A stretch of 64,000 nucleotides of DNA, from assembly GCF_002923755.1 (NCBI RefSeq), contig NZ_PGFZ01000001.1, positions 1,129,176 through 1,193,175 of the forward strand, in the 5' to 3' direction. This DNA comes from Methylovulum psychrotolerans (GTDB lineage: Bacteria; Pseudomonadota; Gammaproteobacteria; Methylococcales; Methylomonadaceae). This document shows positions 1 to 64,000 of the stretch, piece by piece. Position numbers and translations under genes: made by a program. Every line of letters begins with the position of its first letter. The first letter of the stretch is position 1. A model generated the notes under the pieces. That model saw only the letters and a program-made list of their open reading frames with translations, had not been told where the DNA came from and ran no database searches.

Positions 1-549
1 TTACGCGCCATTGAGCATATCCATCGCTTGGTCGACATCGGTGTGGACAGCCTAAAAATCGAAGGCCGCACCAAATCGCATTATTATGTCGCGCGTACCG
101 CACAGTCTTACCGCCAAGCCATTGACGATGCCCAGGCAGGCCGCCCGTTCCAACCGGAACTGATAGGCGTGTTAGAAAACCTGGCTAACCGGGGCTATAC
201 CGACGGCTTTTACCAACGCCACCACACCCACGAACAACAAAACTACATCAGTGGCTACTCAAAAAGCCACCAGCAACAGTTTTGCGGCGAAATCAGAGAC
301 TACGACCCAGCGACTGGGCTGGCGACTATTGATGTGAAAAACAAATTTTCAGTAGGGGATAAGCTGGAATTGATCTTGCCGGAAGGCAATCAGGATATTA
401 CTGTTGAACATATGGAGAACCTGCACGGGCAAGCCATGCACGAAGCTTCCGGCGGCGGTTACGAAGTCAAAATACCCTTGCCGACAGGGGCGAACGGCTA
501 TGGCTTATTAGCCCGTTATACCGACCAAACCGAGACGGTGGGCGAATAA
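1..549 (+). CDS. trhP: TrhP/YegQ-type U32 peptidase-family protein, 3' end only
   Basis: The gene enters from the left edge: frame 1 is open from base 1, so the TTG at 28 is only an internal codon. The segment DSLKIEGRTKSHYYVARTAQ is the hallmark of the C-terminal part of U32 peptidase-family proteins of the YegQ/TrhP type. These take part, with prephenate-derived chemistry, in 5-hydroxyuridine formation at tRNA wobble position 34. The later part (about residues 85-180) looks like the beta-rich C-terminal domain of the family. A strong hairpin follows 11 bases after the stop. Assignment to TrhP rather than another U32 paralogue rests on this motif and the overall similarity to E. coli YegQ from memory. 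The N-terminal half with the family catalytic region lies outside the window. Confidence 0.85.
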   Translation, partial: LRAIEHIHRLVDIGVDSLKIEGRTKSHYYVARTAQSYRQAIDDAQAGRPFQPELIGVLENLANRGYTDGFYQRHHTHEQQNYISGYSKSHQQQFCGEIRDYDPATGLATIDVKNKFSVGDKLELILPEGNQDITVEHMENLHGQAMHEASGGGYEVKIPLPTGANGYGLLARYTDQTETVGE

Positions 550-560
550 GGCAAAAGCCT

Positions 561-587
561 GGAGCGCGGGCAAGATGCCCGCGCTCC
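561..587 (+). terminator. Hairpin between convergent trhP and the polysaccharide locus
   Basis: Two perfect 11-base arms (561-571, GGAGCGCGGGC, and 577-587) enclose a 5-base loop. There is no long T run on the plus side; on the minus side the stem is followed after AGG by TTTTG. It sits between convergent genes and probably terminates both, though a stem without a clear U tract may instead be a dispersed palindrome. Confidence 0.55.
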
Positions 588-611
588 AAAAATACGGCTT
601 AGACGCGTCCC

Positions 612-2003
612 TTACAACACCTTACGGAACTTAAACTTGCGGGTATCCGGCTCCTGCCGCGTTTTGCCGCCGCCTTGGTCGCCGTCCCAAGTGCTTAAGC
701 GCAGATACGCATCCGACAGGCCGACAATAATAAAAAACAAGGTGCAGCTTTGGTTCATCATCGCCACGGTCGCCACGGCGATAAAATACATCAAAAAAAT
801 CGCCGATAACGAGAACGCCAAAGAACTGCCCCTAGGCTCGGTTATGGGCCGAGACATGCCGTGGATAATCAGGCGCACCATCATGCCCAGCATAATAACC
901 AGCAGCAACATTAAGGCAATCACGCCGTGGTTTAAATAGGTCAGCAAAAAATGGTTGTCGATGGACTCAAAGCCCGGCACTTCCGGCCATTTCATCAGTC
1001 CCCAGCCCCACCATAAGCGTTCGCTGGCAACATCCATGTACTCCGTCACCAGTTCATAACGGTAGGCGGCGGTTTCTTGGTTATCATCTTTGGCATTCTT
1101 ACGCCCGACCGACGCATAACTTAAAAACGCCAGCAGCAACGGCAAACCGATGAACACCATCACCGCAACCACCGCTGTCACCGCCGCCACCCGTTGCTTG
1201 GAGCGGCCAATGATGACAATCCCGGCCGCCACAATCCCCGCTAACCACTGGCCTTTGCCTAAGGTGGACAACACGCCGCCAAAAATCATCAGCGTAAAAA
1301 ACTGCCCCGGCTTGAGCTTGAACGCCTTCAACCATGTCAAATGCTTCATTTTCTCAGGCCACGCCTCCGACCACTGCAACCAACGTTGCAAACGGTAGCC
1401 GACCGCCATAATCACCCCATCCAGCAAACAATGCCCATAAGGCCCCGCCGCCCGCGCCAAACCAAACCGGAAGGTGGTAATCCAACCCAAGCCCTGTCCA
1501 GGAAAAAACATCCCCAGATAGGCTTGCCAGAGATTGAAACCAAACTTATTCTCGAACAAATTCAGCACAAACACGAACGACAAACACAGCACCACGCTTT
1601 TGGCGAAGTCATAGCGCAAATTAAACGGCTCAATCAGGCTTTTGGCGAAAATATACGGGAACATCACCGAAGTGAGTTCAAAAAACATCAGATTCTGCGC
1701 GTCGGCATAGCCGGAAGCGAGAAACTCGGAAAACGACACCGAAAAGGCGTAAAAACCGACCAGCAAATCGGTCAGGCTAAACTTATATCCCGGCGAGCCT
1801 TGCATGACAAACACCGCAAACAAGGCCACCGACGCGCTTTGGTTAAACGACGGGTCAGGCAAACCAGGGGTGATGGCGCGGTAATAGTCCGGCAACAGCA
1901 ATAAGGTCGGGATATACACCCAAATGAACGCCTTGGTCACCGATTGGTTTTGTGCCACATAATACGCCCACAGCCCCGGCAAATACGCGATATACGATAA
2001 CAT
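612..2003 (-). CDS. O-antigen ligase/polymerase-like integral membrane protein of the EPS locus
   Basis: 463 residues with about ten hydrophobic membrane segments. A large hydrophilic loop between the later segments contains YRYELVTEYMDVASERLWWG, the layout seen in Wzy/WaaL-type polymerases and ligases of polysaccharide pathways. The loop pattern (charged, tyrosine-rich, followed by GWG and an HNxxL-like 'DNHFLLTYLNHG' segment) is typical of these O-antigen ligase-family proteins, where the DNxxL motif is conserved. The ATG directly follows the stop of the acyltransferase (0-base gap), so the two are translationally coupled. It is the last gene of the minus-strand polysaccharide locus and would polymerise or transfer repeat units at the inner membrane. 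The exact substrate cannot be read from the sequence. Confidence 0.75.
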   Translation of the reverse strand: MLSYIAYLPGLWAYYVAQNQSVTKAFIWVYIPTLLLLPDYYRAITPGLPDPSFNQSASVALFAVFVMQGSPGYKFSLTDLLVGFYAFSVSFSEFLASGYADAQNLMFFELTSVMFPYIFAKSLIEPFNLRYDFAKSVVLCLSFVFVLNLFENKFGFNLWQAYLGMFFPGQGLGWITTFRFGLARAAGPYGHCLLDGVIMAVGYRLQRWLQWSEAWPEKMKHLTWLKAFKLKPGQFFTLMIFGGVLSTLGKGQWLAGIVAAGIVIIGRSKQRVAAVTAVVAVMVFIGLPLLLAFLSYASVGRKNAKDDNQETAAYRYELVTEYMDVASERLWWGWGLMKWPEVPGFESIDNHFLLTYLNHGVIALMLLLVIMLGMMVRLIIHGMSRPITEPRGSSLAFSLSAIFLMYFIAVATVAMMNQSCTLFFIIVGLSDAYLRLSTWDGDQGGGKTRQEPDTRKFKFRKVL

Positions 2004-2582
2004 TCAGGCCTTAATGACACGGGCAGGGATACCCACCGCCACCGCCCCGGCGGGGATGTCTTTGGTCACCACCGCATTCGCCCCAATCACCGCGCCCTCG
2101 CCTATCGTCACCCCGCCCAAAATCGTCACCCCCCGCCCTATCCAAGCATTGCGCCGCACCACAATCGGCTGACCGACATGGCCGCTATGGCGCATGGAAC
2201 CGTCACTGACAATACGGTGGTTGGCATCCCGCAAACTGGAATATTCGCCAATCATCACCCCGTCTTCCAAGGTGATGCCCGCAAACGCCACCAAATGCAC
2301 CCCCCGCGACAACACCACCTCATCGCCAATGGCAATCTGCCCGGCTTCCTGGGTTTCAAAATACAAATCGCGGTAAAGATAGAGGTTTTTGCCTAATACA
2401 ATGTTTTTGGTGCCGTGCAACTCAGGCGTGTTCAACACCACCACCGACGGGTGCAGCTTACCGTTTAAAGCACTGTTTAAACGCGCATTAGCCCACAAAC
2501 GGCTGCAAGCCTCCAGTTTATTGGTCAGCGCGGCGATAGGTTGCAGGGCTTTTACGAGGATTTTTTTTAATTGTTGGCTCAT
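2004..2582 (-). CDS. Left-handed beta-helix (hexapeptide) acyltransferase
   Basis: 192 residues. From about residue 75 the sequence falls into hexapeptide repeats ([LIV]-G-x4) such as IAIGDEVVLSRG, VMIGEYSS, AWIGRGVTILGGVTIGEGAVIGANAVVT. It ends with the usual AGAVAVGIPARVIK, diagnostic of CapG/WbbJ/LacA-type O-acetyltransferases. A catalytic-type His is present in 'DANHRI'. It probably acetylates a sugar of the exopolysaccharide in the cytoplasm using acetyl-CoA. The stop abuts the start of the O-antigen-ligase-like gene. Upstream lies an AT-rich insert rather than another EPS gene, so this two-gene tail has been separated from the rest of the locus. Family assignment is secure, acceptor unknown. 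Confidence 0.85.
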   Translation of the reverse strand: MSQQLKKILVKALQPIAALTNKLEACSRLWANARLNSALNGKLHPSVVVLNTPELHGTKNIVLGKNLYLYRDLYFETQEAGQIAIGDEVVLSRGVHLVAFAGITLEDGVMIGEYSSLRDANHRIVSDGSMRHSGHVGQPIVVRRNAWIGRGVTILGGVTIGEGAVIGANAVVTKDIPAGAVAVGIPARVIKA

Positions 2583-2636
2583 GAGGGCTTTTTAGAGTGA
2601 GATTTGAAAGCCATACAGATAGGCAAATAATATTAC

Positions 2637-2975
2637 TTAACCGCTCGGCATGGTTTTAATTAATTCGATAATTAGTTGATATATAAAATTACCAATAACC
2701 CCGCATAGTGCCGAAAAAAAAGTAAGTATAATAGAGTAAAACTGCGTTTTATTTTTACTGTCTATATATTGCTGATATTCAGATTCAGACCTTCGACTAA
2801 TTAAAATAAAACTTTGAACTTGATAGAATGAAATGGCTTTTTTAAGGTAAATGGGTATACACACTGCTAAAGCAAGCATAGAAAAAGCCATAAATAAAAT
2901 TGTATTCTTTAATGAATACAATCTACTATCATCAGAAATATCAATTAGTATTGTTTTAAGATCGGGATTGCGCAC
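2637..2975 (-). CDS. C-terminal membrane part of a frameshifted gene (see next entry)
   Basis: 112 residues read from a GTG, with two hydrophobic helices (about residues 25-44 and 80-103). The reading frame is open well upstream of the GTG (through SVLNLKSDFLKKNVNDIV) and overlaps the end of the neighbouring ORF. It is therefore best read as the C-terminal part of that gene, separated by a single-base change in a run of six T. No recognised domain. Lower GC than the polysaccharide genes, as in the rest of this insert. If the frameshift is real, this fragment is probably not made as a separate protein. Confidence 0.5.
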   Translation of the reverse strand: MRNPDLKTILIDISDDSRLYSLKNTILFMAFSMLALAVCIPIYLKKAISFYQVQSFILISRRSESEYQQYIDSKNKTQFYSIILTFFSALCGVIGNFIYQLIIELIKTMPSG

Positions 2976-3016
2976 TATATCATTGACATTCTTTTTTAAA
3001 AAATCACTTTTAAGAT

Positions 3017-3802
3017 TTAAAACCGAAAAAATGCAATATCTTTTTCAATAAAACTTGCTGTATCATTTTCAACAAGGCCATTCCCTTTACTATAAAAAGA
3101 GATCAGCTTATACAAATCATTGTTTTTTTTATCTGTCGTATAATTCGACATAGACACATCATTCATAATCACAAGAGAGATAAGAACAATAAAACACATA
3201 ATATAAAACCCACCGACCCTGGCAATTTCCATGCACGATTTTATAAAATTAAATTTCTTTGTTTGTTTTATAGATAATTCCGCAATTTTATCCTTAAATA
3301 GATTCAATACTTCCACCCCCCACGCTTGATTAGTATGCTCAATAACTAACAAAACTTCGCCATTACCATAATTATCAGAATTATTGCCCTTAATAAAGGA
3401 AAGCTGTACACGTTGATTTTCAATAGTGTCTGATTTTGGATATTTGATAATTATATTCCACGACATCGTGACATCAGATGGGATAACATCTCGTGTTTCA
3501 AGAAATTTATTTAGTGACTCTATACCCGAAATTTCTCTTGAAGTGCTATCATTATAAGATATATTCACTGAAAAATGGTCTATATAAACATGATGTTCTT
3601 TCGCTATTTTTGAATCTAGTAAATAGTAAAATTGTTCTATGTCATTTTGCCTTATCAAAAAAGCGGTTTTTTTAAGGTGATAAGTTAGCTTTTCTTTTTT
3701 TCCAAGAAAATTCAGTATCATATCGGCAAACTTTTGTTCGCTTAATATTACGGATAGCTCACTATTTTTATTGCCTTCTGCATAATTAATTACATCTACC
3801 AT
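3017..3802 (-). CDS. Unrecognised protein with C-terminal membrane helix, probably frameshifted
   Basis: 261 residues. About 190 residues are soluble and mixed in character (a segment IESLNKFLETRDV precedes a beta-rich stretch). A single membrane helix (VGGFYIMCFIVLISLVIM) then follows near residue 200. The frame ends at FIEKDIAFFRF* just after a run of six T on the minus strand. One extra T would continue into the frame of the 112-residue ORF and give one protein of about 390 residues with three C-terminal helices. That layout, a soluble sensor-like front and a small membrane domain at the back, resembles membrane effectors of signalling or defence systems, but I recognise no family. It lies in an AT-rich stretch together with a nucleotide-cyclase-like gene. 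Confidence 0.6.
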   Translation of the reverse strand: MVDVINYAEGNKNSELSVILSEQKFADMILNFLGKKEKLTYHLKKTAFLIRQNDIEQFYYLLDSKIAKEHHVYIDHFSVNISYNDSTSREISGIESLNKFLETRDVIPSDVTMSWNIIIKYPKSDTIENQRVQLSFIKGNNSDNYGNGEVLLVIEHTNQAWGVEVLNLFKDKIAELSIKQTKKFNFIKSCMEIARVGGFYIMCFIVLISLVIMNDVSMSNYTTDKKNNDLYKLISFYSKGNGLVENDTASFIEKDIAFFRF

Positions 3803-3930
3803 GGGTTTTATTAGGAGTTAAATTGAGTTAAAGGATAATTTAACATAGATTTAGCCCCCTTTGTTCAGGTAATTGCTACGCTAATACGGTATGAATCCAA
3901 AAGGTACAAAACATACAACAAAAATCAATT

Positions 3931-4128
3931 TCAGGCATTCCGCTCTTCCCTAGAAAGCATAACAATATAATCTACATCGGCAATTAAAAAAGTAGGTTTA
4001 CGCTTTTCCGTTATTGCCTCAACGTCATCCAATGGTTTAATAATCAATTCAATATCACGATGCTGAAATTCCACGGGGTTGGGGATGAATTCAGGCGCGT
4101 CAAAGATGACTTTGCGTACGGATTGCAT
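3931..4128 (-). CDS. Small orphan protein, antitoxin-like (unassigned)
   Basis: 65 residues. The front part (VRKVIFDAPEFI...QHRDIELIIKPLDD) resembles short proteins of the kind annotated as orphan antitoxins, with an N-terminal strand, 'P.EF..R.IE.II.PL' and an acidic linker. The end (FLIADVDYIVMLSREERNA) is not recognised. A possible ribosome site (AGGAGT, 5 bases upstream of ATG) supports translation. No toxin-like gene follows: the next gene on the strand is the 261-residue membrane protein 129 bases downstream. Could be the remnant of a toxin-antitoxin pair; function unknown. Confidence 0.5.
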   Translation of the reverse strand: MQSVRKVIFDAPEFIPNPVEFQHRDIELIIKPLDDVEAITEKRKPTFLIADVDYIVMLSREERNA

Positions 4129-4150
4129 GACTTTACTCCTAAATTATTGT

Positions 4151-4432
4151 GGCTCTATATAGGGTTTAGGCTCTTTTGCTAAAACTGTACGGTACGGTAA
4201 GCTATTAATAAGCATGGCAACCTTAAATCCGGCAGATTGCCGGAATCCAGATGCCATGGATGGCATTTGTTCCACAACGAACTTTTAAAATAGTCGAACT
4301 TCTATTTTTTGGCGTAATTGTAACTGTTCACATCCCTGTAAACTGGATTCCGGAAATCTGCCGGAATGACGAGTATTTTGAAGGTCGTTATGTTGATTAA
4401 TAGACAAAAGACGCTGAACCCTATATAGAGCC
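4151..4432. mobile_element. MITE-like element with perfect 16-base terminal inverted repeats and nested inverted repeat
   Basis: The ends are perfect inverted repeats of 16 bases: GGCTCTATATAGGGTT at 4151-4166 and its reverse complement at 4417-4432. Similarity continues to about 30 bases with mismatches. Inside is a second inverted pair of 22 bases with one mismatch (4229-4250, CCGGCAGATTGCCGGAATCC..., and 4343-4364). No ORF is carried. A diverged second copy is recognisable at about 14926-15114, which shares the terminal pattern and an internal AATAAGCATGGC block. No target-site duplication is obvious. This is the signature of a non-autonomous transposable element; the mobilising transposase is not in the window. 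Confidence 0.7.
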
Positions 4433-4526
4433 TACATTTTATTGTAAAGATACGGGCATCGAAAACATTGTATTCAACAACCCTATAATAGAAATCATGT
4501 ATGAAAAAAGAATATTTGGCATAAAA

Positions 4527-5354
4527 CTAAAGGTTTTGAAGTCTTTTACAATACTGGTTTATTAAATGACCATTAATGTTGCTTGTAATAAGAGGATGCC
4601 TACAAAGCATTATAAGATAATCAACAACCCATTTATACTTTGGATAAATTTGAGTATCTGTGTAAATGGATTTTTCTATATTTTCAACTATCGCCCCTAA
4701 CTTATTCTCATCTTGAAATGCGTAACTCAAATAGTTTATAAATAACGCCACATCTTTATTTAGACCTTCTATTGGTTGTCCAACCCCCGTCCAGTCAAAC
4801 AAAATATCTCGTTCTTGCAGATTATATTCTGAATTGGAAAGACCATGATTGTTAATTGTATTTATCAGCTCTCCTGCACTTTTAAACTTAAGCGCACTTA
4901 TTAGCTTATTATCTAATATCACCCTAGGATTTATCGCTAACCTTTCCTCTAAGAGATAGGCATTAATATAGGCAGGCCCTACAACTTGACTCTTTTCAGC
5001 ATTAAAATATGCTTTTCCTGAGGATATTGCACCTCTTAACCAAATGTTCTTTTCAGCCAATTTGAATTGTATTTTTTGTATAGCTATGCAAAGTTGCCTT
5101 AAGTTATTAAGGTTTTGACTATCATTAATATCCATTGGTATAGCAATGATAACTGAGTCACTAATTGTAATTGTAGCTATTTCTTTTTTTAATTCAAAAC
5201 GGCGAATACCATAAGTAACCTCTTCAATAAGCTGAAAATATTCGCTTATTTTTTTCTTATCTTTTGGCGCCTTACTCATCACCAATTCTTTGAATCCTAA
5301 TACATCAAGAAAAGCTACAAAATAATCAGAATACGGAACATTATCGCTAATCAT
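4527..5354 (-). CDS. Class III nucleotide cyclase-like protein
   Basis: 275 residues, no signal or membrane segment. The order of motifs matches a class III adenylate/guanylate cyclase homology domain. FVAFLDVLGF carries the first metal-binding Asp (D17). ITISDSVIIAI carries the second Asp (D66). LRGAISSGKAYF stands for the usual 'RIGIHTG' strand, and VVGPAYINAYLLEERLAINPRVILD for 'GPAVNLAARLE...P..ILV'. Both metal Asp are present, so it may be active. Its single domain resembles stand-alone cyclases of the Pycsar anti-phage family, but base specificity cannot be read from this sequence. It sits in an AT-rich island within the EPS locus, with a membrane-protein gene 725 bases downstream beyond the MITE and the 65-residue orphan. 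Other cyclase-fold proteins of unknown role share this pattern. Confidence 0.6.
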   Translation of the reverse strand: MISDNVPYSDYFVAFLDVLGFKELVMSKAPKDKKKISEYFQLIEEVTYGIRRFELKKEIATITISDSVIIAIPMDINDSQNLNNLRQLCIAIQKIQFKLAEKNIWLRGAISSGKAYFNAEKSQVVGPAYINAYLLEERLAINPRVILDNKLISALKFKSAGELINTINNHGLSNSEYNLQERDILFDWTGVGQPIEGLNKDVALFINYLSYAFQDENKLGAIVENIEKSIYTDTQIYPKYKWVVDYLIMLCRHPLITSNINGHLINQYCKRLQNL

Positions 5355-5445
5355 TTGAAATCCAATAGTAATTTATATCAAAAAAATCACACCAATCTTA
5401 CACCTACAATTATGCCATTAATAATGTAAAACCTTGTTCAAAATA

Positions 5446-6447
5446 TCACTTATACTCAATCAACCCCTGCCGCCGATTTCTCAAGCGGTTATACCAATAA
5501 CCCATCTGCCCTAAAGCAATCGGGATTTGTTGCAGATGCGAATGTAGCCCATACAACAATAAGGTCACGGGTTGGCGGCATTTCCAGCGGGCTTTGTAAG
5601 CCGAACGCACAATCAAAAACAGATAGGCCAGCAGCAAGCCCAGTAACGGCAACACATCGCCCATCAGCACGGCTAAGGCAAGGGCGGCAATGGGCATAGC
5701 CAGTAAAACCCCGGCGTGGATGGCGTTGCGTTTGCATTCGCTGACCCAGAGCGGGAAGTCGGTGTTTTTCAGGCGTTGCGATACTTCCGCATACGCATGG
5801 CCTGCGCGTAGGGCGCGTTTCCAATAGGCTTGCCAGCGGCCCATCGCCAAATCGTGGTCTGTCATGGGCTGGTCGATGTGCAGGATGCTGTGGCCTAAGG
5901 CGCGGATGCGTTGGCACAGTTCCGGCTCTTCTCCGGCGATTAAGTCTTCACTAAAGCCATCGGTCGCCACTAAGACCGAGCGGCGCATCAAGGCATCGCC
6001 GCCGCAAAAATCCGTGATGCCGGGGGCGTAGATCCAATCCAAATCCAAGACCCGATTATAGAGCGTCCGTTCGGGATAACGTTCACGGCGATGGCCCCAC
6101 ACGACGGCGACTTCGGGCTGTTCTGCCAAGGCTTTGAGCGCGGCGGGCAAAAAGTCGGGGTGCAAACGGGTGTCGCCGTCTAAGAATAACACCAGCGGCG
6201 CACTAGCCGCCCGCCACCCGGCATTACGGCCTATCGCCGCGCAAGGCCGGGCGGGGACGACGCGCAAGACTTTTGCGCCGTAGCTGGCCGCCAATTCGGG
6301 GCTACCGTCTTGAGAATTGGAATCGGCATAAATCACTTCAATAGGGCCGCCGATAGGGCTAATGGTTTGGATGGAGGCCAAACATTCGGCCAGACGCTGG
6401 CCTTCGTTGCGGCCTATGACCACGACGGACACGCTAGGGGCATTCAT
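5446..6447 (-). CDS. Family 2 glycosyltransferase with C-terminal membrane segments
   Basis: 333 residues. The GT-A fold start VSVVVIGRNEGQRLAECLASI, the nucleotide-sugar motif YADSNSQDGS and the metal motif LFLDGDTRL (DxD-like) define a GT2 enzyme. FCGGDALMRR and 'EEPELCQRIRALGH' are the acceptor-side motifs. Two or three hydrophobic segments near residues 240-285 anchor it to the inner membrane. Its ATG overlaps the stop of the GT4 gene by four bases (ATGA), so the pair is translationally coupled. It would add a sugar during exopolysaccharide repeat-unit or glucan assembly on the cytoplasmic face. Sugar specificity is not readable. The gene ends next to the AT-rich insert. Confidence 0.87.
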   Translation of the reverse strand: MNAPSVSVVVIGRNEGQRLAECLASIQTISPIGGPIEVIYADSNSQDGSPELAASYGAKVLRVVPARPCAAIGRNAGWRAASAPLVLFLDGDTRLHPDFLPAALKALAEQPEVAVVWGHRRERYPERTLYNRVLDLDWIYAPGITDFCGGDALMRRSVLVATDGFSEDLIAGEEPELCQRIRALGHSILHIDQPMTDHDLAMGRWQAYWKRALRAGHAYAEVSQRLKNTDFPLWVSECKRNAIHAGVLLAMPIAALALAVLMGDVLPLLGLLLAYLFLIVRSAYKARWKCRQPVTLLLYGLHSHLQQIPIALGQMGYWYNRLRNRRQGLIEYK

Positions 6448-7523
6448 AGCATCACCTTGGCAAATTGTTCACGGTAAGCCTGTAAACGCGCTTGGCTGGA
6501 ATACTGTTGCCACAGGCGTTGTTCGGCGTTGTCAGCCATCCGGTTTAATTGTTCGGCAGTGGCGGCTTGCAGAAGGTTAAGCTGCCGGGCTAAGTCCTGC
6601 GGGTCATTGGCTGTAAAATGCAGCCCTGCCACGCCTTCATCCGCCAAGTTGTAGGTTGGGATTAGGCTGGCCGCGCCGCCTTGATCGGGCAATAATACGA
6701 GGACTTTCGCCGCCATCGCCTCTAAAATGGCCAAACCGAACGGTTCGACCGGACAGCAATGCAGTAATAAATCACTGGTGGCTAATTCTTCGGCGACCTG
6801 CTCGCTAAAACCGACAAAGGTGACGTTTGGATACGCGCGGGCGCGTTCGCGTAAGGTATCCAAATCCCAACCCGTACCGAGGATACGGATAGTTAACCGC
6901 TGTAAGGACGGGGCAATATCCAATGCGTCCAATAACACATCAAGCCGTTTGATGGGATCGACCCGCGACACCACCAGCACGTTGCGGATACCGGCAAGGT
7001 TAAACCGGGGCCGTTGCAAGGTGGTGGCGATTTGCGCATCGGGCAGAAAATTTTCTAAGACCTGAATTTGCGCAGGCCGGACACCGTGCGCCAGCAAGCG
7101 CTCACGGACAAACTCGGACACGGCGACCAAAGTGACAGGCAGGAAATTTAACAGCTTTTTTCTGCCGTAACTGAGCCGTTCATCCGTACCGCCATGCACC
7201 AAGTGCAAATGGACATTAGGTAGCCGAAAGCGGAGGTTTAACAGCAAGAAAATCAGCGAATGCGACACGCCTGTGGCGCAAATGGCTATGCGGGTGCGGC
7301 CACGCAAAAAGCCCGGCAGTTGCTTAAGCAAATCGAGGCTGCCGTTAAAAACATGGGTGGCGATGCCCGCCGCTTGCGCGGCGACATGAACGGGACCGGG
7401 CGGAGCGAACAAGACGGGCTGCAACTGATCGCGCAATCCCTCCAAGGTGACCAAAGCCATGCGCTCGGTACCGTATAAGTTGCCGCTGTGTAACAGATAC
7501 AGCAGCTGTGTGGGTTGCGCCAT
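6444..7523 (-). CDS. Family 4 (group 1) glycosyltransferase
   Basis: 359 residues with the GT-B layout. The N-terminal domain starts LLYLLHSGNLYGTERM. The C-terminal domain has NVLVVSRVDPIKRLDVLLDAL, LTIRILGTGWDLDTLRERA, NVTFVGFSEQVAEELATSDLLLHCCPVEPFGLAILEAMA. The last segment holds the E-x7-E type motif (EPFGLAILE) typical of retaining GT4 enzymes. It is cytoplasmic and probably peripheral. It lies between the copolymerase gene (124-base gap) and the GT2 gene (4-base overlap), so it belongs to the same polysaccharide assembly line. A putative ribosome site (AGGAGAAC) precedes the ATG. Donor and acceptor unknown. Confidence 0.88.
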   Translation of the reverse strand: MAQPTQLLYLLHSGNLYGTERMALVTLEGLRDQLQPVLFAPPGPVHVAAQAAGIATHVFNGSLDLLKQLPGFLRGRTRIAICATGVSHSLIFLLLNLRFRLPNVHLHLVHGGTDERLSYGRKKLLNFLPVTLVAVSEFVRERLLAHGVRPAQIQVLENFLPDAQIATTLQRPRFNLAGIRNVLVVSRVDPIKRLDVLLDALDIAPSLQRLTIRILGTGWDLDTLRERARAYPNVTFVGFSEQVAEELATSDLLLHCCPVEPFGLAILEAMAAKVLVLLPDQGGAASLIPTYNLADEGVAGLHFTANDPQDLARQLNLLQAATAEQLNRMADNAEQRLWQQYSSQARLQAYREQFAKVML

Positions 7524-7647
7524 CGTTGTTCTCCTGAAAGCAATTGTTATTGTTCTGGCCTAAAAATAGGTTTTCTTAGGCCTTTATGTTTTGCTGTTGG
7601 GTAAAACGCGTTCTATCAGAGCTAGGTATCTTTAGCGTGCCAGCCCC

Positions 7648-9744
7648 CTACCCTTTCGGCGGTTTAGTATACACTTTAGAATAATAGCCGCCACCGTGAA
7701 AAATTTGCAAGCGGGTGACAATAAAACTGATGACTTTAGGGTCAACCCGCTCCAGCATCTGCACCGAACGCTTGATCTCGCCGGGTTGGGTGGTTTGCGC
7801 CGCAATCAGCAGCAAGGTAATATCGCTGATGCTGGCGAAAAACTCCACATCCGCCGACAACAACAGCGGCGCGGCATCTAAAATAACAAAGGCATAGCTT
7901 TCGGCAAGCTGTTCTAACAGGGTCTGTAAGCGGTGGTAGCCGAATAACAAACCTTCGGCAGGCAAACCGATGGCAATCCGATCGGGATATTCAGCATCTG
8001 CCGGACTGAGCGCCTGTTGCAGGGTAATGTCGGAATCAACCAAGACATCGAACAGGCCTGCGCTGGCCGAACTACAAACATAACGGGTATCAGGCTTTAA
8101 GGTATTGACCTCCACCACCACGGCCCGTACATCCATAGCCTGAAAATTTTGCGCCAGTTCAAACGCTAACGAAGTCTGCGCACTGTGATGGGTCACCGCC
8201 GTCAATAACACCACACTGCCCGATTTACCTGTACGCAAGCGTTCTCGGTTTAAAGCCAAAGCCAAGCGGCGCTGTTGGTCGGCAAGCACTTGCGGCGCCA
8301 CGCCCGCCTGCCCGCTTTCCAACAACGCCGCCAAGGGTTTGTAGCCTAAGAGCTTTTCGACTTGTCCGGCAGTCCTGATACTCTTGTTTAACAAATCCAT
8401 AATAATCGGCACAATCAGGCCAAGAATGCCGCCCACTACCGCCATCATCACCATGATTTTTTTCTTGCCGCCGCGTATGGCTTGTTCAGGTGGCCGGGCG
8501 TAACTTTCCATACGGATATAACCGGGCGCATTGGATTCCAGCTCAATAAAATTAATGCGGTTTTCTACGGTATCCAATTGGCTGTAATTGCGCTTGATTT
8601 CTTGGGTCAGGCTCAAGGCCTCGTTATAGTTAGAGGAAAACCAAGCCGCGCGTTGCTTTTGTTCAGTAATTTGCGCTAATAATCCCTGCTCGATTTGCCG
8701 TGTCAAGGTCACTTTAGAGCGGCGTTCTTCAATCAGCATCCGCTTGACATCATTGCTTAACTGCTGGGTAGCCTCGACCACTTCCGCCTCAATCACTTCC
8801 AATTGCTTTTTGATTTGCTCATGCCACGGATGCTTTACATCCAAGCCGCTGATTTGTTCAACCAGCTTACTGCGCCGCAAATACATATTGGCCTTTAAAC
8901 TGTATAAGCCTTGGTCTTTGTAGACTTGTTCGGACACCATAGATTCCAGTGCCGCCGTGGCTTTGGCATCTTTGGGATTTTCAAACAGTTGCAGGCCCGC
9001 TTCGGCCGCCATGCGTTCGCGTTGCGCGACCGAATAGGCTTTTTGGCTATCGGCCAGCAAATCGTCATAAGGGTTAGGGGCATTATCGACAAAGGTCGTC
9101 ACACTAATCGCCTGGGTGATGTCTGCTAAGCGTTGCTTTTTCTCGGCAATAATTTTTTGGAATTTCTCCCGCTGCCCGTATAAAAACGCCAGCCGCTCTT
9201 TTGAGGCATAGAGCATCAAATCTTTACGCGATGCCTCAAAATATTCGGCAACAACAGTATTGACCAACTCGTCCAGATACTGCTTATTGTCCGACTCCAG
9301 CGTGACGGTAAACAAATAAGTATCTTTAACCGGCTTAACCACTAAGGCCGCTTGCAAGCGTTCGGCGGCATGACGCTCGCTTTCATTCGGCAATTGCCAA
9401 ACAAAGCGTTTGTCGCCCAGTTTTTGTAAGGCCGACAAAACAATATCATAGCGGGCGACGGTACTGGCTTGTTGGGTCAAAAATTGCAGATATTGCTGAT
9501 AAGAAGGGATCTCTTGCTCTTTACTGTCTTGCAGGATATTGGCGATACGCGGCGCGACATGGACGACCGCCGTCACCGAATAGTACAACGTACCCTTTTT
9601 CCAGGCAATCGGCACCCCTAGCACCGCCAAAGTGACAAAGATGCCTACACTGATTTTCCAATGTTTTTTTAGGCTGACCAGAGGCATAATCGCCCCGGTC
9701 GAAACCGATTCGCTAGCCGTCGGTGTTAAGGCGGACTCAGACAT
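7648..9744 (-). CDS. Wzz/Wzc-like polysaccharide copolymerase with degenerate kinase domain
   Basis: 698 residues in the layout of a fused chain-length determinant and BY-kinase. There is an N-terminal membrane helix (about residues 34-52), a long periplasmic coiled-coil region, and a second helix (about 430-450, MMAVVGGILGLIVPIIM) preceded by the proline-rich 'ESYARPPEQA' motif. A cytoplasmic Rossmann-like domain follows. In that domain the Walker A position reads LLTAVTHHSAQTSLAFELA and lacks the GK[ST]. Walker A' reads VVVEVNTLKPD and Walker B FVILDAAPLL. The C-terminal Tyr cluster is reduced to GGGYYSKVY. So chain-length control is likely kept while autophosphorylation is probably lost. 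It starts 3 bases after the export-lipoprotein stop. Role: inner-membrane partner of the SLBB exporter in EPS polymerisation and export. Confidence 0.85.
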   Translation of the reverse strand: MSESALTPTASESVSTGAIMPLVSLKKHWKISVGIFVTLAVLGVPIAWKKGTLYYSVTAVVHVAPRIANILQDSKEQEIPSYQQYLQFLTQQASTVARYDIVLSALQKLGDKRFVWQLPNESERHAAERLQAALVVKPVKDTYLFTVTLESDNKQYLDELVNTVVAEYFEASRKDLMLYASKERLAFLYGQREKFQKIIAEKKQRLADITQAISVTTFVDNAPNPYDDLLADSQKAYSVAQRERMAAEAGLQLFENPKDAKATAALESMVSEQVYKDQGLYSLKANMYLRRSKLVEQISGLDVKHPWHEQIKKQLEVIEAEVVEATQQLSNDVKRMLIEERRSKVTLTRQIEQGLLAQITEQKQRAAWFSSNYNEALSLTQEIKRNYSQLDTVENRINFIELESNAPGYIRMESYARPPEQAIRGGKKKIMVMMAVVGGILGLIVPIIMDLLNKSIRTAGQVEKLLGYKPLAALLESGQAGVAPQVLADQQRRLALALNRERLRTGKSGSVVLLTAVTHHSAQTSLAFELAQNFQAMDVRAVVVEVNTLKPDTRYVCSSASAGLFDVLVDSDITLQQALSPADAEYPDRIAIGLPAEGLLFGYHRLQTLLEQLAESYAFVILDAAPLLLSADVEFFASISDITLLLIAAQTTQPGEIKRSVQMLERVDPKVISFIVTRLQIFHGGGYYSKVYTKPPKG

Positions 9745-9747
9745 GGG

Positions 9748-10815
9748 CTATGGGATGACCGCGCCTAATTGGCTGATAGTAAACAAGGTACTGAAGGGAT
9801 TGATTTGTTGCACGATATAACCAATTTTGCTGACGTTGTGTTTAGGCACATAAATAATGTCACCTTCGTTAATGGCGACATTTAATTGCCCATGAGGTTT
9901 TAACAAATCACTCAAATCAATTTGCATATTGGCATTGGCACTGGGGCGGATTAAATGGATATCATGCGTGTTGCCGTCCTTGGTCATGCCGCCCGCTTGC
10001 CCTAGGGCATCCATAAACGACATTTGCGGGGTCAAACGAAATACCCCTGGCGCATTCACCGCCCCCAACACAAACACGGAGGTGTCGGTAGCATCAGGGA
10101 TGTACACCACATCATTGCGCTGCAACGGTACATTTAAGCTAATATCGCCTGTCAACAGGCGGGTCAGGTCTATCCAAAGGATTTTCTCTTTACGGATAAT
10201 CGCACAGCGGGTCAAGACCTGCTCCTTACGCAATAACGGCATACCGCCCGCTTGGGCAAGAATATCCAGCAAATTAGGCGGCGTATTAAACAGCAATTCC
10301 CCCGGATGCTCGACCCGCCCGATAATCACGACCCGGTTTGAATTGTAATGCTCAACCCGCACCGTCGTGTAAATGTTAAGATAATACGGCGACAAGGCGT
10401 TATTGATGGTGGTGGCGGCCTGTTCGCGGGTCATGTTGCGCACTGATACCGACCCGACCACCGATAAGGTGATTTGCCCGTCAGGGCCGATACGCTGTAA
10501 GCCCGATAATTCTGGTCTGCCGATGACTTCAATATTAATGTCGTCACCATCATACAACAAATAATCGGTAACGCTTTTGGTGTCGGTTTTAAACGCTTCG
10601 ATGGCGCTGGTTTCCGAATAGCGTGTTGAACGGTCAGGCACACTAAAGGCTTTCGCCGCCCCCCGACTGGCATCCGGAACACTCTCCCACGCCCCGCAAG
10701 CAGACAGCAAGACCAAGCAACAGCAAAGAATGGCGGTTCGGTTAATGGCTAAGATCATCATGTATAAAGCGCAGGGAGGGTATCGGTTAAGCAAAGATGC
10801 CCTAAACCTTATCAT
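9748..10815 (-). CDS. Wza-like polysaccharide export lipoprotein (Poly_export/SLBB)
   Basis: 355 residues. A lipobox LLSAC after a hydrophobic stretch marks an outer-membrane lipoprotein. The Poly_export domain follows (DYLLYDGDDINIEVIGRPELSG ... RIGPDGQITLSVVGSVSVRN). Then come two SLBB-type units (VVIIGRVEHPGELLF..., VFVLGAVNAPGVFRLTPQMSFMDALGQAGG) and a C-terminal tail. The annotated ATG at 10815 gives an unusually long n-region of about 30 residues. Tandem ATGs at 10761 and 10758 would give a more ordinary lipoprotein signal, but no start has a strong ribosome site. It would form the outer-membrane conduit for the polysaccharide, paired with the copolymerase directly downstream. Confidence 0.88.
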   Translation of the reverse strand: MIRFRASLLNRYPPCALYMMILAINRTAILCCCLVLLSACGAWESVPDASRGAAKAFSVPDRSTRYSETSAIEAFKTDTKSVTDYLLYDGDDINIEVIGRPELSGLQRIGPDGQITLSVVGSVSVRNMTREQAATTINNALSPYYLNIYTTVRVEHYNSNRVVIIGRVEHPGELLFNTPPNLLDILAQAGGMPLLRKEQVLTRCAIIRKEKILWIDLTRLLTGDISLNVPLQRNDVVYIPDATDTSVFVLGAVNAPGVFRLTPQMSFMDALGQAGGMTKDGNTHDIHLIRPSANANMQIDLSDLLKPHGQLNVAINEGDIIYVPKHNVSKIGYIVQQINPFSTLFTISQLGAVIP

Positions 10816-11076
10816 TGCTACCGTCCGCTATCAATAACCTTTACCATTATCTTAGCGGCTGTTTTGGCGGCCAGCCATTCGGCAGGGGAAATTAAGCGTA
10901 TGGATAGGGCTTATAGGAGCGGAGGGAACCTGCGCCTTGCCCAAAAAGAAACTGCCCAAACTAACGGCAGATATAGGGGAAAGAAGGGAATAGGCATAAT
11001 AACATCAGGCCTTCTTGCCAGCTTTTAAACCAGCAAGAAGACCCAACAACGCTATGCCTTGCGTATCTTGTGCCGC

Positions 11077-13680
11077 TTACACTTCATCCAATTCCTCGGC
11101 CAATTTGGCATTTTTGCCATAATGCGGAGCAATGCTAATCAACAAAGTCGCCACCGTGGCGATATACGGCACGGCTTGGACAGCCAGGATAGAAATCCAT
11201 AATCTGCCGCTGAGGTTATCAAAATGCTCTAAGGAGGCCATGGCGATCATTGCCGCCGCCAACAACAGCATCAGTATCACTTCTTGCCTGATAATCATCA
11301 GACCCGCAAATAAAGGCCCTTGTTTTTCATATTTAGGAGTACGCATAAACGGCTTGCCCGATGTGAACATACCTTGGATAGTGCCCCGCGCTACGGTATG
11401 GGTCAACGACAGCCCGGACAGAGCCGCGCCCAAGGATTGCCAGAACGAACACGGGACACGCGCCTGATACAGCCACAGCCCGCGCAACACCTTAAAGGTA
11501 AACAGGCCGATAGTCGGCAACAAGAAGGCGTTAATCGGCAATTCGCTATGGATAGGGTCATAAACGATAATCGCGGTCAATAACAAGCTGGTAATGGTGA
11601 ACACCAAAGCCAGCGCGTCGGAAAACCACGGCAACCAACCCGCAACAAAATAATAGCGTTGTGCCGAGGTCAGCGGTGATTTTTGCGTCGGCAAGAAACT
11701 GCGCCAATGCGCCTTAATGATTTGCATCGCGCCATACACCCAACGGAAGCGTTGGGTCATGTAACCGGAGAAGGTATCCGGCATCAGGCCACGGCCAAAC
11801 GAGTCTTTCACATAGACCGAATCATACCCGGCCTCATACAGGCGCAAACCCAGTTCGCTGTCTTCGCAAATACACCATTCCGACCATTTGCCGACTTCCA
11901 GCAAGGCCGATTTCCGTACCATCGTCATCGTGCCATGTTGGATAATGGCGTTATATTCGTTACGTTGCACCATACCGATATTAAAGAAACCGGCATATTC
12001 CCAATAACAAATGTCCTTGAAGGTGCTTTGGTGGCGGTCGCGGTAATCTTGCGGCGACTGCACAAAACCGACATTTTCATTATCAAAATACGGCACCATA
12101 CAGTTCAGCCAATCCGGCGACAAAATATAGTCGCTGTCAATGACGGCGATGATTTCGGCATCAGCGGCGGTTTGCTCCAGTGCGTGGTTAATCGCCCCCG
12201 CTTTAAAACCGGGCCAGTTTTCCAAATGGAAGAACCGGAACATCGGCCCTAAGCGTTCGCAATCGTCGCGCACCGGCTCCCAAATCCCTGCATCTTTGGT
12301 GTTGTTGTCCATTACCAAAACTTCCATATTGGGGTAATCGACTTTTGCCAAGGCTTCCAAGGTCTTACGCACCATCAGTGGCGGTTCGTTATGGATGGGC
12401 AAATGCAGGGAGACTTTTGGGTATTTGAAATCGGGTGACGGCGTTAAAGGCTGGAAGGTACGCGCGGTTTTCCTATGCCAGATAACTTCGGCAATCTCTA
12501 AGGATTCAATCAGCAAGATAATCGCCGCCAGCACCTGCATTAAGATCAACACCACCCAAAAAATAATGGTCAACGGCGTTTGGTATTGTTGTGCGCCTAT
12601 CGACAGCGACCAAAAAATGGTCGATACCGCCAAGTTGGTGATCAAGCCGAAAAATACCATACCCGGCAGTTTCAAGCTGCGGCGGGTGAACAGGAATAGG
12701 GCCATCAGCACCACGCTTAACACCGCCGCACCCGTCGCCCAATGGCTCCAGCTTGGCAAGGTCAGGACATCCCCGTCCATCGGATATTTAGCTTGGCGGT
12801 CGGCATTAAAAATACCCCAATAGGCCCCGGCAGAACCTTCAATGGATTGCTTCCACGGTTGATCGAAGGCTTCGACGATGTAATAAGTGATTTTTTCTTG
12901 GTCGGCGCGGTTTAAGAATTCCCGCAATATTTTTGCTTGGTTAGACACCGACGCTGTGGCGTGTTTGGCGGGCTGGCCGTCAGAGGGCCAACCTAATTCG
13001 GTAATGATGACCGGCTTATCAGGATAGGCTTGTTGCACTTGATGATAGCGGTCGAAAATATAATCCACGGCATCTTCGGCGGCAATACCTTCCCAATACG
13101 GCAGGATATGCACGGCGATAAAGTCCACTTCCGCCGCCACTTTAGGGTGCTTTAACCATTCCGCCCAAGTTTCTGAGGTACTGACTGGCCGCCAGTTACG
13201 TTTTTTCACCTCGCGGATATATTCAATCAACGCATCTTCCGGGATTTCGTTACGCAACAAGACTTCGTTGCCGACCATCACGCGGATGATTTTGGGATTG
13301 TCTTGGCGGCTGACATTAATCAGCGCCTCCAATTCCTGGCGGTTTTTCTCCAAATTGCCGTCTATCCACGCGCCCATTGTCACATTCAGATTATGTTTGG
13401 CGGCAATGTCAGGAATTTTATTCTGGCCGCGTAACATACTGTAAGTACGGATAGCATGGACTTTGTTTTCCAGCAAGGTCAAGTCTTTGTCCATGTCTTC
13501 TTCACTGACAAAGATATTGTCGCGGGGGTCATCCGTCTTACGGGTCGGATCGTAGGTCAAGCCCATCGTGGTTTTTGTCCACGGCTGTAACTGCAAGGGG
13601 TTGTTGACAAAGCTCCAAATGCTGAAATTAATCATAACCAGCAAAGTAAGTGCCAATACAGTAGCTATTTTTGTTTTCAT
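11077..13680 (-). CDS. ndvB: NdvB-like glucan synthase: GH17 domain fused to GT2 membrane synthase
   Basis: About 867 residues from the ATG at 13680; an in-frame TTG at 13725 would add 15. An N-terminal helix (about 8-25) is followed by a periplasmic glycoside hydrolase family 17 domain. Both catalytic Glu are seen: acid/base in VGNEVLL and nucleophile in ITELGWPSDG. Membrane helices follow, then a processive GT2 domain (LHLPIHNEPPLMVRKTLEAL, DNNTKDAG, VIDSDYILSPDW, CEDSELGLRLYEAGY, QRFRWVYGAMQ) with D,D,D and QxxRW, then more helices. Size and domain order match Pseudomonas aeruginosa NdvB, which makes cyclic beta-1,3 glucans: GT2 elongates and GH17 transglycosylates or cyclises. Position next to the export genes suggests either a secreted beta-glucan or a periplasmic glucan. 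Gene symbol is by analogy. Confidence 0.85.
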   Translation of the reverse strand: MKTKIATVLALTLLVMINFSIWSFVNNPLQLQPWTKTTMGLTYDPTRKTDDPRDNIFVSEEDMDKDLTLLENKVHAIRTYSMLRGQNKIPDIAAKHNLNVTMGAWIDGNLEKNRQELEALINVSRQDNPKIIRVMVGNEVLLRNEIPEDALIEYIREVKKRNWRPVSTSETWAEWLKHPKVAAEVDFIAVHILPYWEGIAAEDAVDYIFDRYHQVQQAYPDKPVIITELGWPSDGQPAKHATASVSNQAKILREFLNRADQEKITYYIVEAFDQPWKQSIEGSAGAYWGIFNADRQAKYPMDGDVLTLPSWSHWATGAAVLSVVLMALFLFTRRSLKLPGMVFFGLITNLAVSTIFWSLSIGAQQYQTPLTIIFWVVLILMQVLAAIILLIESLEIAEVIWHRKTARTFQPLTPSPDFKYPKVSLHLPIHNEPPLMVRKTLEALAKVDYPNMEVLVMDNNTKDAGIWEPVRDDCERLGPMFRFFHLENWPGFKAGAINHALEQTAADAEIIAVIDSDYILSPDWLNCMVPYFDNENVGFVQSPQDYRDRHQSTFKDICYWEYAGFFNIGMVQRNEYNAIIQHGTMTMVRKSALLEVGKWSEWCICEDSELGLRLYEAGYDSVYVKDSFGRGLMPDTFSGYMTQRFRWVYGAMQIIKAHWRSFLPTQKSPLTSAQRYYFVAGWLPWFSDALALVFTITSLLLTAIIVYDPIHSELPINAFLLPTIGLFTFKVLRGLWLYQARVPCSFWQSLGAALSGLSLTHTVARGTIQGMFTSGKPFMRTPKYEKQGPLFAGLMIIRQEVILMLLLAAAMIAMASLEHFDNLSGRLWISILAVQAVPYIATVATLLISIAPHYGKNAKLAEELDEV

Positions 13681-14262
13681 CGGGGGGATGCGGGAATTTG
13701 TTTGTGGAGGATGTTTTGAATCCAACGGAAATCATTTAGGATTAACACAAAGCGGCAAAAAAGCTTTGCGCCCCTTATTTTACACGCGATACAAAACTTG
13801 TAAGAAATTATTTAAACCATAACCAACAAGATTTATAAGGATTTTAACCATAGATTGTGCCTGAAAATGATAAAAGCGTCAAAAACCGCCCACAACAAGA
13901 CAAAAAGCCTATTAAAGCGCGGTAATCGCCAAGCAATCGGTTAAGTACAACCCTTATTGTCCGGCTTGAGCTTATCTTAAAAAAAACAGAATGAACGGTT
14001 ACTGAACTGACAAATATACTGTGAACGGCCAAGTTTTCGGCTTTTACAATTCACCGTAGGGTACGCTGTACCCTACCAAAAAAACCGAAAATCTGGCCGT
14101 TTGAAGTATATAGCCCCCTCCCCCCGCAAAATGGAGCATTAACCTTAACCAACTAATTAAGGTTTACCTACGAAAATTAAGGCACTTCGCTTGTATACGC
14201 TATCAGCCGCGTACATTTTAGTCCACACACGGGTGTGCAAAGCGATAAAGCCGGACAAGCCT
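13681..14262. other. Intergenic region, no gene; carries a palindromic repeat
   Basis: No convincing gene. A 62-codon open frame around 13844-14032 on the minus strand has no homologous pattern and overlaps a repeat. The only structure seen is the palindromic element at 14014-14111. The promoter of the glucan synthase gene must lie just upstream of 13680, but no clear -35/-10 pair was found. Confidence 0.5.
14014..14111. repeat. Short palindromic repeat, copy 1
   Basis: ATATACT then GAACGGCCAAGTTTTCGG (14023-14040) is answered by CCGAAAATCTGGCCGTT and TTGAAGTATAT on the right (14085-14111). The whole element is therefore an imperfect palindrome. A second perfect palindrome (GTAGGGTAC...GTACCCTAC, 14056-14076) sits in its centre. 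The same arms recur at 59922-59986 with a short loop. No ORF. Confidence 0.7.
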
Positions 14263-14610
14263 TTATTGCGCAAGCAAAAAATCCTCCCGAAAGCCATCCA
14301 TCGCCTGCATTAGTTTTGGCAGATCAACACCTTCTTGTGTTACCGCCACTAATAAGACATCCTGATTCAATAAAGCAACTAACACATAACCCTGTTCGCC
14401 CGTAACAACAAGGTGCTTACAGTCGCCGCCCAGCAGAGTGGCGATACTGTTTTTACCGACCGCAAAAAGGGCTGAACCCATACCGCAAACATGGTCTTCA
14501 TTGCCGCCATACTGGTGCGCATAGCCCAGCGCCACCCCATCTATAGATGTGACGGCAGACGCTTGAATACGGGGGTCTGTATTGTTAAACGCAGAAAGCA
14601 AAGCATACAT
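14263..14610 (-). CDS. Roadblock/LC7-family protein (orphan copy)
   Basis: 115 residues in the pattern of the Roadblock/LC7 fold: an N-terminal helix, 'ASAVTSIDGVALGYA', the helix 'VCGMGSALFAVGKNSIATLLGGDCKHLVVTGE', then strands 'GYVLVALLNQDVLLVAVTQEG'. It is clearly paralogous to the protein at 61041-61343, with shared MGSALFAxGxxSIAxLxGG and VxGEQGxVxVxxLNxxxLxVxV. Such proteins act as regulators or partners of Ras-like GTPases (MglB-like). No GTPase gene is adjacent here, so it may act with the GTPases at 61-64 kb. Flanked by two long intergenic stretches with repeats; monocistronic. Confidence 0.8.
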   Translation of the reverse strand: MYALLSAFNNTDPRIQASAVTSIDGVALGYAHQYGGNEDHVCGMGSALFAVGKNSIATLLGGDCKHLVVTGEQGYVLVALLNQDVLLVAVTQEGVDLPKLMQAMDGFREDFLLAQ

Positions 14611-15533
14611 CTTAAGGCCTCTCTTGAACTATTTTGATGGTTAACCGCAAATGTTTATAAGTGAATTCTTAGCAGGCATAAAACACGCTGTCTGAACTTC
14701 CTAAATCCGCTGGCTTTTTCAACCTAACCCGCAAACATTAACGGAATTAACAGATAAATTTAGCTGCCGGAAATTCCTAATGATAAATATGCGCGTAACC
14801 ATAAACAGCCAGCATCACTTACAGCTAATTCTCCTACCCAATAATCCATTCAGCATAGTTGCTAATGGGGCTACTGTCTAGTCGGCAAAGCCGCTACCGA
14901 TACGAAAAAAGCCTAGTTGAGATAAGCCCTGTCTATAGGGGTTTTAGAATCATTTTGCTAGAGGTGTAGCGCTAAGCCGTTAATAAGCATGGCGATCTCC
15001 AAAATACCCGTTATTCCGGCATCTTCTCAGAAACCAAGAGATTGGCCGGAGAGGGATGGGGTAATCGACATCATATTTATCGACGGCAAAAAGACTTCAA
15101 AACCCATATAGATACTTAAGTATATTATAGCCCATTTTTTCATCCATACTCAGGCGGACATTAACCCATCAGCCCCCGAAGTTGCACAAGTGGCGTGTAA
15201 GCTATTTTTGACATAACAAGCGCCCATTTTTTCTTAGCCTAACACATTGAGTAGCTGAACTTTTATTCAAGGACAGACGGTGCAAGAAGCGCTATCCCAT
15301 CCCGAATAATATCGCCGCCACTTTTACACAAACCGTCCAAAGTATTGGAGGGGGATACTTACATTTCTAGTTTGTATGATTTAAACTTTCCGACAGCTTT
15401 ATCGTTTACGCTTTTACAAATAGGCAAAGCTTCCCGATAATTCTCCGATGTGCCAAAACATTATCAGCTTCCCGGCATAACTAGGAAGCTTGCCGAATAA
15501 ATAAGGATTGCCTTCCATAAAAGAGATGCAGAA
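14611..15533. other. Long intergenic region (920 bases) with a diverged MITE copy, no gene
   Basis: No credible gene was found on either strand. It contains the second MITE-like copy (14926-15114). A short GC-rich segment upstream of it (about 14868-14920) can fold locally (CGGCAAAGCCG) but matches no riboswitch I know. The remainder must hold the promoters of the Roadblock gene (minus) and the oxygenase operon (plus); no clear boxes were identified. Confidence 0.5.
14926..15114. repeat. Diverged second copy of the MITE-like element
   Basis: Aligned to 4151-4432, the left end shares CTATAGGG, TTTTGCTA and a TTAATAAGCATGGC block in the same order. The right end shares GRCAAAA-AGAC and AACCC(A/T)ATATAGA. 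The middle is shorter and lacks the 22-base nested inverted repeat. Its terminal repeats are degenerate, so this copy is older or inactive. Confidence 0.55.
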
Positions 15534-16727
15534 ATGACTGAACGGCTTAACGAAAACGAGATTCCGACCGACTATCGGGCTGGCTTTATACAAGGCAAGT
15601 TAATTGATGAGGCACTCGCCGAAAACTATATACGCCACACGCTTATCGGTGATCCTGATGCCGATGCCCTGATTGCCTATCTCTCCACGTTATCGCCTGA
15701 AGAAGCGGAAAATTGGCTACGCCAAGGCATAGAAATTGGCCTGGACGGCTTAGCCGATGCGCCCGATGAGGTGCGTGATTTTTTTACGAAAATGGAGACG
15801 GTACCTGCGTGGTTTGACCCCCAAAAAGTCAATAAAGGCTGTGCGGCATTTCACCGCCATTCGACGATGTTTGTAGGGGCTTTTGTCGCCGGGGTTTTGG
15901 TGGAAGGCTTTGCGACGCTAATCAGCAAATCTTTTTGTATCACTGGGCGGGTTATTGATCAGGGCGTACGGCGGCTGAAACAAAATAACCTGCATTTGAT
16001 GGAAATCATGTTACCCGGCGGCTTGGAGCGGTACGGCGACGGCTGGAAACTGTCCATGCGCTTGCGCCTGATCCATGCACGCATCCGGTTAATGTTGAGC
16101 CACTCGCAAGATTGGGATACAGCGGCCTGGGGTGTGCCAATCAGTGCCGCGCACATCGGTTTGGCAACAACGGTTTTTTCTGCGTTACTGCTCAAGCGTG
16201 TGAAATCGTTAGGGGTAAACCTATCCGAGGAAGAGCGGGAAAGCTTCATGATGATTTGGCGTTATACTGGTTATCTGATGGGCGTTCCTGAAAGCATCCT
16301 GTTTGATTCGGAACAAAGCGCGTTGCATTTACAACGGGTCGGCGCGATGTGTGAGCCCTCCCCCACTTATGAATCGATCATCATGGCAAACGCCTTGATC
16401 AATTCCGCACCTATTGTTGCCGGAATCACAGAGCCAAAAGCACGGCGCAATTTGGCAAACTACATTTATCGGATCTCACGCGCCTTGATCGGCACGGAGT
16501 TAGCTGATCAATTGAATTTTCCGAACCATAACCCCTTTGGGGTGCTGGCGTTTTTCCGTTTCAAAAATGGCCTGGGCAACTTGTTGCAACGCCTGTTTCC
16601 AAGCCTGGAAAAGCGTAGCCGTAGCGGGCAGTTTATGCAGCTACTAGAGGTTTCCTTATACAATCAGAATGGTATCCGCTACCGGATGCCAGGGCATTTA
16701 TACGCTGAACAAGATCAAGAATTATGA
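15534..16727 (+). CDS. MpaB-family (DUF2236) heme oxygenase-like protein
   Basis: 397 residues, no signal peptide. The pattern 'PAWFDPQKVNKGCAAFHRHSTMFVGAF..GVLVEGFATLISKSF..TGRV' and 'RIRLMLSHSQDWDTAAWGVPISAAHIG' belongs to the DUF2236 / oxygenase MpaB family. 'MMIWRYTGYLMGVPESILF' completes the match. The family includes fungal MpaB, which cleaves a prenyl side chain, and is related to rubber-cleaving latex clearing protein. Conserved His and Arg in the helical core are the presumed heme ligand and acid groups. Its stop overlaps the sulfotransferase ATG (ATGA), which in turn overlaps the catalase-like gene, giving a tightly coupled three-gene unit. Substrate unknown; an isoprenoid or unsaturated lipid is a reasonable guess from the family. 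Confidence 0.8.
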   Translation: MTERLNENEIPTDYRAGFIQGKLIDEALAENYIRHTLIGDPDADALIAYLSTLSPEEAENWLRQGIEIGLDGLADAPDEVRDFFTKMETVPAWFDPQKVNKGCAAFHRHSTMFVGAFVAGVLVEGFATLISKSFCITGRVIDQGVRRLKQNNLHLMEIMLPGGLERYGDGWKLSMRLRLIHARIRLMLSHSQDWDTAAWGVPISAAHIGLATTVFSALLLKRVKSLGVNLSEEERESFMMIWRYTGYLMGVPESILFDSEQSALHLQRVGAMCEPSPTYESIIMANALINSAPIVAGITEPKARRNLANYIYRISRALIGTELADQLNFPNHNPFGVLAFFRFKNGLGNLLQRLFPSLEKRSRSGQFMQLLEVSLYNQNGIRYRMPGHLYAEQDQEL

Positions 16728-17755
16728 AAACCGACCCTATCTTAATTTTGAGCACGGGGCGATGTGGCTCCACAATGATTTCGGACATACTGGGCAAGCA
16801 TCCGAAAGTGCTCAGTCTATCGGAGTTTTTTGTCCCCTTAGGGTCAGCGGCGTTTTCAAACAAAGCCCCTACCGGGCCGCAAATGTGGCAGATATTGAGC
16901 CAACAAACTCCCGCTTTGCGGATGATGTTGGAAGATGGCATTGTTGTCGATGAAGGCTTATATCCGTTTAATAGCCCGCAGGCGCGGTTTACCCCAAAAA
17001 ATATCCCACCCATTCTGTCGGTGGCACTTCCGCACCTGACCGACGCACACGAAGCCCTGTACGATGAATTGGAATTGCTTGTAAAGGCACGTCCACGTTG
17101 TCCGCTTGCGGAACAGTATCAGTTTTTATTTGAGGCTTTGGCGAATAAATATCAACGTGATGTCTGGGTCGAGCGCTCAGGCGGTTCTTTTATGATCGCC
17201 GCGACTTTATTGAAACTGTTCCCACAGGCCAAAGTCATCCACGTCTTTCGGGATGGGCGCGACACCGCCTTGTCGATGAGCCAGCATCACAATTTTCGTC
17301 TCTTGTTGGCCATGCTACAGAAAAGCCAAAGCCTAGGCATCGATGTTTTTAAGGCTTGGCATAAACCGCACATCGGGCCACAAAAACTGTGGCTTGAAAA
17401 ATTGCTGATGCCTTTTTTCAATACCCGGCAGATGAAATCACAAGAATTTCCGCTCGTGGAATACGGAAAACTATGGAGCAACATGATTCTGGCAGGCAGC
17501 GCCATTTTGGCTACCCTTCCTAAAGACCGTCTGCTTTCCGTAAAATTTGAAGCCGTCCAGCAAGACCCCAGAAAGGAACTGAACGAATTGATCCGGTTTA
17601 TCAGCCCGGAACTGGAAGATGCCCACTGGTTGGATACCGTGTCGCAAATCCCTAGGCCGACACGTTCAAAATACCGTGAGTTATCCGAAGCGGAGCGGCT
17701 TGCGCTTACCCAAGCGTGTGAACCGGGCTTAAAAATACTAGGATACCCATTATGA
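16724..17755 (+). CDS. PAPS-dependent sulfotransferase family protein
   Basis: 343 residues. The 5'-phosphosulfate loop is seen at the N-terminus (PILILSTGRCGSTMISDIL, residues about 5-23). The 3'-phosphate-binding strand is VIHVFRDGRDTALSMSQHH near residue 170. SVKFEAVQQDPRKELNELIRFI is the usual late 'RYEDL..DP...L..I..FLG' region. This is the Sulfotransfer_3-type fold that moves sulfate from PAPS to hydroxyl or amine groups of lipids, sugars or small molecules. It is translationally coupled on both sides (4-base ATGA overlaps) to an MpaB-type oxygenase and a catalase-like heme protein. That suggests the product of an oxidative step is sulfated. Acceptor unknown. Confidence 0.85.
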   Translation: MKTDPILILSTGRCGSTMISDILGKHPKVLSLSEFFVPLGSAAFSNKAPTGPQMWQILSQQTPALRMMLEDGIVVDEGLYPFNSPQARFTPKNIPPILSVALPHLTDAHEALYDELELLVKARPRCPLAEQYQFLFEALANKYQRDVWVERSGGSFMIAATLLKLFPQAKVIHVFRDGRDTALSMSQHHNFRLLLAMLQKSQSLGIDVFKAWHKPHIGPQKLWLEKLLMPFFNTRQMKSQEFPLVEYGKLWSNMILAGSAILATLPKDRLLSVKFEAVQQDPRKELNELIRFISPELEDAHWLDTVSQIPRPTRSKYRELSEAERLALTQACEPGLKILGYPL

Positions 17756-18702
17756 AAACGACCTGCCCGTTCGCAGCGATGGCGGATGAGATTAACAGCA
17801 TCTGCGCGAAAACTTTTCAAAAAATCCAACCCGATGGCAGTTATCGGCGAACCTTCCATGCCCCGCTGATTGCCAACCTAGAAGGCGAACTGGAAATTTT
17901 TTCTGCCGTGCCTACCCCATATCGGCTTGGACTGTTTCTCGAACCCAAAACCTACAAAGTCACGGCACGTTTTTCCAGTTCGCTTTTTGCCAATGAAAAC
18001 TACCCTGACGCACGAGGGATGGCGTTGACAATACACGCTGTCAGTGGCCCCGTTTGTGAAGAGGCACCCGAAGGCGAACATACGATTGTTACCATCAACC
18101 AACCGACCTTTATTGCGCGGGATGCGGAAGATATGTTGGCGTTTATGCGCAAAATGGACGGAGTGAAAGAGCTGACCCCTTTTAACGTCGCGCCGCCGAC
18201 CTACACCTTTCCTAGCTTAAATCCGCTAAAGGCGCGATGGGGCTTTGTGCAGGCAATGCTCTGCACCTTAGGCCAAGCCTTCCGGCGGCGGGACATCACG
18301 CAATACCAATACAACAGCCTCTCCCCTTACCGGCTCGGCACAAGCGCCATGAAATATCAGTTCCGCCCGGCGAGCACACCAATGGGCAAAGGCCGCACTC
18401 TGCGTGAACGGCTACACTCGCATTTGTTGCAAACCGATTTGGTGTTCGATTTTTTCATTCAGCCAAAAACATTGGCAACAGATTTGGTGGACGACCTGTT
18501 TCAAGTTTGGCAAAGCCCTACGCATCTTGTCGGACGCTTAACCTTTCCAGTACAGGATATTTTGGCAACCGCACTATTCACAGAAGGTGAGCGGCTGTCT
18601 TACAATCCTTGGCATTGTTTGCAAGCGCATGAACCGCTTGGCAGCATCAATGCCTTGCGGCGCGTCGTCTACAAGAATTCGGCCCTGCGGCGGCTTACAT
18701 AG
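17752..18702 (+). CDS. Catalase-like heme protein (y4iL/AOS-type clade)
   Basis: 316 residues, much shorter than true catalases (about 480 or more). Recognisable pieces of the catalase fold are RTFHAPLIANLEGELEIF (region of the distal His), 'KVTARFSSSLFANENYPDARGMALTIH' and 'NQPTFIARDAEDMLAFMR'. 'QYNSLSPYRLGTSAMKYQFRP' is equivalent to the 'tyFS..PyrfG....KY.v.P' block. 'FDFFIQPKT' also matches. The family of small catalase-like proteins includes allene oxide synthase-like enzymes acting on fatty acid hydroperoxides. The heme-ligand Tyr region of full catalases is not obvious. Coupled by overlapping ATGA to the sulfotransferase, so it likely shares a pathway with it and the MpaB oxygenase rather than serving in peroxide defence. 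Confidence 0.72.
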   Translation: MKTTCPFAAMADEINSICAKTFQKIQPDGSYRRTFHAPLIANLEGELEIFSAVPTPYRLGLFLEPKTYKVTARFSSSLFANENYPDARGMALTIHAVSGPVCEEAPEGEHTIVTINQPTFIARDAEDMLAFMRKMDGVKELTPFNVAPPTYTFPSLNPLKARWGFVQAMLCTLGQAFRRRDITQYQYNSLSPYRLGTSAMKYQFRPASTPMGKGRTLRERLHSHLLQTDLVFDFFIQPKTLATDLVDDLFQVWQSPTHLVGRLTFPVQDILATALFTEGERLSYNPWHCLQAHEPLGSINALRRVVYKNSALRRLT

Positions 18703-18811
18703 CCAGATTCCGCAACAGCGTCCGTTCGTAACGGCCTTGCTTTGACTAGGCAAGCCAAGGGTGTGGCGTTGCCTAATAGCCGGTATCGGAGTTCCCTAAA
18801 AAACGCGGCCA

Positions 18812-20545
18812 TCACCTGCTGACGAAATACAGTAAAATAAAATTAACCAACAGCAGCAACAGTGACAGCCCTTGCCAAAACAGTAACGGGTTGCGCTCCA
18901 TCAGCGGCTGGTGCTGGGGGGTATTTAAAAAAGCGGGATTGGGATGGCCCAAATCGTAGAGAAACTCCGACAAATCGCCGTAACGCAATTGCGGATTCAG
19001 CGCGGTGGCTTTTTTTAACGCCCCATCCACCCAGACCGGGACCCTATCGTTATGGTGGAAGCTGGGCACATAGACCAACTTTGCCAGACTATGCTTGTCG
19101 GGCTGGGATGGCATCGGCCCATAAGGTAAAGCGCCGTTCAGCATTTCATAAGTGATCACCGCCAAAGAAAACAAATCTGAGCGGGTACTGCCCCGCTGAC
19201 CCAAATGGTATTCGGGCGCAGTATAATTGAGCGTCCCCAAAATATTTTCTTCCTGGTCGGCCAACGGAGCCAATTCGGCGATACCGGCAATTTTCACCGA
19301 ACCAAAATCAATAATCTTCACCGTACCGTCCGCCGTAAACATAATATTTTCGGGCTTTAAATCCTGATGCAGCATTTCCATACGGTGGAAAGCACGCAGG
19401 CCTTTGGCGATTTGCCCGACAATCACCGATACCGTATCCAGATCCGGCTTCGGATGCACCGCCAACCACTGCCTGAGCGTCAATCCCGACAGATACTCAG
19501 TGACATAATAAATACAGCTTTTAACCCGGTCGATACCCAGCACCTGCAACACATGATCATGCCGAAGGCGCTTACCCGCCCATTCTTCATGGAGAAAATG
19601 CTCGATATACAAGGTGTCGTCGTCATACAGCACCGACGGGGTTTTTAAAATCACCTGCACACCGCTACGCATATCTAAAGCCCGATAAATTTGTGTGCGC
19701 TTACTGGCGTGCAGTTCGGCTTCGATACGGTAACCGTCCAATACCGCCCCCACCGCCAAAGGCGGCGGAAACGGCAAATTGGCATGGCGGCGCAGTATTT
19801 CATCCTCTTTGGCCTCCGGCAAAGCGACAATACGGACAAGTTGGCAGGTCAAATTATCATCACTGCCGTTCGCCAAAGCCTGCCGCACCATCGCCTCCGC
19901 CAACACCGCCAAATCGCCGCCGTCTTGCAACTGCTTTTTTAAGGCTTTCGCGTCCAAAAAATCGTGTACGCCATCCGTAGTTAATAAAAACACATCACCA
20001 ATGACTAAGGGCATGGCCTTATAATCGACTTCTAGGCGCGGCTCTATGCCCATCGCCCGGTTCAGATAGCTTTTATCGTTCGCCAACCAGACCCGATGGT
20101 CGCGGGTGATCTGCTCCAAATTGCCGTTCCGCCAACGGTAAATCCGCGAATCGCCGATATGAAAAATATGCGCCGTCGTCGATTTCAGCACCAAAATGCT
20201 CAAAGTGCTGACCATGCCCTTAGCCGATTGATAGCGCACCTGGCCTTGGCTGTACAGCCAAGAATTGGTCGCCGAGAGAATTTTCTGCCCCGCTTGTTTG
20301 ACCGACCACGAATCGGGGGTGCTGTAATAATCGCTTAAAAAGCCCACCACACAGCAATGGCTGGCCTGCTTGCCCGCCTCACTGCCGCTCATGCCATCGG
20401 CAATGGCAATAGCGATCCCCTTATAACTGAGCTGGCGGTCAGTCGGGATAAACGCCCCGCAACAGTCTTCATTATCGGCCTTAACGCCCTTATCGCTGGC
20501 CGAGCCTATATCAATCGCCAATTCAGGCCGTACCGCAAGAGTCAT
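18812..20545 (-). CDS. Bifunctional PP2C phosphatase / Ser-Thr protein kinase, C-terminally anchored
   Basis: 577 residues. The first about 240 residues are a PP2C phosphatase: DIGSASDKGVKADNEDCCG, IAIADGMSGSEAGKQAS, IGDSRIYRW, LLTTDGVHDFLD, GSDDNLTCQLV carry the metal Asp residues. From about residue 265 a Hanks-type kinase follows, with VQVILKTPSV as the Lys strand. LHQDLKPENIM is a HQD variant of HRD; IIDFGSV is the DFG, and LGTLNYTAPEYHLG the activation segment. A hydrophobic C-terminal helix (LSLLLLLVNFILLYFV) anchors it with the enzyme domains in the cytoplasm. This fusion is commonly found beside nitrate/nitrite MFS transporters, as here (57 bases after narK on the same strand), so it probably regulates nitrate uptake or assimilation by reversible phosphorylation. 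Confidence 0.87.
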   Translation of the reverse strand: MTLAVRPELAIDIGSASDKGVKADNEDCCGAFIPTDRQLSYKGIAIAIADGMSGSEAGKQASHCCVVGFLSDYYSTPDSWSVKQAGQKILSATNSWLYSQGQVRYQSAKGMVSTLSILVLKSTTAHIFHIGDSRIYRWRNGNLEQITRDHRVWLANDKSYLNRAMGIEPRLEVDYKAMPLVIGDVFLLTTDGVHDFLDAKALKKQLQDGGDLAVLAEAMVRQALANGSDDNLTCQLVRIVALPEAKEDEILRRHANLPFPPPLAVGAVLDGYRIEAELHASKRTQIYRALDMRSGVQVILKTPSVLYDDDTLYIEHFLHEEWAGKRLRHDHVLQVLGIDRVKSCIYYVTEYLSGLTLRQWLAVHPKPDLDTVSVIVGQIAKGLRAFHRMEMLHQDLKPENIMFTADGTVKIIDFGSVKIAGIAELAPLADQEENILGTLNYTAPEYHLGQRGSTRSDLFSLAVITYEMLNGALPYGPMPSQPDKHSLAKLVYVPSFHHNDRVPVWVDGALKKATALNPQLRYGDLSEFLYDLGHPNPAFLNTPQHQPLMERNPLLFWQGLSLLLLLVNFILLYFVSR

Positions 20546-20602
20546 GGTTAATCCACTAAAAATTGCCGAAAGGGTTATGCCTTAAATCAGCGTTACCGCC
20601 CA

Positions 20603-22081
20603 TCAATTCAGCTCAATCATTTCCACCGAGCCATCTTCCTGCACTTCCGCCATGTGGCCTTTCGGTTCGTCGACCCATTGCACAGCTAGCAAAACCACGA
20701 TAGCCACACCAGCAATGATAACAAAAAACTCGGCGGGCGAAACAAACGCCAGCACAGTCAAAAACAGCACTCCACCGACATTGCCGTAAGCGCCGACCAT
20801 ACCGGCAATCTGTCCGGTCATGCGGCGCTTAATCAACGGCACCATAGCGAACACCGCCCCGCAACCGCCGGACACAAAACTTGAACAGGCCATCGTCAAC
20901 AGTACCGCCAAAGGGATAGGCCAATCGGGAGTGATCAGGGACATACCAAAATAACCTGTCGCCAAACCCGCAATGAAAATGCTTAAGGACAGCTTGCGGC
21001 CAAACTTATCGCTCAGCCAACCGCCTGCCGGACGTGCCACCAAATTAATAAAAGCGAAGCTGCCGCCCAACAAACCCGCCTGCACATTAGTAATGCCTTG
21101 CGACACATGGAAAGTCTCAAAAAAATACATCGGCAACATCGACACCACGGCTAATTCCGAACCAAAGGTAATGAAATATGCCAAGTCCAAAATAGCGACT
21201 TGCTTGAATTTGTAACGATGAATAGCTTCAATCTCCTGCGAAAGAAGTCCGTTATTGACGTGGAAAATCTTTCTGATATTGAGGATAAATACCAGCCACA
21301 CCACGGCATAGATCACCCCGGCTGCCGCCGCTGACAGTAAAGCAGTCACTCCGTTAGACAGCTTCCAGGTCAGCAAAGTTAATGCCGAATACAGCGGCAA
21401 AGTCATCAGCATATACAAATACAAATCGACCCGGCTGGTCACTTCCATCGCCCCGGCTTTTTTGGGCTTAAAATAGGTCGAGCCTTTTGGGGTGTCGGTC
21501 ACGCTAAAAAAATACACGACCGCATAAATCAAAGCCATCATACCCGTCGTCGCTACCGCATACCGCCAGCCGTCCGCCCCGCCGTACCACAGAGCCAGCA
21601 TCGGCAATAGCCCCGCTGCCGCCGCCGAACCAAAATTGCCCCAGCCACCATAAATGCCCTCGGCCAGCCCCACTTGCTTGGCTGGAAACCATTCGCCGAC
21701 CATACGGATGCCAATCACGAAACCTGCGCCGATAAAGCCCAGTAAAAACCGCGCCAGAGCCAGTTGTTCAAAGCTGCTGGCAAACGCAAACATAAAACAC
21801 GGCACGCTACCCGCTGCCAAGAGCGTCGAGTATGTCCGCTTAGGGCCGAATTTATCAACCAACATGCCGATAACAATCCGCGCCGGAATAGTAAGCGCCA
21901 CATTTAAAAGCAAAATGGTTTTGATCTGAGCCGCATCCATGCCCAATGATTGGGCAATAACCAACATCAGTGGTGCGTGATTAAACCAGACGACAAAGCT
22001 AATAAAAAAAGCCAGCCAAGTAAGGTGCAAAATTTTCATTTTGCCCGAAAAAGAAAAGAGGTTAAAGGTCTGCGATGGCAT
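20603..22081 (-). CDS. narK: NarK/NasA-type nitrate/nitrite MFS transporter
   Basis: About 492 residues from the ATG at 22081; a TTG at 22114 would add 11. Twelve hydrophobic helices. Nitrate porter signatures are visible: GMLVDKFGPKRTYS in loop 2-3, 'GFIGAGFVIGIRMVGEWFPAKQVGLAEGIYGGWGNFGSAAAAG' (helix 5 with the conserved Arg and nitrate-signature GGWGN..G), and 'GGCGAVFAMVPLIKRRMTGQIAGMVGAYGNVGGV' (second signature). 'RPAGGWLSDKFGR' sits in the second half. A roughly 40-residue insert in the central loop is typical of the NarK/NasA type. A GGA 7 bases before the ATG is the likely ribosome site. Followed by the phosphatase-kinase gene, probably co-transcribed. Confidence 0.9.
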   Translation of the reverse strand: MPSQTFNLFSFSGKMKILHLTWLAFFISFVVWFNHAPLMLVIAQSLGMDAAQIKTILLLNVALTIPARIVIGMLVDKFGPKRTYSTLLAAGSVPCFMFAFASSFEQLALARFLLGFIGAGFVIGIRMVGEWFPAKQVGLAEGIYGGWGNFGSAAAAGLLPMLALWYGGADGWRYAVATTGMMALIYAVVYFFSVTDTPKGSTYFKPKKAGAMEVTSRVDLYLYMLMTLPLYSALTLLTWKLSNGVTALLSAAAAGVIYAVVWLVFILNIRKIFHVNNGLLSQEIEAIHRYKFKQVAILDLAYFITFGSELAVVSMLPMYFFETFHVSQGITNVQAGLLGGSFAFINLVARPAGGWLSDKFGRKLSLSIFIAGLATGYFGMSLITPDWPIPLAVLLTMACSSFVSGGCGAVFAMVPLIKRRMTGQIAGMVGAYGNVGGVLFLTVLAFVSPAEFFVIIAGVAIVVLLAVQWVDEPKGHMAEVQEDGSVEMIELN

Positions 22082-22107
22082 TATAGAATCCAAATCAAGG
22101 GTATTTA

Positions 22108-22251
22108 GCACCAAAATTAAGCACTATTCATACCATAAGCGACCAAAGCAGTCCTTTATTGGTGCAAATACATTCTCTGCTGCACATTAACCGGCAACTC
22201 TCAGTAAAATTGCACCAATACAGGAAAACAAATCCCATACTGGTGCGAATT
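22108..22251 (-). promoter_or_regulatory. Cluster of TTGGTGC/GCACCAA boxes upstream of narK
   Basis: Four heptamers occur in 140 bases: GCACCAA at 22108 and 22212, TTGGTGC at 22159, CTGGTGC at 22240. The last two right-hand boxes form an imperfect inverted repeat (AATTGCACCAATA at 22208-22220 against TACTGGTGCGAATT at 22238-22251). TGCACC/GGTGCA are also NtrC half-sites, which would suit nitrate uptake, but the spacing is not that of a classical NtrC box. Regulator unproven. Confidence 0.4.
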
Positions 22252-22294
22252 CAAGAACGTGCGTAACAATTAAAATAAGCAGCCTCACGCGATA

Positions 22295-23428
22295 TTAAGG
22301 CGTAGTATTCACCAACACACTGGCTGTACTGTCGCTAAGGTTTGCCGTTAAAACATCAACATTGCTATCGCCATTCACATCCGCTACGGCAACAGCGCTC
22401 GGATTTGCCCCTACCGCATAATCGGTTTTGGCCAAAAATACGCCATTGCCTTTACCCGGCAACACGCTGACGGTATTGCTGACACCATTAGCCACCACCA
22501 GATCAGGCTTGCCATCACGGTTGATGTCAGTAATGCCAACTGAATAAGGGCTATCGCCAGTACCATAATCAACTTTGGCATTGAAAACCCCATTACCCTT
22601 ACCCAGCAGTACGCTAACCGTATTGGCGTTGGCGTTGGGGGCAAACAAATCCAACTTGCCGTCACGGTTAACATCACCCACCGCAACCATAGAAGGGCTA
22701 GTGCCGGTACTATAATCGACCTTAAAATTAAAACTGCCATTACCCTTACCGATCAATACGCTTAGCGTATCGGCGCTGTAATTTGCCGTCACCAAATCTG
22801 GCTTACCGTCACGGTTGACATCGGCCACTGCCACCGCTTGGGGAAAAGCCCCAACGATGAAATCGTTTTTCGCCCCAAACACCCCACCACCTGTACCCAA
22901 CAATACGCTGACACTATTGCCGCCCGCATTGGTGACCAGCAAATCCGCCTTACCGTCGCGGTTAACGTCGCCGATAGCCAACGAATAGGGATTTAGGCCT
23001 GTCGTATAATCGGTCTTCGGTTGAAACGTGCCGTTACCGTTGCCTATCAACACGCTCACGGTGTTCGCCGCATAATTTGCCGTCACCAAATCGGCTTTAC
23101 CGTCACTGTTGACATCACCGATCACCACCGCATTGGTGTTAGCCCCCGCCGTATAATCCACTTTCGGCAAAAACACCCCAAAGCCATTATTGAGCAATAC
23201 ACTGACCGTACCCGCACCAATATTCGCCGTAACCAGATCAGGTTTACCATCCAAATTGACATCGCCTGCCGCCAAATCAATGGGGGTAGCATCCGTGGCA
23301 TAATCTGCCTTAGGCTGGAAAGTAATAGGAGCCGCTTGCAAATCTTTGCCCAAATCGGGTAATAACAGCCCCAGGCCAGTCATGGCAACGACAGACAAGC
23401 AAGAAGATAACTGAATATTTTTTAACAT
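22295..23428 (-). CDS. Secreted FG-GAP/VCBS repeat protein, predicted seven-bladed propeller
   Basis: 377 residues from the ATG at 23428, which has GAGGA 8 bases upstream; a TTG at 23443 is less likely. After a signal-like start (MLKNIQLSSCLSVVAMTGLGLLLP...) come seven repeats of about 48 residues. Each has a Ca-binding type D-x-[ND]-x-DG-x-x-D core (GDVNLDGKPDL, GDVNSDGKADL, GDVNRDGKADL, ADVNRDGKPDL, GDVNRDGKLDL, TDINRDGKPDL, ADVNGDSNVDV), followed by TVSVLLGNGNGxF. Seven FG-GAP units make a closed integrin-like beta-propeller. It has no transmembrane tail and ends in SVLVNTTP, so it is probably periplasmic or secreted. Transcribed toward narK but 180 bases away with its own regulatory boxes between; function unknown. 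Confidence 0.8.
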   Translation of the reverse strand: MLKNIQLSSCLSVVAMTGLGLLLPDLGKDLQAAPITFQPKADYATDATPIDLAAGDVNLDGKPDLVTANIGAGTVSVLLNNGFGVFLPKVDYTAGANTNAVVIGDVNSDGKADLVTANYAANTVSVLIGNGNGTFQPKTDYTTGLNPYSLAIGDVNRDGKADLLVTNAGGNSVSVLLGTGGGVFGAKNDFIVGAFPQAVAVADVNRDGKPDLVTANYSADTLSVLIGKGNGSFNFKVDYSTGTSPSMVAVGDVNRDGKLDLFAPNANANTVSVLLGKGNGVFNAKVDYGTGDSPYSVGITDINRDGKPDLVVANGVSNTVSVLPGKGNGVFLAKTDYAVGANPSAVAVADVNGDSNVDVLTANLSDSTASVLVNTTP

Positions 23429-24043
23429 GATTATTGTCCTCAATTAAGTAATTCGTTCATCGAACGGGAGACATCATGATAAAGCCAAGAACTATTTTTG
23501 GCAGCGACATATAACCTATGTAAATCCTAAATATTAACCGCGTTATCCGGTAAGACCTCACAACCTCAACGCGGCAAGTTCTGCGGTACAAGATATTCTA
23601 ACCGCACTAGCCGATCATCCGGCCACTTCGCCACCGAAAAGCATAGCGGTATAAGCCAGACCCAAAACTTCTGATTCCTATTTTCAAAACTACATGTTCC
23701 AAGTAACCGATAACAAGAGCCACCCAACCTTTGCCTAAACAGCTAAGAACCGTATTTATCCAGACAAGCTTACAAAACAACCGGTTAAAAAACACCTTGA
23801 TATACTAATAAAATGCAATTGCATTTAAACCCTAATCCAAAGCCCCGAATATTTAACCGGCTTTATTGTTCTTCGAGCCGCATACTCTCCAAAAAAAACG
23901 CTCTAAATAGGAACATTTCTCACTACAGTTCAGCGATTGCCAAACAATTTACATAAGCTCTTCAAATCCACTAGGTTCTGGTGGTATATTGGCGCGGATA
24001 AAAAAAGTGCAGCACAGCACATAACAATGAGGAGAGCTTTGTA
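23429..24043. other. Intergenic region upstream of petA, no gene
   Basis: About 600 bases of fairly AT-rich sequence between divergent genes. No credible ORF. A possible promoter for petABC is TATATT at 23985-23990 with TTCAAA at 23961-23966 (18-base spacer), 54 bases before the petA ATG. GAGGAG at 24030-24035 is the petA ribosome site. Confidence 0.4.
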
Positions 24044-24628
24044 ATGATTAATGAAGGCGTCGATAAGTCTAAACGCCAGTTTTTGACCTCGGCCTTAACC
24101 GTGGTTGGCACAGTCGGCACTGGCTTTATAGCGGTGCCTTTTCTCGCGCAGATGCAGCCAAGCGTTAAGGCCATGGCGGCGGGCGCACCTGTTACTATAG
24201 ATATTAGCAAAATGGAACCTGGGCAATTGCTACGGGTTGCTTGGCGCGGCAAGCCGGTATGGGTTTTGAACCGGACACCCGAAGTGCTGGCAACCTTAAA
24301 AACCTTGGATTCGCAGCTACGCGACCCTCTGTCGTCGCAGTCCCTACAGCCTGAATCCAGCAAAAATCCCGCCCGCTCCATCAAACCGGAAGTCTTTGTC
24401 GCAGTGGGCTTATGCACCCATTTGGGATGTTCGCCGACCTTCCGACCGGAAATCGCCCCTAGCGATTTGGGTGAAAATTGGAAAGGCGGCTTTTTCTGCC
24501 CTTGCCACGGCTCTTGGTTTGACTTGGCGGGGCGCGTTTACCAAGGCGTACCGGCACCGACCAATTTGGAAGTTCCCCCTTACCGTTATGTAAGCGACAC
24601 GCAACTCATCATCGGCGAACAGGCATAA
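24044..24628 (+). CDS. petA: Ubiquinol-cytochrome c reductase Rieske iron-sulfur subunit
   Basis: 194 residues. An N-terminal Tat-like signal anchor (DKSKRQFLTSALTVVGTVG) has KR where most homologues have RR. The helix continues to about residue 36. The cluster-binding motifs are both intact: CTHLGC (C124, H126, C129) and CPCHGSWFD (C152, C154?/H155 region), giving the 2Fe-2S centre with two Cys and two His ligands. It is the first gene of petABC, encoding the cytochrome bc1 complex that passes electrons from quinol to cytochrome c in the inner membrane. petB starts 10 bases after the stop. Confidence 0.97.
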   Translation: MINEGVDKSKRQFLTSALTVVGTVGTGFIAVPFLAQMQPSVKAMAAGAPVTIDISKMEPGQLLRVAWRGKPVWVLNRTPEVLATLKTLDSQLRDPLSSQSLQPESSKNPARSIKPEVFVAVGLCTHLGCSPTFRPEIAPSDLGENWKGGFFCPCHGSWFDLAGRVYQGVPAPTNLEVPPYRYVSDTQLIIGEQA

Positions 24629-24638
24629 GGAAAAACGC

Positions 24639-26045
24639 ATGAAAATTAACCGATTTACCGAATCCGGTAACTGGATTCTCGACCGTTTCCCGCTCACTAA
24701 ATTGTGGAACGATCACATGGCGCATTATTACGCGCCGAAAAACTTCAACTTCTGGTACTTTTTTGGCTCGCTGGCGCTGCTGGTGTTGGTCAACCAATTT
24801 GTCACCGGCATTTTATTGACCATGAACTACAAGCCCGATGCCAAATTGGCGTTTGATTCGGTGGAATACATCATGCGTGATGTCCACTGGGGCTGGCTGA
24901 TCCGTTATATGCACTCGACCGGGGCATCGGCGTTTTTTATCGTCATTTACCTGCACATGTTCCGTGGCCTGCTGTACGGCTCGTTTAAGCAACCGCGCGA
25001 ATTGGTGTGGATTTTCGGCATGTTGCTGTTTGTCGCCCTGATGGCGGAAGCCTTTATGGGCTATTTGTTGCCTTGGGGGCAAATGTCCTACTGGGGCGCA
25101 CAGGTCATTATCTCGCTGTTCAGCGCCATTCCGGTCATCGGCGACGAGTTGTCGCTGTGGGTACGCGGCGATTATGTAGTGTCCGATGCCACCTTAAACC
25201 GCTTTTTCGCCTTCCACGTCATTTCCGTGCCGCTGGTGCTGGTCATGCTGGTGTTCCTGCACATCGTCGCCCTGCATGAAGTCGGCTCCAACAATCCTGA
25301 CGGCGTGGAAATCAAAAAATATAAAGATGAAAACGGCATTCCTTTAGACGGCATCCCTTTCCACCCCTATTACACCGTTAAAGACATTGCCGGGGTCGGC
25401 GTGTTTATGATTTTCTTTGCCACCGTCATTTTTTACATGCCGGAAATGGGCGGTTATTTTCTCGAACACGCCAACTTTATTCCGGCCGACCCGCTAAAAA
25501 CCCCTGAGCATATCGCCCCGGTCTGGTACTTCACACCGTTCTACGCGATCTTACGCGCCATCCCCGACAAATTTGCCGGTGTCATCGGCATGGGCGGAGC
25601 GATTGTGGTGCTGTTCCTGTTGCCGTGGCTGGACCGTAATCCGGTCAAATCCATCCGTTACCGGGGCGGCGTGTATAAAAAAGCCTTGGTCATGTTTGCC
25701 ATCAGCTTCTTGGTGCTGGGTTATTTAGGCACCCAACCCGCGACACCCAGCGCGACTATCGTGGCGCGTATCTTTACCGCCATGTACTTCGGCTTCTTTT
25801 TACTGATGCCCATTTACACCCGTTGGGAACGCACCAAACCCGTCCCGACACGCGTTACCGAACACCATTCGCTTGACGAGCAATTGCCGGCATTATTTGA
25901 AGAAATCACTGAACTCAAACCCGAAACAGGCGAACCTGACCATGGCGTGTTCAGAAGTTCTTTCTTCAGCCGACGGCCTAACCCTACCGGTATACGCCAT
26001 GTCCTCACTCGCTTTGCAAAAAAACTGGTAGAGAGCCTCGACTAA
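24639..26045 (+). CDS. petB: Cytochrome b of the bc1 complex
   Basis: 468 residues. Eight or more membrane helices are visible, with the paired heme histidines in 'RYMHSTGASAFFIVIYLHMFR' (helix B) and 'FFAFHVISVPLVLVMLVFLHIVALHEVGS' (helix D). The quinol-oxidation site PEWY-type motif is present as 'APVWYFTPFYAILRAIPDK' (here PVWY instead of PEWY). GYLLPWGQMSYWGA is the conserved Qo-site region. A soluble tail of about 55 residues follows the last helix, longer than I expect for bacterial cytochrome b. AAGGAAA precedes the ATG. The petC ATG starts one base after the stop. Confidence 0.96.
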   Translation: MKINRFTESGNWILDRFPLTKLWNDHMAHYYAPKNFNFWYFFGSLALLVLVNQFVTGILLTMNYKPDAKLAFDSVEYIMRDVHWGWLIRYMHSTGASAFFIVIYLHMFRGLLYGSFKQPRELVWIFGMLLFVALMAEAFMGYLLPWGQMSYWGAQVIISLFSAIPVIGDELSLWVRGDYVVSDATLNRFFAFHVISVPLVLVMLVFLHIVALHEVGSNNPDGVEIKKYKDENGIPLDGIPFHPYYTVKDIAGVGVFMIFFATVIFYMPEMGGYFLEHANFIPADPLKTPEHIAPVWYFTPFYAILRAIPDKFAGVIGMGGAIVVLFLLPWLDRNPVKSIRYRGGVYKKALVMFAISFLVLGYLGTQPATPSATIVARIFTAMYFGFFLLMPIYTRWERTKPVPTRVTEHHSLDEQLPALFEEITELKPETGEPDHGVFRSSFFSRRPNPTGIRHVLTRFAKKLVESLD

Positions 26046-26046
26046 T

Positions 26047-26763
26047 ATGAAAAAATTTCTCACTTTATCACTACTCTTGGTATCGCTCAGCGTCAACGCC
26101 TCCGAAAGTGTCAAGCTGGACAGCGCGGACATTGATTTAACCGATAACCTGTCGTTATTGCGCGGTGCCAAGCATTTTGTCACCCATTGTTTAGGCTGCC
26201 ACTCCATCAAGCAAATGCGTTACCTGCGTATCGCCAAAGACATGGAAGTGGATGAAAAAGTCATCCTGAACGACATCGCCCCTGAAGGTGCTGGGATTTA
26301 TGACCAAATCCACAGCGCCATGAACAAGCACGATGCCGAAAAATGGTTTGGTACCCAACCGCCTGATTTATCCCTAATTGCCCGCTCACGCGGCCAAGAC
26401 TGGCTCTATAGCTACTTAAAAAGCTATTATTTGGATCCGAAACGGCCATTTGGGGTCAATAACCTGATTTTCAAAGACACGGCGATGCCTAACCCGTTCT
26501 GGGAATTGCAGGGCGAGCAACACGCCACCGTCAGGAAAACCATTTACGGCGAACATATCGAACTGGTCCAACATGATCCGGGTACCCTGACTGAAAAAGA
26601 GTTTGATACCATGGTAAATGATTTGGTCAATTTCTTAGTCTATGTCGGCGAGCCCGTTCAATTGGAACGGCAACAAATGGGTAAATATGTACTGTTCTTC
26701 CTATTGATTTTCTTTGTCATCGGCTACTTGCTGAAAAAAGAATATTGGAAAGACATCCATTAA
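26047..26763 (+). CDS. petC: Cytochrome c1 of the bc1 complex
   Basis: 238 residues. A cleavable-looking signal (MKKFLTLSLLLVSLSVNA) precedes the single heme c motif CLGCH (C48, C51, H52). The sixth-ligand Met is expected in the 'IFKDTAMPNPFW' segment. PPDLSLIARSRGQDWLYSYLKSYY is the standard c1 signature. A C-terminal helix (YVLFFLLIFFVIGYLL) anchors the periplasmic domain to the inner membrane. Terminal gene of petABC; sspA follows after 168 bases with its own promoter. Confidence 0.96.
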   Translation: MKKFLTLSLLLVSLSVNASESVKLDSADIDLTDNLSLLRGAKHFVTHCLGCHSIKQMRYLRIAKDMEVDEKVILNDIAPEGAGIYDQIHSAMNKHDAEKWFGTQPPDLSLIARSRGQDWLYSYLKSYYLDPKRPFGVNNLIFKDTAMPNPFWELQGEQHATVRKTIYGEHIELVQHDPGTLTEKEFDTMVNDLVNFLVYVGEPVQLERQQMGKYVLFFLLIFFVIGYLLKKEYWKDIH

Positions 26764-26879
26764 AGCCATTAGTACCCGGTCTTTTCCACCCTAAGTGCAT
26801 AAGAAGACAAGGATGTTTTCTTATCCTTAAGTCCTGTCGCAGGCAATCGGAAGGAAGCCACAAAAAGCTTTACGATTCA

Positions 26880-26888
26880 TGCTATAAT
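26880..26888 (+). promoter_or_regulatory. Extended -10 promoter for sspA
   Basis: TGCTATAAT matches an extended -10 element (TGn plus a perfect TATAAT at 26883-26888), 44 bases before the GTG of sspA. No good -35 at 17 bases, as usual for extended -10 promoters. Confidence 0.5.
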
Positions 26889-26931
26889 AGCCAATTTTAT
26901 CGCCCTACATACGTCAAAGAGGTTGTTATCT

Positions 26932-27567
26932 GTGGCAAATATTATTACTCGTAAATCTGTAATGACGCTTTTTTCATCCGCAACCTGTCCGATGAGCCAC
27001 TGCGCCCGCTTCGTCCTGCACGAAAAAGCGATCACCGCCGACATAGAATATTACGACCCGGCCAATCCGCCGGAAGATTTGCTCGAACTCAACCCGACCG
27101 GTGTGTCGCCCACTTTAATCGAGCGCGAACTGGTGTTATACGATTCCCGTATCATCATGGAATATTTGGACGAACGCTTCCCGCATCCGCCCTTACACCA
27201 AATGGATCCGGTCTCACGCGCCACTGCCCGCATGGTCATTAAGCGCATTGACCAAGACTGGTATCAGTTGCTGGACGAAATATCATCATCAGGCGAGAAA
27301 AAATCCGCGCGTGCAAAAAAATTGTTACGCGAAAGCCTGATTGCGGCCACGCCGGTTTTTGGTGCCCGGCCCTATTTTATGAGCGACGAATTTTCTTTAA
27401 TTGATTGCGTCATTGCCCCATTATTATGGCGCTTGCCCAGTGTCGGTATTGATGTCATGTCGCAAAACGAAATCATCGGCAACTACGCCCAACGCCTGTT
27501 TAAACGCACCGCCTTTAAACGCAGCCTGAGCGATGCCGAAAAAGAAATGGCAGACCCTATCAAATAA
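26932..27567 (+). CDS. sspA: Stringent starvation protein A (GST fold, RNA polymerase-associated)
   Basis: About 211 residues from a GTG start. GTG at 26932 is chosen over a TTG at 26923 because AAAGAGG lies 9 bases upstream and the product then begins ANIITRKSVMTLFS like E. coli SspA. The thioredoxin-like N-terminal domain (SVMTLFSSATCPMSHCARFVLHEK) and LNPTGVSPTLIERELVLYDSRIIMEYLDERFPHPPL are near-diagnostic. The C-terminal helical GST domain follows. SspA binds RNA polymerase and modulates stationary-phase and stress transcription. It lies in the conserved order petABC-sspA-sspB, 14 bases before sspB. 'CPMSHC' has cysteines where enteric homologues do not, as is common outside Enterobacteria. 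Confidence 0.94.
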   Translation: MANIITRKSVMTLFSSATCPMSHCARFVLHEKAITADIEYYDPANPPEDLLELNPTGVSPTLIERELVLYDSRIIMEYLDERFPHPPLHQMDPVSRATARMVIKRIDQDWYQLLDEISSSGEKKSARAKKLLRESLIAATPVFGARPYFMSDEFSLIDCVIAPLLWRLPSVGIDVMSQNEIIGNYAQRLFKRTAFKRSLSDAEKEMADPIK

Positions 27568-27581
27568 CCCATAGCCCCAAC

Positions 27582-27965
27582 ATGACTTCTTTAAAACCTT
27601 ATTTAATCCGTGCCATTTACGATTGGATTATTGACAATAACCTGACCCCGCACATGCTGGTCGATGCCCAGCATAGCCAAGCGGTCGTGCCGCAACAGTT
27701 TGTCGACGACGGAAAAATTGTCCTGAACATCAGACCGCAAGCGGTCGATGCCTTAGCATTAGGCAATCACGACATCCAATTTAACGCCCGTTTTAGCGGC
27801 AAACCGATGTTGGTCATCGTTCCGGTTGCTGCCGTACTGGCGATTTATGCCAAAGAAACTAACAAGGGCATGAGCTTTGATCCTGAAGACTATCCCGAAA
27901 CCGAAGCGCCGCCACCCGAACACAAGCCGCCTACCGGTCGGCCCAATTTGCGCGTGGTCAAATAA
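27582..27965 (+). CDS. sspB: ClpXP protease specificity-enhancing factor
   Basis: 127 residues. The N-terminal SspB fold is clear: 'KPYLIRAIYDWIIDNNLTPHMLVDA', 'VPQQFVDDGKIVLNIRPQAVDALALGNHDIQFNARFSGKP' and 'VPVAAVLAIYAKETNKGMSF'. The acidic, proline-rich linker leads to the short C-terminal ClpX-binding tail RPNLRVVK, which matches the usual LRVVK motif. SspB delivers ssrA-tagged proteins to ClpXP. Co-transcribed with sspA (14-base gap). Confidence 0.95.
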   Translation: MTSLKPYLIRAIYDWIIDNNLTPHMLVDAQHSQAVVPQQFVDDGKIVLNIRPQAVDALALGNHDIQFNARFSGKPMLVIVPVAAVLAIYAKETNKGMSFDPEDYPETEAPPPEHKPPTGRPNLRVVK

Positions 27966-27986
27966 CGCCTGCCTCTAGCCGCCCCT

Positions 27987-28469
27987 ATGCCCTTCACACC
28001 GCTGCATTTTGGTCCTGGGGCGGCGATCAATGCCCTAGCCCCTAAACACATCAGCTTTTTAAGCTTTTGTGCGGCCAATGTCCTGATTGATATTGAACCG
28101 CTGTATTTCATACTTAACGCCCAGTATCCTATCCATCGGTTCCTGCACACTTATCTCGGTGCATCTATCATCATCATTGCCACCTTGGCATTGTTTGTCT
28201 TAGCCCGCAAACTCAGCCGCTGGCTACCAAACTGGTTTACTTGGCAAAGCTTAAGCCCCGCCGCTGTTACCTTCGGTGCGGCGGCGGGTTGCTATTCCCA
28301 CGTCTTGCTCGATAGCGTCATGCACACCGACATCCGCCCGTTCGCACCGTTTAGCGATGCCAACCCGCTCCTCGGTATTATCGCCATCGACACATTACAC
28401 AGCCTGTGTCTCGTGGCCGGGATAGCGGGTCTGTGCTTACTCTATGTACGCCAAGGACTAGGCAAATAA
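27987..28469 (+). CDS. Small membrane protein with His/Asp motifs, YdjM-like
   Basis: 160 residues and four hydrophobic helices. The start MPFTPLHFGPGAAINALAP, followed by CAANVLIDIEPLY, 'HRFLHTYLG', 'GCYSHVLLDSVMHTDIRPF' and 'IDTLHSLC', carries the regularly placed His and Asp residues of the membrane-bound metal-dependent hydrolase-like family (YdjM / DUF457 / DUF4184 type). These are presumed metal ligands, but no activity is firmly assigned to the family. It begins 21 bases after sspB and may be read through from it; its stop nearly touches the convergent DUF1820 gene. Confidence 0.65.
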   Translation: MPFTPLHFGPGAAINALAPKHISFLSFCAANVLIDIEPLYFILNAQYPIHRFLHTYLGASIIIIATLALFVLARKLSRWLPNWFTWQSLSPAAVTFGAAAGCYSHVLLDSVMHTDIRPFAPFSDANPLLGIIAIDTLHSLCLVAGIAGLCLLYVRQGLGK

Positions 28470-28808
28470 TCAACTCTTATCCGGCCTATACAACATCGAC
28501 ACCTTACCGCCCCCTTCGCCTTCGCCTTCGCTTTTCCCGGCCGCGACAATTTTGGCCTTGCCTTGCTGTTTGACTTGGTCGATACGGATAATTTTGTGGG
28601 CGGGTATGAACGAGCGCTCGACCCCTTCGAATTCGATCCTGAGTTTTTCCTCGGACGGGTCGACCACTATCGCGCTTTTTTCGCCGAACACGAAATTCTC
28701 AATGACCACAAAACCATACAATTCGCTCTGGTAGACATTTTTGACATAGAGTTCATAGATTTGCTCATGACTGACTAAGGTCACTTTATAAATAAGCTTT
28801 TCCGACAT
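28470..28808 (-). CDS. DUF1820 family protein
   Basis: 112 residues. The core 'IYKVTLVSHEQIYELYVKNVYQSELYGFVVIENFVFGEKSAIVVDPSEEKLRIEFEGVERSFIPAHKIIRIDQV' follows the DUF1820 pattern throughout (KxYELYARxVYQxxxYGFVxVExFxFGExSxxVVDPSEEKLxxEFxGVxRSxIPxHxxIRID). The C-terminal tail is glycine/glutamate-rich and variable. The family is widespread in Gamma- and Betaproteobacteria and its role is unknown. It ends one base from the convergent membrane-protein gene and is 43 bases downstream of the Nudix gene on the same strand. Confidence 0.85.
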   Translation of the reverse strand: MSEKLIYKVTLVSHEQIYELYVKNVYQSELYGFVVIENFVFGEKSAIVVDPSEEKLRIEFEGVERSFIPAHKIIRIDQVKQQGKAKIVAAGKSEGEGEGGGKVSMLYRPDKS

Positions 28809-28851
28809 GGAACTTTGCTATCCTCGCTGGTTCAGGGTTACGGCTTTAGGC

Positions 28852-29349
28852 CTAGGGTTGGGCGGGTAAAATAAAATCGCTGTACGGTGGCAAGGCCGCT
28901 ATTAAACCTGCCGCGCCGCCGTTTCTATAGAGCTTATAACTGCGCGTGATAATCACTGCCAAGCCTTCCACCATCGGATAATCCGCCAAGTCCGATAAAG
29001 CGACCCAGCGGGCCTGCAACGCATCGCTATAGGCTTGCGGTTCCGCCACGGCGGGATCAGCCAATACCGCCAAAAAATCCAAAATTACATAATGGAAACC
29101 TTCCAGCCGCCTTTCCGCCACGGCCACCAATTGCTGCACCGTTACCGCCAAACCCGTTTCTTCGGCAACCTCGCGGCAGCAAGCCTCGGCCAAACCCTCC
29201 CCCGGTTCCTGCTTACCGCCAGGTATCGACCATAGGCCGTGCGCGGGCGGCTGGCCGCGTTGAATCATTAGGACATGCCCGCCATTAAAAACAATAGCCC
29301 CAACCCCAATAGCGGGCATCGGCAAGGCTTGGAGGTCTGTAGTGTGCAT
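28852..29349 (-). CDS. Nudix hydrolase
   Basis: 165 residues from the ATG at 29349; the ORF could extend 21 residues upstream but the fold starts at 'PMPAIGVGAIVF'. The Nudix box GGKQEPGEGLAEACCREVAEETGL is complete (G-x5-E-x7-RE-x2-EE-x-G), so it should hydrolyse a nucleoside diphosphate-linked substrate with Mg2+. 'VLMIQRGQPPAHGLWSIPGG' is typical of MutT/ADP-ribose pyrophosphatase-like members. The substrate cannot be told from the sequence. Probably co-transcribed with the DUF1820 gene downstream. Confidence 0.9.
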   Translation of the reverse strand: MHTTDLQALPMPAIGVGAIVFNGGHVLMIQRGQPPAHGLWSIPGGKQEPGEGLAEACCREVAEETGLAVTVQQLVAVAERRLEGFHYVILDFLAVLADPAVAEPQAYSDALQARWVALSDLADYPMVEGLAVIITRSYKLYRNGGAAGLIAALPPYSDFILPAQP

Positions 29350-29888
29350 GATAAGTCTGAAAATCAGTAAATAAAGAGGGCATTTAAAATGCATCCTGCC
29401 CCATCTGACCAAAAATCCAGCGTTTTAAGGGTCATTTACCGCAGACTCCCAGTTGCTAGGGACGGCGAAGTTTGGGTTGGCATTGTGCCTATGCTACAGA
29501 CATTTTGCCCCCAATGCGGCAAATAAATTAAAAAGCTTAAAACCGTTGCCATCAGGCAACTGGTCGGTTAGGCTTTTTATAGGCGACAGACCCAGTTTGG
29601 GTAATAAATCACAGCCTACTGACAGCATTTTAGCTTATGCTCGGCAAGTAAAAATGAACTTTGCCAAAATATGACTACACGGCCTCAACCAAGCCATTAT
29701 TAATTGATTATATTATAAAAAATGAAGTTACCTTAGGCGTTCAGACGGTTTGTTGTCATCAGATTTTCATACAAACAGTTCATTTTAAACACAGGAATTT
29801 GGGCAGATAGGGCATTGCTGTGTTAACACGCTATCGCCAAAAAAAGGATTTACTTTTTTAACCCCTTTCACCGAGCGAGGAACATCTG
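29350..29888. other. Intergenic leader region of the beta-helix cluster, no gene
   Basis: About 540 bases. A 73-codon open frame at 29453-29674 lacks a ribosome site and family features. The region holds the hairpin at 29533-29578 and ends with the strong ribosome site of the first beta-helix gene (GAGGA at 29877-29881). Confidence 0.4.
29533..29578 (+). terminator. Stem-loop with U-rich tail in the presumed leader of the beta-helix cluster
   Basis: GTTGCC (29545-29550) pairs with GGCAAC (29555-29560) around ATCA. Outer bases AAGC...ACC pair with GGT...GCTT, and TTTTTAT follows. It points along the plus strand 310 bases upstream of the first beta-helix start and no plus-strand gene precedes it, so it may be an attenuator. 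Unverified. Confidence 0.35.
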
Positions 29889-31634
29889 ATGAACCCGACC
29901 CAAAGCCCTACTTTACCTTACCGCCGTCATGCCTTAGTTTTAGCGCTTACCTTAGCACTAGCCAGTCCCACACTCTCCGCCGCCACGTTTAACGTCAGCG
30001 GCACTTGCACCCTTGATAGCGCCATCAGCAACGCCAATACCGACACTGACACCGACGGCGCCAATGTCGGCTGCCCCGCAGGCAATGGTGCTGATGTTAT
30101 CAATTTGGCCAAAAAAGCCACTTATGCTTTAGCCAACAAACTGTTGCCGACCATCAGCAGCGTCATCACCATCAATGGCAACCACGCCACCATCGACAGT
30201 AAAGCCCTTTACGCCCGTGCCTTTTACATCACTAACACGGGGAATTTGACGCTGAATAAATTGACCGTAAAGAATGGTTATGAACAGAAAGGCGGCGGCA
30301 TTCTCAACCGTGGCCAATTGCAACTGAATGACAGCACTATTACCGGAAACGGCGTTTATGCAGCCTGTGATTATTATTGCTTTGGCAGTTACGGCGGCGG
30401 CATCTTTAACAGCGGGACGGCAACCCTTACTAATAGCAAGATTTCCAACAACACTGCCGATGCGGGCTATTCGATTAATGGCGACAGTGGTCGGGGCGGC
30501 GGCATTTACAACAGCGGGGTCATGACCCTAACCAACAGTACCGTAAGCAATAACAAAACCCTCGGCAGCCATTATCGGGGCGAAGGCCCTATGGGCGGCG
30601 GCATTATCAATTTTGGTACCATGACCCTCAACGGCAGCACCGTAGCCAATAACAGCGCCGACAGCGAAGGCGGCGGCATCCGTAACCGGGGTACGATGAC
30701 CCTGACCGACAGCACCGTCTCGCACAATAACGCCCCGTCTGGTGGCGGTATCTACAGCGGCCACTTTATCTTTTCCAGCAACACCCTGACCCTGACCAAC
30801 AGCACCGTCGTCAATAATCAAGCAACTGGGGGCGGCGGCATTTTTAATGCCCAAGTCCTCAATCTGAGCAATAGCACGGTGTCGGCCAACAAAGCCAGCA
30901 ACAGCGGCGGCGGTATCGCCAATAAAGGCGTATTAAACCTGACGCACAGCACCTTATCGGCCAACCAAGCGGCCAAAGGCAACGGCGGCGGCATCTTTAA
31001 CTTACATAACATGACCCTGACCAACACGCTGATTGCCAATAGCCAAAGCGGCGGCGATTGCGTGAACAAAAGCGGCGGCATCACTACCCTACAAGGCGTT
31101 AATTTGGTTGAAGACGGCAGTTGCGGTGCGGACATCATGGGCGACCCCAAACTGGTGACGCTGTTAGATAACGGCGGCATCACCGCCACCCAAGCCCTGC
31201 TTGCCGATAGCCCGGCCTTAGATACCGCCAATAAACCGCTCTGCACCAATCAAGACCAGCGTGGTATCAGCCGCCCACAACCGAGTGGGGGCGGTTGTGA
31301 TATCGGTGCGTTTGAGCGGATGACCAGTATCCCCAATACCGTCGCCAGTGTTGTGCAATTCTTTGACAACGGTATTTTGACCGGCACTTTAGTCGGTACG
31401 GGCAACACCAAGCAAAGCCCGCTTTTCAGTTCGGCTTTGCGCAACCAACTCTTAGCCGCCGGACGTTATAAAAACCAAAACCAAACCGCTTCCGCTTGTA
31501 GCCAACTTAGCCGGACGCTAAAACGCATCGATACCGACAATACGCCAAGTTCTGGCGAGTATGTCACGGGTAGCGACGCCACCGCGTTAGCGGCAAAACT
31601 TGCCGGACTCTTTGGCCCTTGGTCTTGCCAGTAA
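29889..31634 (+). CDS. Secreted beta-helix protein 1 (choice-of-anchor Q-like, paralogue cluster)
   Basis: 581 residues. Signal peptide LPYRRHALVLALTLALASPTLSA. Then the paralogue-wide start motif 'CTLDSAISNANTDTDTDG' and 'GCPAGNGADVINL'. A right-handed beta-helix region follows, with about 20-residue turns such as GGGIFNSGTATLTNSKIS and GGGIINFGTMTLNGSTVA (the GGGI...TLTNSTVSxN pattern of polymorphic outer-membrane proteins). Next comes the 'LLDNGGITATQALLADSPALD..... CTNQDQRGISRP..GGGCDIGAFE' block seen in choice-of-anchor Q domains. The C-terminal module of about 95 residues has two Cys (ACSQL and final WSCQ) and DTDNTPSSGEYVTG. GAGGA precedes the ATG. Likely surface or extracellular adhesin or matrix protein; first of four tandem copies. 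Confidence 0.8.
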   Translation: MNPTQSPTLPYRRHALVLALTLALASPTLSAATFNVSGTCTLDSAISNANTDTDTDGANVGCPAGNGADVINLAKKATYALANKLLPTISSVITINGNHATIDSKALYARAFYITNTGNLTLNKLTVKNGYEQKGGGILNRGQLQLNDSTITGNGVYAACDYYCFGSYGGGIFNSGTATLTNSKISNNTADAGYSINGDSGRGGGIYNSGVMTLTNSTVSNNKTLGSHYRGEGPMGGGIINFGTMTLNGSTVANNSADSEGGGIRNRGTMTLTDSTVSHNNAPSGGGIYSGHFIFSSNTLTLTNSTVVNNQATGGGGIFNAQVLNLSNSTVSANKASNSGGGIANKGVLNLTHSTLSANQAAKGNGGGIFNLHNMTLTNTLIANSQSGGDCVNKSGGITTLQGVNLVEDGSCGADIMGDPKLVTLLDNGGITATQALLADSPALDTANKPLCTNQDQRGISRPQPSGGGCDIGAFERMTSIPNTVASVVQFFDNGILTGTLVGTGNTKQSPLFSSALRNQLLAAGRYKNQNQTASACSQLSRTLKRIDTDNTPSSGEYVTGSDATALAAKLAGLFGPWSCQ

Positions 31635-31676
31635 GGCCTTTAGCCCCTCTTCATTTTTATGCTCAGGATTATCCTA

Positions 31677-33263
31677 ATGAATAGCCCAGCACACCCAATA
31701 CCTTTTCGCCGCCATGCCCTAGTTCTCGCTTTAGCCTTGGCGGTTACCGCCAGCCATGCCCAAACCATTGCCGTTAAAGAGGGCTGTACCTTACGCAACG
31801 CCATTATCAACGCCAACACCGACACCGATACTGACGGTGCCAGCGGTTGTCTTGCGGGTAGCGGTGCCGACACCCTTAACCTTAAGGCCAACAGCACCTA
31901 TACGTTTAGCCAAACCGATAACAACACCGACGGCAACAATGCCCTGCCCTCCATCACCAGTGTCATTACCATCAACGGCAACAACGCCGTTTTGCAACGC
32001 AGCACCGCCCCTGACACCCCCGCTATGCGCTTGCTGCATGTCGGCAGCACCGGCAACCTGACCCTCAACCGTCTGCAAGTGACGGGCGGCAAAGCCCCAG
32101 CCTATTATAACTACCACCGGGGCGGCGGCATCTACAACCGTGGCACCGTCAGCCTTAACAACAGTACCATTACCGATAACCGTGCCGGCAATGACGGTGG
32201 CGGCATTCACAACTTGGGCAACCTAACCGTCAACAACAGCCTCGTTTCCGGCAACCGTGCCGGGGCGAATGGCGGCGGCATCGCCTCACTCGGCAAACTG
32301 ACCCTGACCGATAGCCACATCAGCGCCAACCACGCCGTAGACGGCAGCGCCCTTTGGAATAAAGACAGTACCATGACCTTAACCAACAGCACGGTCTCCG
32401 GCAATACCGCCAGCAACGGCGCAGCGGTTTCTAATGCCGGGGGCGGCTATTTTTACGGCTGTTATGGCCGCGCCAGCTTGTTGAACAGTACAGTGTCCGG
32501 GAATAAAGGCATGGGCATCCAAAACCAACAGATCAATAGCACAAAGCATTACAATTACTATGACGGTGGCGGCGGCTATTATATCCAAGAGCGTTGCCAG
32601 CTTACCCTAGTCAACAGCACCTTGACCAATAATAGCGGCAGCGGCGCCGATAACCACGGCGTGCTGATTCTCGGCAACAGTCTCTTAGCCGCCAATACGG
32701 GCGACTGCGCCAACCATGCCGAAGTGTTTGCCAGCAACGGTACCAACTTCATCGGCGATAAAACCTGTAACGCCCAGCTCAGCGGCAACCCCAAACTGGG
32801 GCCCTTATTGGATAACGGCGGCCCCACCCCGACCCAAGCCTTGCTGGCTGGCAGCCCCGCCAATAATAAGGCGACGGAAATATTCTGCCCGAAAACCGAC
32901 CAACGCTACGTTAACCGCCAGCTTGCCGTCAACCAAGCCTGCGACATCGGCGCTTACCAACGTTTGACATTCCTGCCCGCCAGCACCAGCGGCCTGCTGC
33001 AATTTTTTGATAACCAAGCGTCAATTAACGCCCTGATCGGCATTACCCCAGCCAAGCAAGATGCTGTCCGGCGACAAGTGCTGGTGGCGGGCGAATACCA
33101 AGACCGCCACCAGAACGCCGCAGCCTGCGGCCAACTGCATAAAACCTTGACCTATATCGACACTGACGGCACACCCGACCAAAACGACTATATAACAGGC
33201 AGCGCCGCCGCCACTTTTGCGCAAAACATCACCGCCCTACGCACCGCGTGGCAATGCCGATAA
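31677..33263 (+). CDS. Secreted beta-helix protein 2 (paralogue cluster)
   Basis: 528 residues from the ATG at 31677, chosen over 31659 because AGGA sits 8 bases upstream and the signal (IPFRRHALVLALALAVTASHA) then starts like its paralogues. It has the same modules as copy 1: CTLRNAIINANTDTDTDG, GCLAGSGADTLNL, beta-helix turns GGGIYNRGTVSLNNSTIT and GGGIHNLGNLTVNNSLVS, then 'LLDNGGPTPTQALLAGSPA...CPKTDQRYVNRQ...CDIGAY'. The C-terminal module carries AACGQL, DTDGTPDQNDYITG and terminal WQCR. It has a Tyr/Gly-rich insertion (YYNYYDGGGGYY-like) not seen in the others. Intergenic gap 42 bases from copy 1. Confidence 0.8.
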   Translation: MNSPAHPIPFRRHALVLALALAVTASHAQTIAVKEGCTLRNAIINANTDTDTDGASGCLAGSGADTLNLKANSTYTFSQTDNNTDGNNALPSITSVITINGNNAVLQRSTAPDTPAMRLLHVGSTGNLTLNRLQVTGGKAPAYYNYHRGGGIYNRGTVSLNNSTITDNRAGNDGGGIHNLGNLTVNNSLVSGNRAGANGGGIASLGKLTLTDSHISANHAVDGSALWNKDSTMTLTNSTVSGNTASNGAAVSNAGGGYFYGCYGRASLLNSTVSGNKGMGIQNQQINSTKHYNYYDGGGGYYIQERCQLTLVNSTLTNNSGSGADNHGVLILGNSLLAANTGDCANHAEVFASNGTNFIGDKTCNAQLSGNPKLGPLLDNGGPTPTQALLAGSPANNKATEIFCPKTDQRYVNRQLAVNQACDIGAYQRLTFLPASTSGLLQFFDNQASINALIGITPAKQDAVRRQVLVAGEYQDRHQNAAACGQLHKTLTYIDTDGTPDQNDYITGSAAATFAQNITALRTAWQCR

Positions 33264-33268
33264 GACGC

Positions 33269-33298
33269 TGCGCCTATGCGGCTTTACCCCTAGGCGCA
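33269..33298 (+). terminator. Hairpin after beta-helix gene 2
   Basis: TGCGCCTA (33269-33276) pairs perfectly with TAGGCGCA (33291-33298), 6 bases after the stop. No U tract follows, so it may stabilise mRNA ends or attenuate rather than terminate. Confidence 0.4.
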
Positions 33299-33335
33299 AC
33301 TTCACCAACACATTAATGATGACGAGGAATCTCTT

Positions 33336-34856
33336 ATGCCTGTCAAACTTTCAGCTTTACCTTTCCGCCCCCATGCCCTAGTGCTGGCACTGGCGCTCGC
33401 CAGCGGGGCGGCATCTGCCGCCACTCTAACGGTCAGCGGCAGTTGTACGCTGCTTAACGCTATCCATAACGCCAACACCGACACCGATACCGACGGCACG
33501 GGCGGCTGTAGTGCGGGCAATGGTGCGGACATTATCAAACTCAAGGCCAATAGCGTTTATACCTTAAGCAGCCCCGACAACTATGCCGACGGCGAAGGCG
33601 AAAATGCCTTACCCTCCATCACCAGTACCATTACCCTCAACGGTAACGGCGCGACCCTGCAACGCGCCAACACTGCCGACACCCCCGACTTCCGCTTCCT
33701 GCACATCGCCGCCAACGGCAATTTGACCCTAGACAAGCTGACCTTGCGCAACGGCAACCTCGACGGCGATTATCTCTACGGTGGCGCTATCCTTAACCAC
33801 GGTACGCTGACCATCAGCAACAGCCAAATCGACCAGAACCAAGTGGACAATGGCGGCGGCATTGCCAACCTTGGCGGCACACTGGCACTCAGCAACAGCC
33901 GGATAACGGCCAATCGTGCCGCAGTCGGCGGCGGCATTATCACCGTCAACGGCACGACGGCCTTAGTGGACAGCAGCGTTTCCGGCAATAAGGCCTTTAT
34001 CGCGGGCGGCATGATGAACGACCACGCCACCGTCAGCCTCAGCAACAGTACACTGTCCGGCAACACCGCCAATGACGGCGGCGGCCTCAGTAACCAGCAA
34101 GCGACCGTCACCCTGAGCAACAGCACCATATCGGGCAATAAGGCGCAACAAAACGGCGGTATTGGCAACCTTGCCTCGACACTCACCGCCAGCCACAACA
34201 CCATCGCCAAGAATCAAGGCGGCGGGCTAAACAATCAGGCGACCGCGATACTCACCAATAACCTAATTGCAGGCAACAGCAACGGCGATTGCCTCAACAG
34301 CGGCGCGGTTATCCTTAAAGGCTCAAACTGGATTGAAGACGGCTCTTGCAACGCAACCTTAAGCGGCAACATCAACCTAGATGCCTTACTCGATAATGGC
34401 GGCGTAACCGCCACCCATGCCATTTACCCGCATAAAATGGTTAAACCCACCAGTTCCGCCTTGTGCCCCGCCACCGACCAGCGCCATGTCAGCCGCCCCC
34501 AAACCTCGGACAAGCGGTGCGACATAGGGGCTATTGAACAGATCCGCTTCATCCCCGCGCCAGTTACCGACATTATGCAAATTTTTCAGGGCTTACTCGC
34601 CAGCGGCAACCTCAGGCCGACCCTAAGCACTAATTTAGGGATGCAGCAACTGAATGCCCTAATGAACCAATTCCTAGTGGCGGGCGATTTGCGTGCCCAC
34701 CACCAAAAGCCACTGGCCTGTAGCCAACTCCAACGCAGTGCCGCACGCATCGACCCGGATCATAGTCCAGAAGCCGACGACTATGCCACAGGCGACCAGG
34801 CCGTAGTGTTACTGACCGCCATTAACGACCTTCATAGCACCTGGAAATGCCCATAA
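33336..34856 (+). CDS. Secreted beta-helix protein 3 (paralogue cluster)
   Basis: 506 residues. GAGGA precedes the ATG. Signal LPFRPHALVLALALASGAASA, then CTLLNAIHNANTDTDTDG and GCSAGNGADIIKL. The beta-helix has turns such as GGGIANLGGTLALSNSRIT, GGGIITVNGTTALVDSSVS and GGGLSNQQATVTLSNSTIS. The 'LLDNGGVTATHAIYPHK...CPATDQRHVSRP...CDIGAIE' block follows. The C-terminal module again has an ACSQL cysteine, a 'DPDHSPEADDYATG' segment and a terminal WKCP. It is the most diverged of the four in the C-terminal module (FQGLLASGNL instead of FFDN). Gap of 72 bases from copy 2 with a hairpin between. Confidence 0.8.
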   Translation: MPVKLSALPFRPHALVLALALASGAASAATLTVSGSCTLLNAIHNANTDTDTDGTGGCSAGNGADIIKLKANSVYTLSSPDNYADGEGENALPSITSTITLNGNGATLQRANTADTPDFRFLHIAANGNLTLDKLTLRNGNLDGDYLYGGAILNHGTLTISNSQIDQNQVDNGGGIANLGGTLALSNSRITANRAAVGGGIITVNGTTALVDSSVSGNKAFIAGGMMNDHATVSLSNSTLSGNTANDGGGLSNQQATVTLSNSTISGNKAQQNGGIGNLASTLTASHNTIAKNQGGGLNNQATAILTNNLIAGNSNGDCLNSGAVILKGSNWIEDGSCNATLSGNINLDALLDNGGVTATHAIYPHKMVKPTSSALCPATDQRHVSRPQTSDKRCDIGAIEQIRFIPAPVTDIMQIFQGLLASGNLRPTLSTNLGMQQLNALMNQFLVAGDLRAHHQKPLACSQLQRSAARIDPDHSPEADDYATGDQAVVLLTAINDLHSTWKCP

Positions 34857-34873
34857 ACAAACCCTGCCACCAA

Positions 34874-34895
34874 GGCGGCAAAGCGATTTGCCGCC
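34874..34895 (+). terminator. Hairpin after beta-helix gene 3
   Basis: GGCGGCAAA (34874-34882) pairs perfectly with TTTGCCGCC (34887-34895) around GCGA, 17 bases after the stop. No U tract. Similar stem-loops follow copies 2 and 4. Confidence 0.4.
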
Positions 34896-34974
34896 ATTCA
34901 CACGGCGTTTGTCAAGAAGAGTTAAAATACCCCCCACCCGCTTAACTCTTACCCTTTTTGTTTGGAGATTTATA

Positions 34975-36468
34975 ATGGCCCAACCATCCCAACCGCTGCC
35001 TTATCGCCGCCACGCCTTAGTGTTAGCACTCGCCTTGGCGGGTTCGGCACAAGCCGCCACCATGGCGGTGACCGCGCCGTGCACTTTAATTAACGCCATC
35101 AATAATGCCAACACCGATACCGATACCGACGGCACGGGCGGTTGCCCGGCGGGTAACGGCGCGGATACCTTAAATCTGAAAGCCAACGCCATTTACACCG
35201 TCAATAGCGTCAACAACCAAGATTCGACCGGCCCGAACGGCTTGCCCTTAATCACCAGCACCATCACCCTTAACGGTAACGGTGCGACCTTACGGCGCAA
35301 TAACGCGGCGGGTACGGCGGACTTCCGGCTAATACGGATCAACGGCGGCAATTTGACCATCAACAACCTGACCATTAGAGGCGGACACCTTAGCACCGCC
35401 TACCAATATGGCGGCGCTCTGAATAACGGCGGCACATTGAGCTTAAACGACAGCACCCTCACCAATAACAGCAGTGTAGGGACTGGTGCCATCGGCAGTG
35501 CCATCGCCACCATGTACCAAAGTAGCCTGACCCTTAACAACAGCACCGTCACAGGCAACCAAGCCAGCCACGGTGCCGGCATTATGAATTTTCCTGGCGC
35601 GACCGCCACCATCAACAACAGTACCATCGACCATAACGAAGCCAGTAGCGGTGGGATTGGTGGGATTGGCAATGGTGGAGTCATGGTCTTGACCAACAGC
35701 ACTGTCTCCCACAACCGTAGCCTAGGGGCTTGGGGTGTCGGCGGCATCAGCAACGGCGGCGACGCGGTACTGGCCTTAAACCACAGCACCATCGCCCACA
35801 ACAGCACCGGCTACGGCAATGTCGCCGGCATTCAAAATACCGGCACACTGACGTTAACTAACACCCTGATTGCCAACAGCCAAAACGGCGGCGATTGTTA
35901 TACCAATACCCGCTATGGCGGCACAACGGTGTTCCAAGGCCAAAATCTGATCGCTGACGGCACTTGTAACGCCACTCTCAGCGGCCCGGCCAAACTCGCG
36001 CCGCTCTTGGACAACGGTGGCCCCACCCTTACCCATGCTATACACACGGGTAGCCCGGCCATCAACATCGCCAATGCGCTCTGCGTAGCAATCGACCAAC
36101 GCTATGTCAGCCGCCCCCAGCCTACTGGCGGCGTTTGCGACATCGGCGCGTTTGAGCAGATCAAAACCCCTGCCGCCGCCATTGCGCCATTAGTGCATTT
36201 TTTCGACGCACAAACCGCTAACCACAGCATTATCGGCATCGGGCAACTGGCGGTGCCAAAAACCCAAGCCTTACGCAACCAACTGTTGACAGCGGGTGAC
36301 AATAAAGCCGCCCTGTTAGATACCCAAGCCTGCCAACAATTGACAAAAGCCCTAAGCCGCTTAGATACCGATAACAGCCCAGATGCGAATGATTATGTGA
36401 CGGGTAGCCAAGTGGCGGCCTTAAAAGGCCAGATTGACAGCTTGCGCACAGACTGGGCTTGTCCGTAA
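34975..36468 (+). CDS. Secreted beta-helix protein 4 (paralogue cluster)
   Basis: 497 residues from the ATG at 34975 (GGAG 7 bases upstream); the frame is open 29 codons further but that would bury the signal LPYRRHALVLALALAGSAQA. Modules as in the other copies: CTLINAINNANTDTDTDG, GCPAGNGADTLNL, beta-helix turns (GGALNNGGTLSLNDSTLT, GAGIMNFPGATATINNSTI), then 'LLDNGGPTLTHAIHTGSPAIN...CVAIDQRYVSRP...CDIGAFE'. The C-terminal module has FFDAQ, LRNQLLTAGD, ACQQL, DTDNSPDANDYVTG and terminal WACP. A hairpin follows the stop; the TIGR03032-type chimera starts 77 bases later. Confidence 0.8.
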   Translation: MAQPSQPLPYRRHALVLALALAGSAQAATMAVTAPCTLINAINNANTDTDTDGTGGCPAGNGADTLNLKANAIYTVNSVNNQDSTGPNGLPLITSTITLNGNGATLRRNNAAGTADFRLIRINGGNLTINNLTIRGGHLSTAYQYGGALNNGGTLSLNDSTLTNNSSVGTGAIGSAIATMYQSSLTLNNSTVTGNQASHGAGIMNFPGATATINNSTIDHNEASSGGIGGIGNGGVMVLTNSTVSHNRSLGAWGVGGISNGGDAVLALNHSTIAHNSTGYGNVAGIQNTGTLTLTNTLIANSQNGGDCYTNTRYGGTTVFQGQNLIADGTCNATLSGPAKLAPLLDNGGPTLTHAIHTGSPAINIANALCVAIDQRYVSRPQPTGGVCDIGAFEQIKTPAAAIAPLVHFFDAQTANHSIIGIGQLAVPKTQALRNQLLTAGDNKAALLDTQACQQLTKALSRLDTDNSPDANDYVTGSQVAALKGQIDSLRTDWACP

Positions 36469-36477
36469 CACACCGCT

Positions 36478-36504
36478 GCCCTAGCGGAATCTGACCGCTA
36501 GGGC
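36478..36504 (+). terminator. Hairpin after beta-helix gene 4
   Basis: GCCCTAGCGG (36478-36487) pairs perfectly with CCGCTAGGGC (36495-36504) around a 7-base loop. Not followed by U residues. Confidence 0.4.
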
Positions 36505-36545
36505 AACTCGCCCCAAACCTACCCTAACCGTACCCGCCACGCATT

Positions 36546-38825
36546 ATGAGCATCCCCTTCGCCAGCCAACACACCCCTTCCTTCCCCGCCTTACTGAATT
36601 TTTTGGGCGTATCGGTGTTAGTGTCCACTTATCAGGCCGGACAACTGATTATCCTGCGCACCCAAGATGACGTGCTGAACACCCATTTCTGCGGCCTGGA
36701 AAAGCCCATGGGCATGGCGGCGCATCGGGAGAAACTGGCTGTAGGCACAGGCTACCAGCTCAGGGAATACGCCAATCTGCCCGCCGTCGCCGCCAAACTC
36801 ACCGACCCTGCCCCGCACGATGCCTGTTATCTGCCGCGCACGGTCCACATCACGGGCGATATTGACATCCACGAACTGGCGTACACCGAAGACGGCGAAT
36901 TATGGTTAGTTAACACCCGCATGTCCTGCTTATGCACCCTAGACCCCGCTTATAGCGTCGTACCGCGTTGGCGGCCACCTTTCGTCAGCGCCTACGACCT
37001 TACCGACCGCTGCCACCTGAACGGCTTGGCTTTTAAAAACGGTGCCCCCGCCTTTGTCACCGCCTTAGGTAAAACCGACACCGCCGCTGGCTGGCGGGCG
37101 AACAAAGCCTCTGGCGGCCTGTTAATGGATGTGAGCGACGGGCGCATTATCTGCACCGGACTGTCCATGCCGCATTCGCCGCGCTGGTATCAGGATAAAT
37201 TATGGTATCTGGAATCAGGCGCGGGGCAATTGTGTACCGTTAACCCGCGCACCGGAACCCGCACCGTCATAGCCCATGTCCCCGGTTTTACCCGTGGCTT
37301 GGATTTTGTGGGCCGTTATGCGTTTATCGGCCTATCACAAGTCCGCGAGACGGCGGTATTTTCCGGCTTGCCGCTAACGGCGCAACCAGGTGAACGGCAC
37401 TGCGGGGTCTGGGTGGTGGATATTGACAATGGGCAAACTGTCGCTTGCGTGGTGTTTACCGGCTCGGTACAAGAAGTGTTTGCCGTACAAGTCGTGCCGC
37501 ACCGCTTTCCGGTGTTATTGGATATGGACGACCCCTTACTGCGTAATTCCTACTCGCTGCCCGATGCCGCCTTGGCCGAAGTCGCCGCCCCCGAACCGCT
37601 CGCCGTCGCCTTTGAAGCTGCCACCTACAAACACCGCCAAGGCCAATGGGAAGCGGCAGTCGCCGACTATCGGGCTTTACTTCAACAAGCCCCCGACCAT
37701 CTGCCCGCCCGCTTCCATTTGGGCGTGGCCTTAACCGATATGGAACGTTGGCAAGAAGCCATCAGCGAATTACAGGCCTTACTGGCGCGGCAACCCCTCC
37801 ATGCCGAAGCCCATAATAGCCTGGGCCTGTGTTATGCCGCCCTAGCACAATGGGAGCAAGCCCTAGACCAGTTCGGCCTCGCCCTCGCCGCCGACCAGCA
37901 ATATGCCGTCGCGCAAATGAACCGTGCCATGATCCTGCTCAAACTGGGACGGTTCCGCGACGGCTGGGCCGCCTACGAATGGCGTTGGCAAACCCCGGCC
38001 TTCACGCCGTTTGCCTGCCCGCAACCGCGTTGGCAAGGCGAAGACATCCGTACCAAAACCTTGCTGGTGCATACCGAACAAGGTGCGGGCGATGCCCTAC
38101 AATTTGCCCGTTTCTTATCTTTGGCGGCACAACGTTGCCAAAAATTAATCTTAGCCTGCCCCGAAGCCTTGCGCCCATTGCTGGCGCATATTCCAGGGGT
38201 TAGCGAAGCACGGCTACCCGGTATGGTCGCGCTCGACAGCTTCGACATTCTCTGCCCCTTACTCAGCCTGCCGCATACCCTAGGGTTAGACGAAAAAAAT
38301 TTGGCCATGAATGAACCTTATCTGCCTATTCCCGAATACATTACAGTGGTCAGCCTGCCGCCCGCTTCAGCACTCAAGGTCGGCGTTTGTTGGGCGGGTA
38401 GCCCCAGCCACAAAAACGACCGCCACCGCTCTTGCCCGCTGCCACACTGGTTACCACTATTTACCGTACCCTCCGTGGCGTTTTATAGCCTACAAACGCC
38501 AGTGACCAGCACCGATGCCCAGCTCTTGGCAGACTACGCGGTCAGCAACCTAGAAGCCGAATTGACCGATTATGCGCGTACCGCCGCCTTATTGGCGCAA
38601 TTGGATCTGGTCATCAGCGTCGACACCTCAGTGGCGCATTTGGCGGGGGCATTAGGCAAACCGACTTGGCTGTTAGTCGATAAACAAGCCGATTGGCGGT
38701 GGGGCATAGCGGGCGAAGAGAGCTTGTGGTATCCAAGCATGACGCTGTTCCGGCAAACCGAGGCAGATGCTTGGGAAGAATTGCTGGCCCGTGTCAAGAC
38801 AAACCTACTGGCCAAGATAGCTTAA
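36546..38825 (+). CDS. TIGR03032-like domain fused to TPRs and a GT9-like domain
   Basis: 759 residues in three parts. Residues about 1-330 match the TIGR03032 family pattern (FLGVSVLVSTYQAGQLIIL, GMAAHREKLAVGTG, DIDIHELAYTEDGELWLVNTRMSCL, GLDFVGRYAFIGLSQVRE), a predicted beta-propeller of unknown role. Residues about 355-470 contain three TPRs (WEAAVADYRALLQQAPDHLPARFHLG, WQEAISELQALLARQP, WEQALDQFGLALAADQ). From about 490, 'TLLVHTEQGAGDALQFARFLSLAAQR' through 'VISVDTSVAHLAGALGKPTWLLV' matches the glycosyltransferase-9/heptosyltransferase-like C-terminal domain often fused to TPRs. No signal peptide, so cytoplasmic. It follows the beta-helix genes and could glycosylate them or other surface proteins; this is inference. 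Confidence 0.8.
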   Translation: MSIPFASQHTPSFPALLNFLGVSVLVSTYQAGQLIILRTQDDVLNTHFCGLEKPMGMAAHREKLAVGTGYQLREYANLPAVAAKLTDPAPHDACYLPRTVHITGDIDIHELAYTEDGELWLVNTRMSCLCTLDPAYSVVPRWRPPFVSAYDLTDRCHLNGLAFKNGAPAFVTALGKTDTAAGWRANKASGGLLMDVSDGRIICTGLSMPHSPRWYQDKLWYLESGAGQLCTVNPRTGTRTVIAHVPGFTRGLDFVGRYAFIGLSQVRETAVFSGLPLTAQPGERHCGVWVVDIDNGQTVACVVFTGSVQEVFAVQVVPHRFPVLLDMDDPLLRNSYSLPDAALAEVAAPEPLAVAFEAATYKHRQGQWEAAVADYRALLQQAPDHLPARFHLGVALTDMERWQEAISELQALLARQPLHAEAHNSLGLCYAALAQWEQALDQFGLALAADQQYAVAQMNRAMILLKLGRFRDGWAAYEWRWQTPAFTPFACPQPRWQGEDIRTKTLLVHTEQGAGDALQFARFLSLAAQRCQKLILACPEALRPLLAHIPGVSEARLPGMVALDSFDILCPLLSLPHTLGLDEKNLAMNEPYLPIPEYITVVSLPPASALKVGVCWAGSPSHKNDRHRSCPLPHWLPLFTVPSVAFYSLQTPVTSTDAQLLADYAVSNLEAELTDYARTAALLAQLDLVISVDTSVAHLAGALGKPTWLLVDKQADWRWGIAGEESLWYPSMTLFRQTEADAWEELLARVKTNLLAKIA

Positions 38826-38881
38826 TAGCCTTTACCGTGAAACTGCTTTATACCATCACCTTAGCCCAGGAGGTTGCCATC

Positions 38882-38911
38882 ATGCACTTAAATCGGCCTA
38901 TACCTGCGTAA
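38882..38911 (+). CDS. Possible 9-codon leader peptide ORF
   Basis: ATG at 38882, 8 bases after a near-perfect ribosome site CAGGAGG (38867-38873), encodes MHLNRPIPA and stops at 38911. It precedes the cupredoxin-cytochrome gene by 59 bases. Such a strong site before a tiny frame suggests a translated leader, but no attenuator hairpin was found; it may be chance. Confidence 0.3.
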   Translation: MHLNRPIPA

Positions 38912-38970
38912 AGGCCTTGGACAAACAAAAAATCTAAAACAACTAAATAGACTGTACTGTCGGAGGAATT

Positions 38971-39792
38971 ATGAACCGCATCACCCGCCCTATCCTAAGC
39001 TTTGTGCTAATGTTGGCCAGCCTGCCCGCCTTAGCCGACAACAGCGTCGTTACCGTCAACATCCAAAACTTTGCCTTTACCCCGACCCCCATAACGGTTG
39101 ACCAAGGCGATACCGTCAAATGGGTCAATAAAGACAGTTTTACCCACACCTCCACTGAAGACAAAACCAGCTTATGGTCAGGCAACCTTGCAGGTGGGGC
39201 CTCATTTGCACGGGTCTTTAAAACCGCCGGCACCTATACCTACCATTGTGCTATCCATCCGACTATGAAAGGCACTATCGTCGTCCGCACGCCTGACGCA
39301 ACCCGCGCCCTCATCGGCCAAAAAATCGTCACAGGCGGCGCGGCGGCGGTATTGCCCATTACCCTGAACTTGGCCGGAAAATCCGCCACCCAAGTCTATA
39401 CCGGCAGCTACATCGTCAATACCCAAGGCAGTTGCGCCGACTGCCACAGTTGCCCGACTTACAAAGCCGGACACAACCCCTTCCAAGGCAAAAGCAAACA
39501 ATTCAACCCAACTGGCTATCTGGCAGGCGGGGTGGCGTTCGGGCCGTTTGTTTCGCGTAACCTAACCCCCGACAGCACCGGCAAACCCGCCGGGATGACC
39601 TTAGCACAATTCAAAAGCACCCTGCGCACCGGCCACTCGCCCGACGACCCAGCGGGCGTATTGTTACAAGTCATGCCGTGGCCTATCGTCGGCCAAATGA
39701 GCGACACCGACTTAGAATCAGTTTATGCGTATTTACAAAGCATCCCCGCCGCCACCACCCCAACGACATTCTGCTCCAACGCCGGACAATAA
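38971..39792 (+). CDS. Cupredoxin-cytochrome c fusion, periplasmic
   Basis: 273 residues. GGAGG precedes the ATG. Signal peptide about residues 1-22 (cut after ALA). Residues 25-105 form a plastocyanin-like cupredoxin with copper ligands H59, C93, H96 and M99 (FTHT ... YHCAIHPTMKG). After a linker a mono-heme c domain has SCADCHSC (C155, C158, H159) and a likely Met ligand in 'LLQVMPWPIVGQMSD'. An extra Cys directly follows the heme motif and another lies near the C-terminus (FCSN); they could form a disulfide. The fusion suggests a periplasmic electron shuttle between copper and heme centres, with the partner unknown. A bidirectional terminator follows. Confidence 0.85.
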   Translation: MNRITRPILSFVLMLASLPALADNSVVTVNIQNFAFTPTPITVDQGDTVKWVNKDSFTHTSTEDKTSLWSGNLAGGASFARVFKTAGTYTYHCAIHPTMKGTIVVRTPDATRALIGQKIVTGGAAAVLPITLNLAGKSATQVYTGSYIVNTQGSCADCHSCPTYKAGHNPFQGKSKQFNPTGYLAGGVAFGPFVSRNLTPDSTGKPAGMTLAQFKSTLRTGHSPDDPAGVLLQVMPWPIVGQMSDTDLESVYAYLQSIPAATTPTTFCSNAGQ

Positions 39793-39846
39793 GTAACGGC
39801 AAACTCAGCGGTTGGCCGATATTTAAGTCCATCCTAAACACAAAAA

Positions 39847-39878
39847 CCCGCCAAGCCGAACTGCTTGGCGGGTTTTTT
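39847..39878 (+). terminator. Bidirectional rho-independent terminator
   Basis: Perfect 10-base stem CCCGCCAAGC / GCTTGGCGGG (39847-39856, 39863-39872), 6-base loop, T6 tail on the plus strand and A5 before the stem (T5 on the minus strand). It ends the cupredoxin gene and, from the other side, the Ter operon (terB stop at 39928). Confidence 0.9.
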
Positions 39879-39927
39879 ATGCAGCTGCGGTTAACCCCAC
39901 CTCTAGCGGCACACCGCTTGATTCGGC

Positions 39928-40380
39928 TTACAACTCAAAATCGGCCGGATTCAAGCCCAATTCCTGAGCAATCTTCTGGGCGACTTTTTTCTCGGTGACA
40001 TCAAAGCTGCCGTCCGCCGCCGCGATGGCGATAATCATGCGGATCAGTAAGCGGGCCGCTTCGACGTTGTTTTTCATCTTGCCTAACGCTTGGTAGGCCT
40101 TGGCTTCGCCAATGTCCTTATCAAACTCCAATTGGCCGATAAAATCGCTAAATGCCTTAATCACATCGCTAGTGGAAAATACCGATAAAGCCTCATTACC
40201 TTCGATGAATTTGAGCATTTTTTGTTTTTCTTCCGCACTGACGCTACCGTCCGCCATAGCAATCAAGGCGGAACCCGCCATGGCGGCATTGAGGAAATCT
40301 TTATTTTTAAATTTTAAGACATCGGTCTTTAGCTCGCTCGCCTTAGATTTTATTTGGCTTAAAAAACTGTCAAAACTCAT
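39928..40380 (-). CDS. terB: TerB family protein
   Basis: 150 residues. The TerB helical fold is recognisable: 'FLNAAMAGSALIAMADGSVSAEEKQKMLKFI' and 'AARLLIRMIIAIAAADGSFDVTEKKVAQKIAQELGL' are the two ADG-containing acidic, metal-binding-like repeats. TerB is a cytoplasmic component of the tellurium-resistance/stress systems that also contain TerD paralogues. It lies at the end of the long minus-strand Ter operon, but 250 bases with a repeat element separate it from the CitE-like gene. It may therefore have its own promoter. Ends at the bidirectional terminator. Confidence 0.88.
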   Translation of the reverse strand: MSFDSFLSQIKSKASELKTDVLKFKNKDFLNAAMAGSALIAMADGSVSAEEKQKMLKFIEGNEALSVFSTSDVIKAFSDFIGQLEFDKDIGEAKAYQALGKMKNNVEAARLLIRMIIAIAAADGSFDVTEKKVAQKIAQELGLNPADFEL

Positions 40381-40436
40381 AATTAGCTCCTGTATTTATA
40401 TAATAATGGCTGGAAAAGTCAGGGCGGCTGCCCTTG

Positions 40437-40607
40437 TAATATAGCTAAAGCACAATAAAATGATGTCGTTCGTGGTGAGCTTGTCCCACAGGGACTTCCG
40501 TTGGTCGTCAGACCACCATAGCCCTTCGACAAGCTCCCCCACAAGGGGGGGCTGGCGACAGGCGAACGGCTTTACAATCAATTTATACTGCGTTAGCTAT
40601 AATATTG
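40437..40607. repeat. Nested inverted-repeat element between terB and the CitE-like gene
   Basis: Outer arms TAATATAGCTAAAGC (40437-40451) and GCGTTAGCTATAATATTG (40590-40607) are imperfect inverted repeats. Inside, GAGCTTGTC (40477-40485) pairs with GACAAGCTC (40528-40536). The inner part resembles widely dispersed bacterial 'CCCTTCGACAAGCTC' repeats. No ORF; it probably inserted into the operon. Confidence 0.5.
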
Positions 40608-40630
40608 TGGCTTGGCTGACGTAAGCCCAA

Positions 40631-41578
40631 TTAACTGGACATATCCGCATAGTCGTCTAGCCTATTAGAAGCTGTGACCCCGTAACAGCTCTGTCGGTTC
40701 AGTATAGTTTTTGCCCATTGCTGATGGGTCGCGACTTCGCACATGGCATTGTGCATCCGAAATACCGCCGGGGCATCGTCATCACTTAAGCTCAAGGCCA
40801 TTTCATAATCATCCCTATCCACGGCATACGCGGCTTCAATCGCGGCGATTTGGTCGGGATGGATGGCGGTTTTACCCGTCAGGCCATGTGCCAAATCCAG
40901 CACAATTTCCTTTTGCAAGGTGGCAGTATCGTTAAGATAATCAAACACGGGGGCGGACAGGGCAAACTGGTAAGGTTTGAAGACCGTCACCAATTGGGCG
41001 ATCACATAACTCATCGGCGTATCATACAAGGTCAGGCCGCGCGGCCTGCGCAAGCCTAACACGTTCATCAAATCATTGCCGCCGATACGCAACATTAAGA
41101 TGCGCGGGAACACATCCGGCTGCACCAGCCGCTCGCGCAAGCGTAGCATGGCTTGGCTATCAAACACGGCGCGAGTCTCTAAGGTGGGCATCACTTTAAA
41201 CGGTGTGCCGTGCAAATGCTGAAAATACGCATCAAACACCTCTTCGGAGAATTTAGGCAATACAAAGCCGTCAATTTTATCTATGGCAGGCAGTTCTAAC
41301 AGCCGCGCCAACACGTCGGGATTGCGTACCCGAATAAAGCGGTAGCGTCCGGCATTATCGGCAAAATCTGGCAAGCACGCGCCTAAATGCTGCAAACTAC
41401 TGCTAATGTCTTGATCCGAAACCGCGTCTTCAGTACAAAAAATCATTGAGCGGAGAAATTTAAGCTTCTCACCGTTGGCGATGTCCACCAAATCCCGCCG
41501 ATGGGCCGGCATATACAGCGGCGCACCCAACATCCACGGCGAAAAGGGTTCAGGAAGCGAGGGATGTAAAAAAGTCAT
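40631..41578 (-). CDS. HpcH/HpaI aldolase / citrate lyase beta (CitE)-like protein of the Ter module
   Basis: 315 residues. The TIM-barrel pattern 'RFIRVRNPDVLARLLELPAIDKIDGFVLPKFS', 'VMPTLETRAVFD', 'ILMLRIGGNDLMNVLGLRR' and 'FALSAPVFDYLNDTATLQKEIVLDLAHGLTGKTAIHPDQIAAIEAAY' is that of the CitE-like lyase family. The E of 'PTLET' and the D near 'FDYLND' are the usual Mg2+ ligands. In Ter-linked biosynthetic modules a CitE-like lyase accompanies StiP, PRTase, HAD and ATP-grasp enzymes; together they are predicted to make a nucleoside-like metabolite. It is translationally coupled to StiP (4-base ATGA overlap). Substrate unknown. Confidence 0.8.
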   Translation of the reverse strand: MTFLHPSLPEPFSPWMLGAPLYMPAHRRDLVDIANGEKLKFLRSMIFCTEDAVSDQDISSSLQHLGACLPDFADNAGRYRFIRVRNPDVLARLLELPAIDKIDGFVLPKFSEEVFDAYFQHLHGTPFKVMPTLETRAVFDSQAMLRLRERLVQPDVFPRILMLRIGGNDLMNVLGLRRPRGLTLYDTPMSYVIAQLVTVFKPYQFALSAPVFDYLNDTATLQKEIVLDLAHGLTGKTAIHPDQIAAIEAAYAVDRDDYEMALSLSDDDAPAVFRMHNAMCEVATHQQWAKTILNRQSCYGVTASNRLDDYADMSS

Positions 41579-42660
41579 AAGGCTATCTCTTTGATTAGGG
41601 CCACGGCACGGTAAGGCAAATCGTTACAGACCACGACCGGAATGGCGCGGGCTTGCGCCAACCACCGCAAATGCAGGGTGGCTTCGGCACTATTATCCTG
41701 TAACAATAATAATCTGGCTTCGCGGCGTAACAACACCCGCGTCGCTTCACCGATGCCCGGTTTAATATAATTGGCTTGGCTGACCTGATAACGTTCCGCC
41801 AAAGCTTTCAGTAGAGCTTGGGCAACGGCTTGCCCAACAAGCTGGGGGGGTGGGCTGAACGGTGTGATAGCGCTAGGCCATTGCTCACCGACACTGTCCA
41901 GAATCGTGTCAATAAAATACCCTGATAAGTCGTGCGGCGCAAATTCTTGGTAGTACAAGCAGCCATGGAAGTCGCCAAGCCCGGCAGTATGCGGGTCGTA
42001 TACCGAGCGGCTGACTAAGCCGGACACGGTGGCGTTTAAGATGCACGAAGGGATGAGGTAGTCTTCCGCCGAAGCCGCCACCGCCGCACTGCCGGACAAA
42101 TCCGCCAGCACATACAATTCGGCGGGGATATTAACCCCATCCGAGACGGCAAACGCGGCCAAGCTGGCGGCCAATTGCCGGGCTATTACGCCTTTGCCCG
42201 TCCAGCCGTCAACAAAGACGATAGTTTCTGGGGCATGGTGTTGCAGGATATGGCGTAAGGCGTTTTGGTCGATGCCGACATCCCGGATAATGGAAATGCT
42301 GTAATGCGCCGCGCCGATACCATAATAACGCTGTAACACCCGCTTGAGCAACACGCCAATCGGCGTACCTGCCCGCGCCAACGACACCAAGGTGACACCG
42401 TGCGGACGGGTCGCGACAATCCCCGCACTCAAGCGGATAATATCCGCCGCCACCCGCTGTTTATTCGCGGCTAAGGCCTGATGGAATAACTGTAGGTAAG
42501 ACTCAGACGGCACCGACTCATGCGAAAGCATTTGGGAATAATGTTTCTGGCCGGATTGGATCAAGGCCTCCTTAACAGCGACCGGGGTATCGCTAATAGC
42601 CATCGGTTTGAGTAAAAACTGCACATCGTCGGCAGGGTAACTTCCTGTGAATGGGGTCAT
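41575..42660 (-). CDS. StiP-family protein (predicted cysteine protease) of the Ter module
   Basis: 361 residues. The sequence 'FTGSYPADDVQFLLKPM', 'LIQSGQKHYSQMLSHESVPSESYLQLFHQAL', 'VTLVSLARAGTPIGVLLKRVLQ', 'HYSISIIRDVGIDQNALRHIL' and 'IVFVDGWTGKGVIARQL' follows the StiP family, found in Ter gene neighbourhoods. The 'VFVDGWTGKG' part also looks like a phosphoribosyltransferase PRPP loop, so the fold may be PRTase-like even though the family is named as a cysteine protease. Coupled by ATGA overlap to the CitE-like gene; starts 93 bases after the crystallin-J1-like gene. Confidence 0.8.
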   Translation of the reverse strand: MTPFTGSYPADDVQFLLKPMAISDTPVAVKEALIQSGQKHYSQMLSHESVPSESYLQLFHQALAANKQRVAADIIRLSAGIVATRPHGVTLVSLARAGTPIGVLLKRVLQRYYGIGAAHYSISIIRDVGIDQNALRHILQHHAPETIVFVDGWTGKGVIARQLAASLAAFAVSDGVNIPAELYVLADLSGSAAVAASAEDYLIPSCILNATVSGLVSRSVYDPHTAGLGDFHGCLYYQEFAPHDLSGYFIDTILDSVGEQWPSAITPFSPPPQLVGQAVAQALLKALAERYQVSQANYIKPGIGEATRVLLRREARLLLLQDNSAEATLHLRWLAQARAIPVVVCNDLPYRAVALIKEIAL

Positions 42661-42753
42661 GGCTTCCAGTGGCGGTAATGGGTTTATTTGATATTCAAAG
42701 ATATTGGCAAGTGCGGGTGGTGTACAACACGCCTAAACCTATCGCGGAGCTTG

Positions 42754-43107
42754 CTATGCCTTAAACTCGTGGATCACGGCAATTTTTCCGACAATATTTT
42801 GGTTAAGTTCAGGCAAATCCTCGGCGGGAATCCACCACTCTGTATGCTGTGCGCCGCCTACTTTTTGGATAGGGTACTTATCCATAAAAGCCTTCTTCAC
42901 GGCAAAGCGTGTGACGCAACCGTAACCGCTCGCTTGGACATTCCAATCGCTAGCAATTTCGATAGCGTAGGCTTCGTTGGTGACAGGATAAAAAATCGGC
43001 TGTTCCGGCAATCTTGGCGGCCAAGCCCGATAATCACTGGCGGCGACCAAGGCTATTTCTTCGGGGCCGGTTGGGCGGAACAGCAGAACCGTTTCAGACA
43101 TGGTCAT
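42754..43107 (-). CDS. Small 'ADP-ribosylation/crystallin J1'-type protein
   Basis: 117 residues. 'LLFRPTGPEEIALVAASDYRAWPPRLPEQPIFYPVTNEAYAIEIASDWN' is the start of a family commonly labelled ADP-ribosylation/crystallin J1; it is followed by 'GCVTRFAVKKAFMDKY.IQKVGG...EWWIPAEDLPELNQNIVGKIAVI'. Despite the label it is too short to be an ADP-ribosylglycohydrolase, and its activity is unknown. It looks like a complete small soluble domain. Located between HAD (32 bases upstream) and StiP in the Ter operon; whether it is a normal member of the module or a passenger is unclear. Confidence 0.6.
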   Translation of the reverse strand: MTMSETVLLFRPTGPEEIALVAASDYRAWPPRLPEQPIFYPVTNEAYAIEIASDWNVQASGYGCVTRFAVKKAFMDKYPIQKVGGAQHTEWWIPAEDLPELNQNIVGKIAVIHEFKA

Positions 43108-43139
43108 CTCCTAAATGTAAGCTAATTTAAGGGTGATTA

Positions 43140-43898
43140 TTATGACACCGCCGCCAATATCGCCCCCAATTGCGTCTGCTTAGGAATTAGCGCGTAATCG
43201 CATAAGGCAAGAAACGGCGCATCAGTGCGGCTATCGCCTGCGGCGAAGGTCAGCAACTCGCCATATTGGTTTTGGTAACGCGCCAGCAAATACGCCACCG
43301 CACTTTCCTTATTAATGCAACGGGGCAACAAGGCCAAATTATTGCCGTTAATATGCCAATACAAACTGCCGTCCAAAACTGCCGGATGCGGTTTGATTAA
43401 GGTATCGAGCAGGTGCTGTAAAATGTCTTCCGTACCCGCACGGTGTTTGACATAGCCATACCAGGTCACACCAAAATCCACTACCAGCCGGGCTTTATAG
43501 CCCTCATCCTGCCGACAATAGGCTTCAATCTCCGCCCACAAGCTGACGAATGGCGCACGGTGCAAGGCTAAGGCTTGCTGCATCTGCGCCATCCACACCG
43601 GGTCGGCTTGGCGCTGCTTATCCAAAATCACCGCCCCGTGGTTAATGACCACTTCCTCCACAAACGGCAATTCCACCCGGGTGAACGAAGCCATTTCCCG
43701 CGCTGTGACCGGCACAATACGGAAGCCTTGGCTCAGCCAATCCCAGAGCCATTGTTGCTTAGCGGTAGCGAAAGAATTGGCCTTACCGTCGGCTAACCGC
43801 GCCCGTACTTGTAGCGCCGGATCAGCCGCGCCATTGGCGCATTTGCGTAAAGTTTGGAACAGGGTGTCGTCAAGGTCGAGAAAAATGTAACGTTGCAT
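43140..43898 (-). CDS. HAD-superfamily phosphatase of the Ter module
   Basis: 252 residues from the ATG at 43898; the longer frame to 43991 overlaps the PRTase gene too far. Motif I FLDLDDTLF (nucleophile and acid Asp), motif II 'VPVTARE' (Thr), and motif IV 'LLTFAAGDSRTDAPFLALCDYAL' (GDSxxD) define a HAD hydrolase. The C2-type cap lies between, as in sucrose-phosphatase or phosphomannomutase-like members. In Ter modules such a HAD enzyme is predicted to dephosphorylate the product of the PRTase/ATP-grasp steps. Its start overlaps the end of the PRTase gene by 29 bases. Confidence 0.85.
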   Translation of the reverse strand: MQRYIFLDLDDTLFQTLRKCANGAADPALQVRARLADGKANSFATAKQQWLWDWLSQGFRIVPVTAREMASFTRVELPFVEEVVINHGAVILDKQRQADPVWMAQMQQALALHRAPFVSLWAEIEAYCRQDEGYKARLVVDFGVTWYGYVKHRAGTEDILQHLLDTLIKPHPAVLDGSLYWHINGNNLALLPRCINKESAVAYLLARYQNQYGELLTFAAGDSRTDAPFLALCDYALIPKQTQLGAILAAVS

Positions 43899-45060
43899 CG
43901 TGTCCGTTGGTCGGGCTAAGTTCAAAACGCGCACTGATCGCTTGCCAAGCGTGCAAACGCCCCAACAATGCCGCACACAAGGGGGTTTCATGGCACAAAA
44001 TCACTTGGCGGTACTGTGCCAAATCGAGATTGTAAAGAAAATTAGGGATGCCGTCGGCATAGTTATCGGTAAATTGGCAGACGGCGGCAATATCGTTGCC
44101 CTGATGGATGGGCGAACGGGTGGTACTTTGTACTTTAACCGCAAACCCCGCCAATTCCAAGGCCCGCCCCAGCATCAGCGCAGGCGCATTGCACTCGCCC
44201 GTGCCTAACACCAACAAAGGGCGCGGGTCTTCCGCCGCCAACAACGGCAACAAACGCCCTATGGTATCGGCTTGCCAACGCAAAGGCGCGTCCATACCTA
44301 AGCGCCCAGGCCAGGCCAACAAATGTTTTTTACACGCCCCGTCACCGGAGACATTGATGGTCACTTCATCCAAGGCGGCATTATAGCTGTCCTCAAAACG
44401 TAACACGCCTTCGCGGAAACACACCCACACCACCGCCACGCCCGCTTCATTTTCCAACGCCGCGCGGTCATCAGGATGGGCAAAGTTAACCAGACTGACA
44501 ATAAAGACTTTTTCCAGTAACGGGTTGACGGTTTGATAGGCCTTAATCAGCCGCAAAAAAGTCTTACCCGTACTGATTTCGTCATCAATCAGCACCAGCG
44601 TCCGCGCTTGCAAAAACTGTTGCCGATGTTCAGGCCGCTCAGGATAATACAGAAAAAAGTCAGTAGCATGACTATGCGCCTCTTCAAACGCCAAATAATC
44701 GTGGCCTTCCAGCACATAACGGGTGGTTTGCAGAAATAACGCCCCCTGCACCCCCTCGTCACTGGCGGCGGCAAACACCCCATAACCCAACCCGGTCGCG
44801 GTCTCCGCCATACCTATCCATACCGAACCCACCCCGACACCATCAGCCAACACCAACCGCGCCAACGCCCGATACGACCAATACATCAAACGCGGCGACA
44901 CCGGATAATGCTTACCCAGCACCTTGCTGACCAATAAAAATTTCCGCTTACTGCTGACCCGCGCGGCAAAACCCAGCAGTCGTTTAAGCGGAATGCGCCC
45001 AGGGCTTAAGTCAAGATGGAGGGTGCCGGTGGCGAGTTGGATGGAGAGTTTTTTGGGCAT
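43870..45060 (-). CDS. Phosphoribosyltransferase-TRSP domain protein of the Ter module
   Basis: 396 residues. The N-terminal half is a PRTase: 'RLVLADGVGVGSVWIGMAETATGLGYGVFAA' and the PRPP loop 'ARTLVLIDDEISTGKTFLRLIKAY' (DDEISTGKT). The C-terminal half (from about residue 265: 'LLVLGTGECNAPALMLGRALELAGFAVKVQSTTRSPI') is the TRSP domain, named for its conserved motif (here TTRSPI). This two-domain protein is a core member of the Ter-linked biosynthetic module, thought to form or cleave a ribosyl-phosphate bond. Starts 23 bases after the second TOPRIM-like gene; overlaps HAD by 29 bases. Confidence 0.85.
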   Translation of the reverse strand: MPKKLSIQLATGTLHLDLSPGRIPLKRLLGFAARVSSKRKFLLVSKVLGKHYPVSPRLMYWSYRALARLVLADGVGVGSVWIGMAETATGLGYGVFAAASDEGVQGALFLQTTRYVLEGHDYLAFEEAHSHATDFFLYYPERPEHRQQFLQARTLVLIDDEISTGKTFLRLIKAYQTVNPLLEKVFIVSLVNFAHPDDRAALENEAGVAVVWVCFREGVLRFEDSYNAALDEVTINVSGDGACKKHLLAWPGRLGMDAPLRWQADTIGRLLPLLAAEDPRPLLVLGTGECNAPALMLGRALELAGFAVKVQSTTRSPIHQGNDIAAVCQFTDNYADGIPNFLYNLDLAQYRQVILCHETPLCAALLGRLHAWQAISARFELSPTNGHDATLHFSRP

Positions 45061-45083
45061 GGGGTCTCGTTAGTTTACAGCGT

Positions 45084-45761
45084 TTATGCTTGGGCCAAAC
45101 CACGCAGTTGGTCTAGCCAGTGTTTAAAATGCCGGCATTCTTGCTCGATTGTGGCAAGCGTGACGTGTCCGGCAATCAGCGGGGCATGGCGAGTTTTTTT
45201 GTAGGCAGGTTTTAAGATGTCTTCCAAGCGTCTGGATGGCTTAGTGTCATAACCATCATTAATGTGTTCGGGGCTTGTAAAGCAAGCCCGCACTTTTTGC
45301 AAGCTTGCCAGATGTTTCTGCCAGTCTGGCTCGGTACGGACTAGAGCCCCGACATCAGAAAACCATAGCCCTTCAAGCTCATGCGGCTGGATATAAGCAA
45401 TAAACCGTTCTGGGCGGCATCCTACATGATTGCTAATGGCTGCTGCTAAAGCCTGTTCCATGATGTCTAAGCGGCCATAGACATCACCGACCCGCTTGGC
45501 TTCGTGAAACATCGGAAAATCGCCCGCCAAACCATATAAATCCAAAAATGTCGTCAGTACCGCTTGCGGATGTTGCCTTAAGGTATTTCTGGCATTAAAT
45601 TTAAGGCGCTCAAAACTGACCGCCCCGCCCTCGGCACCTTTTGATGTCGGCAATAATTGCGGCTTTAAGTATATCTGCGCAGGGCGCAAAGTCGGCGCAA
45701 CAATGTGCTTAATAAACGCTTCTTCACTTTGGCCTTCGGCAAAAACAATCACTTCCACCAT
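45084..45761 (-). CDS. DUF4276-type TOPRIM-like protein, partner B
   Basis: 225 residues from the ATG at 45761, which follows the ATPase stop after one base; longer frames run inside the ATPase gene. 'MVEVIVFAEGQSEEAFIKHIVAPTL' with an early Glu, and 'LTTFLDLYGLAGDFPMF' with the next acidic cluster, fit DUF4276, a TOPRIM-like nuclease-type domain. 'RFIAYIQPHELEGLWFSD' is the third conserved block. Such proteins are usually encoded beside AAA ATPases of the OLD/AAA_21 type, as here. By analogy with AriA-AriB (PARIS) pairs, it may be the nuclease or effector of a defence or stress unit. Activity unproven. Confidence 0.75.
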   Translation of the reverse strand: MVEVIVFAEGQSEEAFIKHIVAPTLRPAQIYLKPQLLPTSKGAEGGAVSFERLKFNARNTLRQHPQAVLTTFLDLYGLAGDFPMFHEAKRVGDVYGRLDIMEQALAAAISNHVGCRPERFIAYIQPHELEGLWFSDVGALVRTEPDWQKHLASLQKVRACFTSPEHINDGYDTKPSRRLEDILKPAYKKTRHAPLIAGHVTLATIEQECRHFKHWLDQLRGLAQA

Positions 45762-45762
45762 T

Positions 45763-46857
45763 TTAAGGCCGCCCACCCAAGACATTGCTTTTCCACAACT
45801 CGCCCAAAGCATATTCTTCCAGCCAACCGGACAATTCCGCCGACGAAAAGCGTTTAAACACGGAAGCATCGTTTTCTTGCTCGACCACGATAACATCTTC
45901 GGGCGACAATTCATTGACCAACTCGACCGATTGCGTGGAGACAATCAGTTGCTTCGTTTCCGCGACTTGTTTAAATATATCCGCCAAGATGCTAATGGCA
46001 TAGGGATGCAAGCCCAGTTCCGGTTCGTCAATCAGAATGGTATCGGGTAACAATTCCACAGGTTGCAACAACAAGGTTGCCAAACAGATAAAACGCAACG
46101 TGCCGTCTGATAAGACATGCGCCTTAAATGGCGTGTCCTGCTGGCCTTTTTGCGTCCATTCCAACTCGATATAATCCGGCGTACCCGGACGCTGGACAAA
46201 ATCACCGAAGAACGGGGCGACCAAGCGGATGGTATCAACAATGCGCTGATAATGGCTAGGATAACCGTTATACAGCATCCGCAAATACGCCGCCAGATTC
46301 GCGGCATCACTTTTTAAGCGTAAGGTATCATTAACCCCGTGGGGTTGCTTAACTTTTGCCCTCTCGCCCGTGTCGTGGAAATGATAGATGCGCCAATTGC
46401 TTATCCAATTTTTTACTTGCCGGGCATAGGGGTCAAGAGAGGTTTTTAAGACGGACTCGTTTCGATTTGTTCCGTGGAAAAAATTTCCCAAAAGCGGAGC
46501 CGCATCATCAAAAAGCGCTGTGTCATTAAGCCCCGTTTCACTTGAAACAATTAAACGGTTGTCATTGGTTGGCACCAACAGGAAACTATAAGTATGTTCG
46601 GCATAAAAAAACTGCCCTAACAATGAGTCAGTACCATTACGGCCAAAATGAAGCAAACTATCCGGCCCGCCTTGGGTTTGCACATAAAGTTGCAAATTTT
46701 GCTCGGCTATTTCCGCTAATAGCCTAAAAAAACCGATAAAGTTGCTTTTCCCCGCACCATTTGCGCCAATCAGCACGTTCAGGTTATTGAGCGGAAAATC
46801 GCGTAATTCACGGATGGATTTATAACCCATTATGGTTAGCGAACTAACGCCGGACAT
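45763..46857 (-). CDS. AAA-family (AAA_21/OLD-like) ATPase, partner B
   Basis: 364 residues. 'LTIMGYKSIRELRDFPLNNLNVLIGANGAGKSNFI' is the SMC/RecF-like start with Walker A GANGAGKS. 'VLSDGTLRFICLATLLL' is the signature-like motif, and 'TILIDEPELGLHPYAISIL' the Walker B with D-loop; 'QLIVSTQSVELVNEL' is the switch region. A variable middle section is of the kind found in defence ATPases. Directly followed by the DUF4276-type gene (1-base spacing) and preceded by the other TOPRIM-like gene (9 bases). It would act as nucleotide-dependent sensor or clamp for its partner. Confidence 0.85.
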   Translation of the reverse strand: MSGVSSLTIMGYKSIRELRDFPLNNLNVLIGANGAGKSNFIGFFRLLAEIAEQNLQLYVQTQGGPDSLLHFGRNGTDSLLGQFFYAEHTYSFLLVPTNDNRLIVSSETGLNDTALFDDAAPLLGNFFHGTNRNESVLKTSLDPYARQVKNWISNWRIYHFHDTGERAKVKQPHGVNDTLRLKSDAANLAAYLRMLYNGYPSHYQRIVDTIRLVAPFFGDFVQRPGTPDYIELEWTQKGQQDTPFKAHVLSDGTLRFICLATLLLQPVELLPDTILIDEPELGLHPYAISILADIFKQVAETKQLIVSTQSVELVNELSPEDVIVVEQENDASVFKRFSSAELSGWLEEYALGELWKSNVLGGRP

Positions 46858-46866
46858 AGCCTCTCC

Positions 46867-47529
46867 TTATCTGTTAATTTGACTATCAGCCAAAGCCAAT
46901 TCCTTAAGCTTACCCAGCAAATAATTAAAGCTGGGCGAGGCGTTGTTATTGATGTCCATGTGTGGGCTAATCGCCTCAGCCCATTGGAATTTTTCCGCCC
47001 CTACCGCTTGCCAGCCCTTCTCTTTTAACGCTTTAGCCCCACCCGGATAAACGGCATCGGCGAGCTTTTCCCAAGTGCCGCAAATGGCATCATGGGTATA
47101 ATTTTTTAACACGGCTTCCTTGGCTTTCGGGTAGGCTGTTTTCAGCGCGGTGCGGTCGCCTAAAAACCACGCCTCGCCTTCTTCCACGGCAATACAAAAA
47201 CGGGTTTCCGGTTGCGGGTTACAAGCCTGTAACAGTGCCAGCAATTCTTGACGGAAGCTTGTTAAACATTTGTCGTCCAAATCACAAACCACAATCACCG
47301 CAGCGGGATAGTTTTGCCATTGCCGACCATAACCCGCCAATAATCTGGGCAGATTATCCAATAAAATACGCTTGCTGGCCTCTACTGCCGAATGCTGCTT
47401 TTTGGGGATACGCCCAACCCCTTTATACGCTTTGACAGCGAAACTATGTTCCTCGCCAATCATTTTCGGGATTAAAATATCCAAGGCCGCTTTGCCTGAT
47501 TGGTCTTCCACGAGTATCTCAAAGTGCAT
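46867..47529 (-). CDS. TOPRIM/DUF4276-like protein, partner A
   Basis: 220 residues. 'MHFEILVEDQSGKAALDILIPKMIG' has the early acidic strand-helix start (E near residue 8). 'YPAAVIVVCDLDDKCLTSFRQELLALL' has the DxD pair after a beta strand. 'RFCIAVEEGEAWFLGDRTALKTAYP' is a third block with 'EEGEAWFLGD' matching the position of 'PHELEGLWFSD' in partner B. This is the acidic layout of TOPRIM-type domains; the family is DUF4276-like but not the same subfamily as partner B. Starts 3 bases after ATPase A, so the pair is co-translated. Likely partner of that ATPase; nuclease activity is inference. Confidence 0.65.
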   Translation of the reverse strand: MHFEILVEDQSGKAALDILIPKMIGEEHSFAVKAYKGVGRIPKKQHSAVEASKRILLDNLPRLLAGYGRQWQNYPAAVIVVCDLDDKCLTSFRQELLALLQACNPQPETRFCIAVEEGEAWFLGDRTALKTAYPKAKEAVLKNYTHDAICGTWEKLADAVYPGGAKALKEKGWQAVGAEKFQWAEAISPHMDINNNASPSFNYLLGKLKELALADSQINR

Positions 47530-47532
47530 AGT

Positions 47533-48828
47533 TTAGCTTGCGTCCAGATAATCGCTATACCACAGCCCTCCTAAAGGCAAGCCCTCGGCCACCATGCTTT
47601 TAACTAAAGCGTCATCACTGGCGCGGCGGATAGTGGCAAAACCATCCGACCCTTTTTCTAAAATCCACACTTCTTCCGGCTCTAACGCATCGACAAAATA
47701 CGGCTGGTGGGTCGTGATAAACAATTGCGAGCCGCCTTTACGGCCTGTCGCGTGGCTGCGGAATTCGGCGGCTAAGGTTTCCAATAATTTATGGTACAAA
47801 CCGTTTTCCGGCTCTTCAATACAGATAAACGGCGCGGGGTCGGGGTCTTCTAAGAGTAGCAAATAGGCAAAGACTTTTAACGTGCCGTCGGACATTTGCG
47901 GGGCATAGAACGGGTCGATAAAGCCTTTATCATTAAAGCGCAACAACAAACGCCCGTCAGAGGTTTTTTCGGTGTCGATTGTGTCTATGCCAGGAATTTT
48001 TTCGGCGATACGGTTTAAGATGCTTTGGAATTTATCCCGATGCTCACGCTCCATAAACTGCACCACATTGGCGAGGTTGTCGCCTTTACTGTTAAGGTGC
48101 TGCTGTACACCTGACAGAGGCAAGGTTCTTGCCGCATCGGGGGTAAAGTAACTGAGATACCAGCTTTCTATAAATTGCCGGAAGGCGACGATTTTGGGGT
48201 GTTCATTCAATGCGCCTAGGGTGGCTAGGCCGAGTTTTCTGGTATCCGCCAGAGTCACTTTTTCCGCTTCTAAAACTTTTTCATCAATTAGCTGTTCAAA
48301 ATCACCGCCAGTAACGTAAATATCAACCGTTTCGCGGTAACTAAAGCCATTAAGTCCCTTGCCCCCCCCTTTACATACAATACCTTTCCCATTTGCCAGC
48401 ATTAAGAAAACCGTAGAATTTTCAAATATATCTTTATTGGGGGTTTGAAAAAGAAGCTCCCGTTCTACGACGGGTCTGCCAAAATCTTCAACGCCAATAT
48501 CGATTACATAGGTTAAGAGAGGCGCATTTTCATCCTCCCTATAAGCAATTGAAAATAAGATATAATCTGTTTGCCCTTGAGAGCGGATTTTTTCAAATCC
48601 CCCCCGCCCACGTAAATCACAGGCTTCTTCTACACCAAACTTAAGGGCATCCGCCAAGAAACCAAACACATCAAACAATGTACTCTTACCGACACCATTT
48701 TTACCAATCACAACCGTCATGGGGGTTAACGGCTCACATCCCTCTCCAATTGTATCGGGCAGTTTGCCTAGAACTACATGTTTTAAGGACTTAAAATTCT
48801 GTATCCAAATCCCCTCAATCCTAGCCAT
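47533..48828 (-). CDS. AAA-family ATPase, partner A
   Basis: 431 residues. 'IEGIWIQNFKSLKHVVLGKLPD' and Walker A 'TVVIGKNGVGKSTLFDVFGFLADALK' open the RecF/OLD-like fold. 'MSDGTLKVFAYLLLLEDPDPAPFICIEEPENGLYHKLLETL' contains the signature and Walker B (EEPENGL), and 'LFITTHQPYFVDAL' the switch His. The family matches ATPases often paired with DUF4276/TOPRIM partners in defence islands. It starts 17 bases after the ATP-grasp gene and ends 3 bases before its TOPRIM-like partner. It is only distantly similar to ATPase B (different middle region), so the two pairs are not a simple recent duplication. Confidence 0.85.
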   Translation of the reverse strand: MARIEGIWIQNFKSLKHVVLGKLPDTIGEGCEPLTPMTVVIGKNGVGKSTLFDVFGFLADALKFGVEEACDLRGRGGFEKIRSQGQTDYILFSIAYREDENAPLLTYVIDIGVEDFGRPVVERELLFQTPNKDIFENSTVFLMLANGKGIVCKGGGKGLNGFSYRETVDIYVTGGDFEQLIDEKVLEAEKVTLADTRKLGLATLGALNEHPKIVAFRQFIESWYLSYFTPDAARTLPLSGVQQHLNSKGDNLANVVQFMEREHRDKFQSILNRIAEKIPGIDTIDTEKTSDGRLLLRFNDKGFIDPFYAPQMSDGTLKVFAYLLLLEDPDPAPFICIEEPENGLYHKLLETLAAEFRSHATGRKGGSQLFITTHQPYFVDALEPEEVWILEKGSDGFATIRRASDDALVKSMVAEGLPLGGLWYSDYLDAS

Positions 48829-48845
48829 AAGCTACCGCCGCCCCA

Positions 48846-49868
48846 TCACACCTTATCCCGCAACACCACAGGCGTGTTAACCTCGGCAATCTTCAAGCCA
48901 TAATGTATCTCAGGCGGGCTAACCTTCTCGCCTTTAAACGCCTGTAAAGCCAACTTGGCAAGGTTAGTCCCCGCCAAGCAGGCCATGCCGAAACCACCCG
49001 ACGGGCGGGGGTTAATTTCCAGCAACCGTGGGCCATCCTTGCCGTTTTTAAACTGGATATTAAACAAGCCGTTCAAATAGTAATGGGCAGTCAAACGCTC
49101 CACCATGCCGGCAATTTCAGCGTTATTGTCAATTTCCTGACCGTGGCCTAATAACAGCGATTTCCGGCGTTGTACCGCACACAGCAATTTGCCGTGCCGT
49201 CCGGCGCAATCGACGCTCCACTCATGGCCGTCCAAATGCTCCATGACCAGCATGGTATCGAACGAGCGGGTATTCATCATGCCTTGCCGCAATTCTTGCA
49301 ACGGGATTTCGTATTCCACGCCTTTTAGCAAATGGGTGATACTGTCGCGGCGGGTGTCGAGAACCCGAAACCCTAAGCCAAATACCGACACCGAAGGCTT
49401 AACGCACAAGCTGTCATGCCGTCTTGACAATTCGGCAACCGCATGGTCGAAAGCGTACAAATTATCGACGGCGATAAACTCCATTGTCTGGGCGACATCG
49501 GGGTCTAGCGCGGCATAAAAAGCCGCTTTGTTATCCAATAAGCTTAAAGTGTCGTAATCCGCCACCGACAGCACTTGAATCCCCAGAGCATGGAACTGCG
49601 CCTGATGCAGGCTAATAAAAGCCGCTTCTTTGCCGGGCCAAAACAAATCAATGCGGTGGCGTTGGCAAAATTCTAAGCACCAATCCAGATAGTCTTGTCC
49701 GACCAGAGCGCTAGGCTCCAGATAGCTCTCGTCAGCGGCTAAAAAAGCCGAAGCGGTGGTGTGGGTGTGGGTGCAGATAATCGTTACGGCACTTGGCCTA
49801 TAGGCCAAGTGCAAATTATTAAAAACCGCACTAATTGTAGAGAATGTTTTATTAAACCAAATGCGCAT
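48846..49868 (-). CDS. ATP-grasp enzyme of the Ter module
   Basis: 340 residues. The ATP-grasp pattern is visible. 'FWPGKEAAFISLHQAQFHALGIQVLS' and 'LLDNKAAFYAALD' form the N-terminal/A domains; 'LCVKPSVSVFGLGFRVLD' is the ATP-binding Lys strand. 'MLVMEHLDGHEWSVDCAGRHGKLL' and 'GLFNIQFKNGKDGPRLLEINPRPSGG' supply the Mg-binding EINPR. In Ter systems such an enzyme acts with PRTase, HAD, StiP and CitE-like proteins and is predicted to ligate an amino or carboxyl group onto a nucleoside-like metabolite. Starts 6 bases after a TerD-family gene; here its biosynthetic partners are separated from it by four inserted ATPase/TOPRIM genes. Confidence 0.85.
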   Translation of the reverse strand: MRIWFNKTFSTISAVFNNLHLAYRPSAVTIICTHTHTTASAFLAADESYLEPSALVGQDYLDWCLEFCQRHRIDLFWPGKEAAFISLHQAQFHALGIQVLSVADYDTLSLLDNKAAFYAALDPDVAQTMEFIAVDNLYAFDHAVAELSRRHDSLCVKPSVSVFGLGFRVLDTRRDSITHLLKGVEYEIPLQELRQGMMNTRSFDTMLVMEHLDGHEWSVDCAGRHGKLLCAVQRRKSLLLGHGQEIDNNAEIAGMVERLTAHYYLNGLFNIQFKNGKDGPRLLEINPRPSGGFGMACLAGTNLAKLALQAFKGEKVSPPEIHYGLKIAEVNTPVVLRDKV

Positions 49869-49874
49869 CAGCGT

Positions 49875-50468
49875 TTAAAGATGGACGACAATTTGTGGCA
49901 GCAAGTTTTCAATGGTACGTCCGGTGCCATTTTCGCCGATAGCGTGCATTTTCCATTCGCCATTGTGGCGATAGAGTTTTGCCATGATTTGCGCGGTATG
50001 CGAACCTTGGGAGCTCAGCGTATAACGGGCGATTTCAGTTTTGCTGGCACTATCGACTATACGGCAATAGGCATTTTCGACCGCATTAAACGTTTGTCCG
50101 GTAAAAGAATTGACCGTAAAAACCAAAGATTTGACATGGGCGGGTACTTTATCCAGCTCAACGATAATTTGCTCGTCGTCGCCGTCACCCGCACCAGTCC
50201 GGTTGTCGCCGGTATGGACGATACTACCGTCTTTGCTTTTCAGATGACCGAAATACACCGTATCCACGGCTTTGTTATTGTCATCAAACATGACGCACGA
50301 GGCATCCAAGTCAATAGACTCACTGTTGCCGCCGCCAAACAGGCCTTTCAACATCCCACCGCCGGATTTTTTCGCATCCCAACCCAGGCCCATAACCACT
50401 TTGCTTAAGGCCCCGCCGGATTCTTTGGACAAAGAGATTTTTTGTCCTTTTTGTAAACTGATAGCCAT
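49875..50468 (-). CDS. TerD-family protein (TerX/TerZ-like)
   Basis: 197 residues. 'MAISLQKGQKISLSKESGGALSKVVMGLGWDA' is the TerD start. 'IDLDASCVMFD' and '[27 protein letters not shown]' carry the Asp-rich Ca2+-binding loop. 'AYCRIVDSASKTEIARYTLSSQGSHTAQIMAKLYRHNGEWKMHAIGE' closes the fold. An insert with GGGMLKGLFGGGNS in the first loop marks it as the TerZ/TerX branch rather than TerD/TerE. Cytoplasmic, probably part of a Ca2+-dependent Ter complex at the membrane. Gap of 49 bases after the TerA-like gene. Confidence 0.9.
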   Translation of the reverse strand: MAISLQKGQKISLSKESGGALSKVVMGLGWDAKKSGGGMLKGLFGGGNSESIDLDASCVMFDDNNKAVDTVYFGHLKSKDGSIVHTGDNRTGAGDGDDEQIIVELDKVPAHVKSLVFTVNSFTGQTFNAVENAYCRIVDSASKTEIARYTLSSQGSHTAQIMAKLYRHNGEWKMHAIGENGTGRTIENLLPQIVVHL

Positions 50469-50517
50469 TTTATTTGCTCAATAGTGAATAATTATTGTTA
50501 ACTGCATGATGTCCAAA

Positions 50518-51729
50518 CTATTTGCTACCGCTACGCCATTTCATCCCCCATTGATAATGCTTATCCAGCTTCTCGTGGCCGCCAAAATATTCGTTCAGCT
50601 TCATCAGCTTTAACGCGCCATGGCTATTTTCTAACATCGCTATGGCACACATATTCGAGTCCTTGCCTTGGGAATCCAAACGCACTTCAATGACCGGATG
50701 GTCGGGGACGGTCAGGGTAACAACGGCATCAGCCTGTGTCCAACTCACCGCACCTTCGTAGATAAAGGCAAAAATGCAAATGCGCCGGATACGGTCAAAA
50801 TACTTGCCGTTAATGTACAGAAACTCGCCCTCGGCAACTGCGCCGGAACGGTCGTCACCCGCGAGGTGGATATAAGGCACATCTTCGTAAGACCCAAAAC
50901 AATTGCCTAACGCTTGCACCACATGCTTAGTGCCATCACTGAGTTCGTATAAACACCCCAGATCAAGGTCAACCGCCTTATCGGCACTCTTGCCGCCAAA
51001 AAAACCTTTTTTCTGGGTTTGCTGCGCCGACCAATTCAAATTGCAGACAATGCGTCCGTAACCACTGGCCGTTTTAGGTTTATCCAAAGAAATTTTGTCG
51101 CCACGTTTTTCTAAGGTGATTTTTGACAGGGATACTTTAGGCTCTACTGGCTTTGGCGGCTGGACTTCCTCTGCCACTTCCGCGCCAAAATGCTTGACCA
51201 ACGCCGCCAAACCGCCGTTAAAGCCTTGGCCTATCGAATTGAAACGCCAAGTGCCGTCTTTGCGGTACAACTCGCCGACCATCAGGGCTTTTTCATCGGC
51301 GAAATCGTTGCCGTTAAAAGCAAACCGCGCCACTTCTTGCCCTAATCCGGTCAACAGGCGCAAATACCCTGCTTGCATCTGGCGCATCGTGCCGTTGCCA
51401 TCCACTGCCGCCGTAAACACCAAGCGGTCAACCGTGGCAGGCAAGAGCGCCAATTGGCAAGTAAATCCTGCCATATCGCCTGCCGGTGCCGCTAAAGCGA
51501 CAGCCCCGCACGGTGTTTGGGGCTGGTTGAAAAAGGTCATATAGCGGTCATCAGAGAGCTTCTGTTGGGCATCCAGACCAAAACAAGCAAAATCTACCGC
51601 TACCGACAGACCTGCTATAGACACACCTATCTGGAAGCGCTCTGCTGGCGCATAGTTAGCGAACAGTTGCTCTAGGGCGACCCGCCGCCCTTTTGCCAGT
51701 ACCTGAGAGTCGGCATTCAGGGCGGACAT
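50518..51729 (-). CDS. terA: TerA-like protein with two TerD-type domains
   Basis: 403 residues. The first domain (about 1-190) is a diverged TerD-like domain: 'VDFACFGLDAQQKLSDDRYMTFFNQPQTPCGAVAL' and 'MVGELYRKDGTWRFNSIGQGFNGGLAALVKHFG'. A linker with PPKPVEPK leads to the second (about 205-400) with 'ISLDKPKTASGYGRIVCNLNW', 'KAVDLDLGCLYELSDG', 'YIHLAGDDRSGAVAEGEFLYINGKYFDRIRRICIFAFIYEG'. Two-domain architecture and length match TerA of enteric ter operons. It sits between two TerD paralogues (20 and 49 base gaps). Confidence 0.85.
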   Translation of the reverse strand: MSALNADSQVLAKGRRVALEQLFANYAPAERFQIGVSIAGLSVAVDFACFGLDAQQKLSDDRYMTFFNQPQTPCGAVALAAPAGDMAGFTCQLALLPATVDRLVFTAAVDGNGTMRQMQAGYLRLLTGLGQEVARFAFNGNDFADEKALMVGELYRKDGTWRFNSIGQGFNGGLAALVKHFGAEVAEEVQPPKPVEPKVSLSKITLEKRGDKISLDKPKTASGYGRIVCNLNWSAQQTQKKGFFGGKSADKAVDLDLGCLYELSDGTKHVVQALGNCFGSYEDVPYIHLAGDDRSGAVAEGEFLYINGKYFDRIRRICIFAFIYEGAVSWTQADAVVTLTVPDHPVIEVRLDSQGKDSNMCAIAMLENSHGALKLMKLNEYFGGHEKLDKHYQWGMKWRSGSK

Positions 51730-51749
51730 ATCGTCACGTTCCTCGTCGT

Positions 51750-52325
51750 TTAAACATTAACGCCAAAGGAAGTGGCCAATGGCCCTAAACCGCCCGCAAA
51801 GCCTTGGCCGACCGCCTTAAATTTCCAATCGCCACCATTGCGGTAAATTTCGCCAAAAATCATTGCGGTTTCGACAGAAGCGTCTTCACTTAAATCGTAA
51901 CGGGCAATTTCTTGGCTATTTTCTTCGTTGACTATACGGATATAAGCGCGGCTGACTTGGCCGAAATTTTGTTTACGGGTTTCGGCATCGTAAATCGTAA
52001 CCGTGAACACCACTTTGTCCAAATCGGCGGGAACGGCGGACAATTGGACTTTGACCACTTCATCGTCGCCGTCGCCTACGCCTGTGGTGTTGTCGCCCAT
52101 GTGTTCGACCGCACCGTCGGCAACGACCTTATTGTTAAAAAAGCAGAAATCGCTGTCAGAACGGACTTTACCGTCCGCTTTCACCAAAAAGGCGCTCGCA
52201 TCCAGATCGAATGCCGCCCCATCGGTAGCGCGTGCGTCCCAGCCTAAGCCGACGATGATTTTATTCAAGCCTGGCGCTTCTTTGCTTAAGTTTACGTTGC
52301 CGCCTTTTGTCAGTGATATTGCCAT
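51750..52325 (-). CDS. TerD/TerE family protein 2
   Basis: 191 residues. Canonical single-domain TerD/TerE pattern: '[32 protein letters not shown]', '[28 protein letters not shown]', '[53 protein letters not shown]', and '[36 protein letters not shown]'. The D-rich GDNxTGxGDGDDE loop binds Ca2+ in characterised members. Close paralogue of the upstream TerD protein. Which one corresponds to TerD and which to TerE is not decidable from sequence alone. Confidence 0.93.
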
Positions 52326-52392
52326 GATGCCATGTCCTCTTTAGTTGTTTTTAGACTATTAAAATTATAACTTTATACTAAAATTGTTAAAA

Positions 52393-52968
52393 CTATACAT
52401 TAATGCCATATTGGCGAGCCAAAGCCGCCAAGCCGCCCGCGTAACCTTGGCCGACCGCACGGAATTTCCACTCGTTAGTGTGGCGGTAAATTTCGCCGAA
52501 AATCATCGCGGTTTCGATAGAGGCATCTTCGCTCAAATCAAACCGGGTGACTTCCACGCCCGAATCTTTATTGACGATACGGACAAAGGCTTGGCTAACC
52601 TGACCAAAATTTTGCTTGCGGGGTTCCGCGTCGTGGATGGTCACGGTAAAAATAACCCGTTGGATGTCGGCGGGAATTTTATCGAGCAAGACGATAATGG
52701 ATTCGTCATCACCGTCGCCTGCACCCGTGCGGTTATCGCCAGTATGCTCGACCGAACCGCAAGCGGATTTGGGCTGGTTATAAAAAATAAAATCGGCATC
52801 CGAGCGGACTTTACCGTCGCTGTTGACCATAAAGGCACTGGCATCCAAATCAAAATCCGCACCGTCCGTAGGCCGGGCATCCCAGCCTAAACCGACGATA
52901 ACATTTTTTAGGCTCGGGTCGGTTTTGGACAAACTGATGTTGCCGCCTTTGCTTAAGGAAATACTCAT
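52393..52968 (-). CDS. TerD/TerE family protein 1, first gene of the Ter operon
   Basis: 191 residues from the ATG at 52968 (GGAG 10 bases upstream). A TTG three codons earlier is not favoured because the family begins M(A/S)ISLSKGGN. The pattern '[38 protein letters not shown]', '[42 protein letters not shown]' and '[36 protein letters not shown]' is full-length TerD/TerE with an intact Ca2+-binding loop. As first gene of a minus-strand operon of some 13 kb it marks where the operon promoter should lie (52.97-53.2 kb). Confidence 0.93.
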
Positions 52969-53442
52969 AAAAATCAATCTCCGTTCATTTTAGTGATGGT
53001 CAGGTTCATCTATAGATGGGGATGCAATGATCCAAAAACAAGAAGGGGACAGTTTTTCGGCACACAGCCGCCGCCCTGCCGCTAGCTTAGCATCTAGGCT
53101 TATGATAACCCTTAATAGACACTTTTCCTAGCTAAGCACAGATGCAGCCATTACGCCTGACCGAAAGCTTTTTCGGCAAAAAATAAGTTACCTTTACAGC
53201 ACAGATTTTCTTTTTAAATTATTTCTTATTTATATTCAATTTGTTGCAAAATACACGCATATCGCATACCGATTCCGCTATTATTTTTTTAATTTATAGT
53301 TTTGACACAACACGGTTATCGTGATAAAAATTGCACCGTTGTTTAAGAAAACTTTCGACAACCGACTCATACAAGCTGAGTTGCTCCCTTGTAGGAAAGG
53401 GAAATAACAAAAATATTAATAACTATAGATGAGGATTTAAAA
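52969..53442. other. Divergent intergenic region between the Ter operon and a small membrane-protein gene
   Basis: About 470 AT-rich bases without a gene. The plus-strand promoter at 53302-53330 is described separately. No clear minus-strand boxes for the Ter operon were found. Confidence 0.4.
53302..53330 (+). promoter_or_regulatory. Sigma70-type promoter for the small membrane-protein gene
   Basis: TTGACA (53302-53307), 17-base spacer, TAAAAA (53325-53330), preceded by TGA. It lies about 110 bases upstream of the ATG at 53443. Confidence 0.5.
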
Positions 53443-53652
53443 ATGGCTGAAGTACAAGAAGACAATTCACTGTGGTTCATCGTTGGTGGCTGTATCGCTG
53501 CAATCGTTCTGTTGGTCGTTTTATTGAAAAAAGACGAAACCAAACATTTGCAAAGCGGTGCTGTTGCGGCACTTCAAACTGAAACCTTTTCTAAAATAGA
53601 AAAAAGACACACCAGCAACAACTCTACAGCTGCTCAAATAGCTGGCAAATAA
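53443..53652 (+). CDS. Small single-pass membrane protein, unknown
   Basis: 69 residues: an acidic N-terminus (MAEVQEDNS), one membrane helix (LWFIVGGCIAAIVLLVVLL, about residues 10-28), then a polar basic tail (KKDETKH...KIEKRHTSNNSTAAQIAGK). GAGG 9-10 bases before the ATG, a good promoter and two strong hairpins after the stop argue for a genuine, well-expressed monocistronic gene. No family recognised. It could be a small accessory or stress membrane protein; its nearness to the divergent Ter operon may be coincidental. Confidence 0.65.
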   Translation: MAEVQEDNSLWFIVGGCIAAIVLLVVLLKKDETKHLQSGAVAALQTETFSKIEKRHTSNNSTAAQIAGK

Positions 53653-53661
53653 AACCAAAAG

Positions 53662-53691
53662 CCCTCCGCGCACTTAAGCCGGAGGGTTTTT
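53662..53691 (+). terminator. Rho-independent terminator of the small membrane-protein gene
   Basis: CCCTCCG (53662-53668) and CGGAGGG (53680-53686) form a 7-base stem 9 bases after the stop codon, followed by T5. Confidence 0.85.
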
Positions 53692-53712
53692 GCTTGCAAG
53701 CGCTTGCAAAGC

Positions 53713-53743
53713 AATAAAGGCGGCAATCATTGCCGCCTTTATT
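53713..53743. terminator. Perfect 15-base palindrome, second terminator-like hairpin
   Basis: AATAAAGGCGGCAAT (53713-53727) is perfectly mirrored at 53729-53743 around a single base. It is 27 bases past the first terminator and may terminate in both directions, also serving the histidine kinase gene that ends at 53899 on the minus strand. Confidence 0.6.
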
Positions 53744-53898
53744 ATTTCTGGTGTACGCCTCAACTGTAAAGCAATCCTCGCTATACTTCAAAAAACGGCT
53801 GAATTCAGCTGCAAATTCCCTGCACCGACAGAGTTACCTATCCCGGAAAGTACGCATGGGCATCTTTGTGTTAAGGAAAAAGGCTAAAGCATAGCCTA

Positions 53899-56103
53899 TT
53901 ACTTATTTTTCTTTAAAATATCAATGACCAGCTCAAGCAAATTCGGCACATCGAACGGCTTAGTCAAATAGGCCAGAAAACCTGCCTTTAAACCTTCATC
54001 AATGGTCTTCGGCATGGCGGCGGCACTGACAGCAACCACCGGAATCAGGGCTGTACCAGGATTGGCTTTAAGCAAATGCAGAGCCTCCAAACCACTCATT
54101 TCTGGCAGGTTGATGTCCATCAACACAAGATCTGGCGATTCTTGGCAGATTAGCTCCAAGCCGCATTCGGCAGTGTTGGCGGTTAGCAATTCGACACCCG
54201 GAAGCTTTCGGAAAATATGTAACATAACCTTGATATTGATAAGACAGTCATCAATATAGATAACACGCCCGCTGATATCGGAAAGATCCATGGCCGCTTT
54301 AGTTGCTATCCCCGCAGACCTATCGTTAACGGCTGCCTTAGGCAAATTAACCCAGAAGCGGCTACCGACTCCCATAACACTGTCAAAACCAATGCTGCCT
54401 CCCATCGCTTCGACTAGCCGCTTGCTGACAACCAACCCTATCCCCGTACCTTCGACACTTGTTGTTTCCGCCCCTAAGCGTTGGAATGGCTGAAATATTT
54501 CTGTATATCTCCCCTCGGCTATACCTAAGCCCGTATCGGCGACAGTAATGCGCACAAAATCCCCAGACACTTCGCAGGATAAGCCCACGCTACCCCCCTC
54601 TCGGTTATATTTGATCGCATTGGACAATAAATTCAATATAACCTGGCGCACCCGCAACATGTCGGCGTAGATGGCCATTTCGCTTTGGTACGATGGGATA
54701 ATAGTGACATTTCGTGCCGTTGCGGTAGGCCGCAATAGCAACACCACCTCTTCAAGCAACGGCACTAAGGCGACTTTATCGGTGTAAAGGTTCAGTTTTT
54801 GGTTTTCGATGCAAGCGAGATCGAGGATTTCGTTGATGAGGATCAGCAAATGGCGGCTGCTGGTTATGATGTGTCCAACCGCCAGTTTTTGTTCGTTTAT
54901 GAGCGGCGACAGCCCACCCATTTCCAGTAATTGCGCGAACCCGATAATGGCGTTGAGCGGCGTACGCAATTCGTGGCTCATGTTTGTTAAGAATTCGGAC
55001 TTGGCACGGTTAGCGTTCTCTGCGGCTTGCTTTGCTAAGGTCAGTTCGGTGATGTCGTTAATGATGCACTGCACCAGCCCTTGCCTAATCGGTGTCAAAC
55101 TCAGATGTAACCAGACGCTACTGCTATCGGGGCGCGGCAATTCAATTTCCTCCGTCACCGTGACCCGTTGGTCTTGGCATCGCGCCAAAGCCTTGCCTAT
55201 ACTGTTAGGGTCACGGCAACACAGCGCATTCAGGAAGGTAGCATTTGGTTCGGCGGTTAATGCAACATCCATGCCTATCATCTGGATAAAAGCAGGATTA
55301 CAGGACACTATCCGGCTGTTACTATCCAGCAGACAGATCCCCGCTTTGGCATTGTCAAAAATAGCCAAATATTTTTTTTCGCCGGCCTCATGCTGTAGCC
55401 GAAGGTTTTGCTCTTCATGCAGGGCGGACACCAGTTGCTTTGCCAAGGCGTTGACATCGTCCACTAGGCGGCCAATTTCATCATCCTGATGGCCACGCGG
55501 TGAAGCCAGCGTATCGCCCGCACAGGCATCCATTGCGTGTAAGTTATCCGAAACCTGCCCGATGGGCCGGATCACGAAAAACGACACCATCACCAGCACT
55601 ACGCCGCCCAATACCACCAGTTCGAAAATCAGCAGATTCCTGACAAAGCCCACATCCAAGTCGATACGCTGTGTTATTTTTAAAGGGTTCGGGACTAAAA
55701 CCAATTCGCCGACCACTTTATCGGGACTGAACGGGGATAGGATTAACCGATGAATCGGTGCTATTTCGGATATGCCGCTCTCCAGAAAATGGCCAGGACG
55801 CGAAAAGTTAGCCAACTCCGCTTTGCCGATATCGTAAATCACGACCGACGCAACCTCGCTATTCTTCATCAGCCCTTGCGCCACTTCGGCAGCTAGTGGT
55901 TGGTCATTCAAGTAACAAGCAATGCTGGCAGTCCGTTCCACCGTGTCTATCAATTCATTTAGACGCCCCTGGGTTTGGCGGTATGAATAATTGGCAATGA
56001 CCGAAGAGGCAAAGGCAATAAACACGCCTCCCGTCACTCCGGAAACCACCAGCAGAAAGAGTAACGTGCGGGCCAATATATTGGCAGGGAACCAATGACG
56101 CAT
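53899..56103 (-). CDS. Hybrid sensor histidine kinase (TM-HAMP-PAS-HisKA-HATPase-REC)
   Basis: 734 residues. Two membrane helices (about 12-36 and 155-178) enclose a periplasmic domain of about 115 residues with an 'RLILSPFSPDKVVGELVLV' part. HAMP ('FVIRPIGQVSDNLHAMDA..DEIGRLVDDVNALAKQLV') and PAS ('AIFDNAKAGICLLDSNSRIVSCNPAFIQMIG') follow. Then HisKA with the phospho-His in 'FLTNMSHELRTPLNAIIGFAQLLE', HATPase boxes ('VILNLLSNAIKYN', 'VADTGLGIAEG', 'GTGIGLVVSKRLVEAMGG'), and a C-terminal receiver with intact Asp in 'LVLMDINLPEMSG' and Lys in 'YLTKPFD'. It follows the PstS-like gene (1-base overlap) and the porin; the periplasmic protein may feed it a signal. Confidence 0.92.
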   Translation of the reverse strand: MRHWFPANILARTLLFLLVVSGVTGGVFIAFASSVIANYSYRQTQGRLNELIDTVERTASIACYLNDQPLAAEVAQGLMKNSEVASVVIYDIGKAELANFSRPGHFLESGISEIAPIHRLILSPFSPDKVVGELVLVPNPLKITQRIDLDVGFVRNLLIFELVVLGGVVLVMVSFFVIRPIGQVSDNLHAMDACAGDTLASPRGHQDDEIGRLVDDVNALAKQLVSALHEEQNLRLQHEAGEKKYLAIFDNAKAGICLLDSNSRIVSCNPAFIQMIGMDVALTAEPNATFLNALCCRDPNSIGKALARCQDQRVTVTEEIELPRPDSSSVWLHLSLTPIRQGLVQCIINDITELTLAKQAAENANRAKSEFLTNMSHELRTPLNAIIGFAQLLEMGGLSPLINEQKLAVGHIITSSRHLLILINEILDLACIENQKLNLYTDKVALVPLLEEVVLLLRPTATARNVTIIPSYQSEMAIYADMLRVRQVILNLLSNAIKYNREGGSVGLSCEVSGDFVRITVADTGLGIAEGRYTEIFQPFQRLGAETTSVEGTGIGLVVSKRLVEAMGGSIGFDSVMGVGSRFWVNLPKAAVNDRSAGIATKAAMDLSDISGRVIYIDDCLINIKVMLHIFRKLPGVELLTANTAECGLELICQESPDLVLMDINLPEMSGLEALHLLKANPGTALIPVVAVSAAAMPKTIDEGLKAGFLAYLTKPFDVPNLLELVIDILKKNK

Positions 56104-56552
56104 TATTTGCCGCCTTTAGGTTGCAATTCCAGGATGATCTTTACCCGTTTGTCCGCAATGGCACGCTCTACATAACCGATAGTATTCGGGTCGCTGGCCA
56201 CACTTTCGAGTACGGCTTTTTGGTCTGCTACTCCACGCGGCGGCGAAGCCCGTCCGGAAAATATCAGCCGCGCCCAATAAGAATCAATATCCGCCATCTC
56301 TTTATTCACTAAAAGGCGATAAAAAAGGGCTTTTTCCTCACTGTCTGACGGCAAATCCAGGGGCTGCGCGGCAGCACCTGAAGGCATCCGACGCAACCGG
56401 CCCATGTAAATGTTGATCACTTCTTCACGGCTAATGCTAGCTACGGAAATTTTGGCGTTGGCGATCAGTACCATATCCGCCGATACCGCATTAACCCCCA
56501 CTAGCATTAAAACCAGCATAAGAAAGGTTAATAGCTTGGCTAAAATATCCAT
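56103..56552 (-). CDS. Short PstS-like periplasmic substrate-binding protein
   Basis: 149 residues from the ATG at 56552, just after the porin stop; a longer frame would run inside the porin gene. Signal peptide (LAKLLTFLMLVLMLVGVNAVSA). The mature part 'VLIANAKISVASISREEVINIYMGRLRRMPSGAAAQPLDLPSDSEEKALFYRLLVNKEMADIDSYWARLIFSGRASPPRGV..KAVLESVASDPNTIGYV' follows the short PstS-like phosphate ABC substrate-binding family (PBP-like). These accompany sensor kinases more often than true phosphate transporters. No permease is present. It probably binds a periplasmic ligand for the kinase translated next (stop overlaps the kinase start). Confidence 0.8.
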   Translation of the reverse strand: MDILAKLLTFLMLVLMLVGVNAVSADMVLIANAKISVASISREEVINIYMGRLRRMPSGAAAQPLDLPSDSEEKALFYRLLVNKEMADIDSYWARLIFSGRASPPRGVADQKAVLESVASDPNTIGYVERAIADKRVKIILELQPKGGK

Positions 56553-56554
56553 AT

Positions 56555-57826
56555 TCAATAAGCAAAATCTAAGGTTGCCGAGAGGACATCCGTCTGCCCA
56601 TTCCAACCCGGTTGTTCGCCCCGGACTAAAAAGACCGAATCTGGACTCCCAAGAACGGTATCCCATTGAATTTTTGCATCCATGCCGCGGTAAAAATCCC
56701 AGCGTAAACCCAGCATGAACGTATGCTGGTTACTATGGGATGCGCCGATGGCCTTCGCCACCGCCGCATCCAACAACGGTATTTTTGTCCTGCCAATAGT
56801 ATTGGTGGCCGCTTGGCTCCATGACAGGCCTGCATAAGGCGTGACAGCACCGACCCGATAGCCAGCCAAGAGATAGCCGGCAAAATTGTCCTGCAAAGAG
56901 GCCGTTTCATGTACCGCTCCGCTGACCATCAATTCCACTTGCCAAGGGCCTTTATCATAGGTCATGCCCAGCGAATAATGGCGGCTGATGGTATCCTGAA
57001 CCGTCAGCGCATCGGCGGCGGCTTGAGTTTCCGGTCGGGGAATCCCGCGTAAAGCCGCTAGTAATTCCTGTATTCTGGCCAAATCCCGTGCGTGCTGGAT
57101 TTGCGTGTAGCTAAAGCGCAACTGCCAACTGTCCCACTGATAGCCCAGATTTCCGCCTAACACGAGCGCCCCGCTCACATCCCACGCCGGGGGGATTTTT
57201 TCAGGGCTATAGCCGCCGAACAGCTTGGCCCGCAGAATGCCTTTACCCATAGGCAGCTTGACCGTGCCATCCAGCCCATCAATGTATTGATAAGGCAAGC
57301 CGCCATAATAGTCCACCGCTGGCCTGACGGGGAGATAGGAATATCCCACCAGCCTGGAATCGGCACGCATGTAAAAATCAACACCTAGCCGTCCGCCCCG
57401 CAGATCCAATTCGGGGCGGGGCGAATATTTCGCGTAAGCCCACGTCAGTTCAGGCAGGTAAGTGCCGCCGAAGTGATAGCGGCTGACACCTTGACCGACG
57501 ATTTCAAGTTGGTCATTGACTGTCAAGTTAGCCTGCAAGCCGGCTAAGGAATCCACGGTAGCGGACCATTGGCCGCTTTTTACGCCATCAGGCTGGGATA
57601 AGTCACGGACAAACTCGGCTTGCCCTGAGCCTGAATGGGCCAAACCCGCCGTTCCGAAATAGTGCAAAGTTAAAGGCAAAGCTTTGTTATCCGCCCCCGA
57701 CCTGCCAGATGCCAACAGGCATAGGCAAAATACCAAGCGGGGCATCATCCTGCCGATTGCTAGTGGTTTAGCTACCGCCCGGCCATTTGCAGCACCTACA
57801 TAATAACAGGCAGATCTTGAAGACAT
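56555..57826 (-). CDS. Outer-membrane beta-barrel protein (porin-like)
   Basis: 423 residues from the ATG at 57826, which has AGGA 9 bases upstream. Two ATGs near 57748 would give a shorter signal (MPRLVFCLCLLASGRSGA) but no ribosome site. The mature part is made of alternating, aromatic-rich strands ('YHFGGTYLPELTWAYAKYSP', 'LDLRGGRLGVDFYMRADSR', 'LGYQWDSWQLRFSYTQIQ', 'YSLGMTYDKGPWQVELMVSG') and ends in ATLDFAY, the C-terminal aromatic signal of outer-membrane barrels. No specific porin family is certain. The PstS-like gene and hybrid kinase follow without gaps, giving a porin-binding protein-sensor unit. Confidence 0.8.
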   Translation of the reverse strand: MSSRSACYYVGAANGRAVAKPLAIGRMMPRLVFCLCLLASGRSGADNKALPLTLHYFGTAGLAHSGSGQAEFVRDLSQPDGVKSGQWSATVDSLAGLQANLTVNDQLEIVGQGVSRYHFGGTYLPELTWAYAKYSPRPELDLRGGRLGVDFYMRADSRLVGYSYLPVRPAVDYYGGLPYQYIDGLDGTVKLPMGKGILRAKLFGGYSPEKIPPAWDVSGALVLGGNLGYQWDSWQLRFSYTQIQHARDLARIQELLAALRGIPRPETQAAADALTVQDTISRHYSLGMTYDKGPWQVELMVSGAVHETASLQDNFAGYLLAGYRVGAVTPYAGLSWSQAATNTIGRTKIPLLDAAVAKAIGASHSNQHTFMLGLRWDFYRGMDAKIQWDTVLGSPDSVFLVRGEQPGWNGQTDVLSATLDFAY

Positions 57827-57889
57827 TTTTATTGTTCCTAAAAACGGATTGCGCCGGATTATGGAGCGCCCTTCAAGGGAACCCCTGAT

Positions 57890-59857
57890 TTAAGCGACGT
57901 GTCCCTTCAGCCACTCAAGAAGCTGATCCTCCGGCATTTCCTTGGCAATAAACCAGCCCTGCACGAAACCGCAACCCAGATCACGCACCCTATCCAGATC
58001 CGCTTGAGTTTCGACCCCTGCCGCTACAGTGGCAAGCTTAAGCCTCTTGGCAATTGCTAACGTTGCCGCCATTGTTGCGTGGACGGCGGGATTTTGGCTA
58101 GCGGCACGCACAAAACGGCGATCAAATTTTAGCTCATTGACGGGAAGATGCGGCAATAACGCGGCAAGCGGATAGCCACTGCCAAAATCGGTGACTGACA
58201 GCTTAAAGCCTTCGAGCCGCAAGTGGTTCATAACCTTCAGAATGGCTGTCATGTCCGACATCATGTCAAGGTCGGTAATTTCCAAAATCAGATTCTCGGC
58301 CTTAAAATTGAATGCCTGGATGCTGGCAAGGATAAATTGCGGAAAGCGGGTATCCGCCAGCCAATTTGCCGAGAGATTAACTGAGAGAGCCAAAGGGCAA
58401 CCTGCTTCCGTAAACTGTATGCCGCTGATCAATGCCTTAGTCAGCAGCACCTCGGATAACGGCGCGACCAAACCATATTTCTTGGCTATAGCGAAGAACT
58501 CATCGGGTGGCGGTGATTCGCCTTGCCGTTGCCAACGCGCCAGCGTTTCCACACCGACGACATGCAACGTTCTGCTGTCCACCTTAGGCTGAAAATACAA
58601 CTGAAATTCGGCATGGCGAATGCCTGCCAAGATGTCATTGGACGAAATGCTTAGCGTAGTAGGCCGGACGGAGGTGCTTGAGCCAAGATAATGGTTTGGA
58701 CTGACGGTTGCCACTATTGGCGATTCTGTTACCTTCATGCTTGTCCCTATCTTATCCGGCATCAATGCGGCATCGCCAAGACCGTAAGCCTCAGATACGG
58801 TGAGATTTTCAGCGGCAATTTCGACCTTTTCCAAGGCATCTTCCAGTTCGATAAAAAGCATTTGTGCGGTATCGAGGCGGCTATTTTTGGCGGCCGCCTC
58901 GATACGTTCCGCCAAGCTGGCAAAGTGCAACGCACCAACAATACGCGCCGACGATTTGATTTTATGCATGACTAAAGCCAGCGCATGGGCCGTACCTTCG
59001 GTAAAATGCTGGCGGCAAGTGGCAATATCCGTATGTACCGTCGTGATGAACAGGCCGACAAACTCGCGCATCTGCTGGACATCTGAGGCACCGATAAGAT
59101 TAACCAAATTGCTGGTATTTAGGATTGCGATTGCCGGCTTTACCGACGTTTTGTCCAACCAGTATTCCAATAGGGAGCGTAACGCATCCAACTCGACGGG
59201 TTCGGCCAGCATGGCATCTATACCCGCCTCCCGGCAAATTGTCGGCCCTTTCGGGTACAGTTCGGTAGTAATGGCGATAATAGGTGTATACGCACCACTA
59301 GCCCGTTTGGCGGCGCGTATGGCGCGGGCTAATTTCACCTTATCCAAATCGGGTATCTGATGGCCGATGAGAACCAGATCATGACCACCCTCCTGCCATT
59401 TGAACAGTGCCGCCGTGTTATCAGCGGCGATATCGGCATCAAAGCCTAACGCCGCCAGTTGCATTTGTAGCAACATTTGGTTGGCGGGGCGATCTTCGGC
59501 CACAAGGATACAACGCCGCCCCGTCTTGTCAGAAGTTACCGTTGTGGTAACGATGGCGGATTCAGAAGACGTTGAACAGTTGGAATCAATATGTTCAGGC
59601 AGTTCGCTAATCAATGTGGCGAGCCGCTTTGCACCTTTGGCAATTTTGTCGATTTGCTGGCGGGTGTTGGCATCCAACGCCCTATCCATTTGCAGAATGT
59701 TGATTTGAGCAAGAAGAGTGTGTAACGGTGCGCGTAATTTGTCCCCCCAATTAGCCAAGTCTTCCAACTTGGCATGGCTAACGGGTTCGGCTGCATCCGG
59801 CACTTGCCCTACGCTGTCGATGCGCTGTTGTTGGGGTTGATGTTGTTGGTCAGTCAT
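57890..59857 (-). CDS. Multi-domain EAL protein with degenerate HisKA-like, REC and EAL domains and an intact HPt
   Basis: 655 residues, no membrane segment. Order: a HisKA-like helical pair (about 30-90) in which the phospho-His of 'SHELRTPL' is replaced (DKLRAPL, D39). A receiver (115-235) follows whose phospho-Asp position is Gly (LVLIGHQIP, G165). An HPt domain (250-345) keeps its His (VMHKIKSSAR, H298). An EAL domain covers 405-655. In the EAL part the Glu of 'EAL' is kept (VETLARW), but the double Asp reads TDFGSGY (T556) and the Glu of 'EGVET' is Ala (A613), so c-di-GMP hydrolysis is unlikely. It is probably a phosphorelay adaptor or c-di-GMP sensor rather than an enzyme. Lies between the kinase operon and the HTH response regulator. 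Confidence 0.85.
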   Translation of the reverse strand: MTDQQHQPQQQRIDSVGQVPDAAEPVSHAKLEDLANWGDKLRAPLHTLLAQINILQMDRALDANTRQQIDKIAKGAKRLATLISELPEHIDSNCSTSSESAIVTTTVTSDKTGRRCILVAEDRPANQMLLQMQLAALGFDADIAADNTAALFKWQEGGHDLVLIGHQIPDLDKVKLARAIRAAKRASGAYTPIIAITTELYPKGPTICREAGIDAMLAEPVELDALRSLLEYWLDKTSVKPAIAILNTSNLVNLIGASDVQQMREFVGLFITTVHTDIATCRQHFTEGTAHALALVMHKIKSSARIVGALHFASLAERIEAAAKNSRLDTAQMLFIELEDALEKVEIAAENLTVSEAYGLGDAALMPDKIGTSMKVTESPIVATVSPNHYLGSSTSVRPTTLSISSNDILAGIRHAEFQLYFQPKVDSRTLHVVGVETLARWQRQGESPPPDEFFAIAKKYGLVAPLSEVLLTKALISGIQFTEAGCPLALSVNLSANWLADTRFPQFILASIQAFNFKAENLILEITDLDMMSDMTAILKVMNHLRLEGFKLSVTDFGSGYPLAALLPHLPVNELKFDRRFVRAASQNPAVHATMAATLAIAKRLKLATVAAGVETQADLDRVRDLGCGFVQGWFIAKEMPEDQLLEWLKGHVA

Positions 59858-59921
59858 TGCTAGCTTTTACTTATGCCTAACCGAATCGATTTTTGCCAAG
59901 ACAGTTCTCCGTCAGGCAACC

Positions 59922-59986
59922 TATACTCTGAACGGTCAAGTTTTCGGTTAATCCTAAAACCGAAAACTTGACCGTTTGAAGTCTAT
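59922..59986. repeat. Short palindromic repeat, copy 2
   Basis: AACGGTCAAGTTTTCGGTT (59931-59949) is perfectly mirrored at 59958-59976 around an 8-base loop. Flanks TATACT and TTGAAGTCTAT match copy 1 at 14014-14111, 46 kb away. It lies between the EAL protein and the HTH response regulator genes. Confidence 0.75.
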
Positions 59987-60028
59987 GACTTTGCAATACC
60001 CGTTGTGCACCGTAGCAATAGGCTGCCA

Positions 60029-60631
60029 TCATGCCAACTTTTTGCTCAAATGCTCCACTAGCGGACGCAAAACGGCAAAGGGAATCGGTTTGGAATAGAC
60101 CGGAATGCCGGACGGTAGCCCACCGTGTTCTTCAATTTCGGAAGCCGTAAGGCCAGTGACGACAATGATAGTCGCCTGGGTCGGGGCGGGCTGGGATTTC
60201 AAACTCCGTATCATTTTAAACCCATCCATTTCCGGCATAACCAAGTCAATAATGATTAAGTCCGGATTATGGCGGCCAATCATCATAAGCCCTTTAAAAC
60301 CATCGTTTGCCGTCAACAAACGGACAGGTAAACGCCATTCGTTAAATTGGAGGCGATAAACTTCGCGCTGTACCGCATCATCTTCCACTATCAAGACTTG
60401 AAGCTGATCCGGTGCCGGCGACGATTCGGTGCTCAGGATAGCCTTTTGCCGCAAGTGCATGGCCTCGACCGCCGAGACGGCAATACGCCGATGGCCCCCG
60501 GCAGTTTTCCAGGCGGGCAATATCCCCGACTCAACCCAAACCTGCACTGTTGACAACGCCACGCCTAACTTGGCTGCCGCCGCGCGGGTGGAAAGAAATT
60601 TTTCAGGCTCTAACGTATTGGATTCACTCAT
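60029..60631 (-). CDS. Helix-turn-helix response regulator (excisionase-like HTH plus REC)
   Basis: 200 residues. An N-terminal MerR/excisionase-type HTH (LSTRAAAAKLGVALSTVQVWVESGILPAWKTAGGHRRI, about 13-50) is followed by a receiver domain (about 76-195). The receiver has an acidic pair in VLIVEDDAVQ, phospho-Asp in LIIIDLVMPEMDGF, Thr in VVTG and Lys in YSKP. HTH-first order is unusual for response regulators, where the receiver normally precedes the DNA-binding domain. Likely partner kinases are the hybrid kinase or HPt protein upstream in the same region. Transcribed on its own, 171 bases before the EAL gene. Confidence 0.85.
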   Translation of the reverse strand: MSESNTLEPEKFLSTRAAAAKLGVALSTVQVWVESGILPAWKTAGGHRRIAVSAVEAMHLRQKAILSTESSPAPDQLQVLIVEDDAVQREVYRLQFNEWRLPVRLLTANDGFKGLMMIGRHNPDLIIIDLVMPEMDGFKMIRSLKSQPAPTQATIIVVTGLTASEIEEHGGLPSGIPVYSKPIPFAVLRPLVEHLSKKLA

Positions 60632-61040
60632 AAGTTTTTTATTTTTGGTGTTTGATAATCGCCTTTAAACCGATGGCGCTGAAATCAATTTCATGATCTT
60701 TCCTTCTTAAAAGCCCCAAAGCATAAAATATTCCCACAACTTTTACGCCGTCATTCCGGCTTGCCCAAAGGCTCAAGCGGATTGCCGAAATAACCATTCT
60801 ACAATAGCTATAAATACCACGCAGACTTTATGGAAACATCTGTTAACGGATGAGCTGATGCCCGTATTTTTGTCGAACCGATGTTGCATTCGCTATTGGG
60901 CCACACTGAATTACGCATTATAAAACACACAAACACACGCAACCGGAATTATACTGTGCTTTATAGCGGCCTGAAATAAATTCACAGGCTTATTGTATAT
61001 AAGTCCAGCACTTTTTTATAGGCGGTAACCCGCCAAATTT
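60632..61040. other. Intergenic region, no gene
   Basis: About 410 AT-rich bases. No ORF, hairpin terminator or repeat was confirmed. Confidence 0.4.
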
Positions 61041-61343
61041 TTAACTTTCAAGCTTAAGCGGCTCCGCAACCGTCACCATTAACAGCTTATCGTTCAAGAT
61101 AGTGACCTTTACAAAACCTTGCTCACCCTCAACAACAATGTCTTTCATTTTGCCACCGACCAGATTGGCAATACTCTTTGAGCCAAAGGCAAAAAGCGCC
61201 GCCCCCATCGCCCCAAGGAAATCTTCATCCAAGGTTGCCCCACTGCCTGTATGGGCAAGCACCAAGCCGTCTGTGGAAGTAATGGCACTGCACTTAATGC
61301 CGTCATCCAATGTAGGCAGTAATGTATCCACGCTGTTTTCCAT
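61041..61343 (-). CDS. Roadblock/LC7-family protein
   Basis: 100 residues from the ATG at 61343, 4 bases after the GTPase stop; the frame extends to 61382 but then overlaps that gene. 'IKCSAITSTDGLVLAHTGSG', 'LDEDFLGAMGAALFAFGSKSIANLVGGKMKDIVVEGEQGFVKVTILNDKLLMVTV' gives the beta-alpha-beta order of Roadblock/LC7 domains. It is a paralogue of the 14263-14610 protein. In MglA/MglB-type systems such a protein acts as GAP or scaffold for the neighbouring Ras-like GTPase, here the gene directly upstream. Confidence 0.85.
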   Translation of the reverse strand: MENSVDTLLPTLDDGIKCSAITSTDGLVLAHTGSGATLDEDFLGAMGAALFAFGSKSIANLVGGKMKDIVVEGEQGFVKVTILNDKLLMVTVAEPLKLES

Positions 61344-61347
61344 AGAT

Positions 61348-62109
61348 CTAAGCTCTCTTTTTTCCGGTTTTAAAATCGCCAATTTGTAACAATAAATTCA
61401 TCAGAACCTGTTTTATTTCAAGTGTGTTACGCGCATCAAGCGACACCACAGGGCAAGCTAACCCATGTTTCAAAAGATAAGTGCTGTAATCCAACAAACT
61501 GGTGTCAGTATTGTTGTCATCAAAATGGGTAATGGCGATAATCCCCGGATAGTTTTGTAAAAAACGACCGTGTTGGTGCAGATAATAGTCCATTTCATTC
61601 AACGGGTCACGGCAACCGTTATCAATCATCACCACCATACCGTGAGCGCCTTTGCATAAAACATCTGCCATAAAATCAAAGCGTCTTTGTCCGGGTGTGC
61701 TGTAAATATGCAGATTGCTATTATCCAGATACGCCATGCCATATTCTATAGAGACGGTTGTGGACTCTTTATTATGCAAAGCATTACGTTCAATCGCCTT
61801 GGCATCGGAACCAATCACGGGGATTTCGCTAATGGCTCTAATGGCAGTCGATTTGCCAGAACCGACATTACCCGCCAGAATAATCTTGACTTCTTTGACA
61901 GGCTCTCCTTTTAATAAAGGCGTTCTATCCTGGTTTTGGGCGCGTTGCAGAACTGCCGGACGGGTTTTGTAAATAGGCGCATCTTTCATATTGGTTACAT
62001 GGGCTTGGGATTGCGGTTTTTCTATAAACAGTCTACGTTTTTCGATGTTATGAGCTATCTGTACAGCGCTAATTGATGTGGTGGCTTGTTGCATATTTAA
62101 TGTCCCCAT
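61348..62109 (-). CDS. Ras-like small GTPase of a Roadblock-linked system
   Basis: 253 residues; an ATG at 62094 with GGGGA 8 bases upstream is an alternative start. A charged N-terminal extension of about 70 residues precedes the G domain. G1 is LAGNVGSGKST (G80-S87), and G3 'LHIYSTPGQRRFDFMADVL' (STPGQ in place of DTPGQ). G4-like is 'ITHFD', where Asn/Thr-Lys-x-Asp is expected, and 'VVSLDAR' stands at G5. This fits the proteobacterial 'GTP-binding protein next to Roadblock' family. It would switch between GTP and GDP states under control of the Roadblock partner, which is encoded 4 bases downstream. A second related GTPase begins at 63882. Confidence 0.85.
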   Translation of the reverse strand: MGTLNMQQATTSISAVQIAHNIEKRRLFIEKPQSQAHVTNMKDAPIYKTRPAVLQRAQNQDRTPLLKGEPVKEVKIILAGNVGSGKSTAIRAISEIPVIGSDAKAIERNALHNKESTTVSIEYGMAYLDNSNLHIYSTPGQRRFDFMADVLCKGAHGMVVMIDNGCRDPLNEMDYYLHQHGRFLQNYPGIIAITHFDDNNTDTSLLDYSTYLLKHGLACPVVSLDARNTLEIKQVLMNLLLQIGDFKTGKKRA

Positions 62110-62855
62110 TCATCCTGAAAAATCGTTTATTTTGTATAAAAATTAATTCGTTACCGCCAAAATAAATCTGACAACGTTTTTTTCAGTAAAGAAATCGATT
62201 ACGGCCTGTAAAAATCGTCAGATTACTGGTGAAAATATATAATATGATGAAAATGATGATAAGTCCATTTTAAAAATATATTGAAGTTACTATGGGGGTT
62301 TTTATTAGGCATCATAAACAGACAAATGGGGGAAAGGGGGAAGGTAAGAACCGATAAGGATAAAATGCTGGGGAATGCTTAATCTATTGCAATACTATGC
62401 AAAATGGCATTTTGACCGTAAAGAATTGTGCATGGCGCGGAAACGAAGCGGCGCATTGCCTGTTTTAAGTGTAAGTGCCGCTGTAAGCGGCGAACAGGGC
62501 TTCTCTTCAGTGATTTTAACAAATCAGACTAAATTGTAGGAATATTTTGATATTTGTAAGGTTTTTCCTACAAATATTAAAGCCCTTAGCTGCTTTTAAA
62601 CCCCTATCTTTAAATTTATAATAGTGGGTTCTAATATGCTAATTAAACCGAATTTCATCAATGGCTTTTATTGCAATAGATTAAAAAATACTACAGACCG
62701 AATAAGAACTGCCCAATACAGAAAAACAGGCTAACAGGTTCGGAAAACGTCCCTATATATTCACTGAGTTGAATTTATCAGGGGCGTGACACCACAACAG
62801 TGCTATTTTTTAATTTATCCACCCACAAAATTAAAGCCCATCGGAGATGCGATAG
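62110..62855. other. Divergent intergenic region, AT-rich, no gene
   Basis: About 745 bases between the divergent GTPase operons. No credible ORF. It contains the inverted repeat at 62534-62573 and must hold both promoters. Confidence 0.45.
62534..62573. promoter_or_regulatory. 9-base inverted repeat, possible operator
   Basis: TTGTAGGAA (62534-62542) and TTCCTACAA (62565-62573) are perfect inverted copies separated by 22 AT-rich bases, within the divergent GTPase promoter region. Could bind a dimeric regulator or fold in RNA. Speculative. Confidence 0.3.
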
Positions 62856-63881
62856 ATGTCTGTTAGTGAATTAACTATCAAATTGGTAGGATTTAACGAA
62901 GCGCAACGCTCTAATTTTGAGTCCATCCTAAATCTGGCCGAATCTAAATTGCAACAGCAATGGAAAATCGTCAGCAGCGAAGGGCAAGCCGATTTTTTTA
63001 TCTTCACCGAAGAACCATTGCAAGCAACGATAGACTCCAGCATCCCCTTAGAGCGGCGTTTGTTGTGCACCCAAGACCCTAATAATGCCGAACAGCGTAT
63101 TTTCGTCAATACCCGCATGATTCCGAGTTTGCACTCTTTGGTGGCCGTACTCAACCGGCAAAAACAACCTCAGCCAGCCGATCCGGCATCCGCACCCACC
63201 AAAGAAGAACCCCACGCCGATGCCCAAGCCGCAACCGCTACAGCACCACCTATCACCGATACTATAGCGGAAGTACCCGACACATCGACGGTTTTTTATC
63301 CAGAACAAGGCCTGTTAAAAGCCTTGTTAGAAGCCAGATCCGCCGCCCAACCCCTTGCTATTACTGCTAATGCGCTTAAGCTGTGGATTGATCCGGTAGC
63401 CAACGTTTACTACTCATCTGAAGCCTTAGAAAACCTCGCCCCTTATTGTCTAGCCAACCCTCCTTCCCTATCGGCCTATCCGGTTACGCCAGCCGACTTA
63501 CAACGCACGGTCAGCAACGCCGATATGCCCACCGGCCCGCTTAAAGACCTTATTTGGTATGTGGCGTATAAGTCATCGCAAGGCCGCCTTTTACAGGGCA
63601 GCAGCCCTGAAGACATTGTTAACCTGCTCCAGTGGCCCAATTTTAAACTGCCGGAGTGCGGCAATTATGTCAGGTTGGCGGCGTTTATGCACAGCAACGC
63701 CTTAGCATTAGGAGAAATAGCCGCGTCTGTCAAAATGCCAGCGACCGATATTTACAATTTTTATAATGCGTGCTTCTTAATCGGCTTAATTGAAAAAGGC
63801 TTGACCATCCAATTACATAAAAAAATCCCCAATACCGAGCGGGAAAGCCTTCTGAACAAAATCAGGAACCGTTTAAAATAA
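62856..63881 (+). CDS. Unrecognised protein coupled to a GTPase gene
   Basis: 341 residues. An N-terminal alpha/beta part (about 1-100: 'LTIKLVGFNEAQRSNFESILNLAESKLQQQWKIVSSEGQADFFIFTEEP') resembles a receiver-like or small Rossmann fold without recognised motifs. A proline/alanine-rich linker (about 102-145) follows. The second domain (about 150-341) has helical repeats and ends with a possible winged helix ('LAAFMHSNALALGEIAASVKMPATDIYNFYNACFLIGLIEKG'). The next gene, a Ras-like GTPase, starts directly after its stop, so the two are co-translated. It probably works with that GTPase as effector or regulator; no known family. Confidence 0.6.
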   Translation: MSVSELTIKLVGFNEAQRSNFESILNLAESKLQQQWKIVSSEGQADFFIFTEEPLQATIDSSIPLERRLLCTQDPNNAEQRIFVNTRMIPSLHSLVAVLNRQKQPQPADPASAPTKEEPHADAQAATATAPPITDTIAEVPDTSTVFYPEQGLLKALLEARSAAQPLAITANALKLWIDPVANVYYSSEALENLAPYCLANPPSLSAYPVTPADLQRTVSNADMPTGPLKDLIWYVAYKSSQGRLLQGSSPEDIVNLLQWPNFKLPECGNYVRLAAFMHSNALALGEIAASVKMPATDIYNFYNACFLIGLIEKGLTIQLHKKIPNTERESLLNKIRNRLK

Positions 63882-64000
63882 ATGCACACTGCGAATAAAA
63901 TCAAAATAGTTTTTACAGGCTGTGTCGGGGCAGGAAAAACGACCGCCATACAGACTATTAGCGAAGACATACCCATATCAACCGATGTTAAGCCTTCCGA
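63882..64000 (+). CDS. Ras-like GTPase, N-terminal part only (runs off window)
   Basis: The ATG at 63882 immediately follows the stop of the 341-residue gene. The 39 visible residues (IKIVFTGCVGAGKTTAIQTI, then SEDIPISTDVKPS) contain a G1/Walker A GCVGAGKT very like that of the GTPase at 61348-62109, including the following 'TAIxxISE' helix. It is a second member of the same GTPase family, without the long N-terminal extension of the first. Confidence 0.75.
   Translation, partial: MHTANKIKIVFTGCVGAGKTTAIQTISEDIPISTDVKPS

Follow-up and report, generated by a model that had tools for sequence, protein, structure and literature searches.

The Ter biosynthetic operon was reportedly described by Anantharaman, Iyer and Aravind in 2012. 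HEC-01, a candidate system in PADLOC, consists of an ATPase gene followed by a DUF4276 gene; its name records the route of discovery, that is, embedding in Hma operons, and implies no sequence criterion. The AriB effector of PARIS (AriA-AriB) carries a DUF4435 domain, and the catalytic motif of TOPRIM domains comprises an N-terminal Glu and a DxD. A link between Ter genes and defence has already been proposed in the available parts of PMC7824862, which also report Ter genes on jumbo phages; it is discussed in those of PMC10250203 and PMC11090510, and phage inhibition is named as a known ter trait in those of PMC8123226. The preliminary description of the present locus, which held such a link to be new, was thus anticipated. 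In the accessible text of the literature searched, we found neither a test of a phage-defence role for the Ter biosynthetic module nor a functional test of HEC-01, which is listed as detected in PMC12724379 and goes unnamed in PMC12988326, where several HECs, including HEC-06, are reported to be active.

We analyzed a stretch of 64,000 nucleotides from Methylovulum psychrotolerans (hereafter the window), which contains a tellurite/stress (Ter) operon with two ATPase/DUF4276 gene pairs (ATP1-TOP1 and ATP2-TOP2; Table 1). The genes are ordered on the minus strand as TerD, TerD, a TerA-like TerD-domain gene, TerD, ATP-grasp, ATP1, TOP1, ATP2, TOP2, PRTase, HAD, StiP, C-C lyase and TerB. Recomputed intergenic gaps of 17 (ATP-grasp/ATP1), 3 (ATP1/TOP1), 9 (TOP1/ATP2), 1 (ATP2/TOP2) and 23 nt (TOP2/PRTase) agree, as does the gene order, with those first reported, and this spacing suggests that both pairs are read from the Ter operon transcript. 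Pfam searches recovered ATPgrasp_Ter, PRTase_2 with TRSP, StiP with PELOTA, C-C_Bond_Lyase, TerB and four TerD-domain proteins, so that the biosynthetic enzyme set with TerD and TerB is present, the HAD enzyme being recognized weakly (S6PP/HAD matches; S6PP 9.2e-6). This set is shared with the Ter biosynthetic operon, to which the window adds cargo genes at the ATP-grasp/PRTase junction. About 480 nt between the HAD and StiP genes contain no operon-strand gene. Separately, a sigma-70 scan returned 28 promoter-like sites, with 15.7 expected.

Table 1. Features of the Ter operon and its embedded gene pairs (positions in the window).
Feature	Positions	Strand	Basis or remark
TerD-domain protein 1	52393..52968	-	PF02342 3.3e-87 (query from 52977); ATG 52968, in-frame TTG 52977
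TerD-domain protein 2	51750..52325	-	PF02342 3.9e-85
TerD-domain protein, TerA-like, 403 aa	50518..51729	-	PF02342 4.8e-37; TerA label from the preliminary description
TerD-domain protein 3 (TerX/Z-like in the preliminary description)	49875..50468	-	PF02342 2.4e-57
Ter biosynthetic ATP-grasp enzyme; borders the slot upstream	48846..49868	-	PF15632 5.8e-43
ATP1, OLD/ABC-type ATPase, HEC-01A	47533..48828	-	PDLC04182 1.6e-173; AAA_21 6.7e-36
ATP1 residues 96-193, hypervariable in the mostly Ter-resident clade	48250..48543	-	identity comparison
TOP1, DUF4276 protein, HEC-01B, TOPRIM-like	46867..47529	-	E8 and D83xD85 kept
ATP2, OLD/ABC-type ATPase, HEC-01A	45763..46857	-	PDLC04175 3.6e-139
ATP2 residues 61-150, divergent between two Ter-embedded copies	46408..46677	-	33% identity to G024 copy
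TOP2, DUF4276 protein, HEC-01B, probably TOPRIM-like	45084..45761	-	D-x-Y replaces D-x-D
PRTase_2-TRSP; downstream border of slot	43870..45060	-	PF15609 2.6e-58, PF12500 6.9e-14
HAD-fold hydrolase	43140..43898	-	PF05116 9.2e-6; start MQRYIF inferred, longest ORF from 43991
StiP cysteine protease with PELOTA domain	41575..42660	-	PF11202 1.5e-99, PF15608 2.5e-27
CitE-like C-C bond lyase	40631..41578	-	PF15617 1.7e-94
TerB	39928..40380	-	PF05099 7.8e-22

AAA_21 is present in both ATPases, and in a Pfam search reaching to E 0.1 both small proteins match DUF4276 alone (TOP1, 2.9e-8; TOP2, 5.2e-49). HEC-01A/B are the best PADLOC models for all four proteins, the partners of the ATPases matching HEC-01B models (PDLC04205, 7.2e-96; PDLC04188, 6.7e-69). 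Each pair has the genes and the gene order of HEC-01, with the difference that here two unlike pairs stand in tandem inside a Ter biosynthetic operon. The resemblance to PARIS suggested earlier does not amount to membership: AriA models score far below HEC-01A, no model named AriB is among the PADLOC matches of TOP1 and TOP2, and neither protein matches DUF4435, the effectors here being of the DUF4276 instead of the AriB type. The motifs GKNxVGKS and EEPENGLYH are conserved in 16/16 aligned ATP1 sequences, and sequence profile matches of ATP2 include OLD, AriA, GajA and PtuA as well as SMC and ABC-transporter chains. Sequence searches of solved structures gave no match below E 0.2 for TOP1 or below 0.07 for ATP1; for TOP2 there was none even when the limit was E 1. 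ATP2 matched a single phage record, at 25% identity.

The TOPRIM fold attributed to the small proteins is supported in part. VIA-align ranked C-terminal TOPRIM domains of OLD proteins first, as the top four matches, for both predicted structures, whereas Foldseek alone returned no significant fold match for either. E8, D83 and D85 of TOP1 are invariant (38/38 aligned), which makes its catalytic motif complete. TOP2 homologs keep E10 and D75 (23/23) but carry Tyr (21/23) or Phe (2/23) and never Asp at position 77 (alignment numbering), and so lack the second Asp of the DxD. The models support a TOPRIM-like fold best for TOP1, and TOP2 is probably TOPRIM-like. We infer nuclease activity for the pairs, on better grounds for TOP1 than for TOP2. 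Compared with OLD family nucleases, the ATPase and TOPRIM parts are here on separate genes, in addition to the incomplete DxD of TOP2.

The position of the pairs is recurrent. In the methanotroph family of this strain, the ATP-grasp/PRTase junction measures at least 600 bp in 17 of 50 measurable operons, compared with 0 of 157 other junctions (TerX-ATP-grasp 0/72, PRTase-HAD 0/45, StiP-CitE 0/40); the HAD-StiP junction is a second, rarer cargo site (3/40). Inserts of 1.2-1.8 kb between TerD2 and TerX (18) and between CitE and TerB (9) were set aside because all of them (18/18 and 9/9) contain a TerA-like match. A HEC-01 pair occupies the ATP-grasp/PRTase slot in 8 of the 50 operons, and other contents include a PtuA-like ATPase with PIN, PDC-S68-like genes with ParE, HigBA and AIM24. 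Across 22 loci, 41 ORFs were predicted in the slot, and every one is co-directional with the operon. The count of 50 leaves out 25 of 75 fetched loci that have no PRTase on the piece, 13 with less than 9 kb after ATP-grasp and 12 with more than 9 kb, including one without a ter operon (L076); the remaining 11 all have ter genes, lack a PRTase over at least 9 kb downstream of ATP-grasp, and may represent split operons or larger inserts.

The arrangement was also sought in other genomes. Of 201 genomes of the family, 11 (from five genera, and including this strain) have ATP1 and/or TOP1 homologs at this slot and three have ATP2/TOP2, which rules out a unique insertion and places homologous ATPases near Ter genes outside this strain. 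TOP1 matches of at least 40% identity occur in 18 genomes of the family, 10 of which have the match in the Ter slot, and PRTase adjoins a TOP2 homolog in 3 of 30 loci (L129-L158). Broad conservation was not found: a phylum scan of 398 genomes detected PRTase_2 in 12 (including this strain), and none of the 11 pieces fetched showed a HEC-01 gene in tblastn searches. Outside the family, the junction is empty or nearly so (-4 to 186 nt) in five of six operons with both genes in this order. Of 164 plasmid records with the ATP-grasp gene, the analysis covered three. Random, location-blind insertion is disfavoured by the restriction of cargo to the ATP-grasp/PRTase and, less often, HAD-StiP junctions. 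The ATP-grasp/PRTase junction is thus a recurrent, direction-preserving cargo slot in the Ter operon of this family.

The pairs are also portable. For the closest ATP1 relatives in genome_contigs (the best 80 of at least 498 confirmed), 75 of 80 fetched pieces show no Ter gene; the pieces reach at most 9 kb to either side, many being shorter, and may miss Ter links. Pairs are present on a plasmid typed as conjugative and on four IMG/VR contigs. Some free pairs are embedded in or adjoin type I restriction and ABC-transporter genes: in L272 a pair and an additional gene separate HsdS from HsdR, and in L264, L262 and L169 pairs lie between or beside ABC-transporter genes. In another setting (L265), the pair is located two genes downstream of one for glutamate-cysteine ligase. 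A careful ATP1 tree (33 rows, chosen after a quick 99-row tree had been viewed; L165, identical to L111, omitted) needs five label changes for Ter location, a count in which gain and loss are indistinguishable, and rejects a single Ter clade (p-AU 5.9e-6). The simplest reading would be three arrivals in Ter (three gains and two losses). A single ancient insertion with vertical inheritance is rejected for all ATP1 copies jointly, and not for one clade of nine, seven of which are in Ter slots. This residence exceeds that of a random passenger and, together with a changed 96-193 segment in these members, possibly reflects some adaptation to the Ter setting.

In this mostly Ter-resident clade, ATP1 residues 96-193 have diverged sharply. 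Their mean identity is 36% over 28 resident pairs compared with 66% over 265 mobile pairs chosen to match in C-terminal identity; 32 of the latter fall at or below the highest resident pair (58.5%) and none at or below the resident mean. A comparison of ATP1 from the window with that of G182 gave a dN of 0.33 for residues 96-150, 0.58 for 171-193 (18 codons) and 0.22 for 1-95, compared with 0.033 (dS 0.62) for 194-431. Positive selection in the segment is not supported, since dN/dS is below 1, dS is near saturation and dN is also raised in residues 1-95. Ter location as the cause is likewise unsupported, since the mobile form of the segment persists in three Ter copies (L101, L102, L111) and the altered form is shared by two resident-clade members outside Ter. 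ATP2 and its Ter-embedded G024 copy have 33% identity in residues 61-150 and 83% in 151-364. The fixed slot and the mostly Ter-resident ATP1 lineage with its diverged segment are the new observations of this study.

The explanation that we favour, with moderate confidence, is that the operon took up two distinct modules of HEC-01 type, both made of an OLD/ABC-class ATPase and a TOPRIM-like DUF4276 partner, which were captured at the ATP-grasp/PRTase junction, are transcribed with the operon and most likely act autonomously. Family identity, position, recurrence, same-strand insertion and portability of the modules are observed, and the fold is predicted. By analogy with known OLD-ATPase/nuclease pairs, the ATPase would keep the effector inactive and, on sensing a cue that is made by a phage or related to infection, would release or activate the nuclease; the Ter operon would supply expression, perhaps stress-linked, rather than the trigger. 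An anti-phage function of the pairs is probable. The lack of a significant match with Foldseek alone, the missing second Asp of TOP2 and the Ter residence of one ATP1 clade with a changed segment speak against this explanation.

A bolder reading, possible but held only tentatively, is that the Ter operon of this methanotroph family serves defence through a guard slot whose occupant can be exchanged. The resident HEC-01 ATPase lineage would have re-tooled a putative sensor segment (ATP1 96-193), with the ATP-hydrolysing core and nuclease motif conserved, and the occupant would watch either the Ter pathway or some phage factor that changes rapidly. It is unlikely, in our estimate, that Ter itself responds to phages or toxins and that the pairs, in a PARIS-like manner, detect its inhibition or the same attack. 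Such guarding would explain HEC-01 pairs in restriction-type, Hma-like and Ter operons: the HsdS/HsdR locus is one example, and 51 scanned neighbours of free relatives include matches to HmaA (4), HmaB (4) and PglZ (2) models, four helicases among them also matching BrxHI (BREX; best E 0) and DrmD (DISARM). It would also fit the response of PARIS to anti-restriction proteins, reported in the accessible parts of PMC12409349 and PMC12839542, and the Ter genes of jumbo phages and proposed anti-phage role noted above. However, pairs also lie by ABC-transporter and glutamate-cysteine ligase genes, and Ter-embedded pairs of several origins need not have a common trigger.

The preliminary description suggested that the Ter metabolite or Ca2+ signalling gates the nucleases; as considered here, the gating would be direct, by a nucleoside-like metabolite or by Ca2+ signalling through TerD. 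The co-directional, tightly spaced genes and the mostly Ter-resident clade with its altered segment are in its favour, but we consider it improbable: the distribution of near relatives away from Ter and the exceptions to segment type in both directions are against it, and Pfam finds no extra ligand-binding domain in either pair. Embedding does not imply gating, because most near ATP1 relatives are away from Ter on the pieces fetched and some pairs occur in transporter and type I restriction settings. A permissive intergenic slot that retains neutral or selfish passengers, for example addiction modules of toxin-antitoxin-like kind, without defence benefit, would account for the ParE-like and HigBA genes in the slot and for broken copies (TOP1 split across frames in G097 and in the free copy of G065), but is likewise improbable given the invariant acidic residues of TOP1, the Walker A lysine and EEPENGLYH kept in 16 ATP1 sequences and the low dN of ATP1 residues 194-431.

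Modules found in relatives at the same spot look like the contents of a reusable docking site, which is no proof of control by Ter chemistry. A real slot would mean that unrelated ATPase-nuclease pairs have landed repeatedly in a single conserved stress operon. The slot would provide a simple marker for further defence candidates in Ter operons and a direct way to ask whether these operons join in phage defence.

The gene order of the Ter operon and all five intergenic gaps were rechecked on the window sequence, which comes from a genome of 5.19 Mb, and both agree with the preliminary description. Pfam recognized the Ter enzymes as well as a DUF4276 domain in both small proteins (TOP1 and TOP2), which are paired with the ATPases ATP1 and ATP2 between the ATP-grasp and PRTase genes. 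Membership in PARIS was not supported: for each of the four inserted genes PADLOC points to HEC-01, a candidate defence system of an ATPase and a DUF4276 partner, with scores far above any PARIS model shown.

A search for the Ter ATP-grasp protein in 201 genomes of the methanotroph family gave 75 at E ≤ 4.7e-29, and one locus was fetched per genome; tblastn on the fetched locus found no further ter gene in L075 and L076. The ATP-grasp/PRTase distance could be measured in the 50 of these 75 loci that have both genes on the piece; 17 of the 50 have a distance of 600 bp or more. Distances of this size were seen at the other junctions in 0/72 (TerX/ATP-grasp), 0/45 (PRTase/HAD), 0/40 (StiP/CitE) and 3/40 (HAD/StiP) loci, and all 27 of the larger gaps at TerD2/TerX and CitE/TerB are explained by a TerA-like gene inside them. 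Among the 17 filled slots, eight are occupied by HEC-01 genes (TOP1 being broken in one, L102), five by AIM24 alone (one by Pfam, the rest by BLAST cluster), one by a PtuA-like ATPase with a PIN-domain protein, and one by a protein that is PDC-S68-like in its C-terminal part together with two ParE-like toxins. In the L090 slot, a 109-aa ORF accompanies one that weakly matches Mrr_N, and no ORF of at least 80 aa was found in the L092 slot (≥600 bp). All 41 slot ORFs called, from 22 loci, run in the direction of the operon.

For slot occupancy, loci found via TOP1 and TOP2 were added to the ATP-grasp loci. ATP1 and/or TOP1 lie in the slot in 11 of the 201 genomes (own included), from five genera; these include one genome with the ATP1 start alone at a contig end (G194) and one with part of TOP1 alone (G197). 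ATP2/TOP2 occupy it in three genomes of one genus. Recurrence in several genera, which the preliminary description had named as support, is thus seen, although among family genomes with slot genes the window was the sole one in which the complete order, two pairs in tandem, was found.

Eleven Ter loci among the 75 fetched (L033, L043, L046, L056, L074, L085, L086, L093, L094, L097 and L099) extend more than 9 kb after ATP-grasp with PRTase absent, and it seems that their operon is split or the slot content is larger. The HAD/StiP junction of L038, L084 and L089 is a second, rarer cargo slot, with genes for PIN and AbrB-like proteins, for an MBL-fold-like protein and for a Y1-type transposase, among others; these domain names were assigned by eye, except in L038, where mad2 and ZorA profiles matched weakly. 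Outside the family, the ATP-grasp/PRTase junction is empty or near-empty in five operons (L159, L162, L250-L252) other than that of a plasmid listed below.

Coordinates of additional features in the window and in related loci
Location	Strand	Feature	Remark
Window 2001-6000		G+C 0.37-0.40	~0.50 over most of window; possibly foreign DNA
Window 36546-38825	Opposite to operon, near TerB end	Protein with DUF4915, TPR repeats and weak glycosyltransferase-9 match	Pfam
Window 42661-43139		Long HAD/StiP gap	At position of second cargo slot
Window 42754-43107	Operon strand	117-aa ORF	In HAD/StiP gap
Window	Opposite to operon	145-aa ORF	In HAD/StiP gap
G000:C12:185160-185819		Another TOP2 relative in the window's genome	30% identity, E 3e-17
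L160:11072-12211		Trypsin-like peptidase gene	ATP-grasp/PRTase junction, P. aeruginosa plasmid pSE5419-2
L236:9001-14557		ATP1/TOP1 pair ~1.9 kb from distant ATP2/TOP2 pair	Nitrospirales genome; no Ter gene found on piece

The best 80 of at least 498 confirmed ATP1 relatives in genome_contigs were examined. Five of these best 80 lie in Ter operons, all in methanotroph-named records; for the other 75, spread across many phyla, the piece fetched, which reaches at most 9 kb to each side and is often shorter, shows no Ter gene. A TOP1 match downstream of the ATP1 relative is missing in three of the same 80 (L172, L196 and L235), where the partner may have been replaced. The pair is also present on one plasmid typed as conjugative, and HEC-01 pairs are carried by four IMG/VR contigs of 36-39 kb (L243/L247, L245, L246 and L248; L244 is a fragment match), perhaps prophages. 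Free copies in the family are located between ABC-transporter genes (L264), adjoining one (L262 and L169), or, in L272, between HsdS and HsdR, where one additional gene is present. Of 75 listed neighbouring proteins, 51 were scanned (the 24 omitted without a fixed rule were mostly short or near-duplicate, and one was very long), giving matches to HmaA (4), HmaB (4) and PglZ (2); four helicases among them also match BREX and DISARM helicase models.

When 33 ATP1 proteins were placed in a careful tree, one fully supported branch separated a resident clade of nine copies from this family, seven in Ter operons and two elsewhere, and L101 with L111, as well as L102, fell among the mobile forms. A single Ter clade was rejected (p-AU 5.9e-6). 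The Ter label needs five changes on this tree, the simplest reading being three arrivals and two departures; if the ATP2 pair and the PtuA-PIN pair are counted too, ATPase-nuclease pairs would have arrived at one junction on five separate occasions. The partners of resident-clade ATP1 belong to two TOP1 subtypes with ~45% mutual identity (L103, L069, L084 and L122 versus the window, L064 and L101). Between the family genomes G004 and G136, TOP1 is closer (85% identity) than ATP1 (77%), which suggests partner exchange.

Eight of the nine resident ATP1 proteins (one is a fragment) share a mean identity of 36% in residues 96-193 versus 84% in residues 194-431. Mobile pairs matched for C-terminal identity (n=265) average 66% in residues 96-193, with 32 no higher than the most similar resident pair (58.5%) and none as low as 36%; family-only mobile pairs (n=36) have a mean of 73%, with a C-terminal identity that is somewhat higher too (89%). 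Residues 1-95 are likewise faster than the core between the window and G182; in this comparison dN/dS stays below 1 and dS is near saturation, and positive selection is not supported. For ATP2, the one pair compared (window versus G024) has 33% identity in residues 61-150 versus 83% in residues 151-364, with dN of 0.86 versus 0.107. Because the mobile-form segment persists in three Ter copies of ATP1 and the altered one occurs in two copies outside Ter, the altered segment is a mark of lineage rather than of location. We infer that this segment may sense a cue.

PMC7824862 describes Ter as a system that signals in response to incoming threats, among them phage; a link between Ter and defence domains is discussed in PMC10250203 and PMC11090510, and PMC8123226 mentions ter-mediated phage inhibition. 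No account of Ter operons that contain HEC-01 or DUF4276 pairs was found in the portions of the literature searched. The observation of two pairs within the Ter operon stands. The inserted pairs are now read as candidate defence modules that are portable and sit in a favoured slot, and autonomous action is more likely for them than the control by Ter chemistry that was first proposed.
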